A stretch of 64,000 bases of DNA, taken from the NCBI RefSeq assembly GCF_030540835.1, contig NZ_JAUOEK010000155.1:1-64000 (forward strand), in the 5' to 3' direction. Shown here piece after piece: positions 1 to 64,000 of this stretch. Source of the DNA: Flavivirga aquimarina (GTDB taxonomy: Bacteria > Bacteroidota > Bacteroidia > Flavobacteriales > Flavobacteriaceae). Numbering within the stretch: position 1 is the first letter of the stretch; each line of letters opens with the position of its first letter. The translations under genes were made by a program, and so were the position numbers. A model generated the notes under the pieces. The model was not told where the DNA came from. It worked only from the letters and a program-made list of their open reading frames with translations, and ran no database searches.

Positions 1-281
1 GAAGTCCATAGGTTCGTTTTGGCAGACTGAAAGTCTGCTTCGTGAAATATGGTAAAACTGAATTCGTGTCAAAAGTTTTTAGAAGCTGAAAGCGACATGC
101 ACTAAAGTACATAGTTTTAACTCCATTTGAGACCAATAAAAGATATTAAACCTAGACCCCGCTAAATACTAAAACAAGTTCAGTACAGGAAGCGGGGTTA
201 GTTCAACTTACAATTTTGTAATGTGTATTTAATCTTTTTTACTAATTTAGAACAAAGGATAAAATTTAAACAGTTTCTTAA
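1..281. other. Non-coding edge region with hairpins
   Basis: I see no gene here. Two inverted repeats are visible: a perfect 7-bp hairpin with a 3-nt loop at 22-38, and arms around ACCCCGCT/AGCGGGGT at 153-201 separated by about 27 nt. The second lies downstream of the minus-strand rhamnosidase gene and could help end its transcript, although it lacks a clean U-tract. The upstream neighbour is outside the window. Confidence 0.4.
254..280. repeat. 27-bp direct repeat, copy 1
   Basis: The 27 bases at 254-280 are identical to those at 3248-3274, in the same orientation. This copy ends one base before the stop codon of the rhamnosidase gene, and the other lies about 450 bp upstream of its start. 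The pair therefore brackets the gene. Confidence 0.8.
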
Positions 282-2801
282 TTATTGTAAGATTATTTTT
301 TTCGAATATGTTTTTCCTTCAGCAACAATTTTAACAATGTACATTCCTGAACTTAAACCGTTTAAAGACAAAGAACCTCTTCCTTTATTAATGTCTCCTG
401 TACGCAGAACTTGCCCCGTTAAGTTAATAACAGATGCTTTTGCCAATGTTAAATCTGGAATTTGGATATTAAGTATCTCCGAATTAAGTAATGGATTAGG
501 ATATATACTCAGGTTAATATCTTTTAACTTTTCAGTACCCAATGATTTCCCAACTATTTCAATGGTATGAACTCCACTTTCTAAAATTAATAAATCGACA
601 TCATTTTTTGAGACACTATTATGTATCAGATTAAGTTGTGTATTTGGTATTGAAAACTCACCTTCGACTCCTGCTGGAAGCGTTATCGTGTAGAAATCAT
701 TTCCTTCAGTGGTTATCTCAAAAACACCTTCTATTCCTCCATTGGGAGTTGGCACCTTGATTGAAGTATTTTTAAGAGTTGATAGTTGTGGTTGAATCGA
801 AGCTTTTGTAAAACCTGGTGTAATAGGTTTTATACCCCACATATAGTTCGGAATTAAGTTTGCAGGAGCAGCTCCCCATGCATGATTCCAATCTAAATTA
901 CTTTTATAAGATTCATCCCAAGCTTCAAGGGTAATCGTACTTCCTACTCTAATCATATTATACCAACTTCGGGTGTCTTGAGAGGTCATTAACTCTAATG
1001 CATAATCTGCTTCACCTGCATTATATAATGCCTCAAAAAGATACTGTGCACCATATACGCTACAACCCATTCCTTTAGATTTTATAAATGTAGCAACAGT
1101 AGCTATATTTTCATCAGGCACAAGCCCCATAGCTAGAGCCATCATGTTAGTATGTAAAGAAGAATGTGAAGTTCCTTCTCCATCTACATATAATCCAGTA
1201 GCTGTATCAAAAAAGACTGCATTATATGCTGTTTTTACTTTGATTGCTTCAGCTGTAAAAAGATTTAAATTCGAAGTATCTCCAATAGCTTGAGCCATTT
1301 CGGCTAATTGCAGAAGGCTTTTATAATAAAAAGCATTTACTACTGCATTATAAGATTGAAACACGAAACCATCTCTTTCTGTTGTTGGCCAATCAACAAT
1401 AGGTGTGAACTTAGATGTAGCCCACTGGTTATAAGTAAATCCGAGTTCATTATTAATAAAAGATGCAGTTGCATTTTCATGACTAATCAATCCATCACCA
1501 CGCCTTAATTCGTATAAACTTTTATCAATTATACGGTCGTAATATTCTGAAATCAATTCCGTATTGCCAGTATAAATATAATCAGCGTAAAACATTAAAA
1601 CCATATGTTGTTGCCATTCTACAGGCCAGGTAGAGTGATCCATTAAGTATTCAATAGTATTTCTTGCTATTTTATAAGATGCATCAGTTCCATAATGCGA
1701 TAGTTGATTAAGATACGCATCTGCTTCATATGGGATTCTTTCTCTATCTCCATCTATATAATAACCCATAAAAGAAGTAGCTTTCATCGAATATTTACAT
1801 AAATCCCATACTTGATTTAAGATAGCATCATCACTACTAAAAGAACTTGCATTCTCATCCCAGGGTCCAAAATATGCTAATTGTACAAAGTCTTCTTTTA
1901 AAAGAGTGCCTTCATGATTTTCAATTTCTACATATCGGTATGGCATCAATACAGGAGCATAACTTGGAATTTGTATGGCTCCTTGAGCGGTATTTCTAAC
2001 GTCCTCAGCTAAAGAAACTTCATAAGTATTTGTACCAGCTACAACAGGAATGTCTACTTTTTGATAGCGAATAGTCGCACCAGGGTTTCTGTCTACACTA
2101 GTACCTGACAATTTCTCTCCTAAATGTATAGAAACTGTATGAGCAGTTGTTGCTGTATACGTAAATTCCATACTGGCAAAAGCAGCTTTTCCAAAGTCTA
2201 AAACTACATTTGAACCAACGTTAGAAATCGTGGAAGGTGTTATGCGTTCTAAAATATAGCTATAATCATTTGGTATTTCAGGCTCTATATCTGGAACTAA
2301 ATCTGGATTAAAATCTACCTCTGTAAATTGCATCCTATATTGGTTATTATCCAATGGATTTATCCTAAGCGAAGTTCCTGTTATTTTTACATACTGTACC
2401 AATTCTTCTGGAAATGAAAAAGTATTTTTAGAATCTGTTACCGTATAATTTGTTTCATTAGTTACTGTTTTCCATGTATTTGCATCTTGAGACACTTCAA
2501 TAATGAAGTCTACTGGAAAACCTTGACCACCATCTCTTGAATATAAATGGATGCCATAAATAGAGACTAACTCGCTAAACTTAAGTTGTACCCATTCTTC
2601 GTGGTTAGTTGTAGTGCTATTATTACTTGTCCAGCCTTTAGCATCTGTTACTTCTGAATTTTCACCATCTATTAAATTATCAATACTCCATCCAGATTGC
2701 TCATAGCTACTTGAAGCTGTAACTTGAATAGATTGGGAAAACATTTTTGAATAAAAAAAAAGTAAAAAAAAGGTTAAAAAAAGAGTTGGTTTAAAAATCA
2801 T
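282..2801 (-). CDS. Secreted alpha-L-rhamnosidase-like glycoside hydrolase (GH78 type) with discoidin domain and T9SS tail
   Basis: Probably cleaves terminal alpha-L-rhamnose from plant or algal polysaccharides outside the cell. Residues 1-22 form a signal peptide. Residues 25-165 resemble an F5/8 type C (discoidin) carbohydrate-binding domain. From about 180 there is a beta domain followed by an (alpha/alpha)6 barrel; the segment YIDGDRERIPYEADAY (348-363) matches the GH78 acidic catalytic region, and WPVEW (392-396) lies in the same barrel. The last 75 residues (SIYPNP..., GLSSGMYIVKI, ending KKIILQ) are a type A sorting domain for type IX secretion. The ATG at 2801 is followed directly by the signal peptide. 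The gene stands alone, without SusCD partners in the window. GH106 or an unclassified six-hairpin glycosidase are less likely alternatives. Confidence 0.82.
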   Translation of the reverse strand: MIFKPTLFLTFFLLFFYSKMFSQSIQVTASSSYEQSGWSIDNLIDGENSEVTDAKGWTSNNSTTTNHEEWVQLKFSELVSIYGIHLYSRDGGQGFPVDFIIEVSQDANTWKTVTNETNYTVTDSKNTFSFPEELVQYVKITGTSLRINPLDNNQYRMQFTEVDFNPDLVPDIEPEIPNDYSYILERITPSTISNVGSNVVLDFGKAAFASMEFTYTATTAHTVSIHLGEKLSGTSVDRNPGATIRYQKVDIPVVAGTNTYEVSLAEDVRNTAQGAIQIPSYAPVLMPYRYVEIENHEGTLLKEDFVQLAYFGPWDENASSFSSDDAILNQVWDLCKYSMKATSFMGYYIDGDRERIPYEADAYLNQLSHYGTDASYKIARNTIEYLMDHSTWPVEWQQHMVLMFYADYIYTGNTELISEYYDRIIDKSLYELRRGDGLISHENATASFINNELGFTYNQWATSKFTPIVDWPTTERDGFVFQSYNAVVNAFYYKSLLQLAEMAQAIGDTSNLNLFTAEAIKVKTAYNAVFFDTATGLYVDGEGTSHSSLHTNMMALAMGLVPDENIATVATFIKSKGMGCSVYGAQYLFEALYNAGEADYALELMTSQDTRSWYNMIRVGSTITLEAWDESYKSNLDWNHAWGAAPANLIPNYMWGIKPITPGFTKASIQPQLSTLKNTSIKVPTPNGGIEGVFEITTEGNDFYTITLPAGVEGEFSIPNTQLNLIHNSVSKNDVDLLILESGVHTIEIVGKSLGTEKLKDINLSIYPNPLLNSEILNIQIPDLTLAKASVINLTGQVLRTGDINKGRGSLSLNGLSSGMYIVKIVAEGKTYSKKIILQ

Positions 2802-3247
2802 AGTAGTTTAGTTTTGTTTAAATAGTTTAAAAAAAACTGTAAAATCTAAAGCAATTTTCAAGATGTATTTCCTATACTTTAGAGTAAAGTATCTTAGTGC
2901 AAATTAACTAAAATGATAAAGCAAACAGGGGTGAATTATCATCCAAAAAGTATACAATAATACAATTCACAGTATTTCAATGATACAAAAAAAAACTTTT
3001 TGAATCTTTTAAACTTCTCAATTATGGTGTCTATTTGTTGCTAAAATAAGATTGTACTGTATTTTTATGATGCAATTTTCTGTCATTTAGGACTTAAGTT
3101 GCTAATAATAAACACATAAACTTGAGAAATGATAAAAAAAGAATTACTTGTAACCCCATTTTAATCAAACAAAATACGAGAAAAAGAATTTCTTGAAACC
3201 AATTATCTCATCCTTTGCTAACAGGACTCAAGACGACAAAATAAACT

Positions 3248-3274
3248 AAAGGATAAAATTTAAACAGTTTCTTA
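3248..3274. repeat. 27-bp direct repeat, copy 2
   Basis: Identical over 27 bases to 254-280. The flanking bases differ on both sides, so the repeat boundaries are sharp. Confidence 0.8.
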
Positions 3275-3304
3275 AAATATAGAAAGTGGATTATTTGAAA
3301 ATAA

Positions 3305-3394
3305 ATGGAAGGATATAACGATGTACCTGCTTACCAAGCCAAAGACATGGCAGTTTTTAAACGTTTATGGGTATTAACTAGACTTAAAGTCTGA
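3305..3394 (+). pseudogene. Possible gene-end fragment
   Basis: A 29-codon frame begins with ATG directly after an in-frame stop and ends in TGA. Its composition (EGYNDVPAYQ, then KRLWVL, TRLKV) looks more like real protein than the AT-rich surroundings. It may be the C-terminal remnant of a lost gene. I cannot assign a family, and chance is a real alternative. Confidence 0.2.
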
Positions 3395-3444
3395 TTCTTG
3401 TTCATGTTAAGCATAGATAGAGATACCAACCACATTGAAATTCT

Positions 3445-3480
3445 ATTCGTGTAAATTTGTGTAATTCGTGTCTTAATTTT
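3445..3480 (+). repeat. Dispersed repeat, single arm
   Basis: These 36 bases match the reverse complement of 56484-56519 at 35 of 36 positions. The other copy is one arm of a larger inverted repeat; here only one arm is present. Confidence 0.75.
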
Positions 3481-3578
3481 CATTTGATGCTTAGGGTTAA
3501 AAAATAAAAAGAGGATAACCATAAAGCCATCCCCTTTTCTCACTACGAATCAGTCAACTAAAAAAATATTATTGCTAA

Positions 3579-4169
3579 TTAATCTATTTCTATAATACCA
3601 ACGACTTCATAAGCTCTAGTGCCATCTACTTGCACTTTTTCATAAAGAATATTAGCATATTCGTAATAGTTTAGACCGTCTATAGTTACTTTTTCGTAAT
3701 CTTCTGGTAGTTCGTAAACAACAGTACCAATTTCTGGCTCTACAACTTCGTATTCGTTATTACTTTGAACATAAAATATACCCTGTACATTAAAATAATC
3801 ACGGTTGTTATAGCGTACACGTTTGGATTTAGGTGGTAATGTTTTAATTCTAAATCCTATTTTAGGAGCAATTACAATGTAGCGTCCTCTTGAATAGGTA
3901 TAGTATTTATTATTTGCATAGTAATAATTTTGATTTCTATACTTAATAACCGTCCTGTTAGGCACAGTTCTTACAGAAGTCACCTTTCGCTTAGGAGTTT
4001 TGTAAGTTACTTTTGTGCTAGATACTCTTCTATTAACTTTACTTTTTTTAGTTGTAGTTGTTGCTACCGTTTTTGTTTTTTGATTACGTTTTGTTTGCGC
4101 TGAAACTTGTGTTGTAAAAGCCATCAATAATAATGATGACATCGCGTATACTTTAATAAATGTTTTCAT
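3579..4169 (-). CDS. Secreted basic repeat protein (DUF6515-like)
   Basis: Has an N-terminal signal peptide (cleavage near VSAQ) followed by a Lys/Thr/Arg-rich basic linker (about 25-75). Next come three repeats of a short unit: a Tyr-rich strand, a variable strand, and a V-x-P-x-I-G-hydrophobic-LP turn (for example VIAPKIG..LP, VVEPEIG..LP). The layout resembles DUF6515 proteins of Bacteroidota, whose function is unknown. The protein is presumably periplasmic or surface-exposed. It stands alone, about 140 bp beyond the end of the MacAB/LytTR operon on the same strand. The family call rests on pattern only. Confidence 0.6.
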   Translation of the reverse strand: MKTFIKVYAMSSLLLMAFTTQVSAQTKRNQKTKTVATTTTKKSKVNRRVSSTKVTYKTPKRKVTSVRTVPNRTVIKYRNQNYYYANNKYYTYSRGRYIVIAPKIGFRIKTLPPKSKRVRYNNRDYFNVQGIFYVQSNNEYEVVEPEIGTVVYELPEDYEKVTIDGLNYYEYANILYEKVQVDGTRAYEVVGIIEID

Positions 4170-4313
4170 AATTTATAAAATTTAGGGATTACTTTATTTG
4201 TATTAATAGTATAAAGGTATTTGTATAGGGTGTACTAAAAAAAGCAAATAGACAAATGCTTATATTGTGTCTATGAATAGAATGATTTTATAGAAGTCTT
4301 TTAAATGGGAACT

Positions 4314-5048
4314 TTACAAGTTTAAAGAATTGTTATTTACAAACGCTAAAAATGCTGGTTTGTATTGTTCTGAAACTGTAATACGTTGGTTATTGATAAT
4401 AATTTGACTACGTTCTATAACTTCAATACTTTTTAAAGAGACTATAAAAGACCTGTGAACGCGTAAAAATTGGGTTTCTGGAAGTTCTTCTTGTAACGAT
4501 TTTAAACTCATCAAAGTTAAAATAGGTTTTGGGTTATCTTTTAGCCATATTTTAATGTAATCTTTAAGGCCTTCAAAATACAATACATCAGCCAGTTTAA
4601 TACGCAATTGTTTGTATTCCGATTTCACAAAAAGAAATTCTTTTTCTTCAGAGATTATGGATGTTTGTTTCTCTTTAATCAATGAAAACCAATTATAAGC
4701 TTTATTGGAAGCTGCTAAAAATTCCGCATAATCAAAAGGTTTTAACAAGTAATCTAAAGCTTCTACTTTAAAACCTTCTAATGCATATTGATCGAATGCA
4801 GTGGTGAAAATAACACGTGAGTCTTTGGGCAACATTTTTGAAAACTCAAGACCCGTTAAATCTGGCATTTGTATGTCTAAAAACAGCAAATCTACAGGAT
4901 CTGTTTTTACATATTCCATAGCTTCCATAGCGCTACTGCACTTTTTTTTAAGTACTAAAAAGGGTGTTTTTTCCACATAGCTTTCCACTAAATTAAGTGC
5001 CATAGGCTCGTCATCTACAATAACACAAGTAATTTTAAGGTGGCTCAT
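4314..5048 (-). CDS. LytTR-family response regulator
   Basis: A two-component response regulator that binds DNA through a C-terminal LytTR domain. The receiver domain (about 5-120) has the acidic pair DD 12-13, the phospho-acceptor Asp near 58 in LLFLDIQMPD, and the conserved Lys in LLKPFD. The LytTR domain (about 140-244) contains the FLRVHRSFIVSL core. I chose the ATG at 5048, 4 nt after the kinase stop; a longer TTG start at 5063 would overlap the kinase and add five residues. It is the last gene of the MacAB-TolC operon and probably controls it. Confidence 0.9.
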   Translation of the reverse strand: MSHLKITCVIVDDEPMALNLVESYVEKTPFLVLKKKCSSAMEAMEYVKTDPVDLLFLDIQMPDLTGLEFSKMLPKDSRVIFTTAFDQYALEGFKVEALDYLLKPFDYAEFLAASNKAYNWFSLIKEKQTSIISEEKEFLFVKSEYKQLRIKLADVLYFEGLKDYIKIWLKDNPKPILTLMSLKSLQEELPETQFLRVHRSFIVSLKSIEVIERSQIIINNQRITVSEQYKPAFLAFVNNNSLNL

Positions 5049-5052
5049 AATT

Positions 5053-6090
5053 TTATGTTTCAATTTCTAAAGTCACTAAGAAGCGTTCGTCCTTTACTAT
5101 CGTTTTAAAGCTATGTTTATTTGGGTATAGTAATTGCAGACGCTTTTCTAGATTTTTAAGCCCAATTCCAGAACCGCTTTTATCGTCTGTCTTTTTTGGG
5201 AAATTATCATTTTCAATAATAAACAATACACTTTCTTCCTCACAAGTCATAGCAATATTGATTAGGCTTTCTTTACTTGCCGAGACACCATGTTTAAAAG
5301 CATTTTCAATTAATGAAATAAATAATAAAGGTGCTATTTTAATACCTGTATCTTCTGAAGGAAAACTATAAGTTACCTCGGTTTTATCTGATACACGCAG
5401 TTTCATTAAATCGATATATTTTTTCATAAAATCGATTTCTTTAGACAGTGGCACCAATTCCATATTAGTTTCATAAAGCATGTAACGCATAAGCTTACTC
5501 AAACTATGAATAGAAGTTTTTGCCTGTTCTGGCGAACTATCCACCAATGCATAGATGTTGTTTAACGAGTTAAAAAAGAAATGCGGTTGCAATTGGTAAT
5601 GTAAATGTTGTAACTCAGACTGAAGCTTATAATTAGCAGCTTCTTTACGTTCGGCTTCTGTTTTTACCCATCGTTTTGTGGTTTTTATTGCAATTGAAAA
5701 AAGCAAAGGCGCCATATACGAAAGCGTTTGTATATAAATAAGTATCTTTAAAGGTGGCCCTACTTTTTCAGAATTTTTAGATGATTTTCTAGCGAGCTCT
5801 TGAAAAAAGATGTCTTCTATTTGCTCTTTTAATAGTAAGAAAAAAGCAATAAGAACACCATTTATTATAATAAATTGCCAGGTTTTTTTTATGAACAAAA
5901 ACCGATCTATTATTATAAAATAATTAATATAAAATATTCCAGCATAAAACACTAATGGAATCCAAAAATGAGCAATCACTCTATTAAGATCTTGTTCTTG
6001 TCCGTATGACAATATATAAGGCATACTAAATAAGACAAGCCAAACAAGCAGATGTGAAAAGACAGTTATTTTTTTATTTTTATGCATCAT
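5053..6090 (-). CDS. LytS/YehU-like sensor histidine kinase
   Basis: An inner-membrane sensor kinase, partner of the LytTR regulator encoded next. The N-terminal 135 residues form about four membrane helices without a large extracytoplasmic sensor. The His_kinase box LQPHFFFNSLNNIYAL places the phospho-acceptor His at 170. ATPase motifs follow: N-box ENAFKHGV (about 262) and GSGIGLKNLEKRL (about 307). Start is at the first of two adjacent ATGs, 3 nt after the ABC permease stop. Because it is co-transcribed with an efflux pump, a membrane-stress or drug-sensing role is likely but inferred. Confidence 0.9.
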   Translation of the reverse strand: MMHKNKKITVFSHLLVWLVLFSMPYILSYGQEQDLNRVIAHFWIPLVFYAGIFYINYFIIIDRFLFIKKTWQFIIINGVLIAFFLLLKEQIEDIFFQELARKSSKNSEKVGPPLKILIYIQTLSYMAPLLFSIAIKTTKRWVKTEAERKEAANYKLQSELQHLHYQLQPHFFFNSLNNIYALVDSSPEQAKTSIHSLSKLMRYMLYETNMELVPLSKEIDFMKKYIDLMKLRVSDKTEVTYSFPSEDTGIKIAPLLFISLIENAFKHGVSASKESLINIAMTCEEESVLFIIENDNFPKKTDDKSGSGIGLKNLEKRLQLLYPNKHSFKTIVKDERFLVTLEIET

Positions 6091-6093
6091 TAA

Positions 6094-7314
6094 TTATTCG
6101 TAGCGCAAAGCGGTTATTGGGTCTAAAGCCGATGCTTTTCTAGCTGGATACCATCCAAAAAAGATGCCTGTTACAGCACAAACAGCAAACGATATTATAA
6201 TAGAATACAAGGCTACACTTGTAGGCCAATTTAAGAATTTTTCAATAAAAACAGTCGACCCTAGCCCTAATATTACACCTAAAATTCCACCCGTAATACT
6301 TATTAATATAGCCTCAATTAAAAACTGCATTAAAATATCGGCTCCCTTACCTCCTACTGCCATACGCAAGCCTATTTCTTTAGTTCGCTCTTTTACAGAA
6401 ACATACATAATATTCATGATACCAATACCACCAATTAATAATGAAATACTGGCAACCGCTACCAAAAGAATTGTCAGCATTTCGCTGGTAGAACTAAATG
6501 TTGAAATGAGTTCTTCCATGGAACGTACATGAAAATCATCATCTTCAGCATCAGCTAATTTATGTTGCGTACGTAGAATTTCGGTAATTTCTAGTACAGC
6601 ATTTGGTGCATCCTCTTCACTTATAGCAGATGCCATAACTTCATTTAAATGATCAATCGCTAAAATACGCTTTTGTACTGTGGTATAAGGTGCAACTACC
6701 ACATCATCTTGATCTTGACCAAAGGTATTTTCGCCTTTTTCTTCTAACACGCCAATCACTTTAAACGGAATATTATTAAAGCGAATCATTTTACCAACAG
6801 GTGCTTCCCCATCTGGAAACACATTATCGACAACAGTTTGACCTATTAAAGCTACTTTAGCGGCAGATTGTACTTCGGCATTTGTAAACATACTTCCGCT
6901 TTGTAAATCGACTACTTTAATATTTAAATAGTCTGGATTGACACCAAAAATTGTAGAAGGCCAGTTGTTAGACCCGTTAATAACTTGTCCGCTACCATTC
7001 ACTATTGGTGAAATGTAACTTGTTAATGTTGTTTGTGCTTTTATAGCCTCATAATCTTTAAACGTTAGCGTTTCCATCTCACTAGCATTACGACGAACAC
7101 CTCCACGTACATCTGCTCCAGGTTTAACTGTTATCATATTAGAACCCATATTAGAAATGGTAGCTCGAATACTTTCTTTAGAGCCTTCACCTATTGCTAG
7201 CATAGCAATTACTGAAGCGACACCTATAATAATTCCTAACATGGTAAGCAATGTTCTCATTTTATTAAGAACGATAGCCTTAAAAGCGATTTTAAATAAA
7301 TTTAATAGTCTCAT
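6094..7314 (-). CDS. macB: MacB-type ABC transporter permease
   Basis: The membrane subunit of a MacAB-type tripartite exporter. It has one N-terminal membrane helix (LLTMLGIIIGVASVIAMLAI), a large periplasmic MacB_PCD domain (about 50-275), then three C-terminal helices of the FtsX domain with ERTKEIGLRMAVG between the first two and a PARKASALDPITALRYE end. The ATG at 7314 follows the ATPase stop by 2 nt; an upstream TTG is less likely. In E. coli MacB the ATPase and permease are fused, whereas here they are separate genes, as is common in Bacteroidota. Substrates could be macrolides, peptides or lipids; the sequence does not decide. Confidence 0.9.
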   Translation of the reverse strand: MRLLNLFKIAFKAIVLNKMRTLLTMLGIIIGVASVIAMLAIGEGSKESIRATISNMGSNMITVKPGADVRGGVRRNASEMETLTFKDYEAIKAQTTLTSYISPIVNGSGQVINGSNNWPSTIFGVNPDYLNIKVVDLQSGSMFTNAEVQSAAKVALIGQTVVDNVFPDGEAPVGKMIRFNNIPFKVIGVLEEKGENTFGQDQDDVVVAPYTTVQKRILAIDHLNEVMASAISEEDAPNAVLEITEILRTQHKLADAEDDDFHVRSMEELISTFSSTSEMLTILLVAVASISLLIGGIGIMNIMYVSVKERTKEIGLRMAVGGKGADILMQFLIEAILISITGGILGVILGLGSTVFIEKFLNWPTSVALYSIIISFAVCAVTGIFFGWYPARKASALDPITALRYE

Positions 7315-7316
7315 AA

Positions 7317-8060
7317 TCAATGGTCTTCTTTAGGTAATTTAGCTAATTGTTCTGCAGCAGATTGTATGTTATAGTTATTGTAATCCTGCATAATATGTCC
7401 ATCTTTTAATACAATGGTTCTATTGCTAAATGTTGCAATATCTGGTTCGTGTGTAACGAAGGTTATGGTAATGCCTTGCTTATTTAGTTCTTGAAACAAC
7501 GACATAATTTCGTAAGATGTTCGTGTATCTAAGTTTCCTGTGGCTTCATCGGCAAGTATCATAACAGGATTGTTAACCAATGACCTTGCTATAGCTACAC
7601 GTTGTTGTTGTCCACCTGAAAGCTGCGAAGGTGTATGATTCATTCTGTCGCCCAACCCAACCATCTTAAGGGCTTTAATGGCACGTTCTCTTCTTTCTAT
7701 AGTAGAAACTTTACTATTGTATAAAAGTGGTAATTCTACATTTTCAATAGCAGATGTTCTAGGCAATAAATTATAGGATTGAAAAATAAATCCGATCTTT
7801 TCGTTTCTAATCGTTGCTAATTCATTTCTACTAAGCCCTTTTACTTTTACACCATCAATTTCATAAGTTCCTGATGTTGGTTGATCTAAACATCCTAAGA
7901 TATTTAACAAGGTACTTTTACCAGATCCACTAGACCCCATAATGGTTACAAATTCACCTTCTTTTATGTCAAACGAAATACTTCTTAAGGCATGAACTGT
8001 TTCACTCCCCATAGTAAACTCACGTTTTAAGTCTTCTATTTTAATAATTTCTTTACGCAT
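7317..8060 (-). CDS. MacB/LolD-type ABC transporter ATP-binding protein
   Basis: The cytoplasmic ATPase of the exporter. Walker [11 protein letters not shown]-loop FQSYNLLP, signature LSGGQQQR, Walker [10 protein letters not shown] followed by GNLDT, and H-loop FVTHEPD are all intact. The length (247 residues) is normal for the LolD/MacB subgroup. The ATG at 8060 is preceded by an adjacent GTG at 8063 that could also serve. It lies 6 nt after the adaptor gene and directly before the permease. Confidence 0.93.
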
Positions 8061-8066
8061 CACTGT

Positions 8067-9272
8067 TTACTTTTTTTTGTTTGCCCCTGGTCGTTGCGGC
8101 ATAAAAGGACTCTCATTTGTGCCTCCTGTATTGGTTTCAGATTTACTAACACCCTTTAAGCTATAAACCAATTTTTCTCCTTCATTAAGCCCACTCATTA
8201 TTTGTACATTTACACCATCGCTAGCTCCTAGCGTAACTGTTTTTGGGATAATAGCTCCATTGTTTCCTAGTACCCAAAGTGTTGATTGGTCTTTACTAAT
8301 TTGGCTCGTATTTTCTGATAGTTCATGCTGCAAATTATAGGTTGATAGTGTTTCTTCTTCAGGTTTAAAATTGATAGCTTTTGCTTCTGCTGTTAATACA
8401 TCATTCAATTCTAAAGTGTAAATAGAAATGGTTGCTGTTAACCCTGGTTTTAATTTCAAATTGGAGTTATCTGCCTTAATAACAACAGTATACGTTACTA
8501 CATTTGAAGTGACAGTTGGATCTAATCTTACTTGAGTAACGATACCATTAAAAGTTTCGCCTATATAAGCATCTACAGTAAACTCAACACGTTGTCCTTC
8601 TTTTACTTGTCCTATATCTGCTTCATCTACATCTGCTTCAACTTGCATTTCTTTTAAATCTTGAGCAATTGTAAATAAAGTTGGTGTACTTAAACTTGCA
8701 GCGACAGTTTGCCCTTCATCTATATCTCTTGACAATACTACACCGTTTATAGGCGAATAAATATTAGCATAACCTAAATTAGTTCTAGCTTGTTGTAAGT
8801 CTGAATAACGTTGTGTTACTGTTCCTTTTGCTATTTGATAATTGTAAGTAGCATCATCGAAATCTGATTTACTAATAACTTGATTATCGTACAAGGTTTT
8901 TTGTCTTTCGTAAATCGTTTGTGTGTAGTTTCTTTGATTTACAGCATTATCGTAAGCTGCTTGTGCTTGTATTTTAGACGCGTTAAGATTAGTTTTATCT
9001 AATTCTGCAATAAGTTGACCTTCTTTAACAACACTATTATAATCTACATATATTTTTTCTACGACACCAGATACTTGTGTACCAACTTCAACTTGTGTAA
9101 TGGGTTCTATGGTTCCTGTAGCTGTCACCATTGTAGTCACATTTGCTTTTTTAGCAGATACTGTTTTTGCTTCAATAATAACAGCATCGATACCTTTTAG
9201 AAAAGAGTAACCTACAATTGCAAGTATTACAAATACAATGCTACTTATGATGATATTTTTTTTAGTTTTCAT
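8067..9272 (-). CDS. macA: MacA/HlyD-family periplasmic adaptor
   Basis: The membrane-fusion protein linking the ABC exporter to the outer-membrane channel. One N-terminal membrane helix (about 7-26) is followed by lipoyl-like half-motifs (GTIEPITQVEVGTQVSG and YSPINGVVLSRDIDEGQTV), a helical hairpin between them (about 95-165), a beta-barrel domain and a membrane-proximal domain. The C-terminal tail is Asn/Pro/Lys-rich. It lies between the TolC-type gene (11-nt gap) and the ATPase gene. Confidence 0.92.
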   Translation of the reverse strand: MKTKKNIIISSIVFVILAIVGYSFLKGIDAVIIEAKTVSAKKANVTTMVTATGTIEPITQVEVGTQVSGVVEKIYVDYNSVVKEGQLIAELDKTNLNASKIQAQAAYDNAVNQRNYTQTIYERQKTLYDNQVISKSDFDDATYNYQIAKGTVTQRYSDLQQARTNLGYANIYSPINGVVLSRDIDEGQTVAASLSTPTLFTIAQDLKEMQVEADVDEADIGQVKEGQRVEFTVDAYIGETFNGIVTQVRLDPTVTSNVVTYTVVIKADNSNLKLKPGLTATISIYTLELNDVLTAEAKAINFKPEEETLSTYNLQHELSENTSQISKDQSTLWVLGNNGAIIPKTVTLGASDGVNVQIMSGLNEGEKLVYSLKGVSKSETNTGGTNESPFMPQRPGANKKK

Positions 9273-9283
9273 ATTAATTTTGA

Positions 9284-10615
9284 TTAAAGTTTTATATCGT
9301 TTCCTTGATAAAATTGTAATAATTGATGGTATAAAATGTTTAAGTATTTAGCCTGTAAATAATTTTGTTGTGCGTTCGTATATGTGTTTTGGCTAATCAC
9401 CAAATCGGTAGTACTTAAACTTCCTAATTCATATTTCTTTTGTGCTAATTGATAGGATTGTTGTGCGGCTTCTTTTGAAGCTTCTGCAGCAATAACTTGT
9501 TCTTGGGCCGACAATGCGTTTTGATATGCGGTTTCTACTTTTTTATAGACCTCTTTTTCTGTGTTTTGTTTTTGTATTTGGGCTTTCTCAATATTAATAG
9601 TAGCAGTTTTTACTGCTGCTTTGGTTTGATTTCTGTTAAAAATTGGAATGCTTAAGGATAAACCTATTCTCTGATTGAAATTAACATCAAACTGATCTGA
9701 AAACGTATTGTTATCAATACTTGTATAACCAGAACCTAAGCCTCCTGTTAAAGTTAAAGCTGGTAAAAAACCACCTTTAGCAATGTCTAATTCTTTCTCG
9801 TTTGCAGAAATATTTAAAATACTCGATTGAATCTCTGGTAAAGAGCTTAAGGCTTTGTTATAAATATCCATTCTATTCAGTTCTAAGTTTATTACATCCA
9901 TGTTTTCATCAATGGTTTCAATTTCTAAATCTTCCATTGGTGATAATTCTAATAATTGTTTTAATTCAATTATATATTGTTGATAATCATTTTTGGCAGC
10001 AATGACATTGTATTTATTAGTTGCTGCTTGACTTTGTGCCTCGGTATAATCGCTTAAAGCAATGGTTTCGGCTTCTAAACGAGCTTTAGCTCTTAACACT
10101 TCCTTTTCTGAAGCAATTAAATTACTTTCGGCAATAACAATACTTTCTTTACTGTATAAGGTTTGTAAATAAGTTTCTAAAAGATTTAGAACTATATTGT
10201 TTTTTTCTACTTCTTCTTGAAATATACTTTGCTTTAATAGTAACCTATTTTGCTTAATCTGATTGTTAATTTGATTCCCTTGAAACAAGGTTACAGAAGT
10301 ATTAAGACCAATATTTGTACTGTGAATTTGATCCGTTACATAATCGCTAGTAATAGGATCAATCGTGTTTCCGTTAGAAAAATTTTGTGAAGCGCTACCA
10401 TACAAATTAGGTAACCTAGACGATTTGGCCTTGCTATAATCTACTTCTGCTATACTTTTATTTAAAGCAGCATCTTTAACCGTAATATTATTTTCTAGAG
10501 CGTACTCAATACAATCTTCTAAAGACCATACTTTAGGCGACTTGTTTGTTAAAGCATCTTGTGCAAAGGAGAATTGCACAAATATAAAGCTTGCAATGAT
10601 TAGATATAGTTTCAT
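9284..10615 (-). CDS. TolC-family outer-membrane efflux protein
   Basis: An outer-membrane channel with a periplasmic helical tunnel. A signal peptide ends near FSFAQ. Two OEP repeats follow, each with the pattern of long amphipathic helices; the second ends in YQLAQKKYELGSLSTTDLV and the typical Q/N-rich YTNAQQNYLQAKY helix. Its 443 residues fit the family. It is the first gene of the six-gene minus-strand efflux/regulation operon, so the main promoter should lie in 10616-10850, sharing the intergenic space with the divergent TetR gene. Confidence 0.92.
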   Translation of the reverse strand: MKLYLIIASFIFVQFSFAQDALTNKSPKVWSLEDCIEYALENNITVKDAALNKSIAEVDYSKAKSSRLPNLYGSASQNFSNGNTIDPITSDYVTDQIHSTNIGLNTSVTLFQGNQINNQIKQNRLLLKQSIFQEEVEKNNIVLNLLETYLQTLYSKESIVIAESNLIASEKEVLRAKARLEAETIALSDYTEAQSQAATNKYNVIAAKNDYQQYIIELKQLLELSPMEDLEIETIDENMDVINLELNRMDIYNKALSSLPEIQSSILNISANEKELDIAKGGFLPALTLTGGLGSGYTSIDNNTFSDQFDVNFNQRIGLSLSIPIFNRNQTKAAVKTATINIEKAQIQKQNTEKEVYKKVETAYQNALSAQEQVIAAEASKEAAQQSYQLAQKKYELGSLSTTDLVISQNTYTNAQQNYLQAKYLNILYHQLLQFYQGNDIKL

Positions 10616-10848
10616 TTTTTTTGAGCGTTTTAAATTATTACTTCAAAGGTGAAACTATATACTAGCTTAATAAAAAGGAATAGACGTTTGAGGCAATTAA
10701 CTATACAAATACTATTAATGTATCGATGAGAATATTTAAATATGAACCATAATAATTTACAGCTTGTATATAAAACATTACACTTCCCTCCTACGTCGTC
10801 TCATAAAAAGTTGAATTATACTTATTAGCAATTTTATGTTTTTCTTAT

Positions 10849-10886
10849 TAATTCAATTACCGAATGATCGTTCGGTAATTGAATTA
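10849..10886. promoter_or_regulatory. TetR operator palindrome upstream of the regulator
   Basis: A 16-bp perfect inverted repeat with a 6-nt centre (TGATCG) and core TTACCGAA...TTCGGTAA. It ends 8 nt before the ATG of the TetR gene, so a bound protein would block its expression. The same core half-site recurs at 11477-11494. It may also affect the divergent efflux operon, whose start is about 240 bp away. Confidence 0.8.
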
Positions 10887-10893
10887 TTGCATC

Positions 10894-11457
10894 ATGAGAC
10901 CACAAAAAGTACAAGATGAAGAGATTATTACAAGCTTAGTCAAATCTTTTCGTTCTCATGGTTATGAAGGATCTAGTCTTGCTGAATTAGCAAAAAGTAC
11001 TGGATTAAAAAAGGCAAGTCTTTATCACAGGTTCCCTAAAGGAAAACATGAAATGGCAGTTGCTGTACTTGATTATATAGAAGAATGGGTTGATGAGCAT
11101 ATTTTAAAATTGTTAATGGATGATGCCAAGCCGCCCGTAGATAGATTAATTAAAGTTTTAGACGAAATTAGAATTTCGTACGACAAAGGAAATGAAACTT
11201 GTATTTTTAGAGCATTGTCTTTAGGACAAAGTTTATCCTTGTTTGATGCACAAATTAAAAAAGGGATGAACACATGGATTATAGCTTTTAAAACCTTGGG
11301 GCTTTCATTTGGTTTTGATGAAGATGAAGCTCAAAAAAAGGCTATGAATACCTTGATTAAAATTCAAGGAAGCCTTATTGTTACAAAGGGCCTGGATGAC
11401 TTAAAAGTATTTGAAAACACATTAAATGATATTAAATCTGATTATCTTAAAACATAA
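10894..11457 (+). CDS. TetR/AcrR-family transcriptional regulator
   Basis: A ligand-responsive repressor. The N-terminal helix-turn-helix (about 10-55) has SFRSHGYEGSSLAELAKSTG and KASLYHRFPKGKHEM, typical of TetR proteins resembling the YxaF/LmrA group. The remaining 130 residues form the ligand-binding helices. I chose the ATG at 10894; the longer TTG frame from 10879 would place the start inside the operator. The hydrolase genes follow after 78 bp and carry their own copy of the operator. Confidence 0.9.
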   Translation: MRPQKVQDEEIITSLVKSFRSHGYEGSSLAELAKSTGLKKASLYHRFPKGKHEMAVAVLDYIEEWVDEHILKLLMDDAKPPVDRLIKVLDEIRISYDKGNETCIFRALSLGQSLSLFDAQIKKGMNTWIIAFKTLGLSFGFDEDEAQKKAMNTLIKIQGSLIVTKGLDDLKVFENTLNDIKSDYLKT

Positions 11458-11476
11458 AAAAATTTACAATATTTAT

Positions 11477-11494
11477 TTACCGAATGGTCGGTAA
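11477..11494. promoter_or_regulatory. Second TetR operator, upstream of the hydrolase genes
   Basis: A 7-bp perfect inverted repeat TTACCGA-ATGG-TCGGTAA located 42 nt before the first hydrolase start. It shares TTACCGAATG with the operator before the TetR gene, so the same protein most likely binds both. The centre is two bases shorter than in the first site. Confidence 0.75.
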
Positions 11495-11535
11495 TAAACT
11501 TTTATAAACACTCAAATTAATTTAAATATAAAACA

Positions 11536-12510
11536 ATGAAAAATTTATTAATAGTACTAATAACAATGACTTTTTTAAGCTCATGTGGAGAAAAAAATAA
11601 GCAAAAAAATATTGTTATTCCAAATCAAACAAAACAACAAACAACAAATACTATTAGCTATAAAACTATTGATATTAACGGAATTAATGTAGCTTATAGA
11701 GAAGCTGGGGATCCTAAAAATAAAACGATTGTATTATTACACGGTTTTCCGTCTTCTTCTCATCAATATAGAAAAGTTTTAAATCAATTATCAGACGAAT
11801 ACCATTTAATTGCTCCTGATTATCCTGGTTTTGGCAATAGTGATTTTCCTAGTTCTGAAACATATAAATATACTTTTGATAATCTGGCTTTAACAATTGA
11901 TGCCTTTTTAGAGAAAAAAGAAATACAATCATATGCCTTGATGATTCAAGATTATGGAGCTCCTATTGGCTTTCGAATTGCAACAAAACATCCTGAAAGA
12001 GTTACAGCTATTATAAACCAAAATGGTAATGCTTATGAAGAAGGTTTAGGTGATGCTTGGGCTGGTGTTAGAGAACTTTGGAAAGATAGAAATAAGAAAA
12101 CAGAGGATGCTTTATTACCAGTTTTTTCTTTAGAAGGATTAAAATGGCAATACACACATGGGGTTAGAAATGAAGAAAATATAAATCCAGACACGTGGCA
12201 CTTAGATTATTTGAGATTATCAAGACCTAATGCGCATATAGTTAACTTAGATTTATTTTATGATTATCAAAATAACATAAAACTATATCCTAAATGGCAA
12301 AAATATTTAAGAGATAACCAACCTCCATTATTAATTGTTTGGGGTAAAAATGATGCTTTTTTTCCTGAAAGTGGTGCAGAAGCTTTTAAAAAAGATGTTA
12401 AAAAAATCGATTATAATATTTATAATACGGGACACTTTGCTTTGGAAGAGGATGGCAATGATATTATTCAAAAAATAAGATTATTTATGAATAAAAATAA
12501 TAATATTTAG
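11536..12510 (+). CDS. Lipoprotein alpha/beta hydrolase (haloalkane dehalogenase/epoxide hydrolase-like)
   Basis: Has a lipoprotein signal with lipobox LSSC (Cys17), so it is anchored in the envelope rather than cytoplasmic as is usual for this family. The oxyanion motif is HGFPSS (about 69). The nucleophile position is Asp139 in MIQDYGAP, as in haloalkane dehalogenases and epoxide hydrolases rather than Ser esterases. The catalytic His is H300 in TGHFALEE, and WGKNDAFFP supplies a candidate acid. A cap domain lies between. The gene sits under the TetR operator at 11477. The true substrate is unknown. Confidence 0.8.
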   Translation: MKNLLIVLITMTFLSSCGEKNKQKNIVIPNQTKQQTTNTISYKTIDINGINVAYREAGDPKNKTIVLLHGFPSSSHQYRKVLNQLSDEYHLIAPDYPGFGNSDFPSSETYKYTFDNLALTIDAFLEKKEIQSYALMIQDYGAPIGFRIATKHPERVTAIINQNGNAYEEGLGDAWAGVRELWKDRNKKTEDALLPVFSLEGLKWQYTHGVRNEENINPDTWHLDYLRLSRPNAHIVNLDLFYDYQNNIKLYPKWQKYLRDNQPPLLIVWGKNDAFFPESGAEAFKKDVKKIDYNIYNTGHFALEEDGNDIIQKIRLFMNKNNNI

Positions 12511-12602
12511 TGTATCAATTATTTTTTAAATATGTGTTTCTCTTCTTTGTTTGCAGCTAAAAATTAAAAAGAACCACATATTTATCTTAATAAATAAAAA
12601 TA

Positions 12603-13565
12603 ATGAAGAAATTATTAATAATTACACAGGTATTATTAGTTATAGTTGGATGTAACAATGATATAAGCAATAAGGAGTATTTTTTACCTCCTCCAACAAC
12701 TTACAACTATAAGGAAATTAACGGAGTTAAATTATTTTATAGAGAAGCAGGCGATTTAAATAAGCCTACAATTGTATTATTGCATGGTTATCCATCTTCA
12801 TCACATAGTTACAGAAACTTAATCCCGATGTTGGCTAATAATTACCATATAATTGCACCAGACAATTTAGGTTCTGGCTATAGCGATCATCCAAATCCTG
12901 ATACTACAAAATATACTTTTGATTTGTTAGCAGCATACACTGAAGACTTATTAGAAACTCTTAATATAGATGATTATATTATGTATATACAAGATTTTGG
13001 TGCGCCTGTAGGTTACCGAATGATGATGAAAAACCCTAAAAGAATAAAAGCTTTAATTGTACAAAATGCAAATGCTTATTTAGATGGTTTGACTCCTAAA
13101 CGACAAGAGTTTTTCAAAAATGCACAACAAGATACATCACAAAAAGAACTTGATTTTTTGTATTCTATTACAAGTAAAGACGTTATTATTAATAAGCAGT
13201 ATTTATTTGATATTGCTCCTGAAAATTATAAAATTCAAAGCCCAGATGCATGGACACACGATCTAAGCTTTTTAGAATCTGAATCTGATAGAAATATTCA
13301 AGTACAATTGTTTCAAGATTATTATACCAATTTACTTTCTTATCCTACTTGGCAAAAAATGTTAAAAGAAACACAACCAAAAACGTTAATTGTTTGGGGT
13401 GCAAAAGATTTAAAATTTAATGCTAATGGAGCCAAGGCTTATTTAAGAGATTTACCAAATGCTGAATTACATTTACTTGATGCTGGTCATTTTGCTGCCG
13501 AAGAAAAAACTAGAGAAGTTGCAGAGCTTATTTTAAAATTTCTTGAAAAGAATAAAATCAAATAA
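12603..13565 (+). CDS. Paralogous lipoprotein alpha/beta hydrolase
   Basis: A clear tandem paralogue of the preceding gene. Lipobox IVGC (Cys17); oxyanion motif HGYPSSSHSYR; nucleophile Asp131 in YIQDFGAP; catalytic His296 in DAGHFAAEE; WGAKDLKF near the acid position. The cap regions differ more than the cores, suggesting the two copies have diverged in substrate. The gap to the first gene is 92 bp, so the pair is probably co-transcribed. It ends about 25 bp before the methyltransferase terminator on the other strand. Confidence 0.8.
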   Translation: MKKLLIITQVLLVIVGCNNDISNKEYFLPPPTTYNYKEINGVKLFYREAGDLNKPTIVLLHGYPSSSHSYRNLIPMLANNYHIIAPDNLGSGYSDHPNPDTTKYTFDLLAAYTEDLLETLNIDDYIMYIQDFGAPVGYRMMMKNPKRIKALIVQNANAYLDGLTPKRQEFFKNAQQDTSQKELDFLYSITSKDVIINKQYLFDIAPENYKIQSPDAWTHDLSFLESESDRNIQVQLFQDYYTNLLSYPTWQKMLKETQPKTLIVWGAKDLKFNANGAKAYLRDLPNAELHLLDAGHFAAEEKTREVAELILKFLEKNKIK

Positions 13566-13590
13566 GACATTGGTAATCTTAAAATCTAGC

Positions 13591-13633
13591 ATAAAAAAAG
13601 CTGAATTCTTTGGGTTTTAACCTAGAATTCAGC
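13591..13633 (-). terminator. Rho-independent terminator of the methyltransferase gene
   Basis: A perfect 10-bp stem GCTGAATTCT/AGAATTCAGC with a 14-nt loop; on the minus strand it is followed by a run of seven U. The stem overlaps the stop codon of the minus-strand gene. In the plus direction there is no U-tract. Confidence 0.85.
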
Positions 13634-14230
13634 ATTGCTTAGTATTCCAAACAATTCATTACCTGCTCTATCTGGAATAGAATTATATGCTTTCTCAAAA
13701 AATATAGTCTTAAAATACGAACTAAAAATCTCTAAATATAATGCTTTCGTTCCTCCAAAAGGGCGTTTTTCCATATCTCCAGTTAAAGGTATATCAAACC
13801 ATAAACCAACCAATTTACCTTTTGGTTTTAGTAAAGACTTTATTTTGCTTGCATAACTAATTCTATTTTCTCTAGTGGGTGGAAATGAACAGAAAAAAGT
13901 TTGTTCTAATACAAGATCGTATTGCCCTTCATGCTCAAAAAAATCTTGGTGCAATATGTTTTCTTTTGGAAAATCAGGATATTTTTTTTGAAAATTCTCT
14001 AATGGAATTAGAGAAATATCCATGATAAATATATTTTTAAAACCTTGTTCGTACAAATAAGCAGCTTCATAAGCATTACCGGCTCCAGGTATTAAAATGG
14101 CACTGTTTTTATTGGTAAGCTGATCTATGTATTCTTTTAAGGGTGTGGAAGGATAACCTATATCCCACCCTGTACTCTCTTCTTTATAACGGTTTGACCA
14201 ATAGCCTTGTGCTTCTTTATTTTTTATCAT
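13622..14230 (-). CDS. TPMT-like S-adenosylmethionine methyltransferase
   Basis: Belongs to the thiopurine S-methyltransferase-type fold. WSNRYKEESTGWDIGYPSTPL (10-30) is the family's N-terminal signature. ILIPGAGNAYEA (about 46) is the SAM-binding motif I, with acidic motif II IMDIS, and EQTFFCSFPP follows. In bacteria such proteins methylate small sulfur, selenium, halide or thiol compounds; the substrate is not evident here. The length (202) is normal. Confidence 0.8.
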   Translation of the reverse strand: MIKNKEAQGYWSNRYKEESTGWDIGYPSTPLKEYIDQLTNKNSAILIPGAGNAYEAAYLYEQGFKNIFIMDISLIPLENFQKKYPDFPKENILHQDFFEHEGQYDLVLEQTFFCSFPPTRENRISYASKIKSLLKPKGKLVGLWFDIPLTGDMEKRPFGGTKALYLEIFSSYFKTIFFEKAYNSIPDRAGNELFGILSNAEF

Positions 14231-14286
14231 CGGCTTATTTTTATAATACGGTCTGAGTTAATAATTTATAGCATTAAAATTAAAAA

Positions 14287-15165
14287 CTACAATTCTACAT
14301 TTGTTCTATAACTACTAGGAGAAACGCCTAAATGCCTTTTAAAATATTTTACAAAATATGAGGCATCATCAAAGCCTACTCGATAGGCAATTTCACTTAT
14401 TTGTAAACTCGTGAATTTTAGCAAACGCTGAGTTTCAAGAATAATACGTTCTGAAATGATTTCAGAAGCTGGTTTACCTACAATTTCTTTTGTTATGTTG
14501 GTTAATGTTTTAGATGATATATTAAGAATAGCTGCATAATTACTCACGGTTAAATTTTTGACATAATTTTCATCCACAAGTTCTTTATATTTCGCAAAAA
14601 GCAGCTCATGATGGTTATTAAATTTAATACGCTTTTTATCTCCTTGATGCATGCGCTCTAAAATAATTAAAAACGATTTTAGAGAAAAACGAATAATATC
14701 TTCGTAACCAAACAGCTGTTTACGTTCCATTTCATTTTCCATTAATTTTATGTAAGATGATGCTATTTCTATTGTTTCTTGTTCAATCACATGGCAAGGG
14801 CTTTCAAGTGAACTAAAGATGTTATATTTTAAAAACATATCCACATCATTGTGCATAAAAAAGCTTTCATTAAAATGAATTAGCCACCCTTCAACATCAA
14901 GGTTATTATCAAAAGCATGTATACTGCCTTTAGAAATAAAAAAAATATTGTTTTTCTTTATATCATAAGTTTTAAAGTCTACAATATGCTTGCCTCCTTC
15001 ATTAAAAAACCAAATGATTTGATAATAACTATGTGAATGAGCTTTGGCAGCTTTTTCTCCACTTTTTTTTCTATATGAATTTAAATTATAAATTTGAAAT
15101 TGAAGCTTTTCAGGATATGCTTTGTGCAAATGGTATTGCTCTATTTTCGAATTATTTTTATCCAT
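14287..15165 (-). CDS. AraC-family transcriptional regulator
   Basis: The N-terminal cupin-like sensing half (about 20-110) contains AHSHSYYQIIWF and the SKGSIHAF turn. The C-terminal double helix-turn-helix (about 195-290) has VSNYAAILNISSKTLTNITKE and the family signature ISEIAYRVGFDDASYFVKYFKRHLGVSPS, here given only in part by position. The start follows a short AT-rich leader. A terminator separates it from the upstream AhpD/SDR pair. It could regulate that pair or the methyltransferase; there is no direct evidence. Confidence 0.88.
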   Translation of the reverse strand: MDKNNSKIEQYHLHKAYPEKLQFQIYNLNSYRKKSGEKAAKAHSHSYYQIIWFFNEGGKHIVDFKTYDIKKNNIFFISKGSIHAFDNNLDVEGWLIHFNESFFMHNDVDMFLKYNIFSSLESPCHVIEQETIEIASSYIKLMENEMERKQLFGYEDIIRFSLKSFLIILERMHQGDKKRIKFNNHHELLFAKYKELVDENYVKNLTVSNYAAILNISSKTLTNITKEIVGKPASEIISERIILETQRLLKFTSLQISEIAYRVGFDDASYFVKYFKRHLGVSPSSYRTNVEL

Positions 15166-15304
15166 TTATATGCTTCTAGTATGTAACACAAGATAAGTCT
15201 TATTTTATAAATAATATGACATTTTATTAATGGGTTTAGCTCTATTTATCTCCTAAATCTATAGCATTTTTAGTAAGCATGCAACCGTTATGCGACGCCT
15301 AATC

Positions 15305-15354
15305 ATTAAAAAAAGTCTCACCCTGATTATCTATAAGATAAGCAGAAGTGAGAC
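15305..15354 (-). terminator. Terminator after the AhpD-like gene
   Basis: GTCTCAC (15315-15321) pairs with GTGAGAC (15348-15354) around a second inner hairpin. A run of seven A on its left gives a U-tract for minus-strand transcripts ending here. Confidence 0.7.
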
Positions 15355-15412
15355 CAAAGCATGTTGAGAGACTAGCAACAACTATAATATTGTTATTGGT
15401 TTTCTTTTTTCA

Positions 15413-15718
15413 TTATTTTTCCATTAAATGGCTTCCGTGTACTACAGCTGCTCCAGCACGTAAAGCTGCTGCTACAAAAGTCGTTTCAGCTAATTCTTCT
15501 TGTGTTGCACCTACTTTTACTGCTTGTTCTTTGTGTATTTCTAAACAATAAGGACATTGTGTAGTAAGCGCTACAGCAACTGCAATTAATTCTTTATATT
15601 TTTTTGGGATAACTCCATTTTCTAATGCAACTAGGTCTAATGCTTGAAACGCTTTCATTGCTTTTTCTGCGTTTTTTCCTAGGGTACCTAATTTCTTTAG
15701 GTTATTCATGTCGTACAT
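15413..15718 (-). CDS. Carboxymuconolactone decarboxylase/AhpD-like protein
   Basis: A short (101-residue) CMD-domain protein of the alkylhydroperoxidase type. The CxxC motif in TQCPYCLEIHKEQA and the following His are conserved as in AhpD-like peroxidases, followed by EELAETTFVAAALRAG. I chose the ATG at 15718, which follows an AAGAAG stretch; a longer frame to 15784 would overlap the end of the SDR gene. The 19-nt gap marks an operon with that gene. Likely role: thiol-dependent detoxification or redox chemistry. Confidence 0.85.
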   Translation of the reverse strand: MYDMNNLKKLGTLGKNAEKAMKAFQALDLVALENGVIPKKYKELIAVAVALTTQCPYCLEIHKEQAVKVGATQEELAETTFVAAALRAGAAVVHGSHLMEK

Positions 15719-15737
15719 AGTTCTTCTTTTTAATGAA

Positions 15738-16487
15738 TTAATTTCTACCAGACATAACTCCCCCATCAGTATCCCAAATGGCACCTGTTACCCATGCCGC
15801 TTGATCTGATAATAAATAAGAAATAGTATTAGCTACATCTTGAGCTTTACCATTACGACCTATTGGATGAAAAGCATGAAAATTTTGTAATCCATCATGT
15901 GCTTCTTGTTTACCACCAAAAACGCTTTCATAAACAGGAGTTTCAACTACTGCTGGAGATACTGCATTGACACGTATTTTATGATCGGCAAGTTCCATTG
16001 CCAAATGTTGTGTTAATGAATGTAACCCTGCTTTTTGCATAGAATATGCACTTGAAGGTGTTGCTTTTACAGCTTGTTTTGCCCACATAGAGCCTACATT
16101 TACAATAGCACCACCATTTGTAGTAACCATTTTCTTTGCAGCAGCTTGTGTAATAAAAAAGAAACCTCTGTTTAAATCTTGATAAGAATCATAATCTGTA
16201 GTCGTATGATCTAAAAATGGTTTAGGCCCAAAAATACCAGAAGCATTTACTAAATAATCTAAATTGTCTAAACTTTCAATTTTTGCATTTAAAGCATCAA
16301 CTTGTTTTGTATCTGTAATATCTACTTGATGTGTGTATAGATTTCCTGAAGCTTCATTTTTAAATGCATCTAATTTTGCATTGTTAGTTCCTACAATATG
16401 TACTTCACAACCTTGTTTAAGTAATGTTTCAGCTGTAGCTTTTCCAATTCCACTACTTCCTCCTATAATTAATGCTCTTTTACTCAT
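15738..16487 (-). CDS. SDR-family NAD(P)-dependent oxidoreductase
   Basis: A classical short-chain dehydrogenase/reductase of 249 residues. The Rossmann motif [12 protein letters not shown] is at 9-20, NASG near 83, catalytic Ser in NVGSMW, and YSMQK (Tyr and Lys about 150-154). PAVVETPVY is the usual cofactor-side loop and the C-terminus has [12 protein letters not shown]. Substrate unknown. It is the first gene of a two-gene operon with the AhpD-like protein. Confidence 0.9.
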
Positions 16488-16722
16488 AATCTATTTTTTA
16501 TTAAATGATTTTTTAAAAATTATATTACAAATGTATTGGTAGCTATTATCATTAAATAGTAGAAAAAAGAAAATGAGTGGTATTTTAGAGAAATTAAATG
16601 TTCCTTTTCATCAATGGCTTATAGTAAAAATCAGCTCTTTAATTAATATCGATTCTATTAAATAAAACTTTTGCTAAGTATATTGTTTTGTGAGATATAA
16701 AACCTATTTCAATTTAATTATT

Positions 16723-17595
16723 TTATAATTCTAAAATTGATTTTATTAAATCATTATTTAATATGTCGTTAATAATTTTTGATGACTGTAAAGGGGTTTG
16801 CGCAGGATGACTTTGAAATATTTTTTTATTTAGTTCATCCACTGTATTAGAGAATGTAACCGCTTTACTTTTTGATAACGCTTTAATTTTAGACTTATAC
16901 CTTGTATTAAATTTTAAATTATCTGGGTCTACCTTTCCCTCGTTAATATAGCCTCTTGTTTTTTTTGAACACCTACAGGGATTGTTAACATTAACCAACC
17001 CACATTTATTATTCATCCAATTATACAACTCTTTACGGGCTCTCATTAATTTTATTCTAAAATTACCTGGTGTAATTCCTAAAATTTCTCCTCCAAGATT
17101 ATGCTCCATTTCAAACATTTCGCCTAAAATATAAATCATTCGTTGTTCTTTTGATAAACAAAGTAACATACCCGTAGTACAATTAATTCTAATCTCTTCT
17201 ATAGTATCTTTAAGTTCTTTTTCTTCTTGTTCGTTTAAATTAGAACTAGGCACACTATCAATAGAATTAAAATAGTTTTCAAAACTAACAAACCTTAATT
17301 TAGAACTCTGCTTTTTACTATTTATAAAGTGATTAACCGTAATTCTATATAACCATGTTGTAAATTTACTTTCCCCTTTAAATTTAGACAATGCTGTAAT
17401 TACTTTAATAAAAGCCTCTTGTGTTAAATCTTCGGCATCTTGTATGTTACCCACCATTTTAAGGGCCAAATTATACACAAAAAGTTGATGACGTACAATA
17501 AGCACTTGCAAAGCTTTTTTGTCTCCTTTAACTGATAATTGAACCAATTTAATGTCTTCAAAATCTGTGTAATTATTCGGAAAAAGATTGTTCAT
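16723..17595 (-). CDS. ECF-type RNA polymerase sigma factor with C-terminal extension
   Basis: Region 2 (about 25-92) includes NIQDAEDLTQEAFIKV and FTTWLYRITVNHF. Region 4 (about 140-195) includes LSKEQRMIYILGEMF and ITPGNFRIKLMRARKEL. After region 4 there are about 95 further residues starting with a Cys-containing segment (C198, C207, C209 in CGLVNVNNPCRCSKKTRG) that may bind metal. I see no adjacent anti-sigma gene. The extension suggests built-in control, and that is inference. Confidence 0.88.
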   Translation of the reverse strand: MNNLFPNNYTDFEDIKLVQLSVKGDKKALQVLIVRHQLFVYNLALKMVGNIQDAEDLTQEAFIKVITALSKFKGESKFTTWLYRITVNHFINSKKQSSKLRFVSFENYFNSIDSVPSSNLNEQEEKELKDTIEEIRINCTTGMLLCLSKEQRMIYILGEMFEMEHNLGGEILGITPGNFRIKLMRARKELYNWMNNKCGLVNVNNPCRCSKKTRGYINEGKVDPDNLKFNTRYKSKIKALSKSKAVTFSNTVDELNKKIFQSHPAQTPLQSSKIINDILNNDLIKSILEL

Positions 17596-17610
17596 TGTAA
17601 TTGTAATTTT

Positions 17611-17648
17611 AAAAGTCTCACTTTAATTATATTAAAAATGAGACTTTT
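17611..17648 (-). terminator. Terminator after the second SDR gene
   Basis: Ten-bp perfect arms AAAAGTCTCA/TGAGACTTTT with an 18-nt AT-rich loop, located between the SDR stop and the sigma factor start. The stem ends in U on the minus strand. It would uncouple the sigma factor from the SDR gene. Confidence 0.65.
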
Positions 17649-17663
17649 AATATAAGTAAATAT

Positions 17664-18413
17664 TTATATAGCGTTAATACCGCCGTGTACAGGGATTTCT
17701 TCACCAATAATATATGAAGATTCATCGGAAGCTAAAAACGATACAGCTTTTGCTACCTCTTCTGGATTTCCAAAACGTTTTAATGCTGTTTGTGCTGTAA
17801 TTGCTTCTGCTGCTCCAGAAAGCACATCATCTGGCAAACCTATTTTACCCCAAAATGGTGTTCCAATTGGTCCAGGGCTTACTGCATTTACACGTATTCC
17901 TTGCTCTGCTAATTCTGCCGATGCAACACGTACTAATGATCTTAAAGCTGCTTTACTTGCACTTAATAAACTACTTCCTGCAAATCCTATTTCGTTTAAC
18001 CAAGATGTTGTGATGATTACAGATGCCTTCGGATTTAAGTTTTTAATACTTTTTTGTAATGTAAAGTATGATCCTTTAAAGTTAACATCCATCATGTCAT
18101 CAAAAAACGCTTCATCTGTATCTGCTACAGGAGCTAATTTTCCCTTCCCTACATTAATGAATAAAGTATCAATACCACCAAATTTAGACTTAGTTTCAGA
18201 AAATAAATTATCTAAATCAGCTTGACTTGTAATATCTCCTCTTACTCCATAGCTATTAGAACCTAATTGTTTTACAGCTGCATCTAAAGCTTCTTGTCCT
18301 CTTCCAAAAAGAACAACTTTAGCACCATTATTAATAAATTCTTGAGCTGTTGCTAAACCAATACCACTGGTACCACCTGTAATAACTGCTATTTTTCCTT
18401 CTAATTTTCCCAT
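17664..18413 (-). CDS. SDR-family oxidoreductase
   Basis: A second classical SDR of 249 residues. GGTSGIGLATAQ is the cofactor motif, NVGKG the NAG-like motif, TTSWLNE carries the catalytic Ser region, and the Tyr position is unusual: SSLLSASKAALRS has Ser where YxxxK normally places Tyr. PGPIGTPFW and IIGEEIPVHGG complete the fold. I chose the ATG at 18413; an upstream ATG at 18461 would add 16 residues with no SDR similarity. The missing Tyr means activity should not be taken for granted. Confidence 0.85.
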   Translation of the reverse strand: MGKLEGKIAVITGGTSGIGLATAQEFINNGAKVVLFGRGQEALDAAVKQLGSNSYGVRGDITSQADLDNLFSETKSKFGGIDTLFINVGKGKLAPVADTDEAFFDDMMDVNFKGSYFTLQKSIKNLNPKASVIITTSWLNEIGFAGSSLLSASKAALRSLVRVASAELAEQGIRVNAVSPGPIGTPFWGKIGLPDDVLSGAAEAITAQTALKRFGNPEEVAKAVSFLASDESSYIIGEEIPVHGGINAI

Positions 18414-18575
18414 TGCTTTTTCTTTTTTAAATAAATTAAACATAAAAGTTATTGTTTTCATTATTACTTTGGACAGTAAAAAAACAATGGTGTTACAAAA
18501 CTATTTTAAATTAATTTAAAATTTAAGACGCATTTAAGACATAAATTACATAAACACTTAGGCTTATAAATGAAG

Positions 18576-18598
18576 AAAGGACCGATAAACGATCCTTT
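18576..18598 (-). terminator. Possible terminator
   Basis: AAAGGACCG/CGATCCTTT hairpin with one mismatch that becomes a G-U pair on the minus strand. It lies downstream of the secreted protein gene at 18625 and has only a weak U-tract. Confidence 0.4.
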
Positions 18599-18624
18599 AA
18601 AATGATTAATTTATCAATCAATTA

Positions 18625-19263
18625 TTAGTTCAACAATTTACCTTCTTTAAGTTGAGAACCATATTTAGCCTTAAAGGTATTAGCATCACTCTTTAACAAT
18701 TGTAATAGTGTCGCATCTTCAATAGGTTCTCTTAAATTTCCGCCTTTGTAAGAGGTATAATTTTTACCATCAATATGATATAATATTGTATTTAAATTAG
18801 GTACATATATAATTTTTAGACCTTTAAAATCACCTTCTTTAATGCTTCCTGGTAATCGATTCAACTCATCATGGTATTGACGGTTAATCAACTCTGTTAT
18901 CTTATAAACACCTTGCTTAGCGTTAGATACACTAAAAGTTGTAACGACTGAGCTCCCAGTAACTAACGGGATTATTTTTTTCGCCTCAGTCTCAAGCATA
19001 TGCGCCATAGGTTGTTGATTGTAATTTAAAAGATTATCAAAATTTATTTCATAATAACTTATTGGAGAAGCGTGGCGTGAATTTTTTATGTCGTCCGCCT
19101 TTATACCAAAATTAAACTGATCTCCTGTTTCGGTTAATACTTTAACCAAATCTGCTTTAGCTTTTCTTGTTACCTCTTGTATCCCCTCCATTTGTTCTTG
19201 AGCATGTATGGCGATTGTCATTACAATAGCACATAAACTTATGTATATTTTTAAACTTTTCAT
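18625..19263 (-). CDS. Secreted protein of unknown function
   Basis: Starts at the ATG at 19263 with a signal peptide (IYISLCAIVMTIAIHAQ). The mature part (about 190 residues) is soluble, mixed alpha/beta, with ISYYEINFDNLLNY and GLKIIYVPNLNTILYHIDGKNY. I do not recognise a family. It follows the papain-like protease gene by 28 bp and is probably in its operon, so it may be a substrate, inhibitor or co-secreted partner; that is inference. A longer frame from 19362 overlaps the protease gene and lacks a signal peptide start. Confidence 0.6.
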   Translation of the reverse strand: MKSLKIYISLCAIVMTIAIHAQEQMEGIQEVTRKAKADLVKVLTETGDQFNFGIKADDIKNSRHASPISYYEINFDNLLNYNQQPMAHMLETEAKKIIPLVTGSSVVTTFSVSNAKQGVYKITELINRQYHDELNRLPGSIKEGDFKGLKIIYVPNLNTILYHIDGKNYTSYKGGNLREPIEDATLLQLLKSDANTFKAKYGSQLKEGKLLN

Positions 19264-19291
19264 GATGTGTTGATTTATTAAATTTAAACAA

Positions 19292-19885
19292 TTATTTTTT
19301 ACTGGTTTTATACCATGTTTTCCAATGTGTACTTGAGCCTGTAGGATCCACATATTCATCATAGGTTATTAAGCGTTCAGATCCATTACATGGAGACCAT
19401 GGATCATTTAACACAATATAATCTGTACCACCTACACTAACATATCCCTTAACAGCTACAACATGACCTACAACTCCTGATGTACCGTATGCATAACCTA
19501 ATACATCTTTTGAGCAATAAATACTTTTTCTTAATTGACTTAAAGATAATCCAACGTCGGATGTTGAAAAGTTAACACCAGCGTAATCTAGTTCCAACCA
19601 ACCAGGCGTGTTACAATCGTTTGTTTTTGGGCAGCTTACACCTGCATTTTGAAAATCACAACAGTTTGTTTTTCCAAATCGGTGATTCGCTAAATCGCAT
19701 TGCGTTACATATTGCCCTTCGTTTTGTGCAATCATTTGTGTAACAGCAGCCCAACACCAATTGTTCGTTTCTTGTGGTCTTAATGTATTGTTTACACTTC
19801 CTATTGTAGTACTTGGTGTGCAACAGCTTTGAATTATAATAGCTAAAAAAGCTGATTTAATAAATAATTTAAAATTAGTTTTCAT
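19292..19885 (-). CDS. Papain-like cysteine protease lipoprotein
   Basis: Lipobox IIQSC (Cys21) predicts attachment to the envelope. The catalytic set looks complete: Cys44 in NNWCWAAV, His141 in VVGHVVAVKGY, and Asn160-Asp161 in VLNDPW. The order and spacing match C39-like/AvrRpt2-type papain-fold proteases. Extra cysteines (63, 75, 76, 85, 91, 124, 166) suggest disulfides. Such proteases process peptides or act as secreted effectors. Small unknown proteins lie immediately upstream (82 and 102 residues) and a secreted protein downstream, all on the minus strand. Confidence 0.82.
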   Translation of the reverse strand: MKTNFKLFIKSAFLAIIIQSCCTPSTTIGSVNNTLRPQETNNWCWAAVTQMIAQNEGQYVTQCDLANHRFGKTNCCDFQNAGVSCPKTNDCNTPGWLELDYAGVNFSTSDVGLSLSQLRKSIYCSKDVLGYAYGTSGVVGHVVAVKGYVSVGGTDYIVLNDPWSPCNGSERLITYDEYVDPTGSSTHWKTWYKTSKK

Positions 19886-19917
19886 GATTATTGTTATTTG
19901 ATTAAGATATTTAGTGG

Positions 19918-20166
19918 CTATTTGCTTTGTTTTTTAATTAATACATCTCCTTTTCTTTCTCTTTTTAGTACAAAATCATCACATAGTTTACTAAATTGAT
20001 CTCTATCAATTTTTTGACTAAATGGGTGATTTTCCATCGTTATTTTTGTGAGTTCTGGCGAAGCAATAAAATGGGCCCTTATTTTTCCGCTTTTTTGAAT
20101 CACCGAATCCTTTATACTCCCTTTTTCAGTGGCATATATTGTTAAAATGTTTGTTCCTGTTTTCAT
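19918..20166 (-). CDS. Small protein of unknown function
   Basis: 82 residues, no signal peptide or membrane helix, with a Lys/Arg-rich C-terminus (VLKRERKGDVLIKKQSK). It sits 11 nt after the 102-residue gene and 32 nt before the protease gene, so it is very likely co-transcribed. No family recognised. Confidence 0.55.
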   Translation of the reverse strand: MKTGTNILTIYATEKGSIKDSVIQKSGKIRAHFIASPELTKITMENHPFSQKIDRDQFSKLCDDFVLKRERKGDVLIKKQSK

Positions 20167-20177
20167 GTGAATTGTTT

Positions 20178-20486
20178 TTAATTATCAATAAAACTTACAC
20201 CAACTCCATAATATAAAACTGGATTTGATCCTGTATTTCGTACTCTAAAGTGCATAACCAAACCATCTTCTGAAACACGAGAGCGTACATTCTCTACAGA
20301 GAGTTCTGATGGTAATAAACCGTAGTAGTGTGGAAGAAACACCCATGGATGAGCCGTAACATTTACCTGTACATTTACTAGGTTAATTCGTCTGTAATCA
20401 GAATGTGTAAGCCACCAATCGTGTACACCTCCTACTGCTAAACCACTTCCTGAATAATCAAATTTGTGAAATTCTACATTAGCCAT
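20178..20486 (-). CDS. Small beta-rich protein of unknown function
   Basis: 102 residues, no signal peptide. The sequence alternates beta-strand patterns with aromatic turns (VHDWWLTHSDYRRINLV, HPWVFLPHYYGLLPSEL, LVMHFRVRNTGSNPVLYYG). The second half resembles an immunoglobulin-like or lectin-like strand set, but I cannot name a family. It is the first gene of the four-gene protease cluster. Confidence 0.55.
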   Translation of the reverse strand: MANVEFHKFDYSGSGLAVGGVHDWWLTHSDYRRINLVNVQVNVTAHPWVFLPHYYGLLPSELSVENVRSRVSEDGLVMHFRVRNTGSNPVLYYGVGVSFIDN

Positions 20487-20834
20487 AATCTATAATTTAG
20501 TATTATTATGAAAACAAAATTCTAATGTTTTACCAGAACTTCCAAGGGCCTATTGCATGTTTTTAACCTGTGTTTTTCCTATATAATTTATAGGGTTTTT
20601 CCTATAATAATTATGTTTTTTACCTGAAAAAAAATGAAATTCCTATTTAAGAAAAGCATCTTAAGTCTTATAACTTCAAAAATTGTATTAGAGAATAATG
20701 GATAAGAAAAAGCGTTACTAAATTAGTTCACTAAAGGTTTAACCTTATTTTGAACAATTAGTTTGAAGTGTGTGAATATATGATTACAGAATATTTTAAT
20801 ATTCATTCTACAATCTGGTTATTATATGAAAAAG
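20487..20834. other. AT-rich leader of the protease cluster
   Basis: No gene seen. It contains two near copies of TTTTTCCTATA...TAAT at about 20573-20610 and a perfect 16-nt palindrome GAATATTTTAATATTC at 20789-20804, close to the end of the pseudogene on the minus strand. The region probably holds the promoter of the cluster. Confidence 0.4.
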
Positions 20835-21311
20835 TTACTTTATATCGGCATATCGCCCAAGAACAAAAAAGTTGATATAATTATTATCAGAATCTTTAAT
20901 ATTTAGGTTAAGTGGAAGACTGGTTTCTGAAACTATCCAGCTCCCAAATCTATTGGCACTCCCCGTAATATCATCATTTTTGTCAATGAATGAAATGTAA
21001 GCTATAGCTCCATCAACAGTTAAAATGGGTTTGATGGTTTTATAAAAGGTTTTAAAAGTACTTTTTCTTGTGCCTCATAATATAGCTTGATCAATTTATC
21101 ATATTTTTTAAATTCTTCTGTATTATTTTCTGCTTCAGCTTTAGTCCGATTTTTAAACAAATCAACAGGTCGCTCCAATGTCGCTAATATTTCAGCAATA
21201 TTTTGCGCATTATCTATTCATATTATTAAGAATACCAGAGAATATACTCTGTTTCTTCTCACTATTTTCTTCACTTACTCCAATGTATTTATAATATGTT
21301 CTATTCTCTTG
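20835..21311 (-). pseudogene. Frameshifted remnant of an unknown gene
   Basis: Reading the minus strand, three good coding segments follow one another in different frames. Segment one runs from about 21311 to 21209 (YYKYIGVSEENSEKKQSIFS...). Segment two covers about 21208-21040 (NAQNIAEILATLERPVDLFK...EAQEKVLLKPF). Segment three covers about 21040-20835 (TIKPILTVDGAIAYISFID...FVLGRYADIK, stop 20835-20837). Two frameshifts break the gene. The intact protein would have about 155 residues in this part and a soluble alpha-then-beta layout. No family recognised; sequencing error is an alternative for either break. Confidence 0.6.
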
Positions 21312-21342
21312 TTATATAAGAAGAATTCCTTTTTGTTAAATT

Positions 21343-21780
21343 TTACGCTAAAAACGATATGTGTTCAACAATCGTTTGAATTAAAGCAATAGCTTCTTCA
21401 GTACTTTGAGCTGTAGCCGCATTCACAAGAGAATCTACCATAGTTTGCCATCCAAGTCCAGCTGTAAAGATTGGTATTATTTGTAGAAATTTTGGACGAC
21501 TTGCATCAAATGTTTGTCGATATACCGACGGAAAAATTATTGTGGCGATGATGATTCCAAAAATAATATAATAATAATTGCTGTACACGTCTCCTAAATT
21601 ATTAATAGTACCATGTTCCTTATAAAAGGAGAAAAATGGTTGAATTAATACTCCAAAAAACAAAGCCAACCATTGTGAAAAGGCTCTGGGCGGACTATTG
21701 GGAGCATCACCATCAACATTGGCATTTCTAAATTCATTTTGGGGCTTTTTAAAAAGTGTAAAATAAGATTGTAAAGACAT
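21343..21780 (-). CDS. Small membrane protein of unknown function
   Basis: 145 residues. A soluble N-terminus (1-32) is followed by about two or three hydrophobic segments (WLALFFGVLIQPFFSF, YYYIIFGIIIATIIFPSVY, LQIIPIFTAGLGW) and a short C-terminal helix. It lies 31 bp upstream of the pseudogene on the same strand, so the two may once have been partners. No family recognised. Confidence 0.5.
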   Translation of the reverse strand: MSLQSYFTLFKKPQNEFRNANVDGDAPNSPPRAFSQWLALFFGVLIQPFFSFYKEHGTINNLGDVYSNYYYIIFGIIIATIIFPSVYRQTFDASRPKFLQIIPIFTAGLGWQTMVDSLVNAATAQSTEEAIALIQTIVEHISFLA

Positions 21781-22078
21781 AATATTTAGTTTTAGTTTTT
21801 TAATTTACAGTAAAGTCTTTTATTAAAAACATTTAGCACATACGTTTAATTAAAGCCTCTTAACTTGATTCAAAATTGCTTCTTTTTTAAAAACCATCCC
21901 ATCCCCATTTCTGGGTATTTTACAAAATTGAATAAAAATGTGGTGTAGGAAGTAAGACTTTTAGAGCAGCTAAATATACATAAAAAACAATAAGAAATAA
22001 ATTACATTTTATGTAAGATATTAAAACACATGTATAATGTGTTTTTATATTCTGTTTCATTTAGAAAAAACGTTGTTA

Positions 22079-22633
22079 TTATTTAGATTCATCCTCAACG
22101 ACGGGCTCTAAACTACCTGAATAGCTAATCGGAAATCGAAAATTTCCGTTTAATGACATATTTACGTTTAAATTTGGATATACCTTAATAAGCGCCTGAA
22201 AGTTTTCTGAATTACTTTTGGCTTTAAATGAGATCGTATAACTATTATCTTTATTTTGAATTGTGTTATAATCTTCTAAAACGCCACTAAATTGTATGGC
22301 TCCATCTCCTCCATTATAAGCAACCTGCATTTGTCTTTCTCCAAAATAAGGCAAATAAGACGAAATGCTATCGCCAGATATGGTCAAGAAATTAGTATTG
22401 CCTATTAAAGAAATGGCACTTGCATTACTGCCAGGTTGCATTAATCCTGAATTATACACTTGTTGTAATGCATTAGTTACTTGTGGATAAGCCCATATTG
22501 ATTCAATACGAAACATTTGTTTTTTTATGGTAGTATTTAAAAAATTAATTTCTGCCTGAGTAGCAGCAGGTTTTGATGACTTACAAGAGAAAGTCATGAT
22601 AAAAACACCAATAAAAAAATAAGTAAACCGCAT
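22079..22633 (-). CDS. DUF4251 lipoprotein
   Basis: Lipobox MTFSC (Cys17). The body fits DUF4251: a helical start, then DSISSYLPYFGERQMQVAYNGG, GAIQFSGVLEDY, YTISFKAKS and a C-terminal ISYSG strand. The function of the family is unknown; it is common in Flavobacteriia. The gene appears to stand alone. Confidence 0.8.
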   Translation of the reverse strand: MRFTYFFIGVFIMTFSCKSSKPAATQAEINFLNTTIKKQMFRIESIWAYPQVTNALQQVYNSGLMQPGSNASAISLIGNTNFLTISGDSISSYLPYFGERQMQVAYNGGDGAIQFSGVLEDYNTIQNKDNSYTISFKAKSNSENFQALIKVYPNLNVNMSLNGNFRFPISYSGSLEPVVEDESK

Positions 22634-22766
22634 TAAACAGATAATTAAACAATTACTAAGTTACAAAATTCTTAGTCAATACTAAAGAAGAATTAACAAC
22701 GCTGAAGTTCCTATAGAGACTTTTAACATTCAATGTCCTGCTTCAACACCAAATGGAACTATGCCA

Positions 22767-25700
22767 TTAGTTACGTGGGATTTCGTTATAAATATATTTC
22801 AATACTTCGGTTAGATTCCAGTTGCGCATATATTGGGAATTAGGCGATTCTCTTTTCCAGGCAGCTTTTGCTTTTTGGAAACCATTTTTTATAAAAGATT
22901 CGTCTACCACTTCTCCAGGGATATTAATAAACATAGGGATGAAAGATTCAGATTTTGTTGCGCCACCATGCCAACCGTTGTACTCGTCTCCTTTATTCAC
23001 TGTTAAATACCCCATGGCACCATCAGTAAGAACAACTATATCGCCTGATCTCCCGTTGCTTCTGGTGTCATTCATTTCTTTTATTCTTTCTTTAAAGTCT
23101 GGCCACTTATTACTTAACCCACTAGCTTGTAAAAATTCATCAATGCTTCCTAGTACTAGTTGATCATTGGCCAAACTAGCGGATTTTACCCATCTGTATT
23201 GTGACCTTAATCGGCCTTCTTCATCCCCTCTATTGGTCGCTTTAATAAATATAGCTGGGACTTTTCCAAATGCACCTCCATCGATTCTGTTTATAACAGG
23301 GTTATTTTTAGGAACTAATTTATTGTTTTTGAACGTTATGCCATTTTCTCCAGTTGAAGCGGCATACAGAATCTTGGCAGCCTCTTTTATTAATTGATTA
23401 TCAATAACTTTTTTACGGGATCTAATATATAAATGCGCCATGCCGCCGTTTGGTGAATAGGTTATTTTATTTGTTCTTGCAAATCGATAGAGATCATAAA
23501 CGCTTATTGGTCCATTAGGAGTTGTAGATCCATTAGATTCACTTAACCTGATCCAATTGCCAGCGTTGGTTTTAACTTCTATACCTGTTAATTGAATAAT
23601 TGGTTGTTTTCTGTCTTCTTCGATTAATTCAAGTATATCAGTAAAGCTTTTAACTGATACAAAAGATTTAGAACTACCCCCCATATTCGTAACTGTTTTT
23701 TCTATACGAACTTGCCTGCCTGCAAATGAGCCGTTAAATATTGGTGCTTTATATAGTTTTTCCTCAATGACTTCGAAGATATCATTAGAAAATATATTGA
23801 AAATGTTTTGGCTATCATTTTGATAGGCATGGAGCCCATGATCTGCCACCAACACAAACAATGTACCATATAAAAGACCTTTTAATGATAGATCCTGTAC
23901 ATTTTTATGCAAATAGTAGTCCGTAACTTGTAATGCATGGTCTTCGATGGCCAATAAAGGGCTATCAACCTCTGGAGTTTGGGGGCCAAGCCGATAAGTG
24001 ACATTATTAATGTCTTTGTGATTATAAGGGGGATTAAATCCTGCAGGCCTTTTATCTCCTAAATAATGACCAACATTATCGGGTCCGGGAAAATACATGG
24101 CTGCAATATCTATTGGGTTTTTAGAATTGACTTGCATTCTTGACGAAACATTATGATTAAAAGTACGATAGGTCTCAAAATCCAACCTGTCTGCTGCTAC
24201 AGGGTTATGATGTATCAGGTGATGGGCACTTTTAACAGCATATTTGTCTAAAGCCTTTATTTCCTGCCATACCGATTTTGGATAACGAATGGATGTTACT
24301 TCTACCGAATTGTTTGTGTACTTTGCATACCATGGAAATAAAGAATAGCCTCTTAATTTATTTCTAATACGCAAATTAATGGGATAGTCTTGTACTAATT
24401 TATCGAATAAACTTTCTGAGTTTCTATGTGCCTTGTTATTGAAACCAATACATACAGCATTGGCATTAATTGTTAACATTGCTTTTCGTACAGAGTTAAA
24501 CCCTAAGTAAGAATTTCCATTTATACCGTGCCGACCCGGTGGTTGACCACTGTATATCCCTGTCCAATTGCACCAGGTTACGGTAGGAATCGCTGACAGG
24601 ACTTTTTCCTTGATGCCTCCATCGTTTTCATCTGTTTGAAAAGCAACGGAAAACCCTTTTGATCTCCTATCGTTTACCACTACATTAGCACTTTTATATG
24701 CAAATCCATCAACACCTACAATAACCGTTTTTAAATTACCAATCTTGAACGGACCAAGTTTTCGTTTAGCTCGCCATTTTGTTTTTTTATCGCGTAATTG
24801 AAATTCAACATAGCATGTACGCCCTAGTAATGGTGATAAATAAGGAATATGTATTTTAAGCGCATATCCTATTAATTTTTGATTAGCACCATAAAGGTTC
24901 TGGTTTATGGTAATATTGTTAAAACCCAGATCTTTATTATTTTCATCAATAACACGAAAAGTCGCATTTGGAACTAATTCATATTTTTCTAATAGCTCTT
25001 CATCGAAAATATGATGAGAATAGGTTAATCCAAGAACATAGGTATAAACGTTGGCAGGACTATGTGCCGTATAGTTCCAAGATAGGTCTTTTTTTGCTGT
25101 ATCATGATTGACTTCTATATTGTTATTGGTTACCAGTACATCAACTAAATTATCAGCTCCACTTAACGATTCCGGAATATTGGCTAATCCAACTAAGGGT
25201 GTAGATAGCCTGAAATTGTTAGGCCTATTTTCATCACTATCAGGAACCATTTCTAATTCAGATCCATTATATGTGATTGTTTGGCCAGCAACATTATCAC
25301 CTGAGATTGTTTGAATATAATCTGGTTTTGTAAGTCTAACTTGAATTGGATTGAAAAAGCCTACGTTATCAGCATTTTCAATACTAAAACTTTTAAAATT
25401 GTATGAATCTGCCATTTCAGTTATACTGTCTGTAGTAACGGTATTAGCTTCAATAATAACAGACGCTGTACTCTTATTACCAAGCACATTGGTACAAACC
25501 AAATTCAGATTAGTTTGATTCCCAATAAGAGGAATGTTAATATTACTTACAGAGGTATTGAGTTTATGAGCATAGGGTTTCCACTTTGTCCTTTCTCCTT
25601 CCGTTCTACTAAAATTTACTTCTCTGGAAATAAGGTAATCCTCTTTAGAAGGATCAATATATTCAACCAAAATCTTATCAATATCTGCCAATCCGTTTAC

Positions 25701-26333
25701 AATATTTGCCAAGGCGTCCTCAATTTCTGCTTCTAGCGAAATAGATGCTATGTTGTTTGATACATTGACCTGAACGGAATTTGGGTCGATAATAATATCT
25801 GGAAATGGATTGGAAAAACTTGTCGAAACATCTGCCAACTTATCAAATTGGTCATAAATACGTATGGTCGGCCTCGGAATTAATTCATAATTATGTGTAA
25901 TATCCTCTTCTTTTCTTGTTAGGGACTCTAAATCGAATTGTGGAACAATATTCTGTAAAGTAGAATTTCCCGTCGGATTAAAAATACCGCTAAAAATTAT
26001 CGCGTTGTCTTCTTTTGTATATAATTCTAAAATTCTTGGATCTCTAGGGTTTTCTGCATTACGCACATCAGGGACTTTATCTATTGATGGATACACATAA
26101 CTTAATTCAAAACTTCCATCTTGCTCTACAGTTCCTTTGTACGTAATCTTTTGTTTAATCAATCGCAATTGCATTTGATTGGCACGAATCAGAATTGCAA
26201 CATCAATAGAATCTGATGTTGTAGAAACTTCAGTATTTACCATTTTCCATGAAGCAGCATAATCCATTTGGGCTTCCCCATTATAACTGGACAAAATAAT
26301 TACCAAAATGAATAATATTCTTATAAATAGCAT
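22767..26333 (-). CDS. Secreted alkaline-phosphatase-superfamily protein (NPP/phosphodiesterase type) with large N-terminal region
   Basis: About 1188 residues from the ATG at 26333, which gives a signal peptide ending near NGEAQ; a GTG at 26357 would overlap the upstream gene. Residues 25 to about 530 form beta-rich, probably Ig-like, domains. From about 535 the fold is type I phosphodiesterase/nucleotide pyrophosphatase: metal Asp542 in VGVDGF, nucleophile Thr586 in PTVTWCNWTGIYSG, Asp752 and His756 in GPDNVGH, Asp831-His832 in VADHG, His1122 in GWHGG. All usual metal ligands appear present, so it should be an active phosphodiesterase or phosphohydrolase acting outside the cytoplasm. It lies 10 nt after the acidic-tailed membrane protein gene. 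Confidence 0.75.
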   Translation of the reverse strand: MLFIRILFILVIILSSYNGEAQMDYAASWKMVNTEVSTTSDSIDVAILIRANQMQLRLIKQKITYKGTVEQDGSFELSYVYPSIDKVPDVRNAENPRDPRILELYTKEDNAIIFSGIFNPTGNSTLQNIVPQFDLESLTRKEEDITHNYELIPRPTIRIYDQFDKLADVSTSFSNPFPDIIIDPNSVQVNVSNNIASISLEAEIEDALANIVNGLADIDKILVEYIDPSKEDYLISREVNFSRTEGERTKWKPYAHKLNTSVSNINIPLIGNQTNLNLVCTNVLGNKSTASVIIEANTVTTDSITEMADSYNFKSFSIENADNVGFFNPIQVRLTKPDYIQTISGDNVAGQTITYNGSELEMVPDSDENRPNNFRLSTPLVGLANIPESLSGADNLVDVLVTNNNIEVNHDTAKKDLSWNYTAHSPANVYTYVLGLTYSHHIFDEELLEKYELVPNATFRVIDENNKDLGFNNITINQNLYGANQKLIGYALKIHIPYLSPLLGRTCYVEFQLRDKKTKWRAKRKLGPFKIGNLKTVIVGVDGFAYKSANVVVNDRRSKGFSVAFQTDENDGGIKEKVLSAIPTVTWCNWTGIYSGQPPGRHGINGNSYLGFNSVRKAMLTINANAVCIGFNNKAHRNSESLFDKLVQDYPINLRIRNKLRGYSLFPWYAKYTNNSVEVTSIRYPKSVWQEIKALDKYAVKSAHHLIHHNPVAADRLDFETYRTFNHNVSSRMQVNSKNPIDIAAMYFPGPDNVGHYLGDKRPAGFNPPYNHKDINNVTYRLGPQTPEVDSPLLAIEDHALQVTDYYLHKNVQDLSLKGLLYGTLFVLVADHGLHAYQNDSQNIFNIFSNDIFEVIEEKLYKAPIFNGSFAGRQVRIEKTVTNMGGSSKSFVSVKSFTDILELIEEDRKQPIIQLTGIEVKTNAGNWIRLSESNGSTTPNGPISVYDLYRFARTNKITYSPNGGMAHLYIRSRKKVIDNQLIKEAAKILYAASTGENGITFKNNKLVPKNNPVINRIDGGAFGKVPAIFIKATNRGDEEGRLRSQYRWVKSASLANDQLVLGSIDEFLQASGLSNKWPDFKERIKEMNDTRSNGRSGDIVVLTDGAMGYLTVNKGDEYNGWHGGATKSESFIPMFINIPGEVVDESFIKNGFQKAKAAWKRESPNSQYMRNWNLTEVLKYIYNEIPRN

Positions 26334-26343
26334 AGTTTTTAAT

Positions 26344-27756
26344 TTAATATTCTTCACCTAATGGTCTATCTATAATTGGTCTATCATCATCATCTCCATT
26401 TTCATTGTCATTTTCACCCATGTCTTCATTTTCTTCTTCATTGGTGTTATCCTCTTCATCCCAATCTAATTCATCGTTATTTTCTTCTTCTCCTGTTTCA
26501 GTATCATTTTCTTGTCCTTCGGTAGTATTGTCTCCATCTGTTGGATCTATAAATACAGAGTCTTCATCATCTTCTAGTGCCGTATCTGTAATTAATCCGG
26601 CCTCCCGTCCGTTTTCTACAGTTTGCCCAGTACCATCGGTACCATGTGTATCATTTAGCATATTTTCCAGACCACCTTCAGACCATGTCCCATCGTCTAG
26701 GGCAAAAAGGTTGTCAAAATTAAATAACAAGAGAATGACAGCCGTAGCCTTGAAAAATTTAAAGTCTAATAATTTTGAAGTGTATATATAAGCTACTATG
26801 CTAAGCACTAACAGTATATAAAATATCCTATTTCCTGAAATAAGAAGCAAAGCACATGCTATTAGTATCCCTAAGAAAATAAAGAACCACTCTTTAAAAC
26901 TTTTATTTGCAAATAAGTTTTTTCCAGCACTTCTAATAACAATTCGAAACGCTAACATTAAAATACCTAGTAAGACAAAGATTTCCAGCGTACTATTGGG
27001 CAGACCATTTATTTTTGGCAAGGCATAAAGTATAATTAGATAGACTGATGCCCCCAAAAGAACCAATTCCATCTGGCTTTTATTATAAGACGAAAAACCG
27101 TCTTGCCAAAACTTAAGATACCTGTTTCCGGCTTTGTAAATTTTAACCGGCCCATACCGTCTTAGCATTTCGATTATTGAAATGATTATAAAGATAATTA
27201 TTCCCCAAACAAGCTTTGGAGTAATAATATCATAGTCGATCAAGTGTCCTTTATAATCTTCGATATAGTTGTAGTTATATACCTTTGGTTGATACGAATT
27301 ATCTTTTTGCCGCTTTAATTGTACCAAGCATTCGTCCAGATACTTAAAATGCTGCCTATTTTTAATTAAGAAAAAAGATTGGTATTCATGAACGCATTCG
27401 GTACCTCTTAATCCATTCCAACCCCCACTTTTACGATGCACATAGTACAACTGCAATGATGCGATAAAAGAACCGAATATAAAAATATACAACAAGCTCC
27501 TACCCCATCTTTTTATTGTTAACTGCATCGATCTGTTCCTTCTAAGCCAACCAACAATACCACCTATAATTATCCATACCCAAAGACCGTTAAATGGCCT
27601 TAGGAACGGATTATAGTACAATGTCTTAAATTCCCATTTGCTTAATATCCATATTATTAAAAAGGCCAAAATGTTGAAAGTCAGCCCTAAAAGAAAATAG
27701 TAAATAACGTTCTTGATAATTGAACGTAACGCGGGTTTGTTGTAAATAAATTCCAT
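26344..27756 (-). CDS. Polytopic membrane protein with acidic low-complexity tail
   Basis: 470 residues. About nine hydrophobic helices are spread over 1-355, with a soluble loop at about 105-185 containing GTECVHEYQSFF and KYLDECLVQLKRQ. The last 110 residues are a highly acidic, disordered tail rich in Asp, Glu, Asn, Thr and Gly. Such tails can bind cations or basic proteins; here that is only inference. It lies between the 319-residue membrane protein gene (10 nt) and the phosphodiesterase gene (10 nt), so the three form an operon. No family recognised. Confidence 0.6.
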   Translation of the reverse strand: MEFIYNKPALRSIIKNVIYYFLLGLTFNILAFLIIWILSKWEFKTLYYNPFLRPFNGLWVWIIIGGIVGWLRRNRSMQLTIKRWGRSLLYIFIFGSFIASLQLYYVHRKSGGWNGLRGTECVHEYQSFFLIKNRQHFKYLDECLVQLKRQKDNSYQPKVYNYNYIEDYKGHLIDYDIITPKLVWGIIIFIIISIIEMLRRYGPVKIYKAGNRYLKFWQDGFSSYNKSQMELVLLGASVYLIILYALPKINGLPNSTLEIFVLLGILMLAFRIVIRSAGKNLFANKSFKEWFFIFLGILIACALLLISGNRIFYILLVLSIVAYIYTSKLLDFKFFKATAVILLLFNFDNLFALDDGTWSEGGLENMLNDTHGTDGTGQTVENGREAGLITDTALEDDEDSVFIDPTDGDNTTEGQENDTETGEEENNDELDWDEEDNTNEEENEDMGENDNENGDDDDRPIIDRPLGEEY

Positions 27757-27766
27757 TTTTCTAGAG

Positions 27767-28726
27767 TTATTGATTAAACTTCTCGACAGGTTCGCTAAGT
27801 ATAAAAATGCTTTTAATTGTTTGATCGTTTTTTAGTCTCACCTGATGTATACCAGGTTTAGAAATTTGCTTTATCAAATCTTGATTTGGCAGTAATTTCA
27901 ATACTTCATCTCCAATTATTACAGTAGCATTGCTTCCAGTTCTCTTATTTTTAATAGGAATAGAATCTCCGCTGTTAATTCTTATAATATGTGGATTTAA
28001 TTGGTCATTGGAAATCACAATTTGGGAATCGTATACAGCATTAGAATTCGTATAGACTGTTAAAACTATAACAGATATACAAAGAACTCCTGTAAAGCGT
28101 AACAGTCCTTTTTTAAAGAATTTTAAATTGGTTATCGTTACATCGAAATTTTGAACTAATTTACCCAAAGGGTAGCCATACGCTACATGTCCAATGTATG
28201 CCGCCACTAGCGATAACGGCTTAGAAGTTAGCCCAAATAATGCTCCAAATGGAGACACAACAAAAATAGTTTCTAACAACAAAGCATAGGCTATTGCCCA
28301 CCAAAAGCTTCTTCCTCTCATAAATAGGGCATACATAATTCCGAAAGTGATACCATTTGAAAAATGGTAAATCCAGCCAATTGTGTCTGTATATGCATTG
28401 CCAATAGTTGCATCTGTTAACCAAACACCATACATATTTATAGGAGCAAATATGCGGCTCCCCATAAGCATAAATGGAACACGAATTAAATCGTAGCCAA
28501 AGGTTCCTATAAGTCCTCCTATGGCGCCTACTAAAATAAGTTTGAATACCTCTTTACTCTTAAAATATGAAAATAAAAGGACACCTAGCAACAGTATAAT
28601 TGAGGGAATAAATAACAAATAAACAGAATGGTACATTTGAGAATAACCAAAAGATTTAAGTAAAAGAATTCCACCAGAAGGAAGACAAAAAAAGAATACT
28701 ACTAGTTTAAAAATCAGACTTTTCAT
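27767..28726 (-). CDS. Polytopic membrane protein with C-terminal soluble domain
   Basis: 319 residues with about seven membrane helices up to 230 (including PSGGILLLKSFGYSQMYH and LILVGAIGGLIGTFGYDLIRVPFM). A beta-rich C-terminal domain (about 231-319) follows, with HIIRINSGDSIPI, ATVIIGDEVLKLLP and IHQVRLKNDQTIKSIFIL. That domain resembles a cupredoxin-like or Ig-like strand set without clear metal ligands. First gene of the minus-strand operon; it diverges from the amidohydrolase operon across 290 bp. Function unknown. Confidence 0.6.
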   Translation of the reverse strand: MKSLIFKLVVFFFCLPSGGILLLKSFGYSQMYHSVYLLFIPSIILLLGVLLFSYFKSKEVFKLILVGAIGGLIGTFGYDLIRVPFMLMGSRIFAPINMYGVWLTDATIGNAYTDTIGWIYHFSNGITFGIMYALFMRGRSFWWAIAYALLLETIFVVSPFGALFGLTSKPLSLVAAYIGHVAYGYPLGKLVQNFDVTITNLKFFKKGLLRFTGVLCISVIVLTVYTNSNAVYDSQIVISNDQLNPHIIRINSGDSIPIKNKRTGSNATVIIGDEVLKLLPNQDLIKQISKPGIHQVRLKNDQTIKSIFILSEPVEKFNQ

Positions 28727-29016
28727 TAGGAATGGTATCTGTTAATACCATAGCAATGAAGTTAAAAAGATAAATTGAGGTAAGTAATTTATATTTCCCC
28801 TAAGATATGAAAAAATTAAAATTAAGCAAAAAAATTGAAGAGTACGTCTTTCTATATCTATATGATTTACAGACTTTTGGTTATCAAATAAAAGATTGTA
28901 TATTTATATTCAATAATTCTTCCCTATAATTTTTTCGATTGATTTAATCAATTGTTTACTAGTTGTTAGCTATTTAAAGTATTAGCAATTAAAGTAATTT
29001 AGAAACAGATTATATT
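28727..29016. promoter_or_regulatory. Divergent intergenic region between the two halves of the 22.8-34.3 kb locus
   Basis: Holds the start regions of both operons. It contains ATTGATTTAATCAAT at about 28939 (6-bp perfect arms) and a TGGTAT/ATACCA hairpin near 28733. No clear TAnnTTTG box can be assigned with confidence. Confidence 0.4.
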
Positions 29017-30945
29017 ATGTCTAAAAAAATTATAAATGCCCATACACATGTTTTTACCAGCCAATTTGTACCGCCTTTTCTTGCAAAAACCATTGTACCA
29101 TGGCCATTGTATTTTCTAATACACACGCAATGGATTGTTGGACTAGCCAAACGTTATTATCGTTATAAACACGGATTAAAATTCCCCAATAAAAGTACTA
29201 CTGATAAAGGCTGGGATGCGCTTTATAAAAGACGCCGTAAAAAGCGTACACATACTCGTTTATATTACAATATTAAAAGCAGAGTCTATTTATATATACC
29301 ATATAGGCTTATTATATTCTGGCTATCTCTTGTTGCGACCATATATGCCGTGGAATGGTTAGCTGGGATAATAGGTTTGAATCCAGATACATCTAAAATC
29401 ATTAAAGATGTAAAAGATGAATTGGCAAAATACCATCTGTATTTCGAACTAAACGAATGGATAAAGCTCCTTTGGGTTACTACGGTTGTTATTTTTATTA
29501 ACTGGAGCCGTAGGGCTATTTGGTTTGTAATAAAAAGCCTCTTCCCTTTTTTTAATAAAATAGCAAGCTCAAAAGGAATGGAACTTTTGGAGCGCTATTT
29601 ACTTATGGGCCGCTTTGCTTTATACGGATCTCAAAAAGATGTCGCACAACGCGCATTACATCAACTCCCTCCAGGATCGGAAATGATTATTCTTCCTATG
29701 GATATGGAATATATGGGTGCTGGCAAAACAAAGCTAAGACGGGATTTACTTAAAAGTAAAGATGAAAAATTAAAAGATGGCTGGGATCATTCTGATTTTG
29801 GGGACACCTATAAGTATCAAATGAGGGAACTGTGGGAATTTGTTAAAACAAGAAGAGAATCAGGCTCTGCAGAACAATATCATCCTTTCTTGTTTGTAGA
29901 CCCAAGACGTGTAGAAAAAGAAGGAACTGCTTTTTTCGATTACGAACTGGTTAATAACAGAATGAAACTTAAACCTTGCTTCGTAAAAACCTATATAGAA
30001 GAACGCGAATTTAGCGGATTTAAAATATATCCTGCTCTGGGTTATTATGTATTTGATGAGCACTTATTGCCTATTTGGAGATATGCATCAGAAAATAACA
30101 TTCCAATAATGACACATTGCGTTATTGGTGTCATTTATTATCGCGGCCGAAAACAAAAATCATGGAATTATCATCCGGTTTTCAAACAACACTATAGAGA
30201 TAAAAGAAGTCATCTTGCAGAACCTATGTTACTTCCTCAAACAAAAAACGTGGACATGCAATTCAATTTCACCCATCCAATGAATTATTTGTGTGTATAT
30301 GAAGAAGGTTTGTTAAAAGAAGTCCTTAAAGGTGCTAAAAAAGATGCAACAAGGGAGCTTTTTGGATATAAAGATGATGCTACCCCTCTAGCCTACAATC
30401 TAAATAATTTAAAAATTTGTTTAGCACATTATGGTGGTGAAGAAGCATGGACCAAGTTCTTAGAATCCGATCGTGATGTTTACAGTCGTAGTATTATAAA
30501 AAAACCAGATGAAGGCATTATATTTATGAAAAATAGTGAAGGTAAGTTTTCTGAAAGCAAGATTAATAGCCTATGGCATGACACCGATTGGTACGCAATT
30601 ATTACAAGTATGCTTATGCAATATGAAAACATGTATGCAGATTTAAGCTATATTATTAGTAAACCATCTATTTATCCGCTTCTTAATCTTACCCTACAAA
30701 AAGGCAAAGATTATGAAGAACAATATAAAAACTATGAAGCTGAACCTTCACCTAACAAAAAAGCATCCCATTTAAAAGGAAGAAACAGGTTGCGTAGTCA
30801 TATCCTTTACGGCACAGATTTTTATGTAGTACGCAATCATAATTCTGACAAAGATCTGTTTGTAGAAACAAAAGCAGCCATAAGTGAAGAAAGTTTTGAT
30901 CTTATAGCCAGAGAAAACACATTTAATTATTTATCGCGTAATTAA
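29017..30945 (+). CDS. Membrane-embedded amidohydrolase-superfamily protein
   Basis: A TIM-barrel metal-dependent hydrolase of the Amidohydro_2 type. The metal motif HTH is at 9-11 (INAHTHVF), and further ligand candidates are His367 in IMTHC, His471 in CLAHYGG and Asp601 in YGTDFY; Lys336 in GFKIYPALGYY sits where the family often has a conserved Lys or His. Unusually, two hydrophobic helices (about 92-117 and 150-175) are inserted after the first barrel strand, with a basic KRRRKKRTHTR stretch before them. The protein should therefore be anchored in the inner membrane. 642 residues is long for the family. It is the first gene of a three-gene operon with HNH/AAA proteins (11-nt gap). Substrate unknown. 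Confidence 0.75.
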   Translation: MSKKIINAHTHVFTSQFVPPFLAKTIVPWPLYFLIHTQWIVGLAKRYYRYKHGLKFPNKSTTDKGWDALYKRRRKKRTHTRLYYNIKSRVYLYIPYRLIIFWLSLVATIYAVEWLAGIIGLNPDTSKIIKDVKDELAKYHLYFELNEWIKLLWVTTVVIFINWSRRAIWFVIKSLFPFFNKIASSKGMELLERYLLMGRFALYGSQKDVAQRALHQLPPGSEMIILPMDMEYMGAGKTKLRRDLLKSKDEKLKDGWDHSDFGDTYKYQMRELWEFVKTRRESGSAEQYHPFLFVDPRRVEKEGTAFFDYELVNNRMKLKPCFVKTYIEEREFSGFKIYPALGYYVFDEHLLPIWRYASENNIPIMTHCVIGVIYYRGRKQKSWNYHPVFKQHYRDKRSHLAEPMLLPQTKNVDMQFNFTHPMNYLCVYEEGLLKEVLKGAKKDATRELFGYKDDATPLAYNLNNLKICLAHYGGEEAWTKFLESDRDVYSRSIIKKPDEGIIFMKNSEGKFSESKINSLWHDTDWYAIITSMLMQYENMYADLSYIISKPSIYPLLNLTLQKGKDYEEQYKNYEAEPSPNKKASHLKGRNRLRSHILYGTDFYVVRNHNSDKDLFVETKAAISEESFDLIARENTFNYLSRN

Positions 30946-30956
30946 AACCCAAAACT

Positions 30957-33200
30957 ATGATTTATGTAAATCGTACCCAGATTGAAAAGCCAGCAATTTT
31001 TGAATCAACAAAAATGGTTGAAGAATTTGAAAAGATGAAACGTTTTCATTTAGAAGAAGACTATGGTAGTAAATTTAAACGTTATCGGTTTTCGTCTATT
31101 CTAACAAACTCAAAAATTAAAGAAGCTGTGAAACATTTATTTAATGGAAAATGTGCTTACTGCGAAAGTTCTATAGGAGCTAATGATTTTGGTGATATCG
31201 ATTTATTTCGACCTAAATCGGGTGCGATGAATACCGATGGATCATTTGATCCCGATCACTATTGGTGGCTGGCTTACGAATGGAATAACCTGTATCTGTC
31301 TTGTCAAGTTTGCAATCAGCGCTATAAACGTAATAACTTTCCGGTTAAAGGGCTACGAGCAGCTATTATGGGAGACCTTTCTGTTGAAGACCCCCTATTA
31401 CTTGACCCATGCCAATATGAAGATTTTATAGAACAGCATATAGGTTACGAAAAAGAACGCGCTATTCCATTAACAGAAAGAGGAAATAGCACCATAAAAA
31501 TATTGGGATTAAATAGAGAAGAGTTACTTATTGCTAGGAAAAAAGAGTTGAGGGCTCTAGATGCTGCCATAAAAACTGGTCCCTTTTATCAAGCCTCGCA
31601 GGACAAAAAGAGTACAGGTTATGATATGAAACGTATAGACCGTCTTATAAGTCCAGACAGTCCATTTTTAGCATGTAAATGGGCTAATTATTGGGTTCCA
31701 CTTACAGAAGCAAAAAAAGGGTATTTGCCAGACTATTTACCTTTTTATGAAAAAAAACGCGTATTTAAGTCTAAAAAAAGGACAACAACTCAGGCTCAAA
31801 TAACTTCTGTAAAAGAACCTGCTAGAAAAGCATACTCGCTTGATAAGATGAACGAAGGTGCTAAGAATGAGTATTTTGGACAAAGTAGATGGATAACTAA
31901 AGTAAAAATCAAGAACTTTAAAATTATTGAAGATTTAGAACTCGAATTCTCAAGTACCGATACTACTAATAAAATTAAAGATTTTAAAGAACCCTGGATG
32001 GCACTTTTGGGAGAGAATGGCACAGGAAAAAGTACCGTACTACAAGCTATCGCTTTAACTTTAGCTGGAGAAGAACGACTTAATCGACTCAATTTAAATG
32101 CTTCAAAATTTGTAAACAGAAATACAAATGAAGACAGTGGTTGGGTTAAAGTTTATTTAAACGATCGTAAAACACCAATTACACTAAACATCTCTAAATC
32201 TTCTAATAGTTTTAGTATAACCCCCAAAGCACCACAACTTATAGTGAGATCATACGGATCAACAAGGCTTTTTTCGAAAGACCCTGATAATTTACACGAA
32301 AAAGACTTTCTGTTTATTGAAAATTTATTCGACCCACTCGTTTTATTACTCAATGGTAACAAATGGCTAATAGAAAAAATAAACGACGAAAAGTTATTTC
32401 CAGAAATTGCTAAAAGTCTTAGCGACTTATTGTCTTTAAACGAAGATCAATATTTTTACCCAGATAAGGACGAGAAAGGTAATCCCATCGTTTGTTTGCA
32501 ATTATACCCTAACAAAAAGGGGATTCCATTAGATGATTTAAGTGCAGGATACAAGGCTATATTAGCTTTAGGCTTAGATATTATGATGGGCTTTGGTCAA
32601 ATTTGGCCGTCAATTTTCAATGCTCAAGGCATCGTCTTGGTAGATGAAATAGGAGTTCATTTACATCCGCGTTGGAAGATGCGTATAATAAATGCATTAC
32701 GAAAAACATTTCCTGGAATAAATTTCATTATTGCTACGCATGAGCCTCTTTGTCTTCGAGGCTTAGAAGAAGGCGAAGTTATCCTAATGAATTTAGATGA
32801 AAGCAAAAATATTGAAATCATAACCGACTTACCATCTCCAAAACGCATGCGTGTGGGACAATTATTAACTTCGGTATTTGGGCTTTACACAACTATGGAT
32901 CCTGAGTTAGAAAAACTCTATAGTGAGTTTTATCATTTACAAGGACTTAGAAAAATGACTATAGATGAAAATGACCGATTTGAAGAGCTAAAAGACATCT
33001 TAAAAGATGATATAAAAGAAGACCCTGTAACAGGAGAACAAAGATTAGAAGCTATGCTGGGAGAAGATATGAGGGAAATGCTTGGTTTTGAAATTATAGA
33101 ACAAAAAATTGCCGATTACAAAACAGGTAAATCACGACCAAATCTAAAAGACTTGAAAAAAGAAACTTTAGACGAAGTAAAAAAACTATGGGAAAGCTAA
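30957..33200 (+). CDS. HNH-domain/AAA ATPase fusion (Septu PtuB-PtuA-like)
   Basis: N-terminal HNH module of the PtuB/TIGR02646 type: Cys66/Cys69 in GKCAYCES, IDLFRPK (81-87), YWWLAYEWNNLYLSC with Cys116/Cys119. The position equivalent to the family's catalytic His is Leu83 (nucleotides confirm TTA), so nuclease activity is doubtful. A linker of about 120 residues leads to an SMC/Rad50-like ATPase: Walker A GENGTGKST (352-360), signature-like LSAGYKAI (528-535), Walker B GIVLVDEIGVHLHP (558-571), H-loop ATHEP (593-597). In Septu and retron-Ec78 systems these functions sit in two proteins, PtuA and PtuB; here they are one chain, followed after 13 nt by a second HNH gene. Likely role: nucleic-acid defence, inferred. 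Confidence 0.85.
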   Translation: MIYVNRTQIEKPAIFESTKMVEEFEKMKRFHLEEDYGSKFKRYRFSSILTNSKIKEAVKHLFNGKCAYCESSIGANDFGDIDLFRPKSGAMNTDGSFDPDHYWWLAYEWNNLYLSCQVCNQRYKRNNFPVKGLRAAIMGDLSVEDPLLLDPCQYEDFIEQHIGYEKERAIPLTERGNSTIKILGLNREELLIARKKELRALDAAIKTGPFYQASQDKKSTGYDMKRIDRLISPDSPFLACKWANYWVPLTEAKKGYLPDYLPFYEKKRVFKSKKRTTTQAQITSVKEPARKAYSLDKMNEGAKNEYFGQSRWITKVKIKNFKIIEDLELEFSSTDTTNKIKDFKEPWMALLGENGTGKSTVLQAIALTLAGEERLNRLNLNASKFVNRNTNEDSGWVKVYLNDRKTPITLNISKSSNSFSITPKAPQLIVRSYGSTRLFSKDPDNLHEKDFLFIENLFDPLVLLLNGNKWLIEKINDEKLFPEIAKSLSDLLSLNEDQYFYPDKDEKGNPIVCLQLYPNKKGIPLDDLSAGYKAILALGLDIMMGFGQIWPSIFNAQGIVLVDEIGVHLHPRWKMRIINALRKTFPGINFIIATHEPLCLRGLEEGEVILMNLDESKNIEIITDLPSPKRMRVGQLLTSVFGLYTTMDPELEKLYSEFYHLQGLRKMTIDENDRFEELKDILKDDIKEDPVTGEQRLEAMLGEDMREMLGFEIIEQKIADYKTGKSRPNLKDLKKETLDEVKKLWES

Positions 33201-33213
33201 TAATAAAGAAAAG

Positions 33214-34275
33214 ATGATAAAAATAGAGCGTCCAGAGCAACCAGATATCCCTATTTACACTACTAAAAATAGTACACTCGATAGAAATGCCGCAAAAGAC
33301 ACCGCATTACGCGACAAATTAAAGCTTTTAATAGACGGAGCACTACCCCATTTTGAAAATATTTTCGATCGATTATCTACCAATGGTAAATTCTCGAAAG
33401 CTGAGACTGAAACCTTAAAGGCTATCGCCTTTTTTGCTGATGAGGCTAACTTTAATAATGACAAAAAGTTAACAACCGAGAAAAATTTAAAGTTTGGCGT
33501 TTATAAAGATGATGCATTAAAAAAGAAGTTAAAAGCAGTTTTTAATAACAAATGTGCATATTGTGAAAGTGATTTTACTCATGTAACACCTCCAGATATT
33601 GAGCATTTTAGGCCAAAAGCAGCTATAAACCCATTCACAAATCAAAAAGATGAAACACTAATATATCCAGGGTATTATTGGCTTGGAGCCGATTGGGATA
33701 ACTTACTTTGGTCCTGCCCATTATGTAACAGAAAGACCAAACAAGAAATCCCTGATGCGGTAGAGCCTGTTCCTGTGGGTAAAAAAAACCGTTTTCCTGT
33801 TAACAATGGAAATCGAATTCGGCACCACCACCAGATTGTTAATGATGAGGAATCCCACAGACTTTTAATAGATCCATGCAAAGAAGATCCATCCGAACAT
33901 TTAGAGTTTCAAACCGATGGATTAGTAATGGCTAAATTAGATGACCAAGGTAACCCAAGTCCTATGGGGCAAGCCTCCATACCTGCTTATGCTTTAAACA
34001 GAGCTGATTTAAAGCACTGGCGAGAAGAAGAAATTATTACTTTAGAAGGGCTTCTATTGGGTATAATGTCATCTATTGAACTATTTATAAATGCAGCCGA
34101 TCCAGACAAAAAAGAAGCTTATAAACAGCGTTTTCTGAAAATAAAAAAAGTTATAAAACACAAACTTTCACCCGAAGCTCAATATTTAGCTCAAAAAAAA
34201 GTGGTAGTCGATGCTTTTTTCGAACAAGAAGGTTTGGAGGCAATAGGTTTAACGAAAGAGGGGTTGTTAAATTGA
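33214..34275 (+). CDS. Stand-alone HNH endonuclease (PtuB-like)
   Basis: 353 residues. The HNH core is complete: Cys114/Cys117 in NKCAYCES, Glu130-His131 in PDIEHFRPK, Asn163 in WDNLLWSC, Cys168/Cys171 in SCPLCN. The family arrangement (Cys pair, EHFRPK, WxN, Cys pair) matches PtuB-type HNH nucleases paired with AAA ATPases. It retains the His that the fused HNH domain lacks, so it is the likely active nuclease of the locus. A helical N-terminal 100 residues and a C-terminal helical region are not assigned. Last gene of the operon; AAAGAAAAG precedes the start. Confidence 0.85.
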   Translation: MIKIERPEQPDIPIYTTKNSTLDRNAAKDTALRDKLKLLIDGALPHFENIFDRLSTNGKFSKAETETLKAIAFFADEANFNNDKKLTTEKNLKFGVYKDDALKKKLKAVFNNKCAYCESDFTHVTPPDIEHFRPKAAINPFTNQKDETLIYPGYYWLGADWDNLLWSCPLCNRKTKQEIPDAVEPVPVGKKNRFPVNNGNRIRHHHQIVNDEESHRLLIDPCKEDPSEHLEFQTDGLVMAKLDDQGNPSPMGQASIPAYALNRADLKHWREEEIITLEGLLLGIMSSIELFINAADPDKKEAYKQRFLKIKKVIKHKLSPEAQYLAQKKVVVDAFFEQEGLEAIGLTKEGLLN

Positions 34276-34329
34276 AAAATATCTTCTCGAATTTTTTAAG
34301 GCTGCATTGCAATCTATAGGCAAAAAAAA

Positions 34330-34368
34330 ACATTTATTAATGATTTAATATTAATCATTAATAAATGT
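34330..34368 (-). terminator. Terminator between convergent genes
   Basis: A perfect 16-bp stem with a 7-nt loop. On the minus strand it is followed by U's from a run of nine A, so it ends the 34422-35051 transcript. It may also stop the HNH operon from the other side. Confidence 0.85.
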
Positions 34369-34421
34369 GATTTAAAAACCAGCTTGGGTTTTAGAAAAAA
34401 ACCAAACTTAAAACAAATTAT

Positions 34422-35051
34422 TTAGTAAGATTCTACCTCTTTACCTAATATAATATCTCTTTTAGCAACAAATAGACCTTCTTTTTTATCTAGTTTAAGA
34501 ATTCTATCACCAACGTCTTCTCGTTTTACTTTAGAACGTTTATTGCTTAATAAAGGATCGTCATCAAAAAGGAATGTTTCAATTTTATACTCAGGTTTTC
34601 CAGGCTCTTTAATAATTGGAAGTATCTGCTTAAGTTCATTTCCATATATGTATTTACCAGGAACAAAAGTGTAAAATGTATAATGTCCGTCAGCATCAGT
34701 TTTTACCCAACCTCTGTGATGTACATAACGTTTTTTGTTATATTTTTTTAATTCAAAATTCCCATCCTCATCTGCTTGGTGTATAAAGAGAAGTACATTT
34801 TTTGCAGGTGTTACACCATCGCTTTCATAAATAGTGCCTTCAATTTTTAATTTATTACGCTTAGATACAAAGTCTGGTATCGTATCTGTATTATTTAGTT
34901 GTTTTTCCGAATAGTCATAAATAGGACTACGTTTTTTATAATCTTCCGGTTTTTCTTGTAAATTATCTGCACTCGCCGATTCTTGTGCAATAATCGTATG
35001 GCATGAACAAATAAGACATGCTAAACAAAATATGTTTATTAGATTTTTCAT
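34422..35051 (-). CDS. Intradiol-dioxygenase-fold lipoprotein, probably non-catalytic
   Basis: Signal peptide with a possible lipobox (ICSC, Cys17). The core (about 68-185) fits the intradiol ring-cleavage dioxygenase beta-fold: IEGTIYESDGVTPAKNVLLF, HRGWVKTDADGHYTFYTFVPGKY, then FLFDDDPLL. The His-x-His pair that normally follows the PGxY segment as iron ligands is absent (ELKQILPIIKEPG instead). This suggests a structural or binding protein rather than a ring-cleaving enzyme. It stands alone. Confidence 0.7.
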   Translation of the reverse strand: MKNLINIFCLACLICSCHTIIAQESASADNLQEKPEDYKKRSPIYDYSEKQLNNTDTIPDFVSKRNKLKIEGTIYESDGVTPAKNVLLFIHQADEDGNFELKKYNKKRYVHHRGWVKTDADGHYTFYTFVPGKYIYGNELKQILPIIKEPGKPEYKIETFLFDDDPLLSNKRSKVKREDVGDRILKLDKKEGLFVAKRDIILGKEVESY

Positions 35052-35396
35052 AGGACTAAGGCTTAAAATTTATATAAAATTAAGCCATTATTTCTATAAT
35101 AAACTAAAAACTACGTGAACTCTTAAATTACACGATGAAATGATTTTGTTTGCAAAATTCATCGATAAAATAACCAAATCTTTACAAATTATTATTATTA
35201 ATCTGTAGTCCAATGATTACAAAATAAAATGAAAATTGAGATAGTAATTATTAATATAAAACATATTAAATCTACTTTTTTAACTATGAATTAACAAAAA
35301 AATCTAACAATATATTAACATATTTTCGAGTGATTTTTATCTAATTTCGCTCATTAAATAAACACCTTTATTCTGTTCGTGTTTTCGAGTTTTTAT
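35052..35396. promoter_or_regulatory. AT-rich region with candidate promoter of the M23 peptidase gene
   Basis: No gene seen. TAATTTCG at 35342-35349 resembles the Bacteroidota TAnnTTTG box and lies about 50 nt before the peptidase ATG. Upstream is a T-rich stretch with TTTTCG near 35323. The divergent gene at 35051 must also start from here. Confidence 0.35.
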
Positions 35397-36320
35397 ATGA
35401 AATTTCTAATCTTTTTCTCTTTTTTAATACTAACTATCTTTAGCTACGGACAAGAAACCCCTACTACAATTCAATTAACAGATTTTTCAGAGTTTCCTTT
35501 TATTAAAAAAGATATAAAAATTGAGAACTCAAAAAATGATACCTATTTAAATAATCGTATTTCAGATATAAGAAAAACGCACTGGGACACTACAGTTTAC
35601 AACCCATATAAAAATGTAAAAATTGATTTTCCTGTAAAAATTGAGTTTGAGGATACGACCTATACCCCTCCTATTAATTTTAAAAAAGTGGTGACTTCTC
35701 GTTACGGATGGCGAAGAGGAAGAGCGCATAGAGGTATTGATATCGATCTAGTTACTGGTGATAGTGTGGTATCGATGTTTGATGGTGTTGTACGTTTAGC
35801 TAGTTATACCAGAGGACATGGAAAAACAGTTATAGTAAGGCATTATAATGGTCTAGAAACGGTTTATGCTCATTTATCTAAATATTCGGTAAAGGCTAAC
35901 GATACGATACAGAAAGGCCAACTTCTTGGTTCTGGTGGAGCTACGGGTAACGCCAGAGGTAGCCATCTACATTTGTGTGTTAATTATAAAGGAATTTCAA
36001 TAAACCCGGAGTACTTATTTAACTTTGGTAAAGAGAATACTATTCGGTCTAAAAAAATATGGGTTACAGAAAATTGGGTAAAACCCGGACTTCATAGCTC
36101 TAAAAGACAAACCAAATTAAAGATTTTACATACTAAAGAAGAAGCAATTGCCAGTTTAAAAAAACGCAAAGTTGTTTATATTGTAAAAAGTGGTGATACA
36201 CTCTCTCGTATTGCGTCTAAAAATAATATATCAATGTCTACTATTTGCAAAACAAACCGCATAAGAAAGACTTCCACTTTACGCATAGGGCAAAGATTGG
36301 TTCTTGAGTATACGTTTTAA
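35397..36320 (+). CDS. M23-family peptidase with C-terminal LysM domain
   Basis: A cell-wall lytic or regulatory endopeptidase. I chose the ATG at 35397, which gives a signal peptide ending near SYGQE; the GTG at 35379 only adds six residues. The LytM/M23 core (about 95-215) has SRYGWRRGRAHRGIDID (His and Asp zinc ligands) and GSHLHL (His-x-His). The final 45 residues are a LysM repeat (VKSGDTLSRIASKNNISM...), which binds peptidoglycan. Both zinc motifs are intact, so it should be active. Confidence 0.92.
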   Translation: MKFLIFFSFLILTIFSYGQETPTTIQLTDFSEFPFIKKDIKIENSKNDTYLNNRISDIRKTHWDTTVYNPYKNVKIDFPVKIEFEDTTYTPPINFKKVVTSRYGWRRGRAHRGIDIDLVTGDSVVSMFDGVVRLASYTRGHGKTVIVRHYNGLETVYAHLSKYSVKANDTIQKGQLLGSGGATGNARGSHLHLCVNYKGISINPEYLFNFGKENTIRSKKIWVTENWVKPGLHSSKRQTKLKILHTKEEAIASLKKRKVVYIVKSGDTLSRIASKNNISMSTICKTNRIRKTSTLRIGQRLVLEYTF

Positions 36321-36370
36321 AAACTAAACTTTTTTATTAATCTTTCTTGAATTGATAGATATTAATCGAT

Positions 36371-37426
36371 TCAACCATTTACTTTAAGAATTCTATCTAT
36401 CTCTTTAAGCCAATCTTCCATTATTGTTGCATTTGTATTTAAAGCAACACTTCCATTGCCATAAGGCTCATATATTTTTTGATTTGTTACAGAAAAGAAC
36501 CCAACTGTGGGGGTTAAAGAGGCACTTGCTAAATGCATAACACCATTGTCGGCCGCAATAAATATGGTTGTATTTCTAATAATAGCACCCATTTCGCGAA
36601 TGTCCTTGCTATAAAAGTTTGGTGACTTAAATGCTATTTTCGAAATATTTTCAATAGGAAGCATCTCTATAATATTATAATGCGGGTATTCCTTCACTAA
36701 ACGTTCGTATAACGTTTTCCACCAATCTTCACAATAACACTTAGCTCCTGTTGCATTAGTATAAATACAAATTGTTTTTCTATCATTTTTGGTAATACCA
36801 TCCAATATCTTTTTTCCGTTTGCTATTTCGGCATCACTCAACTTTATATCTAAAACAGGTAATTCATTATTATTTTTAGGAAACCCTAATTTTTCTAAAA
36901 AACACCTTAAGTTGTAAATTGGATATTTAGATATATGCTCATAATCTTTATAAGTCGCTTTAATCTCCTCATCAATATCACCAAAAACTTTGTATGGAGC
37001 TTTAGTGAATTGAGTTGATAATCTGCCCGAAGATGAATTTTTATCGCCATTAATAACTAAATCATAGCGCTTCTTTCTCAATTTTAACCAGCACCATCCA
37101 TAATTTAATAAATGGTTAAAAGGTTTTTTGGGCAATTGAATAATCTTATCTATATGTTTATAATTTTCAAAAACAGGATGAGCAACACCTCCTCTAACAA
37201 ACAAATCAATTTTACAATCTGGAAAAGTATTAATAACCTCTTGTATTAAGGGAGTGGATAGTAATTGATTTCCTAATCTGTGGTTGGGTCTGGAAATAAG
37301 TACTTTTTTAATTTCAATTTTGCTATTTGGATCAATTTTAGGATTAGAATAAGAACTTCCTACATTTTTAGTGAGCCCCTTCATTATACGCCTTCTAAGC
37401 TCATTTACCTTATTAGGTACCTTCAT
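36371..37426 (-). CDS. Glycosyltransferase family 9 protein (heptosyltransferase-like)
   Basis: A GT-B glycosyltransferase acting on LPS or another surface glycan. KKVLISRPNHRLGNQLLSTPL (about 42-62) is the N-terminal nucleotide-sugar-fold signature, and FIAADNGVMHLASASLTPTVG is the C-terminal donor-binding motif of ADP-heptose:LPS heptosyltransferase-like enzymes. The N-terminal 35 residues are variable; a start at the internal Met (MKGLTKN) is possible. It is not in a larger glycan cluster here. Confidence 0.82.
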   Translation of the reverse strand: MKVPNKVNELRRRIMKGLTKNVGSSYSNPKIDPNSKIEIKKVLISRPNHRLGNQLLSTPLIQEVINTFPDCKIDLFVRGGVAHPVFENYKHIDKIIQLPKKPFNHLLNYGWCWLKLRKKRYDLVINGDKNSSSGRLSTQFTKAPYKVFGDIDEEIKATYKDYEHISKYPIYNLRCFLEKLGFPKNNNELPVLDIKLSDAEIANGKKILDGITKNDRKTICIYTNATGAKCYCEDWWKTLYERLVKEYPHYNIIEMLPIENISKIAFKSPNFYSKDIREMGAIIRNTTIFIAADNGVMHLASASLTPTVGFFSVTNQKIYEPYGNGSVALNTNATIMEDWLKEIDRILKVNG

Positions 37427-37535
37427 TAATTTAATTAATTATGGTTAGTTTAAAGCGCAAAATACAAATAAGGTTATAGCTAGCCAAATTCATATTAATT
37501 TGAGCACACTACATAAAAATTCCTAACCACTACAT

Positions 37536-37580
37536 GTATAAAAGGGCTTACAAACAATAAGTTTGCAAGCCCTTTTATAC
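37536..37580 (-). terminator. Strong terminator after the OYE gene
   Basis: Twenty-base arms (GTATAAAAGGGCTT.../...AAGCCCTTTTATAC) with a 5-nt loop and one imperfect pair, which is a G-U pair on the minus strand. It lies 26 bp after the OYE stop and may act in both directions. Confidence 0.85.
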
Positions 37581-37606
37581 TCGTTTTATTTTAAATTAAA
37601 AGCTTA

Positions 37607-38671
37607 TTAATAAGTCGTATAACCTTCTGCCTCTGCCGAATAAAACAAATCCATATTAGGAGTTACTAAATCTTCATTTAGCTTAATTTGCTCAACAAAA
37701 TTTGGGTTAGAAATATAAGGTCTGCCAACATAAACTAAATCGTAACCTCTATTTATAACAGCTTCTGCCTTATTCGAATTATTTACATCTCCTCCTGTTA
37801 TCACAGAACCATTAAATGTTTCTTTAATTATTTTTAAAATATTCGCCATTAAATCTGCATCAAATGCTGGTCCTTGATCTACAATATGCATATAAGACAG
37901 CTTTAATTTTGAAAGTGTTTTAGTTATATAAGTAAACATATGTTTTACTTCGTCGTGATGTGCTTCCATATCGTTAAATGCTCCATAAGGAGACAAACGA
38001 ATACCAACTTTGTCTGAACCAATTTTTTCAACAACTTTCTTTACCGTTTCTAATACAAACCTACTTCTATTCTCAAAATCTCCTCCATAATTATCTGTTC
38101 TTTTGTTGGACTTTGGGTTTAAAAATTGGTTTGGCAAATAACCATTTGCAGCATGAATTTCTACACCATCTACACCAGCTTCATTTACTAACCTATATGC
38201 TGCATTAGCATACTCGCTTTTAGCAATTTCTATATCTTTAAGCGTCATTTCCTTTGGGATATCGTGAGCAATCATACCGGTATCTGAAAAGATTTCTCCA
38301 GCAGCCTGAACAGCAGACGGGCCTACGGTAAAGGCACCTTGAGGTAAATTAGCGCTTCCCGAAATACGTCCACAATGCATCAATTGAACAAATATTTTTC
38401 CATCTACTTCGTGTACAGCGTCTGCTATTTTTTTCCAACCAGCTATCTGTTCATCATTAAATGCCCCTGGTATTCTGGGATAGCCTAAACCATTTGGAGA
38501 TGGCGATGTGCCTTCTGTAATTATTAACCCCGCTCCGGCTCTTTGCTTGTAATATTCTGCCATAAGCTCGTTTGGGATATTATTAATAGCTCTACAACGG
38601 GTCATTGGAGCCATAACAACTCTATTTTTAAGAGTCATTTTTCCTAATTGATAAGATTCAAATACATCCAT
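37607..38671 (-). CDS. Old yellow enzyme-type alkene reductase (NADH:flavin oxidoreductase)
   Basis: An FMN-dependent TIM-barrel reductase of activated double bonds, as in NemA/OYE. Seen: LKNRVVMAPMTRCRA, FVQLMHCGRIS, VDGVEIHAANGYLPNQFL, RTDNYGGDFENRSRF and VITGGDVNN...DLVYVGRPYISNP. The catalytic-site pair is His-Ala-Ala-Asn (in EIHAANGYL) and the length (354) is normal. It is the second gene of an operon with a RidA-like protein behind TetR operators, which fits a reactive-electrophile detoxification role. Confidence 0.92.
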   Translation of the reverse strand: MDVFESYQLGKMTLKNRVVMAPMTRCRAINNIPNELMAEYYKQRAGAGLIITEGTSPSPNGLGYPRIPGAFNDEQIAGWKKIADAVHEVDGKIFVQLMHCGRISGSANLPQGAFTVGPSAVQAAGEIFSDTGMIAHDIPKEMTLKDIEIAKSEYANAAYRLVNEAGVDGVEIHAANGYLPNQFLNPKSNKRTDNYGGDFENRSRFVLETVKKVVEKIGSDKVGIRLSPYGAFNDMEAHHDEVKHMFTYITKTLSKLKLSYMHIVDQGPAFDADLMANILKIIKETFNGSVITGGDVNNSNKAEAVINRGYDLVYVGRPYISNPNFVEQIKLNEDLVTPNMDLFYSAEAEGYTTY

Positions 38672-38681
38672 GTTATTAAAT

Positions 38682-39140
38682 TTATTTATTAATAGTGAAT
38701 GTGCAGGTTAAGCCTACACTTAAGTTACTGTAAAGTTTATCTACACCAAATATGGCTCTGGAATGTGTTCCCTTATCGCCTAATAGGTCTAGAAATAAAT
38801 CTGAAGCACCATTAACCACTTCTGGAGCCTCATTCCAATCGGCATAAGATTGATAATACGCATCTAAATGATTCAAGCCTACTATATTCTCTAATCCCAC
38901 TTTTTCATTTATTTGGGCTATAACATTGAGGGCACACATTTGCATGCCTTTATAGCCATCTTCTGTGGTTAACTCTGCTCCCAACCTTCCTTTATAATGC
39001 AATGCACCGTTTATAATTGGAAACTGAATTGCGACATACACAATACTGCCTCTTATATTTACCGATACATAGGAACCTCCCGGGGTTGATACACTTGGAA
39101 GTTCAAGGTTTAATGCATTTAATTTTTCTTTAATATTCAT
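38682..39140 (-). CDS. RidA/YjgF-family protein
   Basis: 152 residues of the YjgF-like type found in Bacteroidota: LELPSVSTPGGSYVSV, GALHYKGRLGAEL, GYKGMQMCALNVIAQINEKVG, HSRAIFGVDKL. RidA proteins deaminate reactive enamines/imines. This longer subgroup is less well characterised. The OYE gene starts 10 nt after its stop. The TetR operator at 39177 is 37-51 nt upstream of its start. Confidence 0.85.
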   Translation of the reverse strand: MNIKEKLNALNLELPSVSTPGGSYVSVNIRGSIVYVAIQFPIINGALHYKGRLGAELTTEDGYKGMQMCALNVIAQINEKVGLENIVGLNHLDAYYQSYADWNEAPEVVNGASDLFLDLLGDKGTHSRAIFGVDKLYSNLSVGLTCTFTINK

Positions 39141-39176
39141 TTTTTACGTTGTTTTCCATGTTTTGATAATTAATAA

Positions 39177-39191
39177 TTGACCAGTCGACTA
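39177..39191. promoter_or_regulatory. TetR operator upstream of the RidA-OYE genes
   Basis: TTGACCAGTCGACTA closely matches the palindrome TAGACCAGTCGTCTA found upstream of the TetR gene itself. It lies in the 66-bp gap between the regulator stop and the RidA start. Confidence 0.7.
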
Positions 39192-39206
39192 TTAATACTT
39201 AAAAAA

Positions 39207-39782
39207 TTATAAAATAATTTCGTTCAGAAACTCTATATAAACATCAATAGGTTTACTAGACTTAGATGATTTCATTCTTAGTACGGCACCTTCCCATCCA
39301 GATATTACAAAACTTGCCAGACTTTCAGGACTTTTATCCTTTTTAATTACACCACTCTCCTGCCCTTCTGCTATACATATTTCAAAACTCTTATCCCAAA
39401 GCTCCCATCCTAAACCGATACCATTTCTCAGTTTTTCTGATTGATCAGATAATTCCAAACTACAATTAGCCAATAAGCAGCCTTCTTTAAATTCTTTTTT
39501 ACCAAAATAGGCTCGCATATTTTTAAAAAAAGTAAGAATCCGTTCTTTATGGTTTAGATCGGAATTCTTTAAATAGCTATCCAAATTATTAGAAGAGTTT
39601 TTAGAATAATAATCAATTAATTGCAATCCAAAATCTTCCTTACTTTTAAAATAGTAATAAAAAGATCCCTTAGGAATATCAGCAGCATCTAAAACTTCTT
39701 GAATACCAACATTATTGTATCCTTTCTTTAATACAAGCTCTGCTCCTCTGGCTAAAATATTATTTACAGTATCTTTTTTCAT
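39207..39782 (-). CDS. TetR/AcrR-family transcriptional regulator
   Basis: 191 residues. The helix-turn-helix (about 8-55) has LARGAELVLKKGYNNVGIQEV and IPKGSFYYYFKSKEDFG, close to the YxaF/NemR type of TetR. The C-terminal domain contains Cys101 and Cys107 in EGCLLANCSLEL; NemR-like regulators use cysteines to sense electrophiles, which fits control of the OYE enzyme, although that is inference. Palindromic operators lie directly upstream (39789) and between it and the RidA gene (39177). Confidence 0.9.
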   Translation of the reverse strand: MKKDTVNNILARGAELVLKKGYNNVGIQEVLDAADIPKGSFYYYFKSKEDFGLQLIDYYSKNSSNNLDSYLKNSDLNHKERILTFFKNMRAYFGKKEFKEGCLLANCSLELSDQSEKLRNGIGLGWELWDKSFEICIAEGQESGVIKKDKSPESLASFVISGWEGAVLRMKSSKSSKPIDVYIEFLNEIIL

Positions 39783-39788
39783 TAATAA

Positions 39789-39803
39789 TAGACCAGTCGT
39801 CTA
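39789..39803. promoter_or_regulatory. TetR operator at the regulator's own start
   Basis: TAGACCAGTCGTCTA has perfect 5-bp arms and ends 7 nt from the ATG at 39782. Binding there would repress the regulator gene. Confidence 0.75.
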
Positions 39804-39950
39804 TAAAAGTACATCTTTTTTTGAAATAGCAATTTTTTTTAACATAATTTTTTTTTATACCTAAATGCAACCTTTAATATATTTTGTTGTCTATAATAGT
39901 AGCTTAAAAAATAAAACTATTTTTAGAGCAAATTAGAGCTAGCAAAATAA

Positions 39951-40490
39951 TTGGAAACCAACATTTTATATACTCATAAATCACTTGTTGAAAAAAGCAA
40001 GTTAGGAGATAGAAATTCGCAATATAAATTGTATGAGTTATATGTTGATGCTATGTATAATGTAAGTATGCGCATGATGCATATAAAAGAAGATGCAGAA
40101 GATGTTGTACAAGATAGTTTTATTGAAGCTTTTAATAATTTATCCTCTTTTAGATATGAAAGTACTTTTGGTTCTTGGTTAAAACGCATCGTAATTAATA
40201 AAAGTATTAATCAATTAAAAAAGAAAAAAATACCGGTGGTGCCTATAGAAAACCAAATGTATCATATAAAAGAAGATACAGAAACAATGCCTCTGGAAAC
40301 CGATATAAAAATAATAATAAAAGGAATTGACCTGTTACCGTCTGGTTACCGGCAAATTATAAACTTATATTTAGTAGAAGGGTATGATCATGTAGAGATT
40401 TCAGAGATATTAGGAATATCTGCTTCTACTTCTAAATCACAATATCACAGAGCAAAGAAAAAATTAATTGAAATTGTAAAGACTTTATAA
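39951..40490 (+). CDS. ECF-type RNA polymerase sigma factor
   Basis: 179 residues from a TTG start; no ATG gives a complete region 2. Region 2: LYVDAMYNVSMRMMHIKEDAEDVVQDSFIEAF and FGSWLKRIVINKSIN (each seen in pieces). Region 4: LPSGYRQIINLYLVEGYDHVEI followed by GISASTSKSQYHRAKKKL. Its stop overlaps the next gene's ATG by one base (TAATG). It directs an operon of envelope proteins that begins with its putative anti-sigma factor. Confidence 0.9.
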   Translation: METNILYTHKSLVEKSKLGDRNSQYKLYELYVDAMYNVSMRMMHIKEDAEDVVQDSFIEAFNNLSSFRYESTFGSWLKRIVINKSINQLKKKKIPVVPIENQMYHIKEDTETMPLETDIKIIIKGIDLLPSGYRQIINLYLVEGYDHVEISEILGISASTSKSQYHRAKKKLIEIVKTL

Positions 40491-41041
40491 TGGATGATTT
40501 TCAAAAATATATAAAAGAAAACAAAGCACTTTTTGATGTTCACAAAGCAGACAAAAGTAAACTTTGGGCAAATATTGAAGCTGGATTAAATCCACAGGAA
40601 TCTAAAACAAAAACTATTAAATTATGGAGCAATCCAATATTTAAAGTTGCTGCTACTATAGTTATAGCTTTAGGTGTATTTTCATTAATCAATATTATAA
40701 TAGTTGGTGGAGTTAAGCAAAACAGCCAAAACAATCTGGCATTACAAGAACTAAATGATATTAATTCTCATTACAAAGGTTTGGTTGCTTATCATGTAAA
40801 GCTCGTAAATAAAAATTCTCAATTATCATCTCAAGAAAAAAAAGAGTTTTTATCCTTTATGGATGAATTAGACCTTGAATATGAATTACTAAAAGTAGAA
40901 CTACAAAAAAATTTAGATAGCGAACGGATTTTAGAAGCTATTGTAATTAATTATAAAAAGAGAATTGAATTAATAGAAAATTTATTAAGTCATATTAATA
41001 ACTCTAAAAAAATGGATAATGATGATATGTATACTTTATAA
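40490..41041 (+). CDS. Putative anti-sigma factor, single-pass membrane protein
   Basis: 183 residues. The cytoplasmic N-terminus (1-52) is followed by one membrane helix (PIFKVAATIVIALGVFSLINI, about 48-68) and a periplasmic, helical, Lys/Glu-rich domain. No His-x3-Cys-x2-Cys zinc motif is present. The translational coupling to the sigma gene and the topology are typical of anti-sigma factors. The stop region overlaps the next gene by 23 nt. Confidence 0.7.
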   Translation: MDDFQKYIKENKALFDVHKADKSKLWANIEAGLNPQESKTKTIKLWSNPIFKVAATIVIALGVFSLINIIIVGGVKQNSQNNLALQELNDINSHYKGLVAYHVKLVNKNSQLSSQEKKEFLSFMDELDLEYELLKVELQKNLDSERILEAIVINYKKRIELIENLLSHINNSKKMDNDDMYTL

Positions 41042-42107
41042 AAAAATAACTCCAATTGCTATATTGTTATTAAGCTTTTCATTGTATTCACAAGAAGTTT
41101 TAACAAAAACTATTAATGAGGTATACAGCATGACCAATGCTGGAGAACTGCATTTAGATAATAGATACGGTAACATAACTATTAATGGTTGGGAGAAAAA
41201 CAATATCGCTATAAAAATAGATATAAAGGTAACCAATAAGAAAAAAGAAAATGCAAAAGCTCTTTTTGATCGTATAGTTCCAAATATTAAAACGGTAAAT
41301 GATTTTGTAAGTATTACTTCAGAAATTTCGGAAAAAAATACCAGCCTTATATCCAAATATTTTAATAAAGTAAACCCTTTTGAATTTGATAAAAGTAATG
41401 TTGAAATAAATTATACCATTTATTTACCAGTTAACGCTGAAGCAGATATTACAAATAAGTTTGGTGATGTTATTATAGATAATTGGACAGGAAGACTAAA
41501 AACTAATATAGAACATGGCGATTTATGGATTAACAGTGTTATTACTAATGCCAGAATAAATATGAAGTTTGGTAAACTGAGAAGCACATCTATCGTTTAT
41601 GGAACCATAAATTTAAAAAACGGTCATATAGATATTAAATCCTCTAAAAACCTATTGTTAAAAACCAGTGGAACGAGAATTGAAATTGGTCAAGTAAGAG
41701 ATTTAGAAATTATTTCAAGTAAAGACGAAATAACAATTGAAAAAGCTGAAAAAATTCGAGGTGAATTAAATTTTTCTAATGCTCAAATAGAAGAAGTTGA
41801 AGAAAAAATTAACCTGGATATGAAAGTTGCAGAACTGCGCGTTTTTAAAATAAATCAACCAGATGCTTACGTTTCCATCAATCAAGAATCATCAGATATT
41901 AGCATATATATTACGGACTTATCTTTTAAGTTCAATGCCATATTGGAACAAGGTCTATTAAGACTCCCCAAAACCTTCTATAATATTGAAAATAATATGA
42001 TTGATAAGGGAGAAAGAATTAGAGAGATTCATGCCGACTACGGAAAAAAGACTTCTGGTATATTCTCATTCGTCGGAAAAAAAGGGGTCATCGTTTTAAA
42101 AGAATAA
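41019..42107 (+). CDS. Secreted DUF4097-like beta-repeat protein
   Basis: 362 residues with a signal peptide (IAILLLSFSLYSQE). The mature protein is built of short parallel beta-strand repeats (GELHLDNRYGNITINGWEKN, ITNKFGDVIIDNWTG, INMKFGKLRSTSIVYG, GTINLKNGHIDI), as in DUF4097/adhesin-like proteins next to ECF sigma factors. Start at the first of two adjacent ATGs inside the anti-sigma gene. It is presumably part of the envelope output of this operon. Confidence 0.7.
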   Translation: MMICILYKKITPIAILLLSFSLYSQEVLTKTINEVYSMTNAGELHLDNRYGNITINGWEKNNIAIKIDIKVTNKKKENAKALFDRIVPNIKTVNDFVSITSEISEKNTSLISKYFNKVNPFEFDKSNVEINYTIYLPVNAEADITNKFGDVIIDNWTGRLKTNIEHGDLWINSVITNARINMKFGKLRSTSIVYGTINLKNGHIDIKSSKNLLLKTSGTRIEIGQVRDLEIISSKDEITIEKAEKIRGELNFSNAQIEEVEEKINLDMKVAELRVFKINQPDAYVSINQESSDISIYITDLSFKFNAILEQGLLRLPKTFYNIENNMIDKGERIREIHADYGKKTSGIFSFVGKKGVIVLKE

Positions 42108-42202
42108 ACGCCTTAGCCTAAAAAAATAAAAAAAATCATTTTAGATGCAACCTATTGCAAAATGTTATGTCTATTAATTATACAAACACAAATATAACAA
42201 CC

Positions 42203-42877
42203 ATGAAACACCCTCACAGCTTACTTCTATTACTATTATTTTGTTTTCTAAATAGCTTAAATGCTCAAGAATCTGAAGATTATATTGAATTTAACGATCG
42301 TAAAAACACAGTACATGGTGTGTATTTAGGCTTAGGCCTTAATTTTGGTTTCATTGATAAAGCAGAAACGTTTTCGTCAAGTTTTAAAGTTGCTTATGTA
42401 GCAAATCAGCAATTCGAAATAGGGTTTATAGCCGTTGGATTATACTCAGATTTAAACAGGTCTGGCCTAGATAACATCGAAAAAGATTTAGGAGGTGTTT
42501 ACGGCGGTTTGCATTTAGAACCTATATTATTTAGCAAATCTAAAATTAATCTTTCGTTTCCTTTACTTATTGGAGGTGGTACTGTAGTATTATTTGATGA
42601 TGATTGGGATGATGACGATTGGGATAATAATGAATGGAATGATGATGATTGGGAACCTGTTTTCGTTGTAGAACCCGGTGTTAATATACTGTATAATATA
42701 AATAGATACATACAGTTAGAAGCTGGTATAAAATACAGGTTTTCCAGTAAATTAGACTTTAATCCAGAATATGATTTAAATAGGATAAATGGTATCTCTG
42801 GAGGTATCGGACTTAAAGTAGGTGTATTTAATATGGGTAGAAATCGTTATAAAAAAAATATAAAAGATGGCATTTAA
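42203..42877 (+). CDS. Outer-membrane beta-barrel-like protein with acidic Asp-Trp repeat
   Basis: 224 residues from the ATG at 42203, with a signal peptide (HSLLLLLLFCFLNSLNAQE). The pattern is alternating hydrophobic strands with Gly-rich turns, as in small flavobacterial beta-barrels (VYLGLGLNFGFIDKA, GGVYGGLHLEPILF, IQLEAGIKYRFSS, GGIGLKVGVF). A striking DDDW-type repeat (about 132-152) sits between strands and should be a surface or periplasmic loop able to bind cations. A 48-nt longer frame upstream lacks a signal-peptide start. Confidence 0.65.
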   Translation: MKHPHSLLLLLLFCFLNSLNAQESEDYIEFNDRKNTVHGVYLGLGLNFGFIDKAETFSSSFKVAYVANQQFEIGFIAVGLYSDLNRSGLDNIEKDLGGVYGGLHLEPILFSKSKINLSFPLLIGGGTVVLFDDDWDDDDWDNNEWNDDDWEPVFVVEPGVNILYNINRYIQLEAGIKYRFSSKLDFNPEYDLNRINGISGGIGLKVGVFNMGRNRYKKNIKDGI

Positions 42878-42893
42878 TAAAAAACCAAATCAC

Positions 42894-43025
42894 ATGAATT
42901 CACAATATGTACATTCCAAAAACAATAAGGTATACCTTAAAGTAGATAACGAATCTGATGAATGGTATCCTATAAATTTTCAGTGGATTTCAATTGTAGA
43001 ACTTAACAAAAATATGAATCAATAG
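42894..43025 (+). CDS. Small protein (43 residues)
   Basis: An ATG frame of 44 codons including stop between two operon genes, with normal codon use and a compact strand-like sequence (KVYLKVDNESDEWYPINFQW). It is 16 nt after the beta-barrel gene and 31 nt before the GIN-domain gene. It has no signal peptide. Function unknown. Confidence 0.5.
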   Translation: MNSQYVHSKNNKVYLKVDNESDEWYPINFQWISIVELNKNMNQ

Positions 43026-43056
43026 TTTTAATTAAAAATCAATCAATCACAATAAA

Positions 43057-43782
43057 ATGAACAGATTATATGTAGTATTAGTATTTATAGGCCTCTTAGG
43101 CTTATCATCATGTAGTATAGATACCATACGAGTAGATGGCGATGATATTGTAACTTCCAGAGATGTAGATATTACCAATTATTCATCAATAAAAATAGCT
43201 AACGGATTTACCGCATATATAACATTTTCTAATACAGAAGAATCCATTAAAGTAGAAGCTAACGAAAATTTACATGATTATATAATAGCCACCAAAAATA
43301 ATAATGAATTGATTATTCGTTTTAAAAAGAATCTTATAATTAAAGGAAAAGAAACGTTAGATGTCTATATTACTACCAAGTCTATTAATAACTTTACTGT
43401 AACTGCCGATTCTCAAATCTATTTAGAAAGCACTTTAGTTGAAGATAACGTGAAAATAAAAATAACTGCAGATAGTTTTTTCTCAGGAGACCTAGATATA
43501 GACTATTTAGATCTTGAAGCTACAGCTGATGCTAGTGCAGATTTATTTGGTAATGTAAATATTCTTAATGCAAATCTTTCTGCAGATGCCAAACTTTCGA
43601 GTTATGATTTACAGGTTAATGATTTAAAAATGAAAATGGTTGCCGATTGTAATGCTAATATAACCGTAAATAATACTATAGATATAGAAGCTATTGCAGA
43701 TTGTACGCTACGTTACAAAGGCGATGCGACTATTATTTATGAAAACGTAAAAGCAGACTCTAGGGTTATTAAAGTCGATTAA
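43057..43782 (+). CDS. GIN-domain (DUF2807) lipoprotein
   Basis: Lipobox GLSSC (Cys19). The body is a right-handed beta-helix-like head GIN domain: SRDVDITNYSSIKIANGFTAY, SIKVEANENLHDYI, LDVYITTKSINNFTVTADSQIY, then repeats with internal ADA/ADC turns. The family is linked to ECF sigma operons and cell-surface structures, but its molecular role is not known. Last gene of the operon. Confidence 0.85.
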   Translation: MNRLYVVLVFIGLLGLSSCSIDTIRVDGDDIVTSRDVDITNYSSIKIANGFTAYITFSNTEESIKVEANENLHDYIIATKNNNELIIRFKKNLIIKGKETLDVYITTKSINNFTVTADSQIYLESTLVEDNVKIKITADSFFSGDLDIDYLDLEATADASADLFGNVNILNANLSADAKLSSYDLQVNDLKMKMVADCNANITVNNTIDIEAIADCTLRYKGDATIIYENVKADSRVIKVD

Positions 43783-43823
43783 AGAATAATATATAACGGT
43801 TTTTAAAAACCTCATTTGATATG

Positions 43824-44666
43824 TCACTTGTTTTTTGCTTTGTACAATATATTTAAAACCAATCCCCCTATAATTAGTGCGATACCTAACAGACTCCAAA
43901 ATGTATAAACTTCGCTAAAAATGAATATCCCAAACAAAACGGTGTAAATCACTTCCAAATATTTGAGTGGAGCCACCTGGTTTGTAGTAGCTTCTTGAAA
44001 AGCTTTCGTCATATATAACTGTCCAAAATATCCAAAAACGCCTAATCCTAATAACATCGCCCATTCTATACCCACAGGTGTTATCCAATTATTTATAGAT
44101 AACACCCCGCCTATTATAGTTGAGATTACCATAAAATAATTAACAACCACGACTGGGTGATCACTTTTACCTATTTTACTAATTGTTATATAAACCAATC
44201 CGCTAAAAATAGCAGAAAGAAAAGCTAATAAGAGTCCATAAACATTTAGTTCTGTATCAAAACCTTTTAAAACCAAAACACCCAAAAAAGCCATTGCAAA
44301 GAATAGCCATTGCCATCTTTTTATAGTCTCACGTAATAAAAATACAGCAAAAATTGCTGCAAAAATAGGTGCCATGTATCGTAATGAAACCGCTGTACCT
44401 ATAGGTAAATATTTGGTGGACATAAAGAAGAAGGTCATAGAAGTAACACCAACTATACTTCTAATAACCAGTAGTTTTTTCTTATTTCCTAAAATAGGAA
44501 TGTTATTTTTTAGTAGAAAAGTAAACGTAAAAGCTAAAGTACTTATCGATCTAAAAAAAACAATTTGGTACGCATTAATATGCAATAAGTGCTTAACTAT
44601 AGCATTCATACAAGCAAATGCTAATGTACTAATAAGCATAAATTTTATAGCATTTTTAACTTCCAA
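43824..44666 (-). CDS. EamA-family (DMT) transporter
   Basis: An inner-membrane permease of ten predicted helices in two EamA repeats (LISTLAFACMNAIVKHLLHI..., YMAPIFAAIFAVFLLRE, ... PLKYLEVIYTVLFGIFIFSE). The start is a TTG overlapping the upstream transporter's stop by 11 nt; an ATG at 44639 gives a shorter but still complete first helix. Substrate unknown; the family exports small metabolites. Confidence 0.85.
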   Translation of the reverse strand: MEVKNAIKFMLISTLAFACMNAIVKHLLHINAYQIVFFRSISTLAFTFTFLLKNNIPILGNKKKLLVIRSIVGVTSMTFFFMSTKYLPIGTAVSLRYMAPIFAAIFAVFLLRETIKRWQWLFFAMAFLGVLVLKGFDTELNVYGLLLAFLSAIFSGLVYITISKIGKSDHPVVVVNYFMVISTIIGGVLSINNWITPVGIEWAMLLGLGVFGYFGQLYMTKAFQEATTNQVAPLKYLEVIYTVLFGIFIFSEVYTFWSLLGIALIIGGLVLNILYKAKNK

Positions 44667-45570
44667 TAGTTCTGGTTTTTATTCGTTTGCGTGAAGTAAT
44701 AAAGAAAACACCAGTTAAAAGAATGCTAGCAGCTACGATGGTTTGAGTTGTAATAGTTTCATCTAGAACATACCAACCTAGTATTATTGCTACTATAGGG
44801 TTAACATAAGCAGATGTAGAAGCTTTCTCTGTAGAAACCACTTTGAGTAAATAATTAAATGCAGTAAAAGCTATAACACTTCCAAATACAATTAAAAGAA
44901 TTAGAGACCATTGTACTTTAGAACTCCACATTATAGGTGCTACCCAACTTTCACCTAAGGATAAACTTATTATTATTAAAAACACGCCTGCTATAATCAT
45001 TTGATAAGCAGTAGTAACAAAATAATTTGGTGGTAAATCTGCTTTAGCAACAAAAACACTGGCATAACTCCAACTTAAAACACAAGTAAGAATCATGGAC
45101 ATGCCTAATAAACTTTCTTCATTAGTAATGAGTTGTTTTTGACTTACTAAAAGGTACATACCAACAATGCCTAATGCAACTCCTATTAAAGATTTAGTTT
45201 GCATTTTTTTACCATCTATAAGACGCATCAATAATAATACAAAAAGTGGCTGGGTAGAGGCTTCAAGTGCAGCAAGTCCACTATCTATATACTTTAAAGA
45301 CCAAATAAAAACACCATTGCCATATACTAAAAAAAGAAAGCCTGTAATGGTACAATTAATAAATTGCTTTTTGCTAATAGATAGTCTAAGTTTCATGAAC
45401 TTAGCTATTAAAAATATGAGTAATCCTGCAAAAGTAAAACGGATGGCAGCTACAAAAAACGGAGGTAATTCTGTTACGGCTATTTTATTAAGTAGATAAG
45501 TAGACCCCCAAATAATATAAACAGCAAAAAACGCTAAAATTATAAGAATCGTTTTTCGCGATACGCTCAT
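44656..45570 (-). CDS. EamA-family (DMT) transporter
   Basis: 304 residues, ten helices in two EamA repeats (YIIWGSTYLLNKIAVTELPPFF near the start, ALEASTQPLFVLLLMRL, ASTSAYVNPIVAIILGWYVLDE). It is co-transcribed with the second EamA protein (11-nt overlap). The two are only moderately alike, so they may form a heteromer or act separately. Confidence 0.88.
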   Translation of the reverse strand: MSVSRKTILIILAFFAVYIIWGSTYLLNKIAVTELPPFFVAAIRFTFAGLLIFLIAKFMKLRLSISKKQFINCTITGFLFLVYGNGVFIWSLKYIDSGLAALEASTQPLFVLLLMRLIDGKKMQTKSLIGVALGIVGMYLLVSQKQLITNEESLLGMSMILTCVLSWSYASVFVAKADLPPNYFVTTAYQMIIAGVFLIIISLSLGESWVAPIMWSSKVQWSLILLIVFGSVIAFTAFNYLLKVVSTEKASTSAYVNPIVAIILGWYVLDETITTQTIVAASILLTGVFFITSRKRIKTRTIGS

Positions 45571-45626
45571 TTATAATTAAAAATAATTAGATAACAGAAA
45601 TACCATTTAGAAAAGTTATAAAGACA

Positions 45627-46079
45627 CTAAATCTTTTTCACCCGAACAGCATTCATTCCTTTTTGACCGCGTTCTAACTCGTAAGTAACTTTATCATTTT
45701 CTTCAATAGGTTCTAATACCCCACTAACATGTACAAAGTATTTTTCCTGATTTACGCTGTCTATTATAAAACCAAAACCTTTAGAATGATCAAAGAATGA
45801 CACTTTTCCTTCTTTGTTTGCTGGTTCTTCTTCTTCCCTATCTTCTTTCTTAGGAATTCCTAATTCAATAGTTTCGGCTTCAATTTTTTCGCGTAATGCT
45901 GGATCTGGTGGTGTATCAGTTAAATTTCCATTAAAGTCTACATACGCAAATTGAATACCCTGTGGGTTTTCTTTTGCTTCAGCTCTACGAGCTTCTTTTC
46001 TTTTTTGCTTTTCTTCTCTTTTCTTTAAGCGTTTTTTTTCTTTTTCTATTTTGTTAAAAGTTACTTGAGATTTTGCCAT
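45627..46079 (-). CDS. Cold-shock-domain protein with basic N-terminal helix
   Basis: The C-terminal 65 residues are a cold-shock domain: GKVSFFDHSKGFGFII (RNP1-like), EKYFVHVSG (RNP2-like), and GQKGMNAVRVKKI. The N-terminal 45 residues are highly charged (KEKKRLKKREEKQKRKEARR), likely a coiled coil or RNA-binding tail. This is the Bacteroidota type of CSD protein, larger than CspA. Likely an RNA chaperone. Confidence 0.88.
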   Translation of the reverse strand: MAKSQVTFNKIEKEKKRLKKREEKQKRKEARRAEAKENPQGIQFAYVDFNGNLTDTPPDPALREKIEAETIELGIPKKEDREEEEPANKEGKVSFFDHSKGFGFIIDSVNQEKYFVHVSGVLEPIEENDKVTYELERGQKGMNAVRVKKI

Positions 46080-46180
46080 AGTTTATAATACAGTGCTTTT
46101 ATTGTGAATAATTAAGCACAAAGATACGCCTTATTTTAAGGAAGTTGTAATAATTTTGGAAGTAAAACAATATAAATACT

Positions 46181-47734
46181 CTAATCTTCTGGCGGATAGC
46201 CATGAATAGACTCAAAAACTTCATCGAAATTTGAGCGTAAATAGGAGTTTAATTTTTTTCTATAATCGCCTTTTAACCATTCCACAAAATTGTAAGTACT
46301 TTTACTTATGCACTTTGTATATCGCTGTATTCTAAAATCAATATCATCACCTAACATTTTTGCTAAAGCCAAAGCATCGTAAACATCCTCGCTATTTTCA
46401 ATACAAATTTTTGCATGCTGTTCTATAGAACGCTCTAAAACAACCTTTGAAGATTCACCTCCCCTAATAGACTCAACATAAGTTCTTTGCACATCAAAAT
46501 AAACATCTTTAGACTTAGCAAATTCTTCTCGCAATTCGTCCGGCATTTCATACCTAAAATTGCTTTCTAGTTCTTCATCACTTAAAATAGCATCTAAGTA
46601 GTAATTCGGTGATTTAAATATACGTTGCCAGTCCAAACTATCTCCCCAAGGTCCAAATCGATGAAAATTATTCCCCAAGTCAATAACACTAAATGTTTTC
46701 TTATCTTTTAAAATACGAGATCCACGACCTATCATTTGATAATAAAGTGTTAATGATTTAGTGGCTCTATTTAAAATAATACTTTCTACTGTTGGTTCAT
46801 CAAACCCTGTAGTTAATATACTTACAGATGTTAAAATGGCATCTGGAGTCTTATTAAACCATTTTAAAATAAGTGCTCGTTCTTTTTTGCTATTGGTATT
46901 ATCTAAATGCGCTATGGGGTACCCTGCTCTTCTAAACGTATCGTAAACATGCAATGACGTATTAATTCCATTATTAAAAATCAATGTTTTTTTACCTTTA
47001 GAACGCTCTTCATAAGCCTGTAATAACTTACTAAGCATATCATTATCTGTATATAAATCTTCAGATGATTTTACAGTATAATCGCCATTGGCTCCAACCA
47101 CTAACGACGTTAGTCCAACATTATAAGAAAACATTTCAGCACGTGCTAAAAATCCATTTTCTATTAGTGATTCAATACTTTCTCCAACAATTAATTCATC
47201 ATAATTGTCGGTCATTGGTAATTCAATACTAGAACTTAAAGGTGTTGCAGTAACCCCTAAAATAAACGATTGACTGAAAAACTTAAAAAGTTTTGTAAAG
47301 GAATTATAATGAGCTTCATCAATAATTACCAAACCAATATCAGAGATGTCTAACTTGTCATCTTGCAATCGGTTATTTAAAGTTTCCACCATAGCAACAA
47401 AACAACTATAATCTGCTTGATCGCTTAAATCGGCTTTACTATCCACGATCTTATTGGTTACACCAAATTCTGTAAGTACATGTGAAGTCTGCTTACATAA
47501 TTCAATACGGTGTGTCATCACCAACACCTTTTTTTTATGATTTTTAAGGTATTGTCTAACTATTTCAGAAAATATGACTGTTTTACCACCCCCAGTTGGA
47601 AGTTGATACAATAAATGGTAGTCATGAGGTGACTCATCAAAACTTTTAAAAATCTTATCAATAGCACCTTTTTGATAGCTATATAAATCTTTACCTGTTT
47701 TTCTTTCTTCTAATTCTGTTACTGAAATGGACAT
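46181..47734 (-). CDS. DEAD/DEAH-box superfamily 2 helicase
   Basis: 517 residues. Motif I LPTGGGKTVIF, Ia VMTHRIEL, II VIIDEAHYNSF, III GVTATPLSS, IV FNNGINTS, V LTTGFDEP, VI YQMIGRGSRI. The layout is that of the type III restriction/UvrB-like SSL2 family. The C-terminal 130 residues are unassigned. There is no methyltransferase or nuclease neighbour, so a DNA-repair or housekeeping role is more likely than restriction. Confidence 0.9.
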   Translation of the reverse strand: MSISVTELEERKTGKDLYSYQKGAIDKIFKSFDESPHDYHLLYQLPTGGGKTVIFSEIVRQYLKNHKKKVLVMTHRIELCKQTSHVLTEFGVTNKIVDSKADLSDQADYSCFVAMVETLNNRLQDDKLDISDIGLVIIDEAHYNSFTKLFKFFSQSFILGVTATPLSSSIELPMTDNYDELIVGESIESLIENGFLARAEMFSYNVGLTSLVVGANGDYTVKSSEDLYTDNDMLSKLLQAYEERSKGKKTLIFNNGINTSLHVYDTFRRAGYPIAHLDNTNSKKERALILKWFNKTPDAILTSVSILTTGFDEPTVESIILNRATKSLTLYYQMIGRGSRILKDKKTFSVIDLGNNFHRFGPWGDSLDWQRIFKSPNYYLDAILSDEELESNFRYEMPDELREEFAKSKDVYFDVQRTYVESIRGGESSKVVLERSIEQHAKICIENSEDVYDALALAKMLGDDIDFRIQRYTKCISKSTYNFVEWLKGDYRKKLNSYLRSNFDEVFESIHGYPPED

Positions 47735-47926
47735 TCCTATAATTTTGTGACGTGCAAAAATAACACCTTTGTTCAGTATATCATAAATGTTTAATGTGAA
47801 AATTATAAATGTTTATTTTTTTTATTGAAAATGAATATGTTAAACATTGATTAAACTTATTTATTTATTTTTAGTCTTACTTGAAAATAAATAGCATTTT
47901 TGCTTCAAAATTAAACGTTAAAACCT

Positions 47927-49246
47927 ATGACTCGCTATATATTTGTTAGCCTTCTAACACTATTATTTTATTCTTGCAGTAACTCAACAGAAACAACAGA
48001 TGATACCGATACCGGTATAGATAATGACCAAAGTACAACCCCCAATATTTTATTAGTTATTGCAGACGATATGGGCTTAGATGCCACCCCTGGTTATAAT
48101 ATAGGAAGTATTAAACCTCAAATGTCCAATCTTCAAAACCTGATGGATAGCGGGATACGTTTTAATAATTTGTGGTCTAACCCTACCTGTACACCAACAC
48201 GCGCCGGGATACTAACTGGTAAATATGGGTACCGCACTGGTATTACCAAAGTTGATGACCCATTACCTACTTCTGAAACCTCAATACAAAAATATTTAGA
48301 TTTAAATACGAATTCTGCTTATAGTCATGCAGTCATTGGGAAATGGCATCTATCGAATAATGCCAACCACCCTAATAACATGGGAGTTGATTATTATGCT
48401 GGAACCTTAGGAGGTGGAGTACCCTCTTATACAAATTGGAGTTTAAATATAAATGGTACTACAACAACTTCAACAGAATACATTACCACAAAACTAACAG
48501 ATTTAGCTATAGACTGGGTGGACAGTCAAACAAAACCATGGTTTTTATGGCTAGCTTATAATGCACCACATACGCCTTTTCACTTACCTCCTAATGATTT
48601 GCATTCGCAAGGAGCATTACCATCAGATCAAACTAGTATCGATGCAAACCCGCTCCCCTATTACATGGCTGCTATTGAAGCTTTAGATACTGAAATGGGA
48701 CGATTAATAAATTCTATGTCGCAAGAAGAAAAAGATAATACAATTATCATTTTTATTGGGGATAATGGCACCCCAAACCAAGTAGTACAAGAATATGCTT
48801 CTATGCGTGCTAAAGGATCGGTATATCAAGGTGGTGTAAATGTACCAATGATTATTTCGGGTAAAGGTGTTACTCGAATTAATACTACCGAAGATGCTTT
48901 AATAAATACAACCGATTTGTTCGCTACTGTAGCGAACATAGCAGGAATTGATATTACTGAAATTAACGATAGTAAAAGCTTTAAAGCATTACTATCCGAT
49001 TCGGGTACAACGTCAAGAGATTATACATATACTGAAATTGGAAAAACAAGCGGAAGTGACTATACTATTAGAAATAATACTCATAAGTATATTAGTTTTT
49101 ATGATGGTTCTGAAGCTTTTTACGATTTAAGTGATAATCCGTTAGAATCTCCCAATTTATTAAATACAAACCAATTGCCACTTAGTGCTTCAAATAGTAC
49201 TATAAAAGATGAATTAACTACAAAATTATCTGAGATTAGGAATTGA
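47927..49246 (+). CDS. Sulfatase lipoprotein
   Basis: A secreted, lipid-anchored arylsulfatase-type enzyme (lipobox FYSC, Cys17). The active-site signature CTPTRAGILTGKYG (Cys88-x-Pro-x-Arg92) should be converted to formylglycine by an anaerobic sulfatase-maturating enzyme or FGE encoded elsewhere. Metal Asp47-Asp48 in VIADDMG, and IFIGDNGTP supplies the second Asp/Asn metal pair. The length (439) is normal. Such sulfatases desulfate marine polysaccharides. The gene stands alone. Confidence 0.9.
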   Translation: MTRYIFVSLLTLLFYSCSNSTETTDDTDTGIDNDQSTTPNILLVIADDMGLDATPGYNIGSIKPQMSNLQNLMDSGIRFNNLWSNPTCTPTRAGILTGKYGYRTGITKVDDPLPTSETSIQKYLDLNTNSAYSHAVIGKWHLSNNANHPNNMGVDYYAGTLGGGVPSYTNWSLNINGTTTTSTEYITTKLTDLAIDWVDSQTKPWFLWLAYNAPHTPFHLPPNDLHSQGALPSDQTSIDANPLPYYMAAIEALDTEMGRLINSMSQEEKDNTIIIFIGDNGTPNQVVQEYASMRAKGSVYQGGVNVPMIISGKGVTRINTTEDALINTTDLFATVANIAGIDITEINDSKSFKALLSDSGTTSRDYTYTEIGKTSGSDYTIRNNTHKYISFYDGSEAFYDLSDNPLESPNLLNTNQLPLSASNSTIKDELTTKLSEIRN

Positions 49247-49381
49247 TTTTTTGTTGTGTAATATTTTTAATACATTACTGTAACAAAATACGCCTTTTTT
49301 CTTCTAACAGAAGAAACATGGTCTTATAATGCGGCATAATCGTATTAAAAATAATATCTAACTCAAATATCAATCATTAAA

Positions 49382-51688
49382 ATGAAAACTAATTTTGCAA
49401 AACTAAGTGGGACACTATTTCTATTTTTATGTCTCAGTTATCAAGTAAAAGCCCAAGACCTAACTGGTTCTTGGCAAGGAAAATTATCGGTACAAGGAAC
49501 TGAAATGCCTTTAATTTTCGATATTAAAAACGAAGGCACTGGTTATAGTTCAACCATGGGCAGTCCTTCGCAAGGTGCTACCAGTATCCCAATGGATGAA
49601 ACGCTTTTCGTTAACGATACGGTTACTATTAAACTTAATAAGGCAGGAATTAAATTTATTGCTGCGTTAAAAGAAAACACACTTACAGGAACATTTTATC
49701 AAGGTGGTAAGGAGTTTCCCCTATCCTTAACAAAAACAGAAAAAACACTTCCTGGAAATACTGCATTACCAACATCTGATGCAGATTTAGAAAAACTAGC
49801 TAATTGGAATCCTACTAATTACAAGTATTCTGTTGAAGATTACTTTGCAAGACCCAAAGCAAGAACATTTAGATTCTCTCCAAATGGCACATACTTATCA
49901 TACAGAGAAAAAGACGACAACACAAAAAACCATGTGTATGTTAAAAACCTGGAAACCGAAGAAGTTATAAGAGTTATAGAAGAAAAAGAAGAGCTAATTC
50001 GTGGCTATGGATGGGCAAACGACAGTAGGTTATTTTATGTGATGGATAAAGGAGGTAATGAAGATTATCATTTGTTTGCTGTAAATATTGATGGTACAGA
50101 TCAAAAAGAACTAACACCTTTTGAAGGCGTTAAAGTAAACATCTTACAAAGCCTTAAAGAGGATAAAGATCATATGATTATCTCGATGAATAAAAATAAT
50201 CCTCAGATTTTCGAACCTTATAAGATAAATATTGTAACCGGAGATTTAGAACAATTATATAAAAATGAGGATGTTGCCAACCCAATAAATAGCTATGTTT
50301 TCGATAAAGATGGCAAATTAAGAGGGTTTGCTAAACTTCGAGATGGCGTAAACATCGATTTATACTATACCCTAGATGGGGAAAACTACGAGTTAAAAAA
50401 GCAACTCAGCTGGAAAGATAATTTTAATATTTCGTCATTTAATTATGCATCAGAGAATCCTCATGAAGCTTATGTAACATCGAATTTAGAAAGCGATAAA
50501 ACACAAATACTTTTATATGATTTAAAAGAGGACAAGCTTATAAAAAAGCTTTTTTCTAATGAAAGCTATGATGCTTCTGGTTTAAGATTATCAAGACACA
50601 GAGGGTATGAGTTAGATTATTTTTCTTATCAAGGAGAAAAAAGAGTAATTGTCCCTGTTAGCGACTATTATAAAAAACTACATCATAAAATTACAGCTAA
50701 GTTTTCAGGCTATAACTATTCTATTGCAGATATAACTGATGATGAAAGTAAATATCTAATCTTTCTTCAAAGCGATAAATTATATGGAACTTACTATGCA
50801 TACGATGCTAAAAAAGATACGTTCAAATTACTATATAACTTAATGCCTAATCTTATTGAAAAAGATATGGCTGAAATGCGTCCTATTACTTTTAAAAGTA
50901 GAGATGGCATCACCATTCACGGTTACATTACTTTACCTAAAGAGGCTCTTGAAGGTAAAAAAGTGCCGGTAATTGTTAATCCACATGGTGGACCTCAAGG
51001 CATTAGAGATTCATGGGGCTTTAATCCCGAAGCACAGCTTTTTGCTAGTCGTGGTTATGCCACTTTACAAGTAAATTTTAGAATTTCAGGAGGCTATGGT
51101 CGGGAATTCTTAGAATCCGGTTTTAAACAAATTGGTAGAAAAGCGATGGACGATGTTGAAGACGGACTTCAATATGTAGCAGAACAAGGATGGGTAGACA
51201 AAGACAATACTGCTATTTATGGTGGTAGCCATGGTGGATATGCTGTATTACGTGGGTTAACTAAAACTCCGGATTTATATGCTTGTGGTGTTGATTATGT
51301 TGGGGTTTCAAATTTATTTACTTTTATGAAAACCATCCCTCCTTACTGGAAACCTTATTTAAAGATTATTAAAGAAATATGGTACGATGAAGATATTCCT
51401 GAAGAAAAAGCTATTATGGAAGAAGTATCTCCAGTATACCATATAGATAAAATTAAGAAACCTCTTTTTGTAGTTCAAGGAGCTAACGACCCAAGAGTTA
51501 ATATAGATGAATCCGATCAAATTGTAAGTGCCCTGCGCGCTAGAGGCTTTGATGTACCTTATATGGTTAAATATGATGAAGGTCACGGATTTGGTAAAGA
51601 AGAAAATAGTATTGCGCTTTACAAATCTATGATGGGCTTTTATGCCAAACACTTAAAAAAAGATCTCGAACAACCTTTGAAAGATTAA
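49382..51688 (+). CDS. Secreted S9-family prolyl oligopeptidase-like peptidase
   Basis: 768 residues with a signal peptide (LFLFLCLSYQVKAQ). An extra N-terminal beta-domain (about 25-125, SWQGKLSVQGTEMPLIFDI) precedes a beta-propeller (about 150-480) and the alpha/beta-hydrolase domain. Catalytic Ser is in YGGSHGGYAVL, Asp in QGANDPRVN, His in DEGHGFGKEEN; the oxyanion stretch is VNPHGGPQGIRDSWGF. Likely releases dipeptides in the periplasm. Its terminator is interrupted by a repeat element (51700-51855). Confidence 0.9.
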   Translation: MKTNFAKLSGTLFLFLCLSYQVKAQDLTGSWQGKLSVQGTEMPLIFDIKNEGTGYSSTMGSPSQGATSIPMDETLFVNDTVTIKLNKAGIKFIAALKENTLTGTFYQGGKEFPLSLTKTEKTLPGNTALPTSDADLEKLANWNPTNYKYSVEDYFARPKARTFRFSPNGTYLSYREKDDNTKNHVYVKNLETEEVIRVIEEKEELIRGYGWANDSRLFYVMDKGGNEDYHLFAVNIDGTDQKELTPFEGVKVNILQSLKEDKDHMIISMNKNNPQIFEPYKINIVTGDLEQLYKNEDVANPINSYVFDKDGKLRGFAKLRDGVNIDLYYTLDGENYELKKQLSWKDNFNISSFNYASENPHEAYVTSNLESDKTQILLYDLKEDKLIKKLFSNESYDASGLRLSRHRGYELDYFSYQGEKRVIVPVSDYYKKLHHKITAKFSGYNYSIADITDDESKYLIFLQSDKLYGTYYAYDAKKDTFKLLYNLMPNLIEKDMAEMRPITFKSRDGITIHGYITLPKEALEGKKVPVIVNPHGGPQGIRDSWGFNPEAQLFASRGYATLQVNFRISGGYGREFLESGFKQIGRKAMDDVEDGLQYVAEQGWVDKDNTAIYGGSHGGYAVLRGLTKTPDLYACGVDYVGVSNLFTFMKTIPPYWKPYLKIIKEIWYDEDIPEEKAIMEEVSPVYHIDKIKKPLFVVQGANDPRVNIDESDQIVSALRARGFDVPYMVKYDEGHGFGKEENSIALYKSMMGFYAKHLKKDLEQPLKD

Positions 51689-51699
51689 ACACCTGATTT

Positions 51700-51855
51700 A
51701 AAAAGGAGGCTATAAAGCTAAAATTGTACGTCATTACGAGGAGTCCCGATTCCGATAATCATCGGAACCGGGGCGACGTGGTAATCTTTTAACAGATTGT
51801 CGCGGCTTTTGCAAAGCCTCACAATGAACGCTTATAATCTTTATAGCCTCTTTTT
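51700..51855 (+). terminator. Terminator of the S9 peptidase gene, split by a repeat element
   Basis: AAAAAGGAGGCTATAAAG (51700-51717) pairs with CTTTATAGCCTCTTTTT (51839-51855), with one bulged G, and ends in a T-run. The arms are 120 bp apart because a repeat element (51728-51830) fills the loop. The arms and T-run read as a normal intrinsic terminator if the insert is removed. Confidence 0.75.
51728..51830. repeat. REP-like dispersed repeat element
   Basis: Bounded by imperfect inverted ends (CGTCATTACGAGGAG and CTCACAATGAACG) with internal hairpins: TCCGAT/ATCGGA at about 51750-51767, and GGCTTTTGCAAAGCC near 51804. This CGTCATTGCGAGG-type sequence is a widely dispersed repeat in bacterial genomes, here GC-richer than its surroundings. 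No transposase is present, so movement would have depended on an enzyme elsewhere. Confidence 0.7.
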
Positions 51856-51909
51856 ATTTGCATAAATCTAAAACAAATTTATACATTTACAATTCATAAA
51901 AATTAAACA

Positions 51910-52923
51910 ATGCACATTAACGATAAATCAGGAACCAAAGCATATCAAGCATCCGACCAACGATATAACATCATGAAATATAATAGATCTGGAAAGAGTG
52001 GCGTTCTTTTACCTGCAATTTCGTTAGGGTTATGGCACAATTTCGGATTTATTGACAACATCCAAAATGCTAGAAATATATTAAGATGTGCTTTCGATTT
52101 AGGGATTACTCATTTTGATTTGGCTAATAATTATGGACCTCCATACGGTTCTGCCGAAGAAAATTTCGGAACCATTTTAAAAACTGATTTTAAAGCTTAC
52201 AGAGATGAGTTGTTTATAGCGTCTAAGGCTGGATATGATATGTGGCCCGGACCCTATGGGAATTTAGGCTCAAGAAAGTATTTAATCTCGAGTTTAGATC
52301 AAAGTTTAATGCGCATGGGGTTAGATTATGTGGATATTTTTTATCATCACAGACCAGACCCAGATACTCCCCTAGAAGAAACTATGGGGGCTTTAGCTGA
52401 TATTGTACGACAGGGAAAAGCTCTCTACGTTGGTATTTCTAATTACAAACCAAAAGAGACTCAAGAAGCTGCCGAGATTTTAAAAAGATTAAATGTGCCA
52501 TTCATCTTGCACCAAGCACGTTATTCTATGTTTGAACGTTGGGTTGAAGATGGCCTTTTAAATACTTTAGAACAAAATGGTGTAGGTTGTATTGCTTTTT
52601 CTCCATTGGCACAAGGCATGCTTACCGATAAATACTTAAAAGGCATTCCAAAAGATTCCAGAGCAGCAAAAGATTTAACGTATTTAAATACAGAAACTGT
52701 TAACAGTAATATTGAAAAAATACAGCGATTAAATACGATAGCTCAAGAACGTGGACAAAAATTGTCACAAATGGCTATTGCATGGATTTTAAGACAACCT
52801 CAAGTCGCTTCGGTACTTATTGGTGCTAGTTCTCCCGATCAGCTAAAAGAAAATTTGAAAGCTTTAGATAATTTGAAGTTTGATGAGGGTGAGCTAAAGT
52901 TAATTGACGGGATCGTTTCTTAA
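51910..52923 (+). CDS. Aldo/keto reductase (YghZ/GPR-like)
   Basis: 337 residues, TIM-barrel NADPH-dependent reductase. LPAISLGLWHNFGFID and FDLANNYGPPYGSAEE (catalytic Asp and Tyr), SKAGYDMWPGPYGNLGSRKY (catalytic Lys), YVDIFYHHRPD (His), and AFSPLAQGMLTDKYL are the signatures of L-glyceraldehyde 3-phosphate reductase-like enzymes. Likely detoxifies aldehydes such as methylglyoxal. Confidence 0.92.
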   Translation: MHINDKSGTKAYQASDQRYNIMKYNRSGKSGVLLPAISLGLWHNFGFIDNIQNARNILRCAFDLGITHFDLANNYGPPYGSAEENFGTILKTDFKAYRDELFIASKAGYDMWPGPYGNLGSRKYLISSLDQSLMRMGLDYVDIFYHHRPDPDTPLEETMGALADIVRQGKALYVGISNYKPKETQEAAEILKRLNVPFILHQARYSMFERWVEDGLLNTLEQNGVGCIAFSPLAQGMLTDKYLKGIPKDSRAAKDLTYLNTETVNSNIEKIQRLNTIAQERGQKLSQMAIAWILRQPQVASVLIGASSPDQLKENLKALDNLKFDEGELKLIDGIVS

Positions 52924-52930
52924 TCAAATA

Positions 52931-53611
52931 TCATTCTTTAACAATAATAATAGTCGCCTTTACTCCTTTAGCTAGGTTCCAGCGGTTAGCAGATACTAAA
53001 TTACCTAAATCGTCTACAACTCGAAATTCTGCCGTATTTGGTCCAGACTCTCCCTGATTTAAAGCTAAAAAATCTATCTTATTAAAACCTTTTTGTAAAT
53101 CGAGTTTAAACCCTTTAAAACCACTTGTTAAAAATACTCTGGCATGAATAACATCATCATTTACTAAAACCTGTATAACATCACCGTCAACATAACCATG
53201 ATCCCGGTATACAACATTTACAAACTTTGCCTTACTTTTAAAATCACCAAAGTACTGATCTGTGCTACTACCATTTTTCATTTCCAACTCTTCTTCACTT
53301 AACTTTAAGTGATCTAAACTTTTGTTGATTCTATCCACATAAAGTTCTCCAGGGTTACCAAATTCTTCACTTGGAAACATCGAAAACTCTTTTTTCGGCA
53401 TATTAAGATTTGTAGACACACGAGGCGTGTTTACACTGTTGATATTTGTGTTACTATTCGTTGATTTTGAGGGCAGTAATAAATTGGTATCCAATGAATC
53501 CTTTTTACTTTTCACTGCGGGAATAGCAATAGATTTTGTTTTCGTATCAATCTGAGCATAAGCCGATAACGAAAACAATAAGCTTACAAAAAATGAAAAA
53601 TAAAGTCTCAC
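52931..53611 (-). CDS. Secreted protein of unknown function
   Basis: 226 residues from a GTG start, with a signal peptide (FFVSLLFSLSAYAQ). The first half is Ser/Asn/Thr/Lys-rich and probably disordered. The second half (about 120-226) is beta-rich: YRDHGYVDGDVIQVLVNDDV, GFKGFKLDLQKGFNKIDFLAL and FRVVDDLGNLVS, resembling a small beta-sandwich. No family recognised with confidence. Confidence 0.6.
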   Translation of the reverse strand: MRLYFSFFVSLLFSLSAYAQIDTKTKSIAIPAVKSKKDSLDTNLLLPSKSTNSNTNINSVNTPRVSTNLNMPKKEFSMFPSEEFGNPGELYVDRINKSLDHLKLSEEELEMKNGSSTDQYFGDFKSKAKFVNVVYRDHGYVDGDVIQVLVNDDVIHARVFLTSGFKGFKLDLQKGFNKIDFLALNQGESGPNTAEFRVVDDLGNLVSANRWNLAKGVKATIIIVKE

Positions 53612-53909
53612 TTATTTTTTATTATTTTATCGAATTAATGAGTATAATATACTTCAAAGATATTTTTTATCTTAAAATATATCTACAATTATTGAATATT
53701 TTGTATTCATTTAACACAAAAATCATTCCTAAAGTATTTAAAGAGTCTAAAAAATCAGTTATTACTTACCGTAATCCAGTTAAAATAGTTAAAATATGTT
53801 AATTTACTACTTTGTTATGCATAGTACTGTAACATTTTATGATTCTGCTCGTCTATCTAGTATAAATCAACTTGTGCTGAACTTATTTCAGCATTAAAAA
53901 ACAACAATT
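53612..53909. other. Leader region of the micropeptide genes
   Basis: AT-rich, no long gene. A perfect 7-bp hairpin TGCTGAA-CTTAT-TTCAGCA (53875-53893) lies 17 nt before the first micropeptide ATG. A 26-codon frame (53817-53897, starting MHSTVTFYDS) shares a weak M-x-S-T...SI-x-Q pattern with the third micropeptide but overlaps the hairpin; it may be chance. The 88-codon plus-strand frame from 53536 overlaps the secreted protein gene and looks spurious. Confidence 0.4.
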
Positions 53910-53996
53910 ATGAGAACATTAAACAGTAATCAAATAAGTGGAACATTAACAGGTACTAAAAGCAACCAATGGAATAATAAAAGACGTTACAGATAA
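53910..53996 (+). CDS. Micropeptide 1 (28 residues, WNNKRRYR end)
   Basis: A 28-residue frame beginning MRTLNSNQISGTL and ending QWNNKRRYR. It is nearly the same length and sequence as micropeptide 2 (about 58 bp downstream), with the N-terminal nine codons and the C-terminal RRYR codons almost unchanged and the middle diverged. That pattern supports translation under selection rather than chance. The C-terminus is basic and aromatic; no signal peptide, no Cys. Function unknown. Confidence 0.6.
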   Translation: MRTLNSNQISGTLTGTKSNQWNNKRRYR

Positions 53997-54018
53997 GTCA
54001 TTTTAATATTACAAAAGC

Positions 54019-54040
54019 ATCAATCAATCAATCAATCAAA
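54019..54040 (+). repeat. ATCA tetranucleotide repeat
   Basis: Five consecutive units of ATCA/CAAT-type sequence between micropeptides 1 and 2, ending 14 nt before the second ATG. Short tandem units in leaders can change length by slippage. Similar ATCAATCA wording appears before the GIN-domain gene, so it may also be chance base composition. Confidence 0.6.
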
Positions 54041-54054
54041 ATTAAAAAGAAATC

Positions 54055-54141
54055 ATGAGAACATTAAACAGCAATCAATTAAGTACAACTTTACGTCATA
54101 CAAAAAGTTACAATTGGAACAGCAAAAGACGTTACAGATAA
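54055..54141 (+). CDS. Micropeptide 2 (28 residues, WNSKRRYR end)
   Basis: A 28-residue paralogue of micropeptide 1: begins MRTLNSNQLSTTL and ends YNWNSKRRYR. Identical at about 18 of 28 positions, in the same spacing. An AAAAAGAAAT stretch precedes its ATG. Its last codons form the left arm of a terminator hairpin. Confidence 0.6.
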   Translation: MRTLNSNQLSTTLRHTKSYNWNSKRRYR

Positions 54142-54153
54142 GTAACGTCTTTT
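54124..54153 (+). terminator. Hairpin at the end of micropeptide 2
   Basis: A perfect 12-bp stem AAAAGACGTTAC/GTAACGTCTTTT with a 6-nt loop that contains most of the stop codon. It resembles an intrinsic terminator ending in TTTT. The same left-arm sequence ends micropeptide 1, but there the right arm is missing. Confidence 0.7.
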
Positions 54154-54185
54154 AAAACAAGTTTATCAATCAAATAATCAAAAAA

Positions 54186-54320
54186 ATGAAATCAACTACC
54201 GTAATATCTAGACACTTAAATAGTATCACTCAAGAAAATTTATTTTCCAATAGAATCATATCTAGCTTTAAGAATTCGCATGATGATGATTGGAAGCGGT
54301 TAAAGCGTTATGTTTATTAA
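54186..54320 (+). CDS. Micropeptide 3 (44 residues, WKRLKRYVY end)
   Basis: A 44-residue frame beginning MKSTTVISRHLNSI, with a DDDWKRLKRYVY end that echoes the W-x-x-KRRYR tail of the first two. It ends 24 bp before the stop of the convergent FN3-domain gene. Weaker case than the first two because the resemblance is only in the Trp-basic-aromatic tail and the short N-terminal LNS pattern. Confidence 0.5.
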   Translation: MKSTTVISRHLNSITQENLFSNRIISSFKNSHDDDWKRLKRYVY

Positions 54321-54344
54321 TCTATTTTTCAAGCATCTAAGATA

Positions 54345-55733
54345 TTATTTTTTAGATTCGATTAATTTTCCAACCAACAATTTTAGTTCTTCAATTTCTT
54401 TTTCTTGTTTTTGAATTTCTTTTTGTTGTTGTATTGTATAAAGCGTTAGTTCTTCAATCTTTTGCAGCAATTTAGAATCCATTTCTCCTAAGAAGACGCC
54501 TTTTTCTTCTACTTCCTTTGCACTTGGAATATCTTTTAAATGTCCTTTTTCTTTTATATGGTTTTCTACTTCTTCTAAAGAGGGTAGTTTGTAATCTTTC
54601 TCGAAAACAAAATCACTCCAATTATCCAAATTTACACGTACTTCTTTGGTGTGAATGCTACCATTAACAGCCAGTTTTTCATCTGGCGTTGAAGTTCCTA
54701 TACCTACATTACCTGCATTATAATATACATTCTGGTTGTTTAAAGTCCAATTTCCAGAACCACCTCCTGAAGAAGTATTTGTTGCAATATTTAACGTGTT
54801 ACTATCAACACTTTCATTATTGGCAGCATCCAGAGCAGTTACTTTAAAGTCATAAGAGGTTGAAGCAGTAAGACCTGTTACTTGATAGGTTAACACATTG
54901 CCTAACGTAGTTTCTAATATGCCATCTTTATAAACCCTATAGCCTGTTACCGCTACATTATCTGTCGATGCTGTCCAGTTTAGATCGACAGTTGTATCGG
55001 TTTGCGTCTGACTGGATAATGTAGGTGCTGTTGGTTCTTGAGCATCACTATAACTTACAAATAGTTCTGGTACAGAACTAAGAACACCTGCATCATAAGA
55101 ATCTGCCCTTCTAGTTCCAGCAACGTAGGATATAATAATGTTAATTGCATTACTGCTAGAATATCCGGGTCTATCTACAATTTCCTGTATCACAGAAGAT
55201 ATATCAGAAGTTTTCTGAGCATTACCTCTTTCTCCTATTGTATTCCAATCAGGTGGTGACCATTGCTCATAAACTGTAGTTTTTGTCCTAGCCGAGATAT
55301 CTCCACTATTAGATGTCCAAATTAAAGGGTTATCTACAGCTTCAGCATAAATGTTTAGTGTTGATATCCCAGTATTCACTTCATCGGCTGTAAATTGAAT
55401 ATAAGCACTATTGATAGTTACTCCACTTGGTATATTCAAGTTTTCAAAATGTAGTCCTACTTCCATATTGAGCTCAAAGTCTAAATCGCCCCCATCAATC
55501 CAAACAAAATTATCTGTCCATCGTTCCTCAGAATCTCCAAAACTCGATGCTATTTTTGAAGATACTGTAGTTTGTGCCAATGATTTTGTGCTACTTATAA
55601 TAAGAATCAGTAATAATAATTTTGTTATTAACCTTATATTTAATACTGTTTCTTTTAAAGTTAGCCTATTACCAAATATGGGGTTCAAGTATATTAACTT
55701 TATAATATCCTTTGACGCTATGGTTGTCACCAT
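54345..55733 (-). CDS. Secreted FN3-domain protein with coiled-coil C-terminus
   Basis: 462 residues. A signal segment (RLITKLLLLILIISSTKSLA) starts about 32 residues in; no nearer ATG/GTG/TTG is present, so the N-terminal region is long. A beta-sandwich domain (about 58-228, ERWTDNFVWIDGGDLDFEL...) is followed by a fibronectin type III domain (about 235-320, APTLSSQTQTDTTVDLNWTA). Then comes the flavobacterial NVGIGTSTPDEKLAVNG repeat-linked trimer motif and a final coiled coil (EKEIEELKLLVGKL). The C-terminal part resembles phage-tail-like chaperone-adjacent domains widespread in Bacteroidota. Possible cell-surface role. Confidence 0.75.
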   Translation of the reverse strand: MVTTIASKDIIKLIYLNPIFGNRLTLKETVLNIRLITKLLLLILIISSTKSLAQTTVSSKIASSFGDSEERWTDNFVWIDGGDLDFELNMEVGLHFENLNIPSGVTINSAYIQFTADEVNTGISTLNIYAEAVDNPLIWTSNSGDISARTKTTVYEQWSPPDWNTIGERGNAQKTSDISSVIQEIVDRPGYSSSNAINIIISYVAGTRRADSYDAGVLSSVPELFVSYSDAQEPTAPTLSSQTQTDTTVDLNWTASTDNVAVTGYRVYKDGILETTLGNVLTYQVTGLTASTSYDFKVTALDAANNESVDSNTLNIATNTSSGGGSGNWTLNNQNVYYNAGNVGIGTSTPDEKLAVNGSIHTKEVRVNLDNWSDFVFEKDYKLPSLEEVENHIKEKGHLKDIPSAKEVEEKGVFLGEMDSKLLQKIEELTLYTIQQQKEIQKQEKEIEELKLLVGKLIESKK

Positions 55734-55926
55734 AATATTTATCTAATTAAAAATTTATCTAAAATTAGATAAGATTTCAAAAAAACGAATAAGGAACTTC
55801 CTTTACATATATAAGGCTAACCCTTGATATTTATTCATTAATGCTTCCCTAGTGCTTGCTATACTATATTTTTTACGGTACTGTTTTTGTTACTTCCTCA
55901 TCATATTAACATTTAAATCTATAATT

Positions 55927-56484
55927 ATGAGACATTCAAAACTAATGCCTGAGGTAAATGCAGGTTCTATGGCAGACATTGCATTTTTATTACTCATCTT
56001 TTTTCTTGTTACAGCTACAATATCTTCAGATGAAGGTATAAACAGATCACTTCCTGAAGAATGCCCTCCTGGAATGGATTGTACAAACACTATTCATGAA
56101 CGTAACATACTTCGCATTCTAATAAACAATAATGATGAGATCATGATAAAAGATAACATTATTACTATTGATGAATTAAAAGAAATAGCTAAAAACTTTT
56201 TAGACAATAATGGAGATGGTACTTGTAGTTATTGTAGCGGAACAAAAAGCACGAATGCATCAGATAACCCCAAAAAGGCCGTTATATCTTTGCAAAACGA
56301 TAGACAGACCTCTTACAAACAATTTATTACTGTACAAGATGAACTCTCAAAAGCATATTATGAGTTAAGGAATACCTACAGTCTAAATGTACTTAAAAAG
56401 CCTTCAGATAAACTATCAAAACAGGAATTAAAACAGGTCAAAGATGCCTATCCTTTTATACTTTCGGAAGCAGAAACTAAATAA
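55927..56484 (+). CDS. exbD: ExbD/TolR-family biopolymer transport protein
   Basis: 185 residues from the ATG at 55927, which gives the usual short cytoplasmic start; the longer 55852 frame is a weaker choice. The membrane helix with MPEVNAGSMADIAFLLLIFF carries the conserved Asp of ExbD. The periplasmic domain has an insert with CPPGMDC and NGDGTCSYCSG (four Cys). No ExbB or TonB gene is adjacent, so it must partner with proteins encoded elsewhere. Confidence 0.88.
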   Translation: MRHSKLMPEVNAGSMADIAFLLLIFFLVTATISSDEGINRSLPEECPPGMDCTNTIHERNILRILINNNDEIMIKDNIITIDELKEIAKNFLDNNGDGTCSYCSGTKSTNASDNPKKAVISLQNDRQTSYKQFITVQDELSKAYYELRNTYSLNVLKKPSDKLSKQELKQVKDAYPFILSEAETK

Positions 56485-56604
56485 AAATTAAGACACGAAT
56501 TACACTAATTTACACGAATCTGTTGTCTTAATAATTATATGTTTTTTCACTAACATATAATACAGATTAATTAGTGAAAATTCGTGCAATTCGTGTCTTC
56601 TTTT
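56484..56604. repeat. Inverted repeat element between convergent genes
   Basis: Left arm AAGACACGAATTACAC... (56490-56523) and right arm ...AATTCGTGTCTT (to about 56599) are imperfect inverted copies around a central 30 bp. The left arm recurs at 3445-3480 (35 of 36 bases). It lies between the stops of exbD and the 3D-domain gene and could act as a two-way terminator. Confidence 0.7.
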
Positions 56605-56615
56605 AAGTATATAAT

Positions 56616-57026
56616 TTATTCTCCCTTTAAAACACCATAAGAAATAACCACCTCTCTTCTACCCCAATCTCTTGCCGCTTTTACATCTGTTCCCATATAA
56701 ATATCTATGTGCTTTTCCCAACGCGCATTCATTTTATCTTTAACCAAATAAATACTGTCAAAACCTTCTATCTTAACAGGAGTATTATGCTTTAACCCCA
56801 TTTTAAGCAAATCTCTGGATACGGCAATACATGTCATTCCAGGTTTTAAACTGTCTCCAAAAGCAGTAATACTTGGATTCGAATTGGTTTGATATGCTAA
56901 TGAATTATAAGCCGATGCAGTAACATCTATGGTTTTCCATTCATAAATAACTTCGTCATTTTCTTTTTCTTTACAATTAAAAAAGACTAAAATGGTAATT
57001 ATTGCGATATATAAGTTTTTAATCAT
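56616..57026 (-). CDS. 3D-domain lipoprotein
   Basis: 136 residues; lipobox VFFNC (Cys18). The 3D domain (named for three Asp) covers about 33-132: VTASAYNSLAYQTNSNP, ITAFGDSLKPG, CIAVSRDLL, KDKMNARWEKHIDIYMG, DVKAARDWGRREV. Related domains are found in MltA/RlpA-like lytic transglycosylases; the three catalytic-type Asp (in FGD, DIYMGTD, ARDWG) are retained. Likely peptidoglycan binding or cleavage. Confidence 0.82.
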   Translation of the reverse strand: MIKNLYIAIITILVFFNCKEKENDEVIYEWKTIDVTASAYNSLAYQTNSNPSITAFGDSLKPGMTCIAVSRDLLKMGLKHNTPVKIEGFDSIYLVKDKMNARWEKHIDIYMGTDVKAARDWGRREVVISYGVLKGE

Positions 57027-57063
57027 AGGAAGAAAAGATAAAAATTATTATCGAAACGCTTAA

Positions 57064-57939
57064 CTAATCGTTTCTCCTAAACCCATAAAGCAACTGGATA
57101 AAGAAGTTTTTAGGCATTTTTGTATCATCAGAATATCCTAAAGTTAATTCTCCACTGGTTTCTGGAATATAATTCGTTTTAAAAATATAATCCCAAAGGC
57201 TTAAACTAATTCCGAAGTTAACACCATAACGACGTTCTTCAGGTAATGTATACGCATGATGATATAAATGCATAACAGGGTTGTTAAAAATATATTTTAA
57301 TGGTCCGTAAGTAAACTTGACATTCGCATGGTTTAAATGCCCAATGGCAATAGCCATAAAATGCACAATGAAGGCTTGTTGCGGTTCAAAACCACCAAGT
57401 AGCATAACAGCAAATATCTTAAGAGGTTTATAGAAAACATTTTCCATCCAATGGTACCGCAAATGGGCTGCAAACCCCATTTCTTTTACCGAATGGTGTA
57501 CTTTATGAAAACGCCACAAAACATTAAACCTATGTAACAATACATGCGTAAACCATTGCACAAAATCTAACACCAAAAAAAACACTAAAAGTTGCCCCCA
57601 AACCGGCAGTATTTTTAAATCTAACAAGGCAACAGATTGCATGGTAATTCCAATACTCGAAAAAAACTGTTCCAGAACGGCATAAACACCACTTATAATA
57701 ATCGAAAAAACGAAAAAATTGAAGAACATATAAATAGCATCTATCCAAAAGCCTTTCCGAAAAATAGCCTGTTCCTTTCGCCAAGGAAATACTATTTCTA
57801 AAAGCCAAACAACAATAGATATAAAAACTAAACCCCAGAAATAATTAGTATACCAAGGCACATTAAAAAATATCGATTTAACAGTCCAATCTACAGTTCC
57901 AGAAAATGCATTTACAAACGTTTCTAAAAGATTTTCCAT
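57064..57939 (-). CDS. Sterol desaturase/fatty acid hydroxylase-family membrane protein
   Basis: 291 residues, four or five membrane helices. Di-iron His boxes: HVLLHRFNVLWRFHKVHH, HLNHAN and HLYHHAYTLP, spaced as in the family. Substrate could be a membrane lipid or carotenoid; not decided by sequence. It starts 15 bp after the E1 gene, so the two may be co-transcribed. Confidence 0.88.
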   Translation of the reverse strand: MENLLETFVNAFSGTVDWTVKSIFFNVPWYTNYFWGLVFISIVVWLLEIVFPWRKEQAIFRKGFWIDAIYMFFNFFVFSIIISGVYAVLEQFFSSIGITMQSVALLDLKILPVWGQLLVFFLVLDFVQWFTHVLLHRFNVLWRFHKVHHSVKEMGFAAHLRYHWMENVFYKPLKIFAVMLLGGFEPQQAFIVHFMAIAIGHLNHANVKFTYGPLKYIFNNPVMHLYHHAYTLPEERRYGVNFGISLSLWDYIFKTNYIPETSGELTLGYSDDTKMPKNFFIQLLYGFRRND

Positions 57940-57953
57940 TTGTTACTATTATT

Positions 57954-59957
57954 CTAATACTCCAAAAGACTTTTCAATGCGGGTTCAAACTTATTTTTAG
58001 AAAGATATTGCGTTTCTAATTGACTTACAAACGGTATAGGTGTTTCCATACTGGCAACACGTTTTACTGGAGCATCAAGAAATTCGAAACAATGTTCCAT
58101 AATAAGCGCGGAAATATCACTGGCAATACCGCCAAACAAAGAGTCCTCATGCAAAACAATAGCCTTCCCAGTTTTTTTAACCGATTTATATATCGTTTCC
58201 GTATCTAAAGGCTGGAGAGTCCGTAAATCAATTAAATCTGCTGAAATTTCAGGATTATTTTCCAAAGTTTCTAAAGCCCAATGAACAGCAGCGCCATAAC
58301 TAATAATAGTAACATCGTGACCTTCTTTTATCAAAGAGGCTTTCCCAAAAGGTAAAGTATAGTAATCTGCTGGAACTTCCTGACGAATGCTTCTATATAA
58401 GCCCTTATGCTCAAAAAATAAAACCGGATTAGGATCATTAATTGCTGTAGCTAACAAACCTTTGGCATCATAAGGGAACGCAGGGTAAACGACTTTTAAA
58501 CCTGGTGTTTTTGTAAACCAAGCTTCATTTGTTTGCGAATGAAAAGGACCTGCTGCCACACCACCACCACAAGGCATTCTAATGACAACATCTGCTTGTT
58601 GTCCCCACCTGTAATGCGATTTAGCCAAATAATTAACCACCGGATTAAACCCCGATGTTACAAAATCTGCAAACTGCATTTCAACAATACTTTTAATACC
58701 GGCTATAGATAATCCCATAGCGGTTTCTACAATGGCAGATTCGCAAATGGGTGTATTACGCACACGGGCTTTCCCAAATTGCTCGATAAATCCCGCAGTT
58801 ATTTTAAACGCACCTCCGTATTCAGCAATATCCTGACCCATGATTACCAAATCATCATGCCGTTCCATACTTTGCTTTAAACTATCTGAAATTGCATCAA
58901 TAAAACGAATTTCTTTTGTGTTTTTTATTTCTTTAAACTCCTTATAATCAAATTCATGGTAAACATCATCTAATTCGATTATTTCACTTGAAATTATAGC
59001 TTCTTCCGCAAAAGCGATATCTAGATTTTTATTGATTTCTTCAATAATTTTGGCTTTAATAGAAGTACTTTCCGATTTACTTAAAAAGTCATTCTCTTTT
59101 AGGAATGTTTCAAAATTTAGAACCGGGTCTTTTATAGCCCAATCATCCATGAGTTCTTTCGGAACATATTTTACACCACTGGCTTCTTCATGACCACGCA
59201 TTCTAAATGTTTTAAACTCTAGTAAAACTGGTCTTGGGTTCTCTCTTATACTCTGTGCTAGTGCATTAACTTTTGTATAAACTTCAACAATATTATTTCC
59301 ATCTATAATATGCGATTCCATACCATATCCCAAACCTCTATCTGCTATATTAGCACAATTGTATTGCTCTTTTGTTGGTGTCGACAGTCCATATCCATTG
59401 TTTTCAACACAAAATAAAACCGGTAACTGCCATACGGAAGCTACATTTAATGCCTCATGAAAATCGCCTTCACTAGTCCCTCCTTCTCCTGTAAAAACTG
59501 CCGTAACCTCATTTTTGTTTTTTAACTTCGACGCCAAAGCAATACCATCTGCAACACCTAATTGTGGCCCCAAATGAGAAATCATACCAACTATTTTATA
59601 CTCCTGAGTTCCAAAATGGAAAGATCGATCTCTTCCTTTTGTAAAACCTGAGGCTTTGCCTTGCCACTGGCCAAACAATCTATGTAACGGAATATTACGA
59701 GAGGTAAACACACCTAAATTTCTATGCATTGGTAAGATATACTCTTCTTTATTTAATGCCATGGTAACACCAACAGCGATGGCTTCTTGCCCAATACCGG
59801 AAAACCATTTACTTATTTTACCTTGTCTCAGTAAAATGAGCATCTTTTCCTCTATTAACCTAGGTTTTAACATGCCTTTATACAACTGTATTAACACATC
59901 TTTGTCCAGGTTTTCAATATGATATTCTATAGCAATTGATGTAAGTTCTTTAGTCAT
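57954..59957 (-). CDS. Fused E1 alpha/beta 2-oxoacid dehydrogenase
   Basis: 667 residues, thiamine-diphosphate enzyme. Alpha part (about 1-330): GQEAIAVGVTMALN, FTGEGGTSEGDFHEALN with VENNGYGLS (ThDP motif). Beta part (about 345-667): VIMGQDIAEYGGAFKIT, RVRNTPICESAIVETAMG, MPCGGGVAAGPFHSQTNEAW, LIDLRTLQPLDTETI. Single-chain alpha/beta fusions are common in Bacteroidota. It probably belongs to a branched-chain 2-oxoacid or pyruvate complex; E2 and E3 are not in the window. Confidence 0.9.
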   Translation of the reverse strand: MTKELTSIAIEYHIENLDKDVLIQLYKGMLKPRLIEEKMLILLRQGKISKWFSGIGQEAIAVGVTMALNKEEYILPMHRNLGVFTSRNIPLHRLFGQWQGKASGFTKGRDRSFHFGTQEYKIVGMISHLGPQLGVADGIALASKLKNKNEVTAVFTGEGGTSEGDFHEALNVASVWQLPVLFCVENNGYGLSTPTKEQYNCANIADRGLGYGMESHIIDGNNIVEVYTKVNALAQSIRENPRPVLLEFKTFRMRGHEEASGVKYVPKELMDDWAIKDPVLNFETFLKENDFLSKSESTSIKAKIIEEINKNLDIAFAEEAIISSEIIELDDVYHEFDYKEFKEIKNTKEIRFIDAISDSLKQSMERHDDLVIMGQDIAEYGGAFKITAGFIEQFGKARVRNTPICESAIVETAMGLSIAGIKSIVEMQFADFVTSGFNPVVNYLAKSHYRWGQQADVVIRMPCGGGVAAGPFHSQTNEAWFTKTPGLKVVYPAFPYDAKGLLATAINDPNPVLFFEHKGLYRSIRQEVPADYYTLPFGKASLIKEGHDVTIISYGAAVHWALETLENNPEISADLIDLRTLQPLDTETIYKSVKKTGKAIVLHEDSLFGGIASDISALIMEHCFEFLDAPVKRVASMETPIPFVSQLETQYLSKNKFEPALKSLLEY

Positions 59958-60054
59958 AAAATGAATATATTATCTCATCAAATATACCATAAAAAGGTAA
60001 AAATAATATAATAATTGTATAAAATACAGTACCCTAAACTTTGCAATGTTTTTG

Positions 60055-60062
60055 TACATTTG
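60055..60062 (+). promoter_or_regulatory. Candidate -7 box of the dioxygenase gene
   Basis: TACATTTG fits the Bacteroidota TAnnTTTG -7 element and lies 28 nt before the ATG at 60090. No good -33 TTG at the usual spacing was found. Confidence 0.5.
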
Positions 60063-60089
60063 TAGAACATCCATGTTAAATATTAACTC

Positions 60090-61040
60090 ATGACTAGTAT
60101 ACCGAGTGTAGATTTAAGTGATTTTATTTCAGACAATCCTACAAAAAAGCAAAAATTTGTTGATGCCATTGGAAAAGCCTACGAAGAAATTGGATTCGTT
60201 GCTTTAAAAGGTCATTTTTTAGATGACACATTGGTTAATAACTTATATAATGAAGTTAAGAATTTTTTTAGCTTACCAACCGAAACAAAACAACACTATG
60301 AAATTCCGGGAATAGGCGGACAACGAGGTTATGTATCTTTCGGTAAAGAAAGTGCTAAAGGCAAAAAAGAAGGTGACTTAAAAGAGTTTTGGCATTTTGG
60401 ACAATATGTTGAAGACAACCCTAAGCTAGAAGCAGAATACCCAAAAAACGTTATAGTTTCTGAACTTCCAGAATTTAACACCATAGGCAAAGAGACATAT
60501 AAAATGCTTGAAAAAACAGCTAAGTATGTATTACGTGCCTTGTCATTACATTTAGGACTAGAAGAGACTTATTTTGATGCATTTATTCATAATGGAAATT
60601 CTATTTTAAGACCCATTCATTACCCACCCATTACAGAAGAACCTAAAGAAGCGGTTCGAGCTGCTGCGCACGGCGATATTAACCTAATAACGTTATTAAT
60701 GGGAGCCCAAGGTCGGGGTTTACAAGTACAAAACCATAAAGGCGAATGGATTGATGCCATAGCACAACCCGATGAGCTTATGATTAATGTAGGCGATATG
60801 CTCTCAAGACACACCAATAACAAGCTGAAATCTACAATACATCGTGTAATAAACCCTCCAAAAGAACTTTGGGGAACATCACGATACTCTATTCCATTTT
60901 TTATGCACCCCATAAGTGACATGAAATTAGATGTATTAGAAAATTGTATTGACGAGAATAACCCTAAATCATTTGAAGATATAACCGCTGGTGAATTTTT
61001 AAATGAACGATTATTAGAATTAGGGCTTATTAAAAAATAA
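60090..61040 (+). CDS. Isopenicillin N synthase-like 2-oxoglutarate/Fe(II) dioxygenase
   Basis: 316 residues. The DIOX_N region (about 1-110, IPSVDLSDFI...EIGFVALKGH) and the jelly-roll domain with Fe ligands His-x-Asp in AAHGDINLITLL and His in STIHRVINP. The Arg-x-Ser substrate motif is present in TSRYSIPFF. Despite the family name, no beta-lactam role is implied. Monocistronic with a clear -7 box upstream. Confidence 0.88.
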   Translation: MTSIPSVDLSDFISDNPTKKQKFVDAIGKAYEEIGFVALKGHFLDDTLVNNLYNEVKNFFSLPTETKQHYEIPGIGGQRGYVSFGKESAKGKKEGDLKEFWHFGQYVEDNPKLEAEYPKNVIVSELPEFNTIGKETYKMLEKTAKYVLRALSLHLGLEETYFDAFIHNGNSILRPIHYPPITEEPKEAVRAAAHGDINLITLLMGAQGRGLQVQNHKGEWIDAIAQPDELMINVGDMLSRHTNNKLKSTIHRVINPPKELWGTSRYSIPFFMHPISDMKLDVLENCIDENNPKSFEDITAGEFLNERLLELGLIKK

Positions 61041-61140
61041 TATCCGGTAAGTAATGTTCTGTGCTAAATAAACAGCTTCTTACTCGACTGTTTTTGTAAC
61101 TGAACACAGTACACCGCTTACTGAACACTGAATACTAAAA

Positions 61141-61470
61141 ATGGATATACAAGACCAATTAAAAAATCTGTTTCCAGATCATGTTCCTACAGAGTCTGAA
61201 GAAAACCATAGTGAAGCTTCTAAAATATGGATGCAAGATGCCCCCATTATTTGCAAATATGAAAAACGCAAAGGCAAACCAATTACCATATTAGAAGGCT
61301 ATACTGGTGCTAATGAAGACTTTAAAGCTTTAGCTAAAGACATTAAAACAACACTAAGTGTTGGGGGGAGTTTTAAAAACGATAAAATTATTATACAAGG
61401 TGATTATCGTGATAAAATAATGAAAATGCTTCAAGATAAAGGGTTTAATGTAAAACGTGTTGGAGGGTAA
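61141..61470 (+). CDS. SUI1/eIF1-like translation factor (YciH type)
   Basis: 109 residues. The N-terminal 40 residues are a linker; the SUI1 fold covers about 43-109: KRKGKPITILEGYTG, LAKDIKTTLSVGGSFKN, IIIQGDYRDKIMKML, GFNVKRVGG. YciH can influence start-codon selection. It begins a four-gene plus-strand operon with only 2 nt to the next gene. Confidence 0.88.
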   Translation: MDIQDQLKNLFPDHVPTESEENHSEASKIWMQDAPIICKYEKRKGKPITILEGYTGANEDFKALAKDIKTTLSVGGSFKNDKIIIQGDYRDKIMKMLQDKGFNVKRVGG

Positions 61471-61472
61471 TT

Positions 61473-62414
61473 ATGGACAAACAACCACTTAATATTACAA
61501 ATGGCGATGTATTAACAAACTACCTAAATGAATTAGACATCGTTGGCGAAAAACTTACTTGGCAGGAAATGCTTTGTGAAGGCCCTACTATTATAGAGAT
61601 AAATTCTGAAAAATTTTTAGATATCAGAAAATCATTTTTTAGTGAGTTTTATGATATTGAGTTGGATACAGACAAAATTAAATTTGAATTAAACAAACTA
61701 GATGCTTACAAAGAATACTCAGAAATTATTCTCTGGTTTGAATATGATTTGTTTTGCCATATCAATATGATTGCTGTTATTAATCTTATTCTGCAAAAGA
61801 AAATTAATCTTCCTATTTCTCTTGTTTGTAGCGGTAGAATTGAAGGCACTAAAACGTTGAAAGGTTTACCAGAACTTAATTCAGAACAATTAATAGATCA
61901 CTATAAAAAAAGAGTGACATTAAATTCTCAAGATTTAGATTTAGCTAAAACCATCTGGGGTATTTATTGCGGTAAAGACCATAACTTATTAAAACCTTAC
62001 ATAATAACAGTATCATCATTCAAATACTTAAGCAATTGTTTAAAAGCACACTTAGAGCGTTTTCCAAATTCGACTTATGGCTTAAATGTTTTAGAAAAGA
62101 ACATTCTTGAAATCGTTAAAAATAACACTATAAAATCTAAGCATCATTTATTAGGCTACACCCTTAACTACCAAGGGTATTATGGTTTTGGGGATTTACA
62201 AATTTCCAGAATTATAGAAAAACTCAGTGTGTTTTTTACAAAAGAAGAACACCTTTTAACACTAAACAGAAAAGGACATGAAGCCTTGTTAGGCCAACAC
62301 AACTTCGCCGTCGAAATTGATAACAATATGATTTATGGAGGTCTCAAAAAATTCGATTATCACTTTAACAAGAAGCAGAATAAACTCGTAAAAACTGTAT
62401 TAAATGCCTATTAA
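61473..62414 (+). CDS. DUF1835-domain protein
   Basis: 313 residues. LNITNGDVLTNYLNEL and WQEMLCEGPTIIEINSEKF match the DUF1835 start; ILWFEYDLFCHINMIAVI follows. The C-terminal third (about 225-313) looks like a winged-helix region. The family's function is unknown. It overlaps the start of the phosphorylase gene by 11 nt. Confidence 0.7.
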   Translation: MDKQPLNITNGDVLTNYLNELDIVGEKLTWQEMLCEGPTIIEINSEKFLDIRKSFFSEFYDIELDTDKIKFELNKLDAYKEYSEIILWFEYDLFCHINMIAVINLILQKKINLPISLVCSGRIEGTKTLKGLPELNSEQLIDHYKKRVTLNSQDLDLAKTIWGIYCGKDHNLLKPYIITVSSFKYLSNCLKAHLERFPNSTYGLNVLEKNILEIVKNNTIKSKHHLLGYTLNYQGYYGFGDLQISRIIEKLSVFFTKEEHLLTLNRKGHEALLGQHNFAVEIDNNMIYGGLKKFDYHFNKKQNKLVKTVLNAY

Positions 62415-63273
62415 GGATTCTGAGTTAATATTAAATCCAGATGGTAGTGTTTATCATTTAAATTTAAAATCTGAAAATGTTTCAAATACCATTATTTTCG
62501 TTGGTGATCAAGATCGCGTTGAAAAAGTAACAAAGCATTTTGAAAGTATTGAATTTTCAATCCAAAAACGCGAGTTTAAGACACAAACTGGACATTATAA
62601 AGGTAAACGTATCACAGTCATTTCTACTGGAATTGGCCCAGATAATATAGATATTGTTTTAAACGAATTAGATGCTCTTTTTAATATTGATTTAACTACC
62701 AAAACTCCAAAGCAGCTAATTACAAGTCTTAATATCATTAGAGTAGGTACCTCCGGTTCTTTACAAAAAGACATTCCTATAGATTCATTTCTTTTAAGTT
62801 CTTTTGGTTTGGATCTTAATGGTATGCTCCACGCCTACCAAATAAACACAATTAACAATCCAGATATAGAAGACGCTTTTATAAAGCAAACTAATTGGAG
62901 TGAAAATAAAGCAAAACCCATTGTTATAAAAAATAGCGATTTACTTGAAAAACAATTTGAGAGTGATAAAACTCACAAAGGATTAACAGCTACTGCAGGT
63001 GGTTTTTATGGTCCCCAAGGGCGTATTTTACGATTACCAATTCAAGATTCCAACTTAAATAATAAAATGGACGATTTTAATTTTAAGGGAATACGTATAA
63101 CAAACTTAGAGATGGAAACATCTGCCATATATGGCTTAGCAAAACTTATGGGGCATCATGCCATATCACTAAATGCCATTATAGCTAACAGGGCTTCAGG
63201 AACTTTTAGCAAAAACCCTACAGAAGTTATTGAAAATCTTATAAAATACACACTCGATAAAATTGCAAATTAA
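62404..63273 (+). CDS. Nucleoside phosphorylase (uridine phosphorylase-like)
   Basis: 289 residues. FVGDQDRVEKVTKHF, ISTGIGPDNIDIVLNEL, IIRVGTSGSLQKDIPIDSF and the substrate-binding LEMETSAIYGLAKLMG are the signatures of the PNP/UDP family. Cleaves nucleosides with phosphate to base and pentose 1-phosphate in salvage. Confidence 0.88.
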   Translation: MPIKDSELILNPDGSVYHLNLKSENVSNTIIFVGDQDRVEKVTKHFESIEFSIQKREFKTQTGHYKGKRITVISTGIGPDNIDIVLNELDALFNIDLTTKTPKQLITSLNIIRVGTSGSLQKDIPIDSFLLSSFGLDLNGMLHAYQINTINNPDIEDAFIKQTNWSENKAKPIVIKNSDLLEKQFESDKTHKGLTATAGGFYGPQGRILRLPIQDSNLNNKMDDFNFKGIRITNLEMETSAIYGLAKLMGHHAISLNAIIANRASGTFSKNPTEVIENLIKYTLDKIAN

Positions 63274-63295
63274 TAGATTGGTTTAATGAAGAAAG

Positions 63296-64000
63296 TAAAT
63301 ATTGGTGGTGTACCAGAGCATTTTAATTTAGCTTGGTATCTAACACTAAAAAATGGCGATTATAAAAAAGAAGGCATCAATTTACGTTGGCATGATTATG
63401 CTGGAGGTACTGGAGCTATGTGCAAAGCCCTCAGAAACAAAGAGATTGATATAGCAGTTATACTCACAGAAGGCATTATAAAAGATATTATAAATGGTAA
63501 TCCAAGCAAAATTGTACAAACCTTTGTACAAACACCTTTAATTTGGGGGATTCATGTTGCTCATAATTCATCTTATAAAACCATTGAAGACTTAAAAGGA
63601 ACTAAAGCTGCCATAAGTAGGTATGGCTCCGGATCGCATTTAATGGCTTACATCAATGCTGAAAACAATACATGGGATTTAAAAAAAGATCTTGATTTTG
63701 AAATCATAAAAAATTTAAATGGTGCGGTAGACGGATTAACTACTGGTAAAGCTGATTATTTTTTATGGGAAAAGTTTACAACCAAACCTTTGGTAGATGA
63801 TGGTACATTTAGACGAATAGGTAATTGCCCTTCTCCATGGCCTTGTTTTGTAATTGCCGTACGAGAAGATTTTATTGAATCTAGTAAAGCAGATTTAGAA
63901 ACGATCCTGAAAATTATTAATAATACAACCTCCAAATTTAAAGAGATTCCTAGTATAGACAAAACAATTGCAAACCGCTATGAGCAAAAACTAGAAGATG
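63296..64000 (+). CDS. ABC transporter substrate-binding-type protein (SsuA/THI5-like), partial
   Basis: 235 codons to the window edge; the C-terminus is missing. No signal peptide or lipobox: it begins MKKVNIGGVPEHFNLAWYL. GTGAMCKALRNKEIDIAVIL, SKIVQTFVQTPLIWGIH, LKGTKAAISRYGSGSHLM and GLTTGKADYFLWEKFT fit the NMT1/THI5-like periplasmic-binding fold. The absence of a signal peptide suggests a cytoplasmic protein, as in THI5-like enzymes, rather than a transporter component. It follows the phosphorylase by 22 nt. Confidence 0.75.

Follow-up and report, generated by a model that had tools for sequence, protein, structure and literature searches.

Gene content of the locus

The window analyzed here is the whole stretch of 64,000 nucleotides at positions 1-64,000 of contig NZ_JAUOEK010000155.1 (assembly GCF_030540835.1) from Flavivirga aquimarina (Bacteroidota, Flavobacteriaceae). 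It carries three intact genes, designated A, B, and C, which all lie on the + strand and are separated by intergenic gaps of 11 and 13 nt. This arrangement is operonic, and it confirms the three-gene operon described in an earlier sequence-only reading of the same DNA. Gene A (29017..30945) encodes a predicted membrane-anchored TIM-barrel amidohydrolase of 642 aa, gene B (30957..33200) encodes a 747-aa protein in which a PtuB-like HNH domain is fused to a PtuA-like ABC ATPase, and gene C (33214..34275) encodes a PtuB-like HNH endonuclease of 353 aa. An inverted repeat with 21-nt arms that are 90% complementary and a 7-nt loop lies at 34325..34373, between gene C and the convergent gene at 34422-35051, and it is probably a terminator.

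The operon's flanks in the window are ordinary genes, and a defense island around it is not supported. When ten flanking proteins were scanned against PADLOC at a threshold of 0.001, nine had no match and the tenth (46181-47734) produced a generic SF2 helicase match. ARAGORN found no tRNA genes in the window, no Rfam family was matched at 22000-42000 (Rfam may lack the relevant retron RNA), and a search for attachment-site repeats returned weak repeats only. The window also encodes, at 22767-26357, a type I phosphodiesterase-like protein of 1196 aa; the two membrane-like genes next to it are without a Pfam match.

The unusual member of the operon is gene A. Its product has the features of an Amidohydro_2-like barrel, namely an HxH motif on strand 1, two further histidines, and an aspartate on strand 8, and its Pfam score falls slightly below the family cut-off. 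Its metal-site pattern is conserved: in an alignment of 70 rows, D229, K336, H367, H471, D542, and D601 are present in every row, and H9 and H11 are present in 69, the remaining row being gapped. Compared with Amidohydro_2/COG3618-type relatives (2-pyrone-4,6-dicarboxylate hydrolase, ACMSD, and LigJ), to which it is 9-16% identical in the rows shown, A contains an insertion of ~200 residues in which a membrane hairpin is predicted (29299..29514). This hairpin consists of two hydrophobic segments, at residues about 95-119 and 148-166, that are joined by a short loop. In 67 of the 70 rows, positive charge is higher in both of its flanks than in the loop; therefore, the barrel is predicted to be cytoplasmic. 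Catabolic amidohydrolases, hydratases, and decarboxylases make up most of the structural relatives of A. No match for A was found in PADLOC, NCBIfam, or a plasmid collection, and a profile of A run against PDB sequences produced five matches, none of them an amidohydrolase. Viral contigs contain six relatives with 22-29% identity.

The Septu-like nuclease half

Gene B matches the PADLOC PtuA1 model PDLC00292 over residues 1-746 (6.4e-197), and its first part matches PtuB1 models, the best of them over residues 1-239 (3.3e-51). Searching with a profile of B plus twelve relatives recovers solved PtuA chains from Septu and retron systems (best 1.1e-32), with Ec83 PtuA at 1.5e-30 and Ec78 PtuA at 8.7e-30, as well as Ec78 PtuB (2.9e-10). 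Given that B matches both kinds of model and that its profile finds both PtuA and PtuB, we conclude that B is a PtuB-PtuA fusion. Gene C matches PADLOC PtuB1 at 1.1e-83, and its pairwise match to the solved Ec78-type PtuB, which lies in the HNH motif, is weak (E 0.14). The Septu-like character proposed earlier for B and C is thus borne out by their PtuA1 and PtuB1 matches, and in our own subjective judgment it is highly probable that this half of the operon is Septu-type. A single-sequence structure model of B reached a pLDDT of 33 and was set aside.

The fusion itself is not new. Three PADLOC PtuA1 models (PDLC00292, 00288, and 00291, with lengths of 726, 733, and 773) match B from residue 1 and span the HNH part as well, so the PtuB-PtuA fusion is already within PADLOC. 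According to the sequence-only reading, ATPase and HNH are on two separate chains in known Septu modules. That contrast stands for the classical two-chain Septu and retron PtuAB systems, beside which this operon has a separate C and a B that is itself a fusion, but it does not stand as a general statement, given PtuA1 models of fusion length. Relative to Septu type I, B and C match the models strongly, B having its Walker motifs and C its EH motif, whereas the PtuA of B bears its own N-terminal PtuB-like domain with the histidine lost, and an amidohydrolase gene precedes the B-C pair. Relative to retron type I-A (Ec78/Eco7, Ec83), B resembles both PtuA and PtuB by its profile matches, but no reverse transcriptase is found among 13 flanking window proteins scanned against Pfam.

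The catalytic motifs of the two HNH domains differ from one another. B contains Walker A (GENGTGKS) and IVLVDEI, and C contains DIEHFRPK and the CxxC pairs. The HNH domain of B (30957..31706) is degenerate: it reads DIDLFRP where C reads DIEHFRP, with its CxxC pairs kept. Among 17 B proteins compared, a set that leaves out the unfused L113, the HNH histidine is lost in six (the window, L093, L100, L111, L154, and L084) and kept in eleven, which argues that the dead HNH copy is lineage-specific; only L082 and L095 retain the glutamate. The Glu-His pair of C is kept in all 18 proteins compared. The sequence-only reading had counted two HNH modules as two nucleases. We rejected two active HNH nucleases for the window set, since the motif histidine is lost from B and kept in C, and the set probably has one active nuclease, C. 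For Septu EcB88, one report (PMC13096335) describes a requirement for the PtuA Walker motifs and for H75 and N91 of PtuB in defense, as well as cleavage of tRNA-Tyr. In our reading, the residue lost in B would correspond to PtuB H75. A second report (PMC11555353) describes depletion of tRNA-Tyr by retron-Eco7 PtuAB and action on DNA by an E. coli Septu.

Distribution and neighborhoods of the amidohydrolase

We searched samples of 299 genomes from the family, 395 from the order, and 12 from the genus. At E 0.001, A is present in 19 of the 299 family genomes, three of them by weak matches only (1e-12, 3e-9, and 3e-4). At 1e-10, 18 of the same 299 genomes have B-type matches, eight of them full-length fusions. 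A C-type gene adjoins all eight of these fusions, and A adjoins two, those of the window and of genome G240 (L042). The order-level search with B at 1e-60 found seven of 395 genomes, and A is beside none of three further fusions from this sample. In nine of 11 genomes, then, A is absent from the fetched stretch around the B fusion (one such stretch, L080, ends with its contig), and it is likewise absent from the fetched stretches of seven unfused PtuA-PtuB loci.

Six of the 11 fusions (L080, L081, L085, L185, L186, and L187) lie in operons in which B-C is accompanied by a type II-like methyltransferase, a HerA-type protein, and a ~446-aa protein that matches no family. Only L185 was used to test the methyltransferase and HerA labels, which were extended to the others by similar leading sequence. 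These operons may represent a restriction-like system in which this type of PtuB-PtuA fusion is employed.

Within the genus, the M23 peptidase gene that adjoins the operon occurs in all 12 genomes, and A-B-C is absent from this site in all 11 congeners (L202-L212). In six of these congeners, the operon's site (window 28727-34421) is occupied by an FAD oxidase and a 115-137-aa protein. Given this absence and the presence of A in only 19 of the 299 family genomes, we rejected a housekeeping operon; the possibility raised with the sequence-only reading, that all three genes are conserved housekeeping genes, fails on the same grounds. The site beside the conserved pair at 34422-35051 and 35379-36320 is variable in the genus. 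The FAD-oxidase family of the congener site also occurs near seven of the 83 A loci described below.

A species-genome collection scanned with A produced 300 relatives, of which the best 80 were fetched; all of these 80 are from Bacteroidota, going by titles and lineages. Together with 18 family-sample loci, they make 98 loci (some from the same genomes), which dereplication at 85% identity reduced to 83, the window being excluded. Within 5 kb, PtuA- and PtuB-type genes are found at 12 of these 83 loci from the best 80 of 300 and the family sample. At ten of the 12, B lies within two genes of A on the same strand, which supports the view that other genomes also carry the amidohydrolase as part of this operon. 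Eight loci have the order A-B-C (L093, L094, L095, L096, L097, L100, L116, and L154), with gaps of at most 17 nt or overlaps. The order in L042 is B-C-A, with a gap of 34 nt, and L113 has an unfused ATPase and a gap of 50 nt. In L111, B and C are convergent to A, and in L114 they lie on the opposite strand from A with two genes between. No B-C is found within 5 kb at the remaining 71 loci, a few of which are near contig ends.

The combination is therefore not exclusive, contrary to what the sequence-only reading had implied: A stands beside two of the eight family-sample fusions and none of the three from the order, at none of seven unfused loci, and mostly without B-C in its own neighborhoods. 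The prospect, raised at that time, of A being absent next to fusions in other genomes holds for most of the genomes sampled, but A is present in a conserved minority.

Other genes recur within 5 kb of A, under family labels that rest on single tested members. A protein of ~530-720 aa occurs at 13 of the 83 loci, with HExxH in four sequences read by eye, and MBL-type, C-type HNH, and B-type ATPase genes occur at 12 loci each. A second MBL family is found at nine loci, another family, which we take to be response-regulator-like, at seven, a caspase and a caspase-neighbor protein at five each, and a STAND family at three. A is paired at other loci with caspase-MBL, peptidase-MBL, subtilase-MBL, or STAND genes. 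In L102, L121, L129, and L169, the gene directly before A encodes a member of one family, 890-1004 aa long; the AAA_16 match found for L102 marks this family as a STAND-type NTPase. None of the recognized partners is found at 42 of the 83 loci, and 23 of these 42 have no same-strand neighbor within 160 nt, so A may act alone. These 42 partnerless loci weigh most heavily against an exclusively immune interpretation of A.

A caspase, a 401-496-aa protein, an MBL protein, and A are encoded in one operon in L103, L105, L108, L128, L138-L141, and L146, with A last except in L146, where it is first; these operons are Canu-like with an added amidohydrolase. Their caspase / ~400-496-aa / MBL layout follows the order given for canABC (caspase, CanB, and MBL pro-nuclease) in PMC12799240. 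In the window, no caspase or MBL gene is found among A, B, C, or the scanned flanks. A 640-723-aa protein is encoded with an MBL-type protein and A in L040, L106, L125, L134, L171, and L172, where A is last, and in L152 and L157, where A is first. The member of this family that was tested has no Pfam match, and with its MBL partner it is possibly another protease/pro-nuclease pair. A phmmer search of the PDB with the ~720-aa peptidase-like protein returned one match, which is unrelated. A second hydrolase-like family, weakly Peptidase_M19-like in the tested member, occurs near A in L111, L115, L159, and L166, and the protein that directly follows an A relative at L109:7013-8488 presumably resembles a contractile tail sheath in its leading sequence.

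The evidence for defense islands around A loci is weak. When 90 of 115 neighbor proteins of the Septu-type A loci were compared with PADLOC at 1e-15, 42 families were matched. The 25 of these that were listed, with one member each, comprise CBASS cyclase and phospholipase, PDC-S02, PDC-S48, and DEDDh. A patatin-like protein is encoded a few kb upstream of A-B-C at L097:4233-6779, where a CD-NTase (CBASS-like) may also be encoded.

We compared the history of A with that of its partners, using a tree of A built by a quick method from 79 rows (the 83 loci minus five with A shorter than 480 aa, plus the window). Septu labels, which were assigned from gene context before the tree was built, fall on 12 rows and require five changes, at least four of them forced by starred branches; both gains and losses are possible. 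Shuffled labels require a mean of 11.4 changes, and none of 500 shuffles is as low as five. A single clade of the Septu-type A rows is rejected (p-AU 5e-7). The A of L095 lies with that of the window in a starred eight-row set, in which the inner six-row fork has a support of only 80, whereas its B and C are sisters of those of L042 (100/100 and 98/97), whose A is in another starred group. A and B-C have thus exchanged partners and nonetheless continue to occur together. Relative to the window, L094, L096, and L097 are 66-67% identical in A, 40-42% in B, and 38-41% in C; the nuclease half either changes faster than A or has been exchanged.

Proposed function and alternatives

We read the locus as a Septu variant with a predicted membrane amidohydrolase, in which the amidohydrolase would be the new element and the B fusion is already known. 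By titles and abstracts, no description of this combination was found in a full-text literature collection, outside of which lie most subscription journals and bioRxiv's own collection. Some papers there do mention amidohydrolases, but with regard to YqfB-type amidohydrolases or CHAP domains, and the words 'amidohydrolase' and 'Septu' do not occur in the text of PMC12799240.

We consider it reasonably likely, from sequence and gene context, that A-B-C was acquired horizontally and is an immune operon of Septu type to which a membrane enzyme has been added. Under this proposal, B would form an ATPase scaffold in which the dead HNH copy fills the PtuB position, and C would be the one active nuclease, held on that scaffold. 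Upon infection, the ATPase would license C to cut nucleic acid, and growth would stop. The target may be tRNA or DNA, as both have been reported for retron and Septu PtuAB. A would sit at the cytoplasmic face of the inner membrane as an upstream enzyme-sensor or signal processor that gates the effector. An upstream position is suggested by the joining of one A family to effectors of different chemistry (PtuB nucleases, caspase/peptidase-MBL, and STAND). In our subjective estimation, A is likely a functional partner of B-C, while an upstream role has about even odds and is favored over an effector role. A is modular and probably acts as a trigger or a co-effector. If A is a working part, then Septu gains a membrane enzymatic component.

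A broader version of this proposal, which we hold only tentatively, is that A represents a new kind of shared immune module in Bacteroidota and forms the common front end of Septu-type, caspase-MBL, metallopeptidase-MBL, subtilase-MBL, and STAND operons. A would then sense or process a membrane-proximal signal, and the effectors behind this one enzymatic trigger would be exchangeable. If A is a working part, one enzyme family outside PADLOC and NCBIfam would also link several immune-like operon types that are listed separately by current tools. A can serve as a marker for further such operons, given 300 relatives in one scan. The occurrence of the same A behind different effectors would also make sensor and effector roles separable.

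A might instead be a second, membrane-side effector. Triggered by the ATPase or another sensor, it would hydrolyze a substrate near the membrane that the cell cannot do without, and so kill or stall the cell in parallel with the nuclease. We regard this as somewhat unlikely. A is the only obvious enzyme in the four STAND-A pairs and its barrel is predicted to face the cytoplasm. Shared effectors are also a documented form of immune diversification: according to PMC12799240, a pro-nuclease and its protease, as in the MBL nuclease-protease pairs, have been acquired repeatedly by unrelated systems, and one caspase-MBL locus, the canu of Klebsiella aerogenes, protects against phage T4. However, the Septu, caspase-MBL, and peptidase-MBL settings already include a likely nuclease, and the solitary A at 23 of the 42 partnerless loci would need its own control.

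That B-C is a self-sufficient Septu, with A an independent defense or stress gene simply carried along beside it, seems improbable to us. The many B-C fusions that lack A (nine of 11 sampled genomes) and the many A loci that lack B-C (71 of 83) are what would be expected of such independence, but the tight spacing in the eight A-B-C loci, the repeated pairings, and the retention of the pairing after partner exchange are not. By a rough estimate that takes 18 of 299 genomes with a B-type match and a 10-kb target in about 4 Mb, chance would place B-C near A at ~0.01 locus of 83, as opposed to the 12 seen. A non-immune role, in which A processes a small molecule in a metabolic or stress operon and B-C serves DNA or RNA maintenance, is very unlikely in our view. 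It would fit the mostly catabolic structural relatives of A and the ordinary genes that flank the operon in the window; against it stand the patchy occurrence of A (19 of 299 genomes), the variable site, the full-length matches to Septu models, and the presence of A beside caspase, MBL, and STAND genes at other loci.
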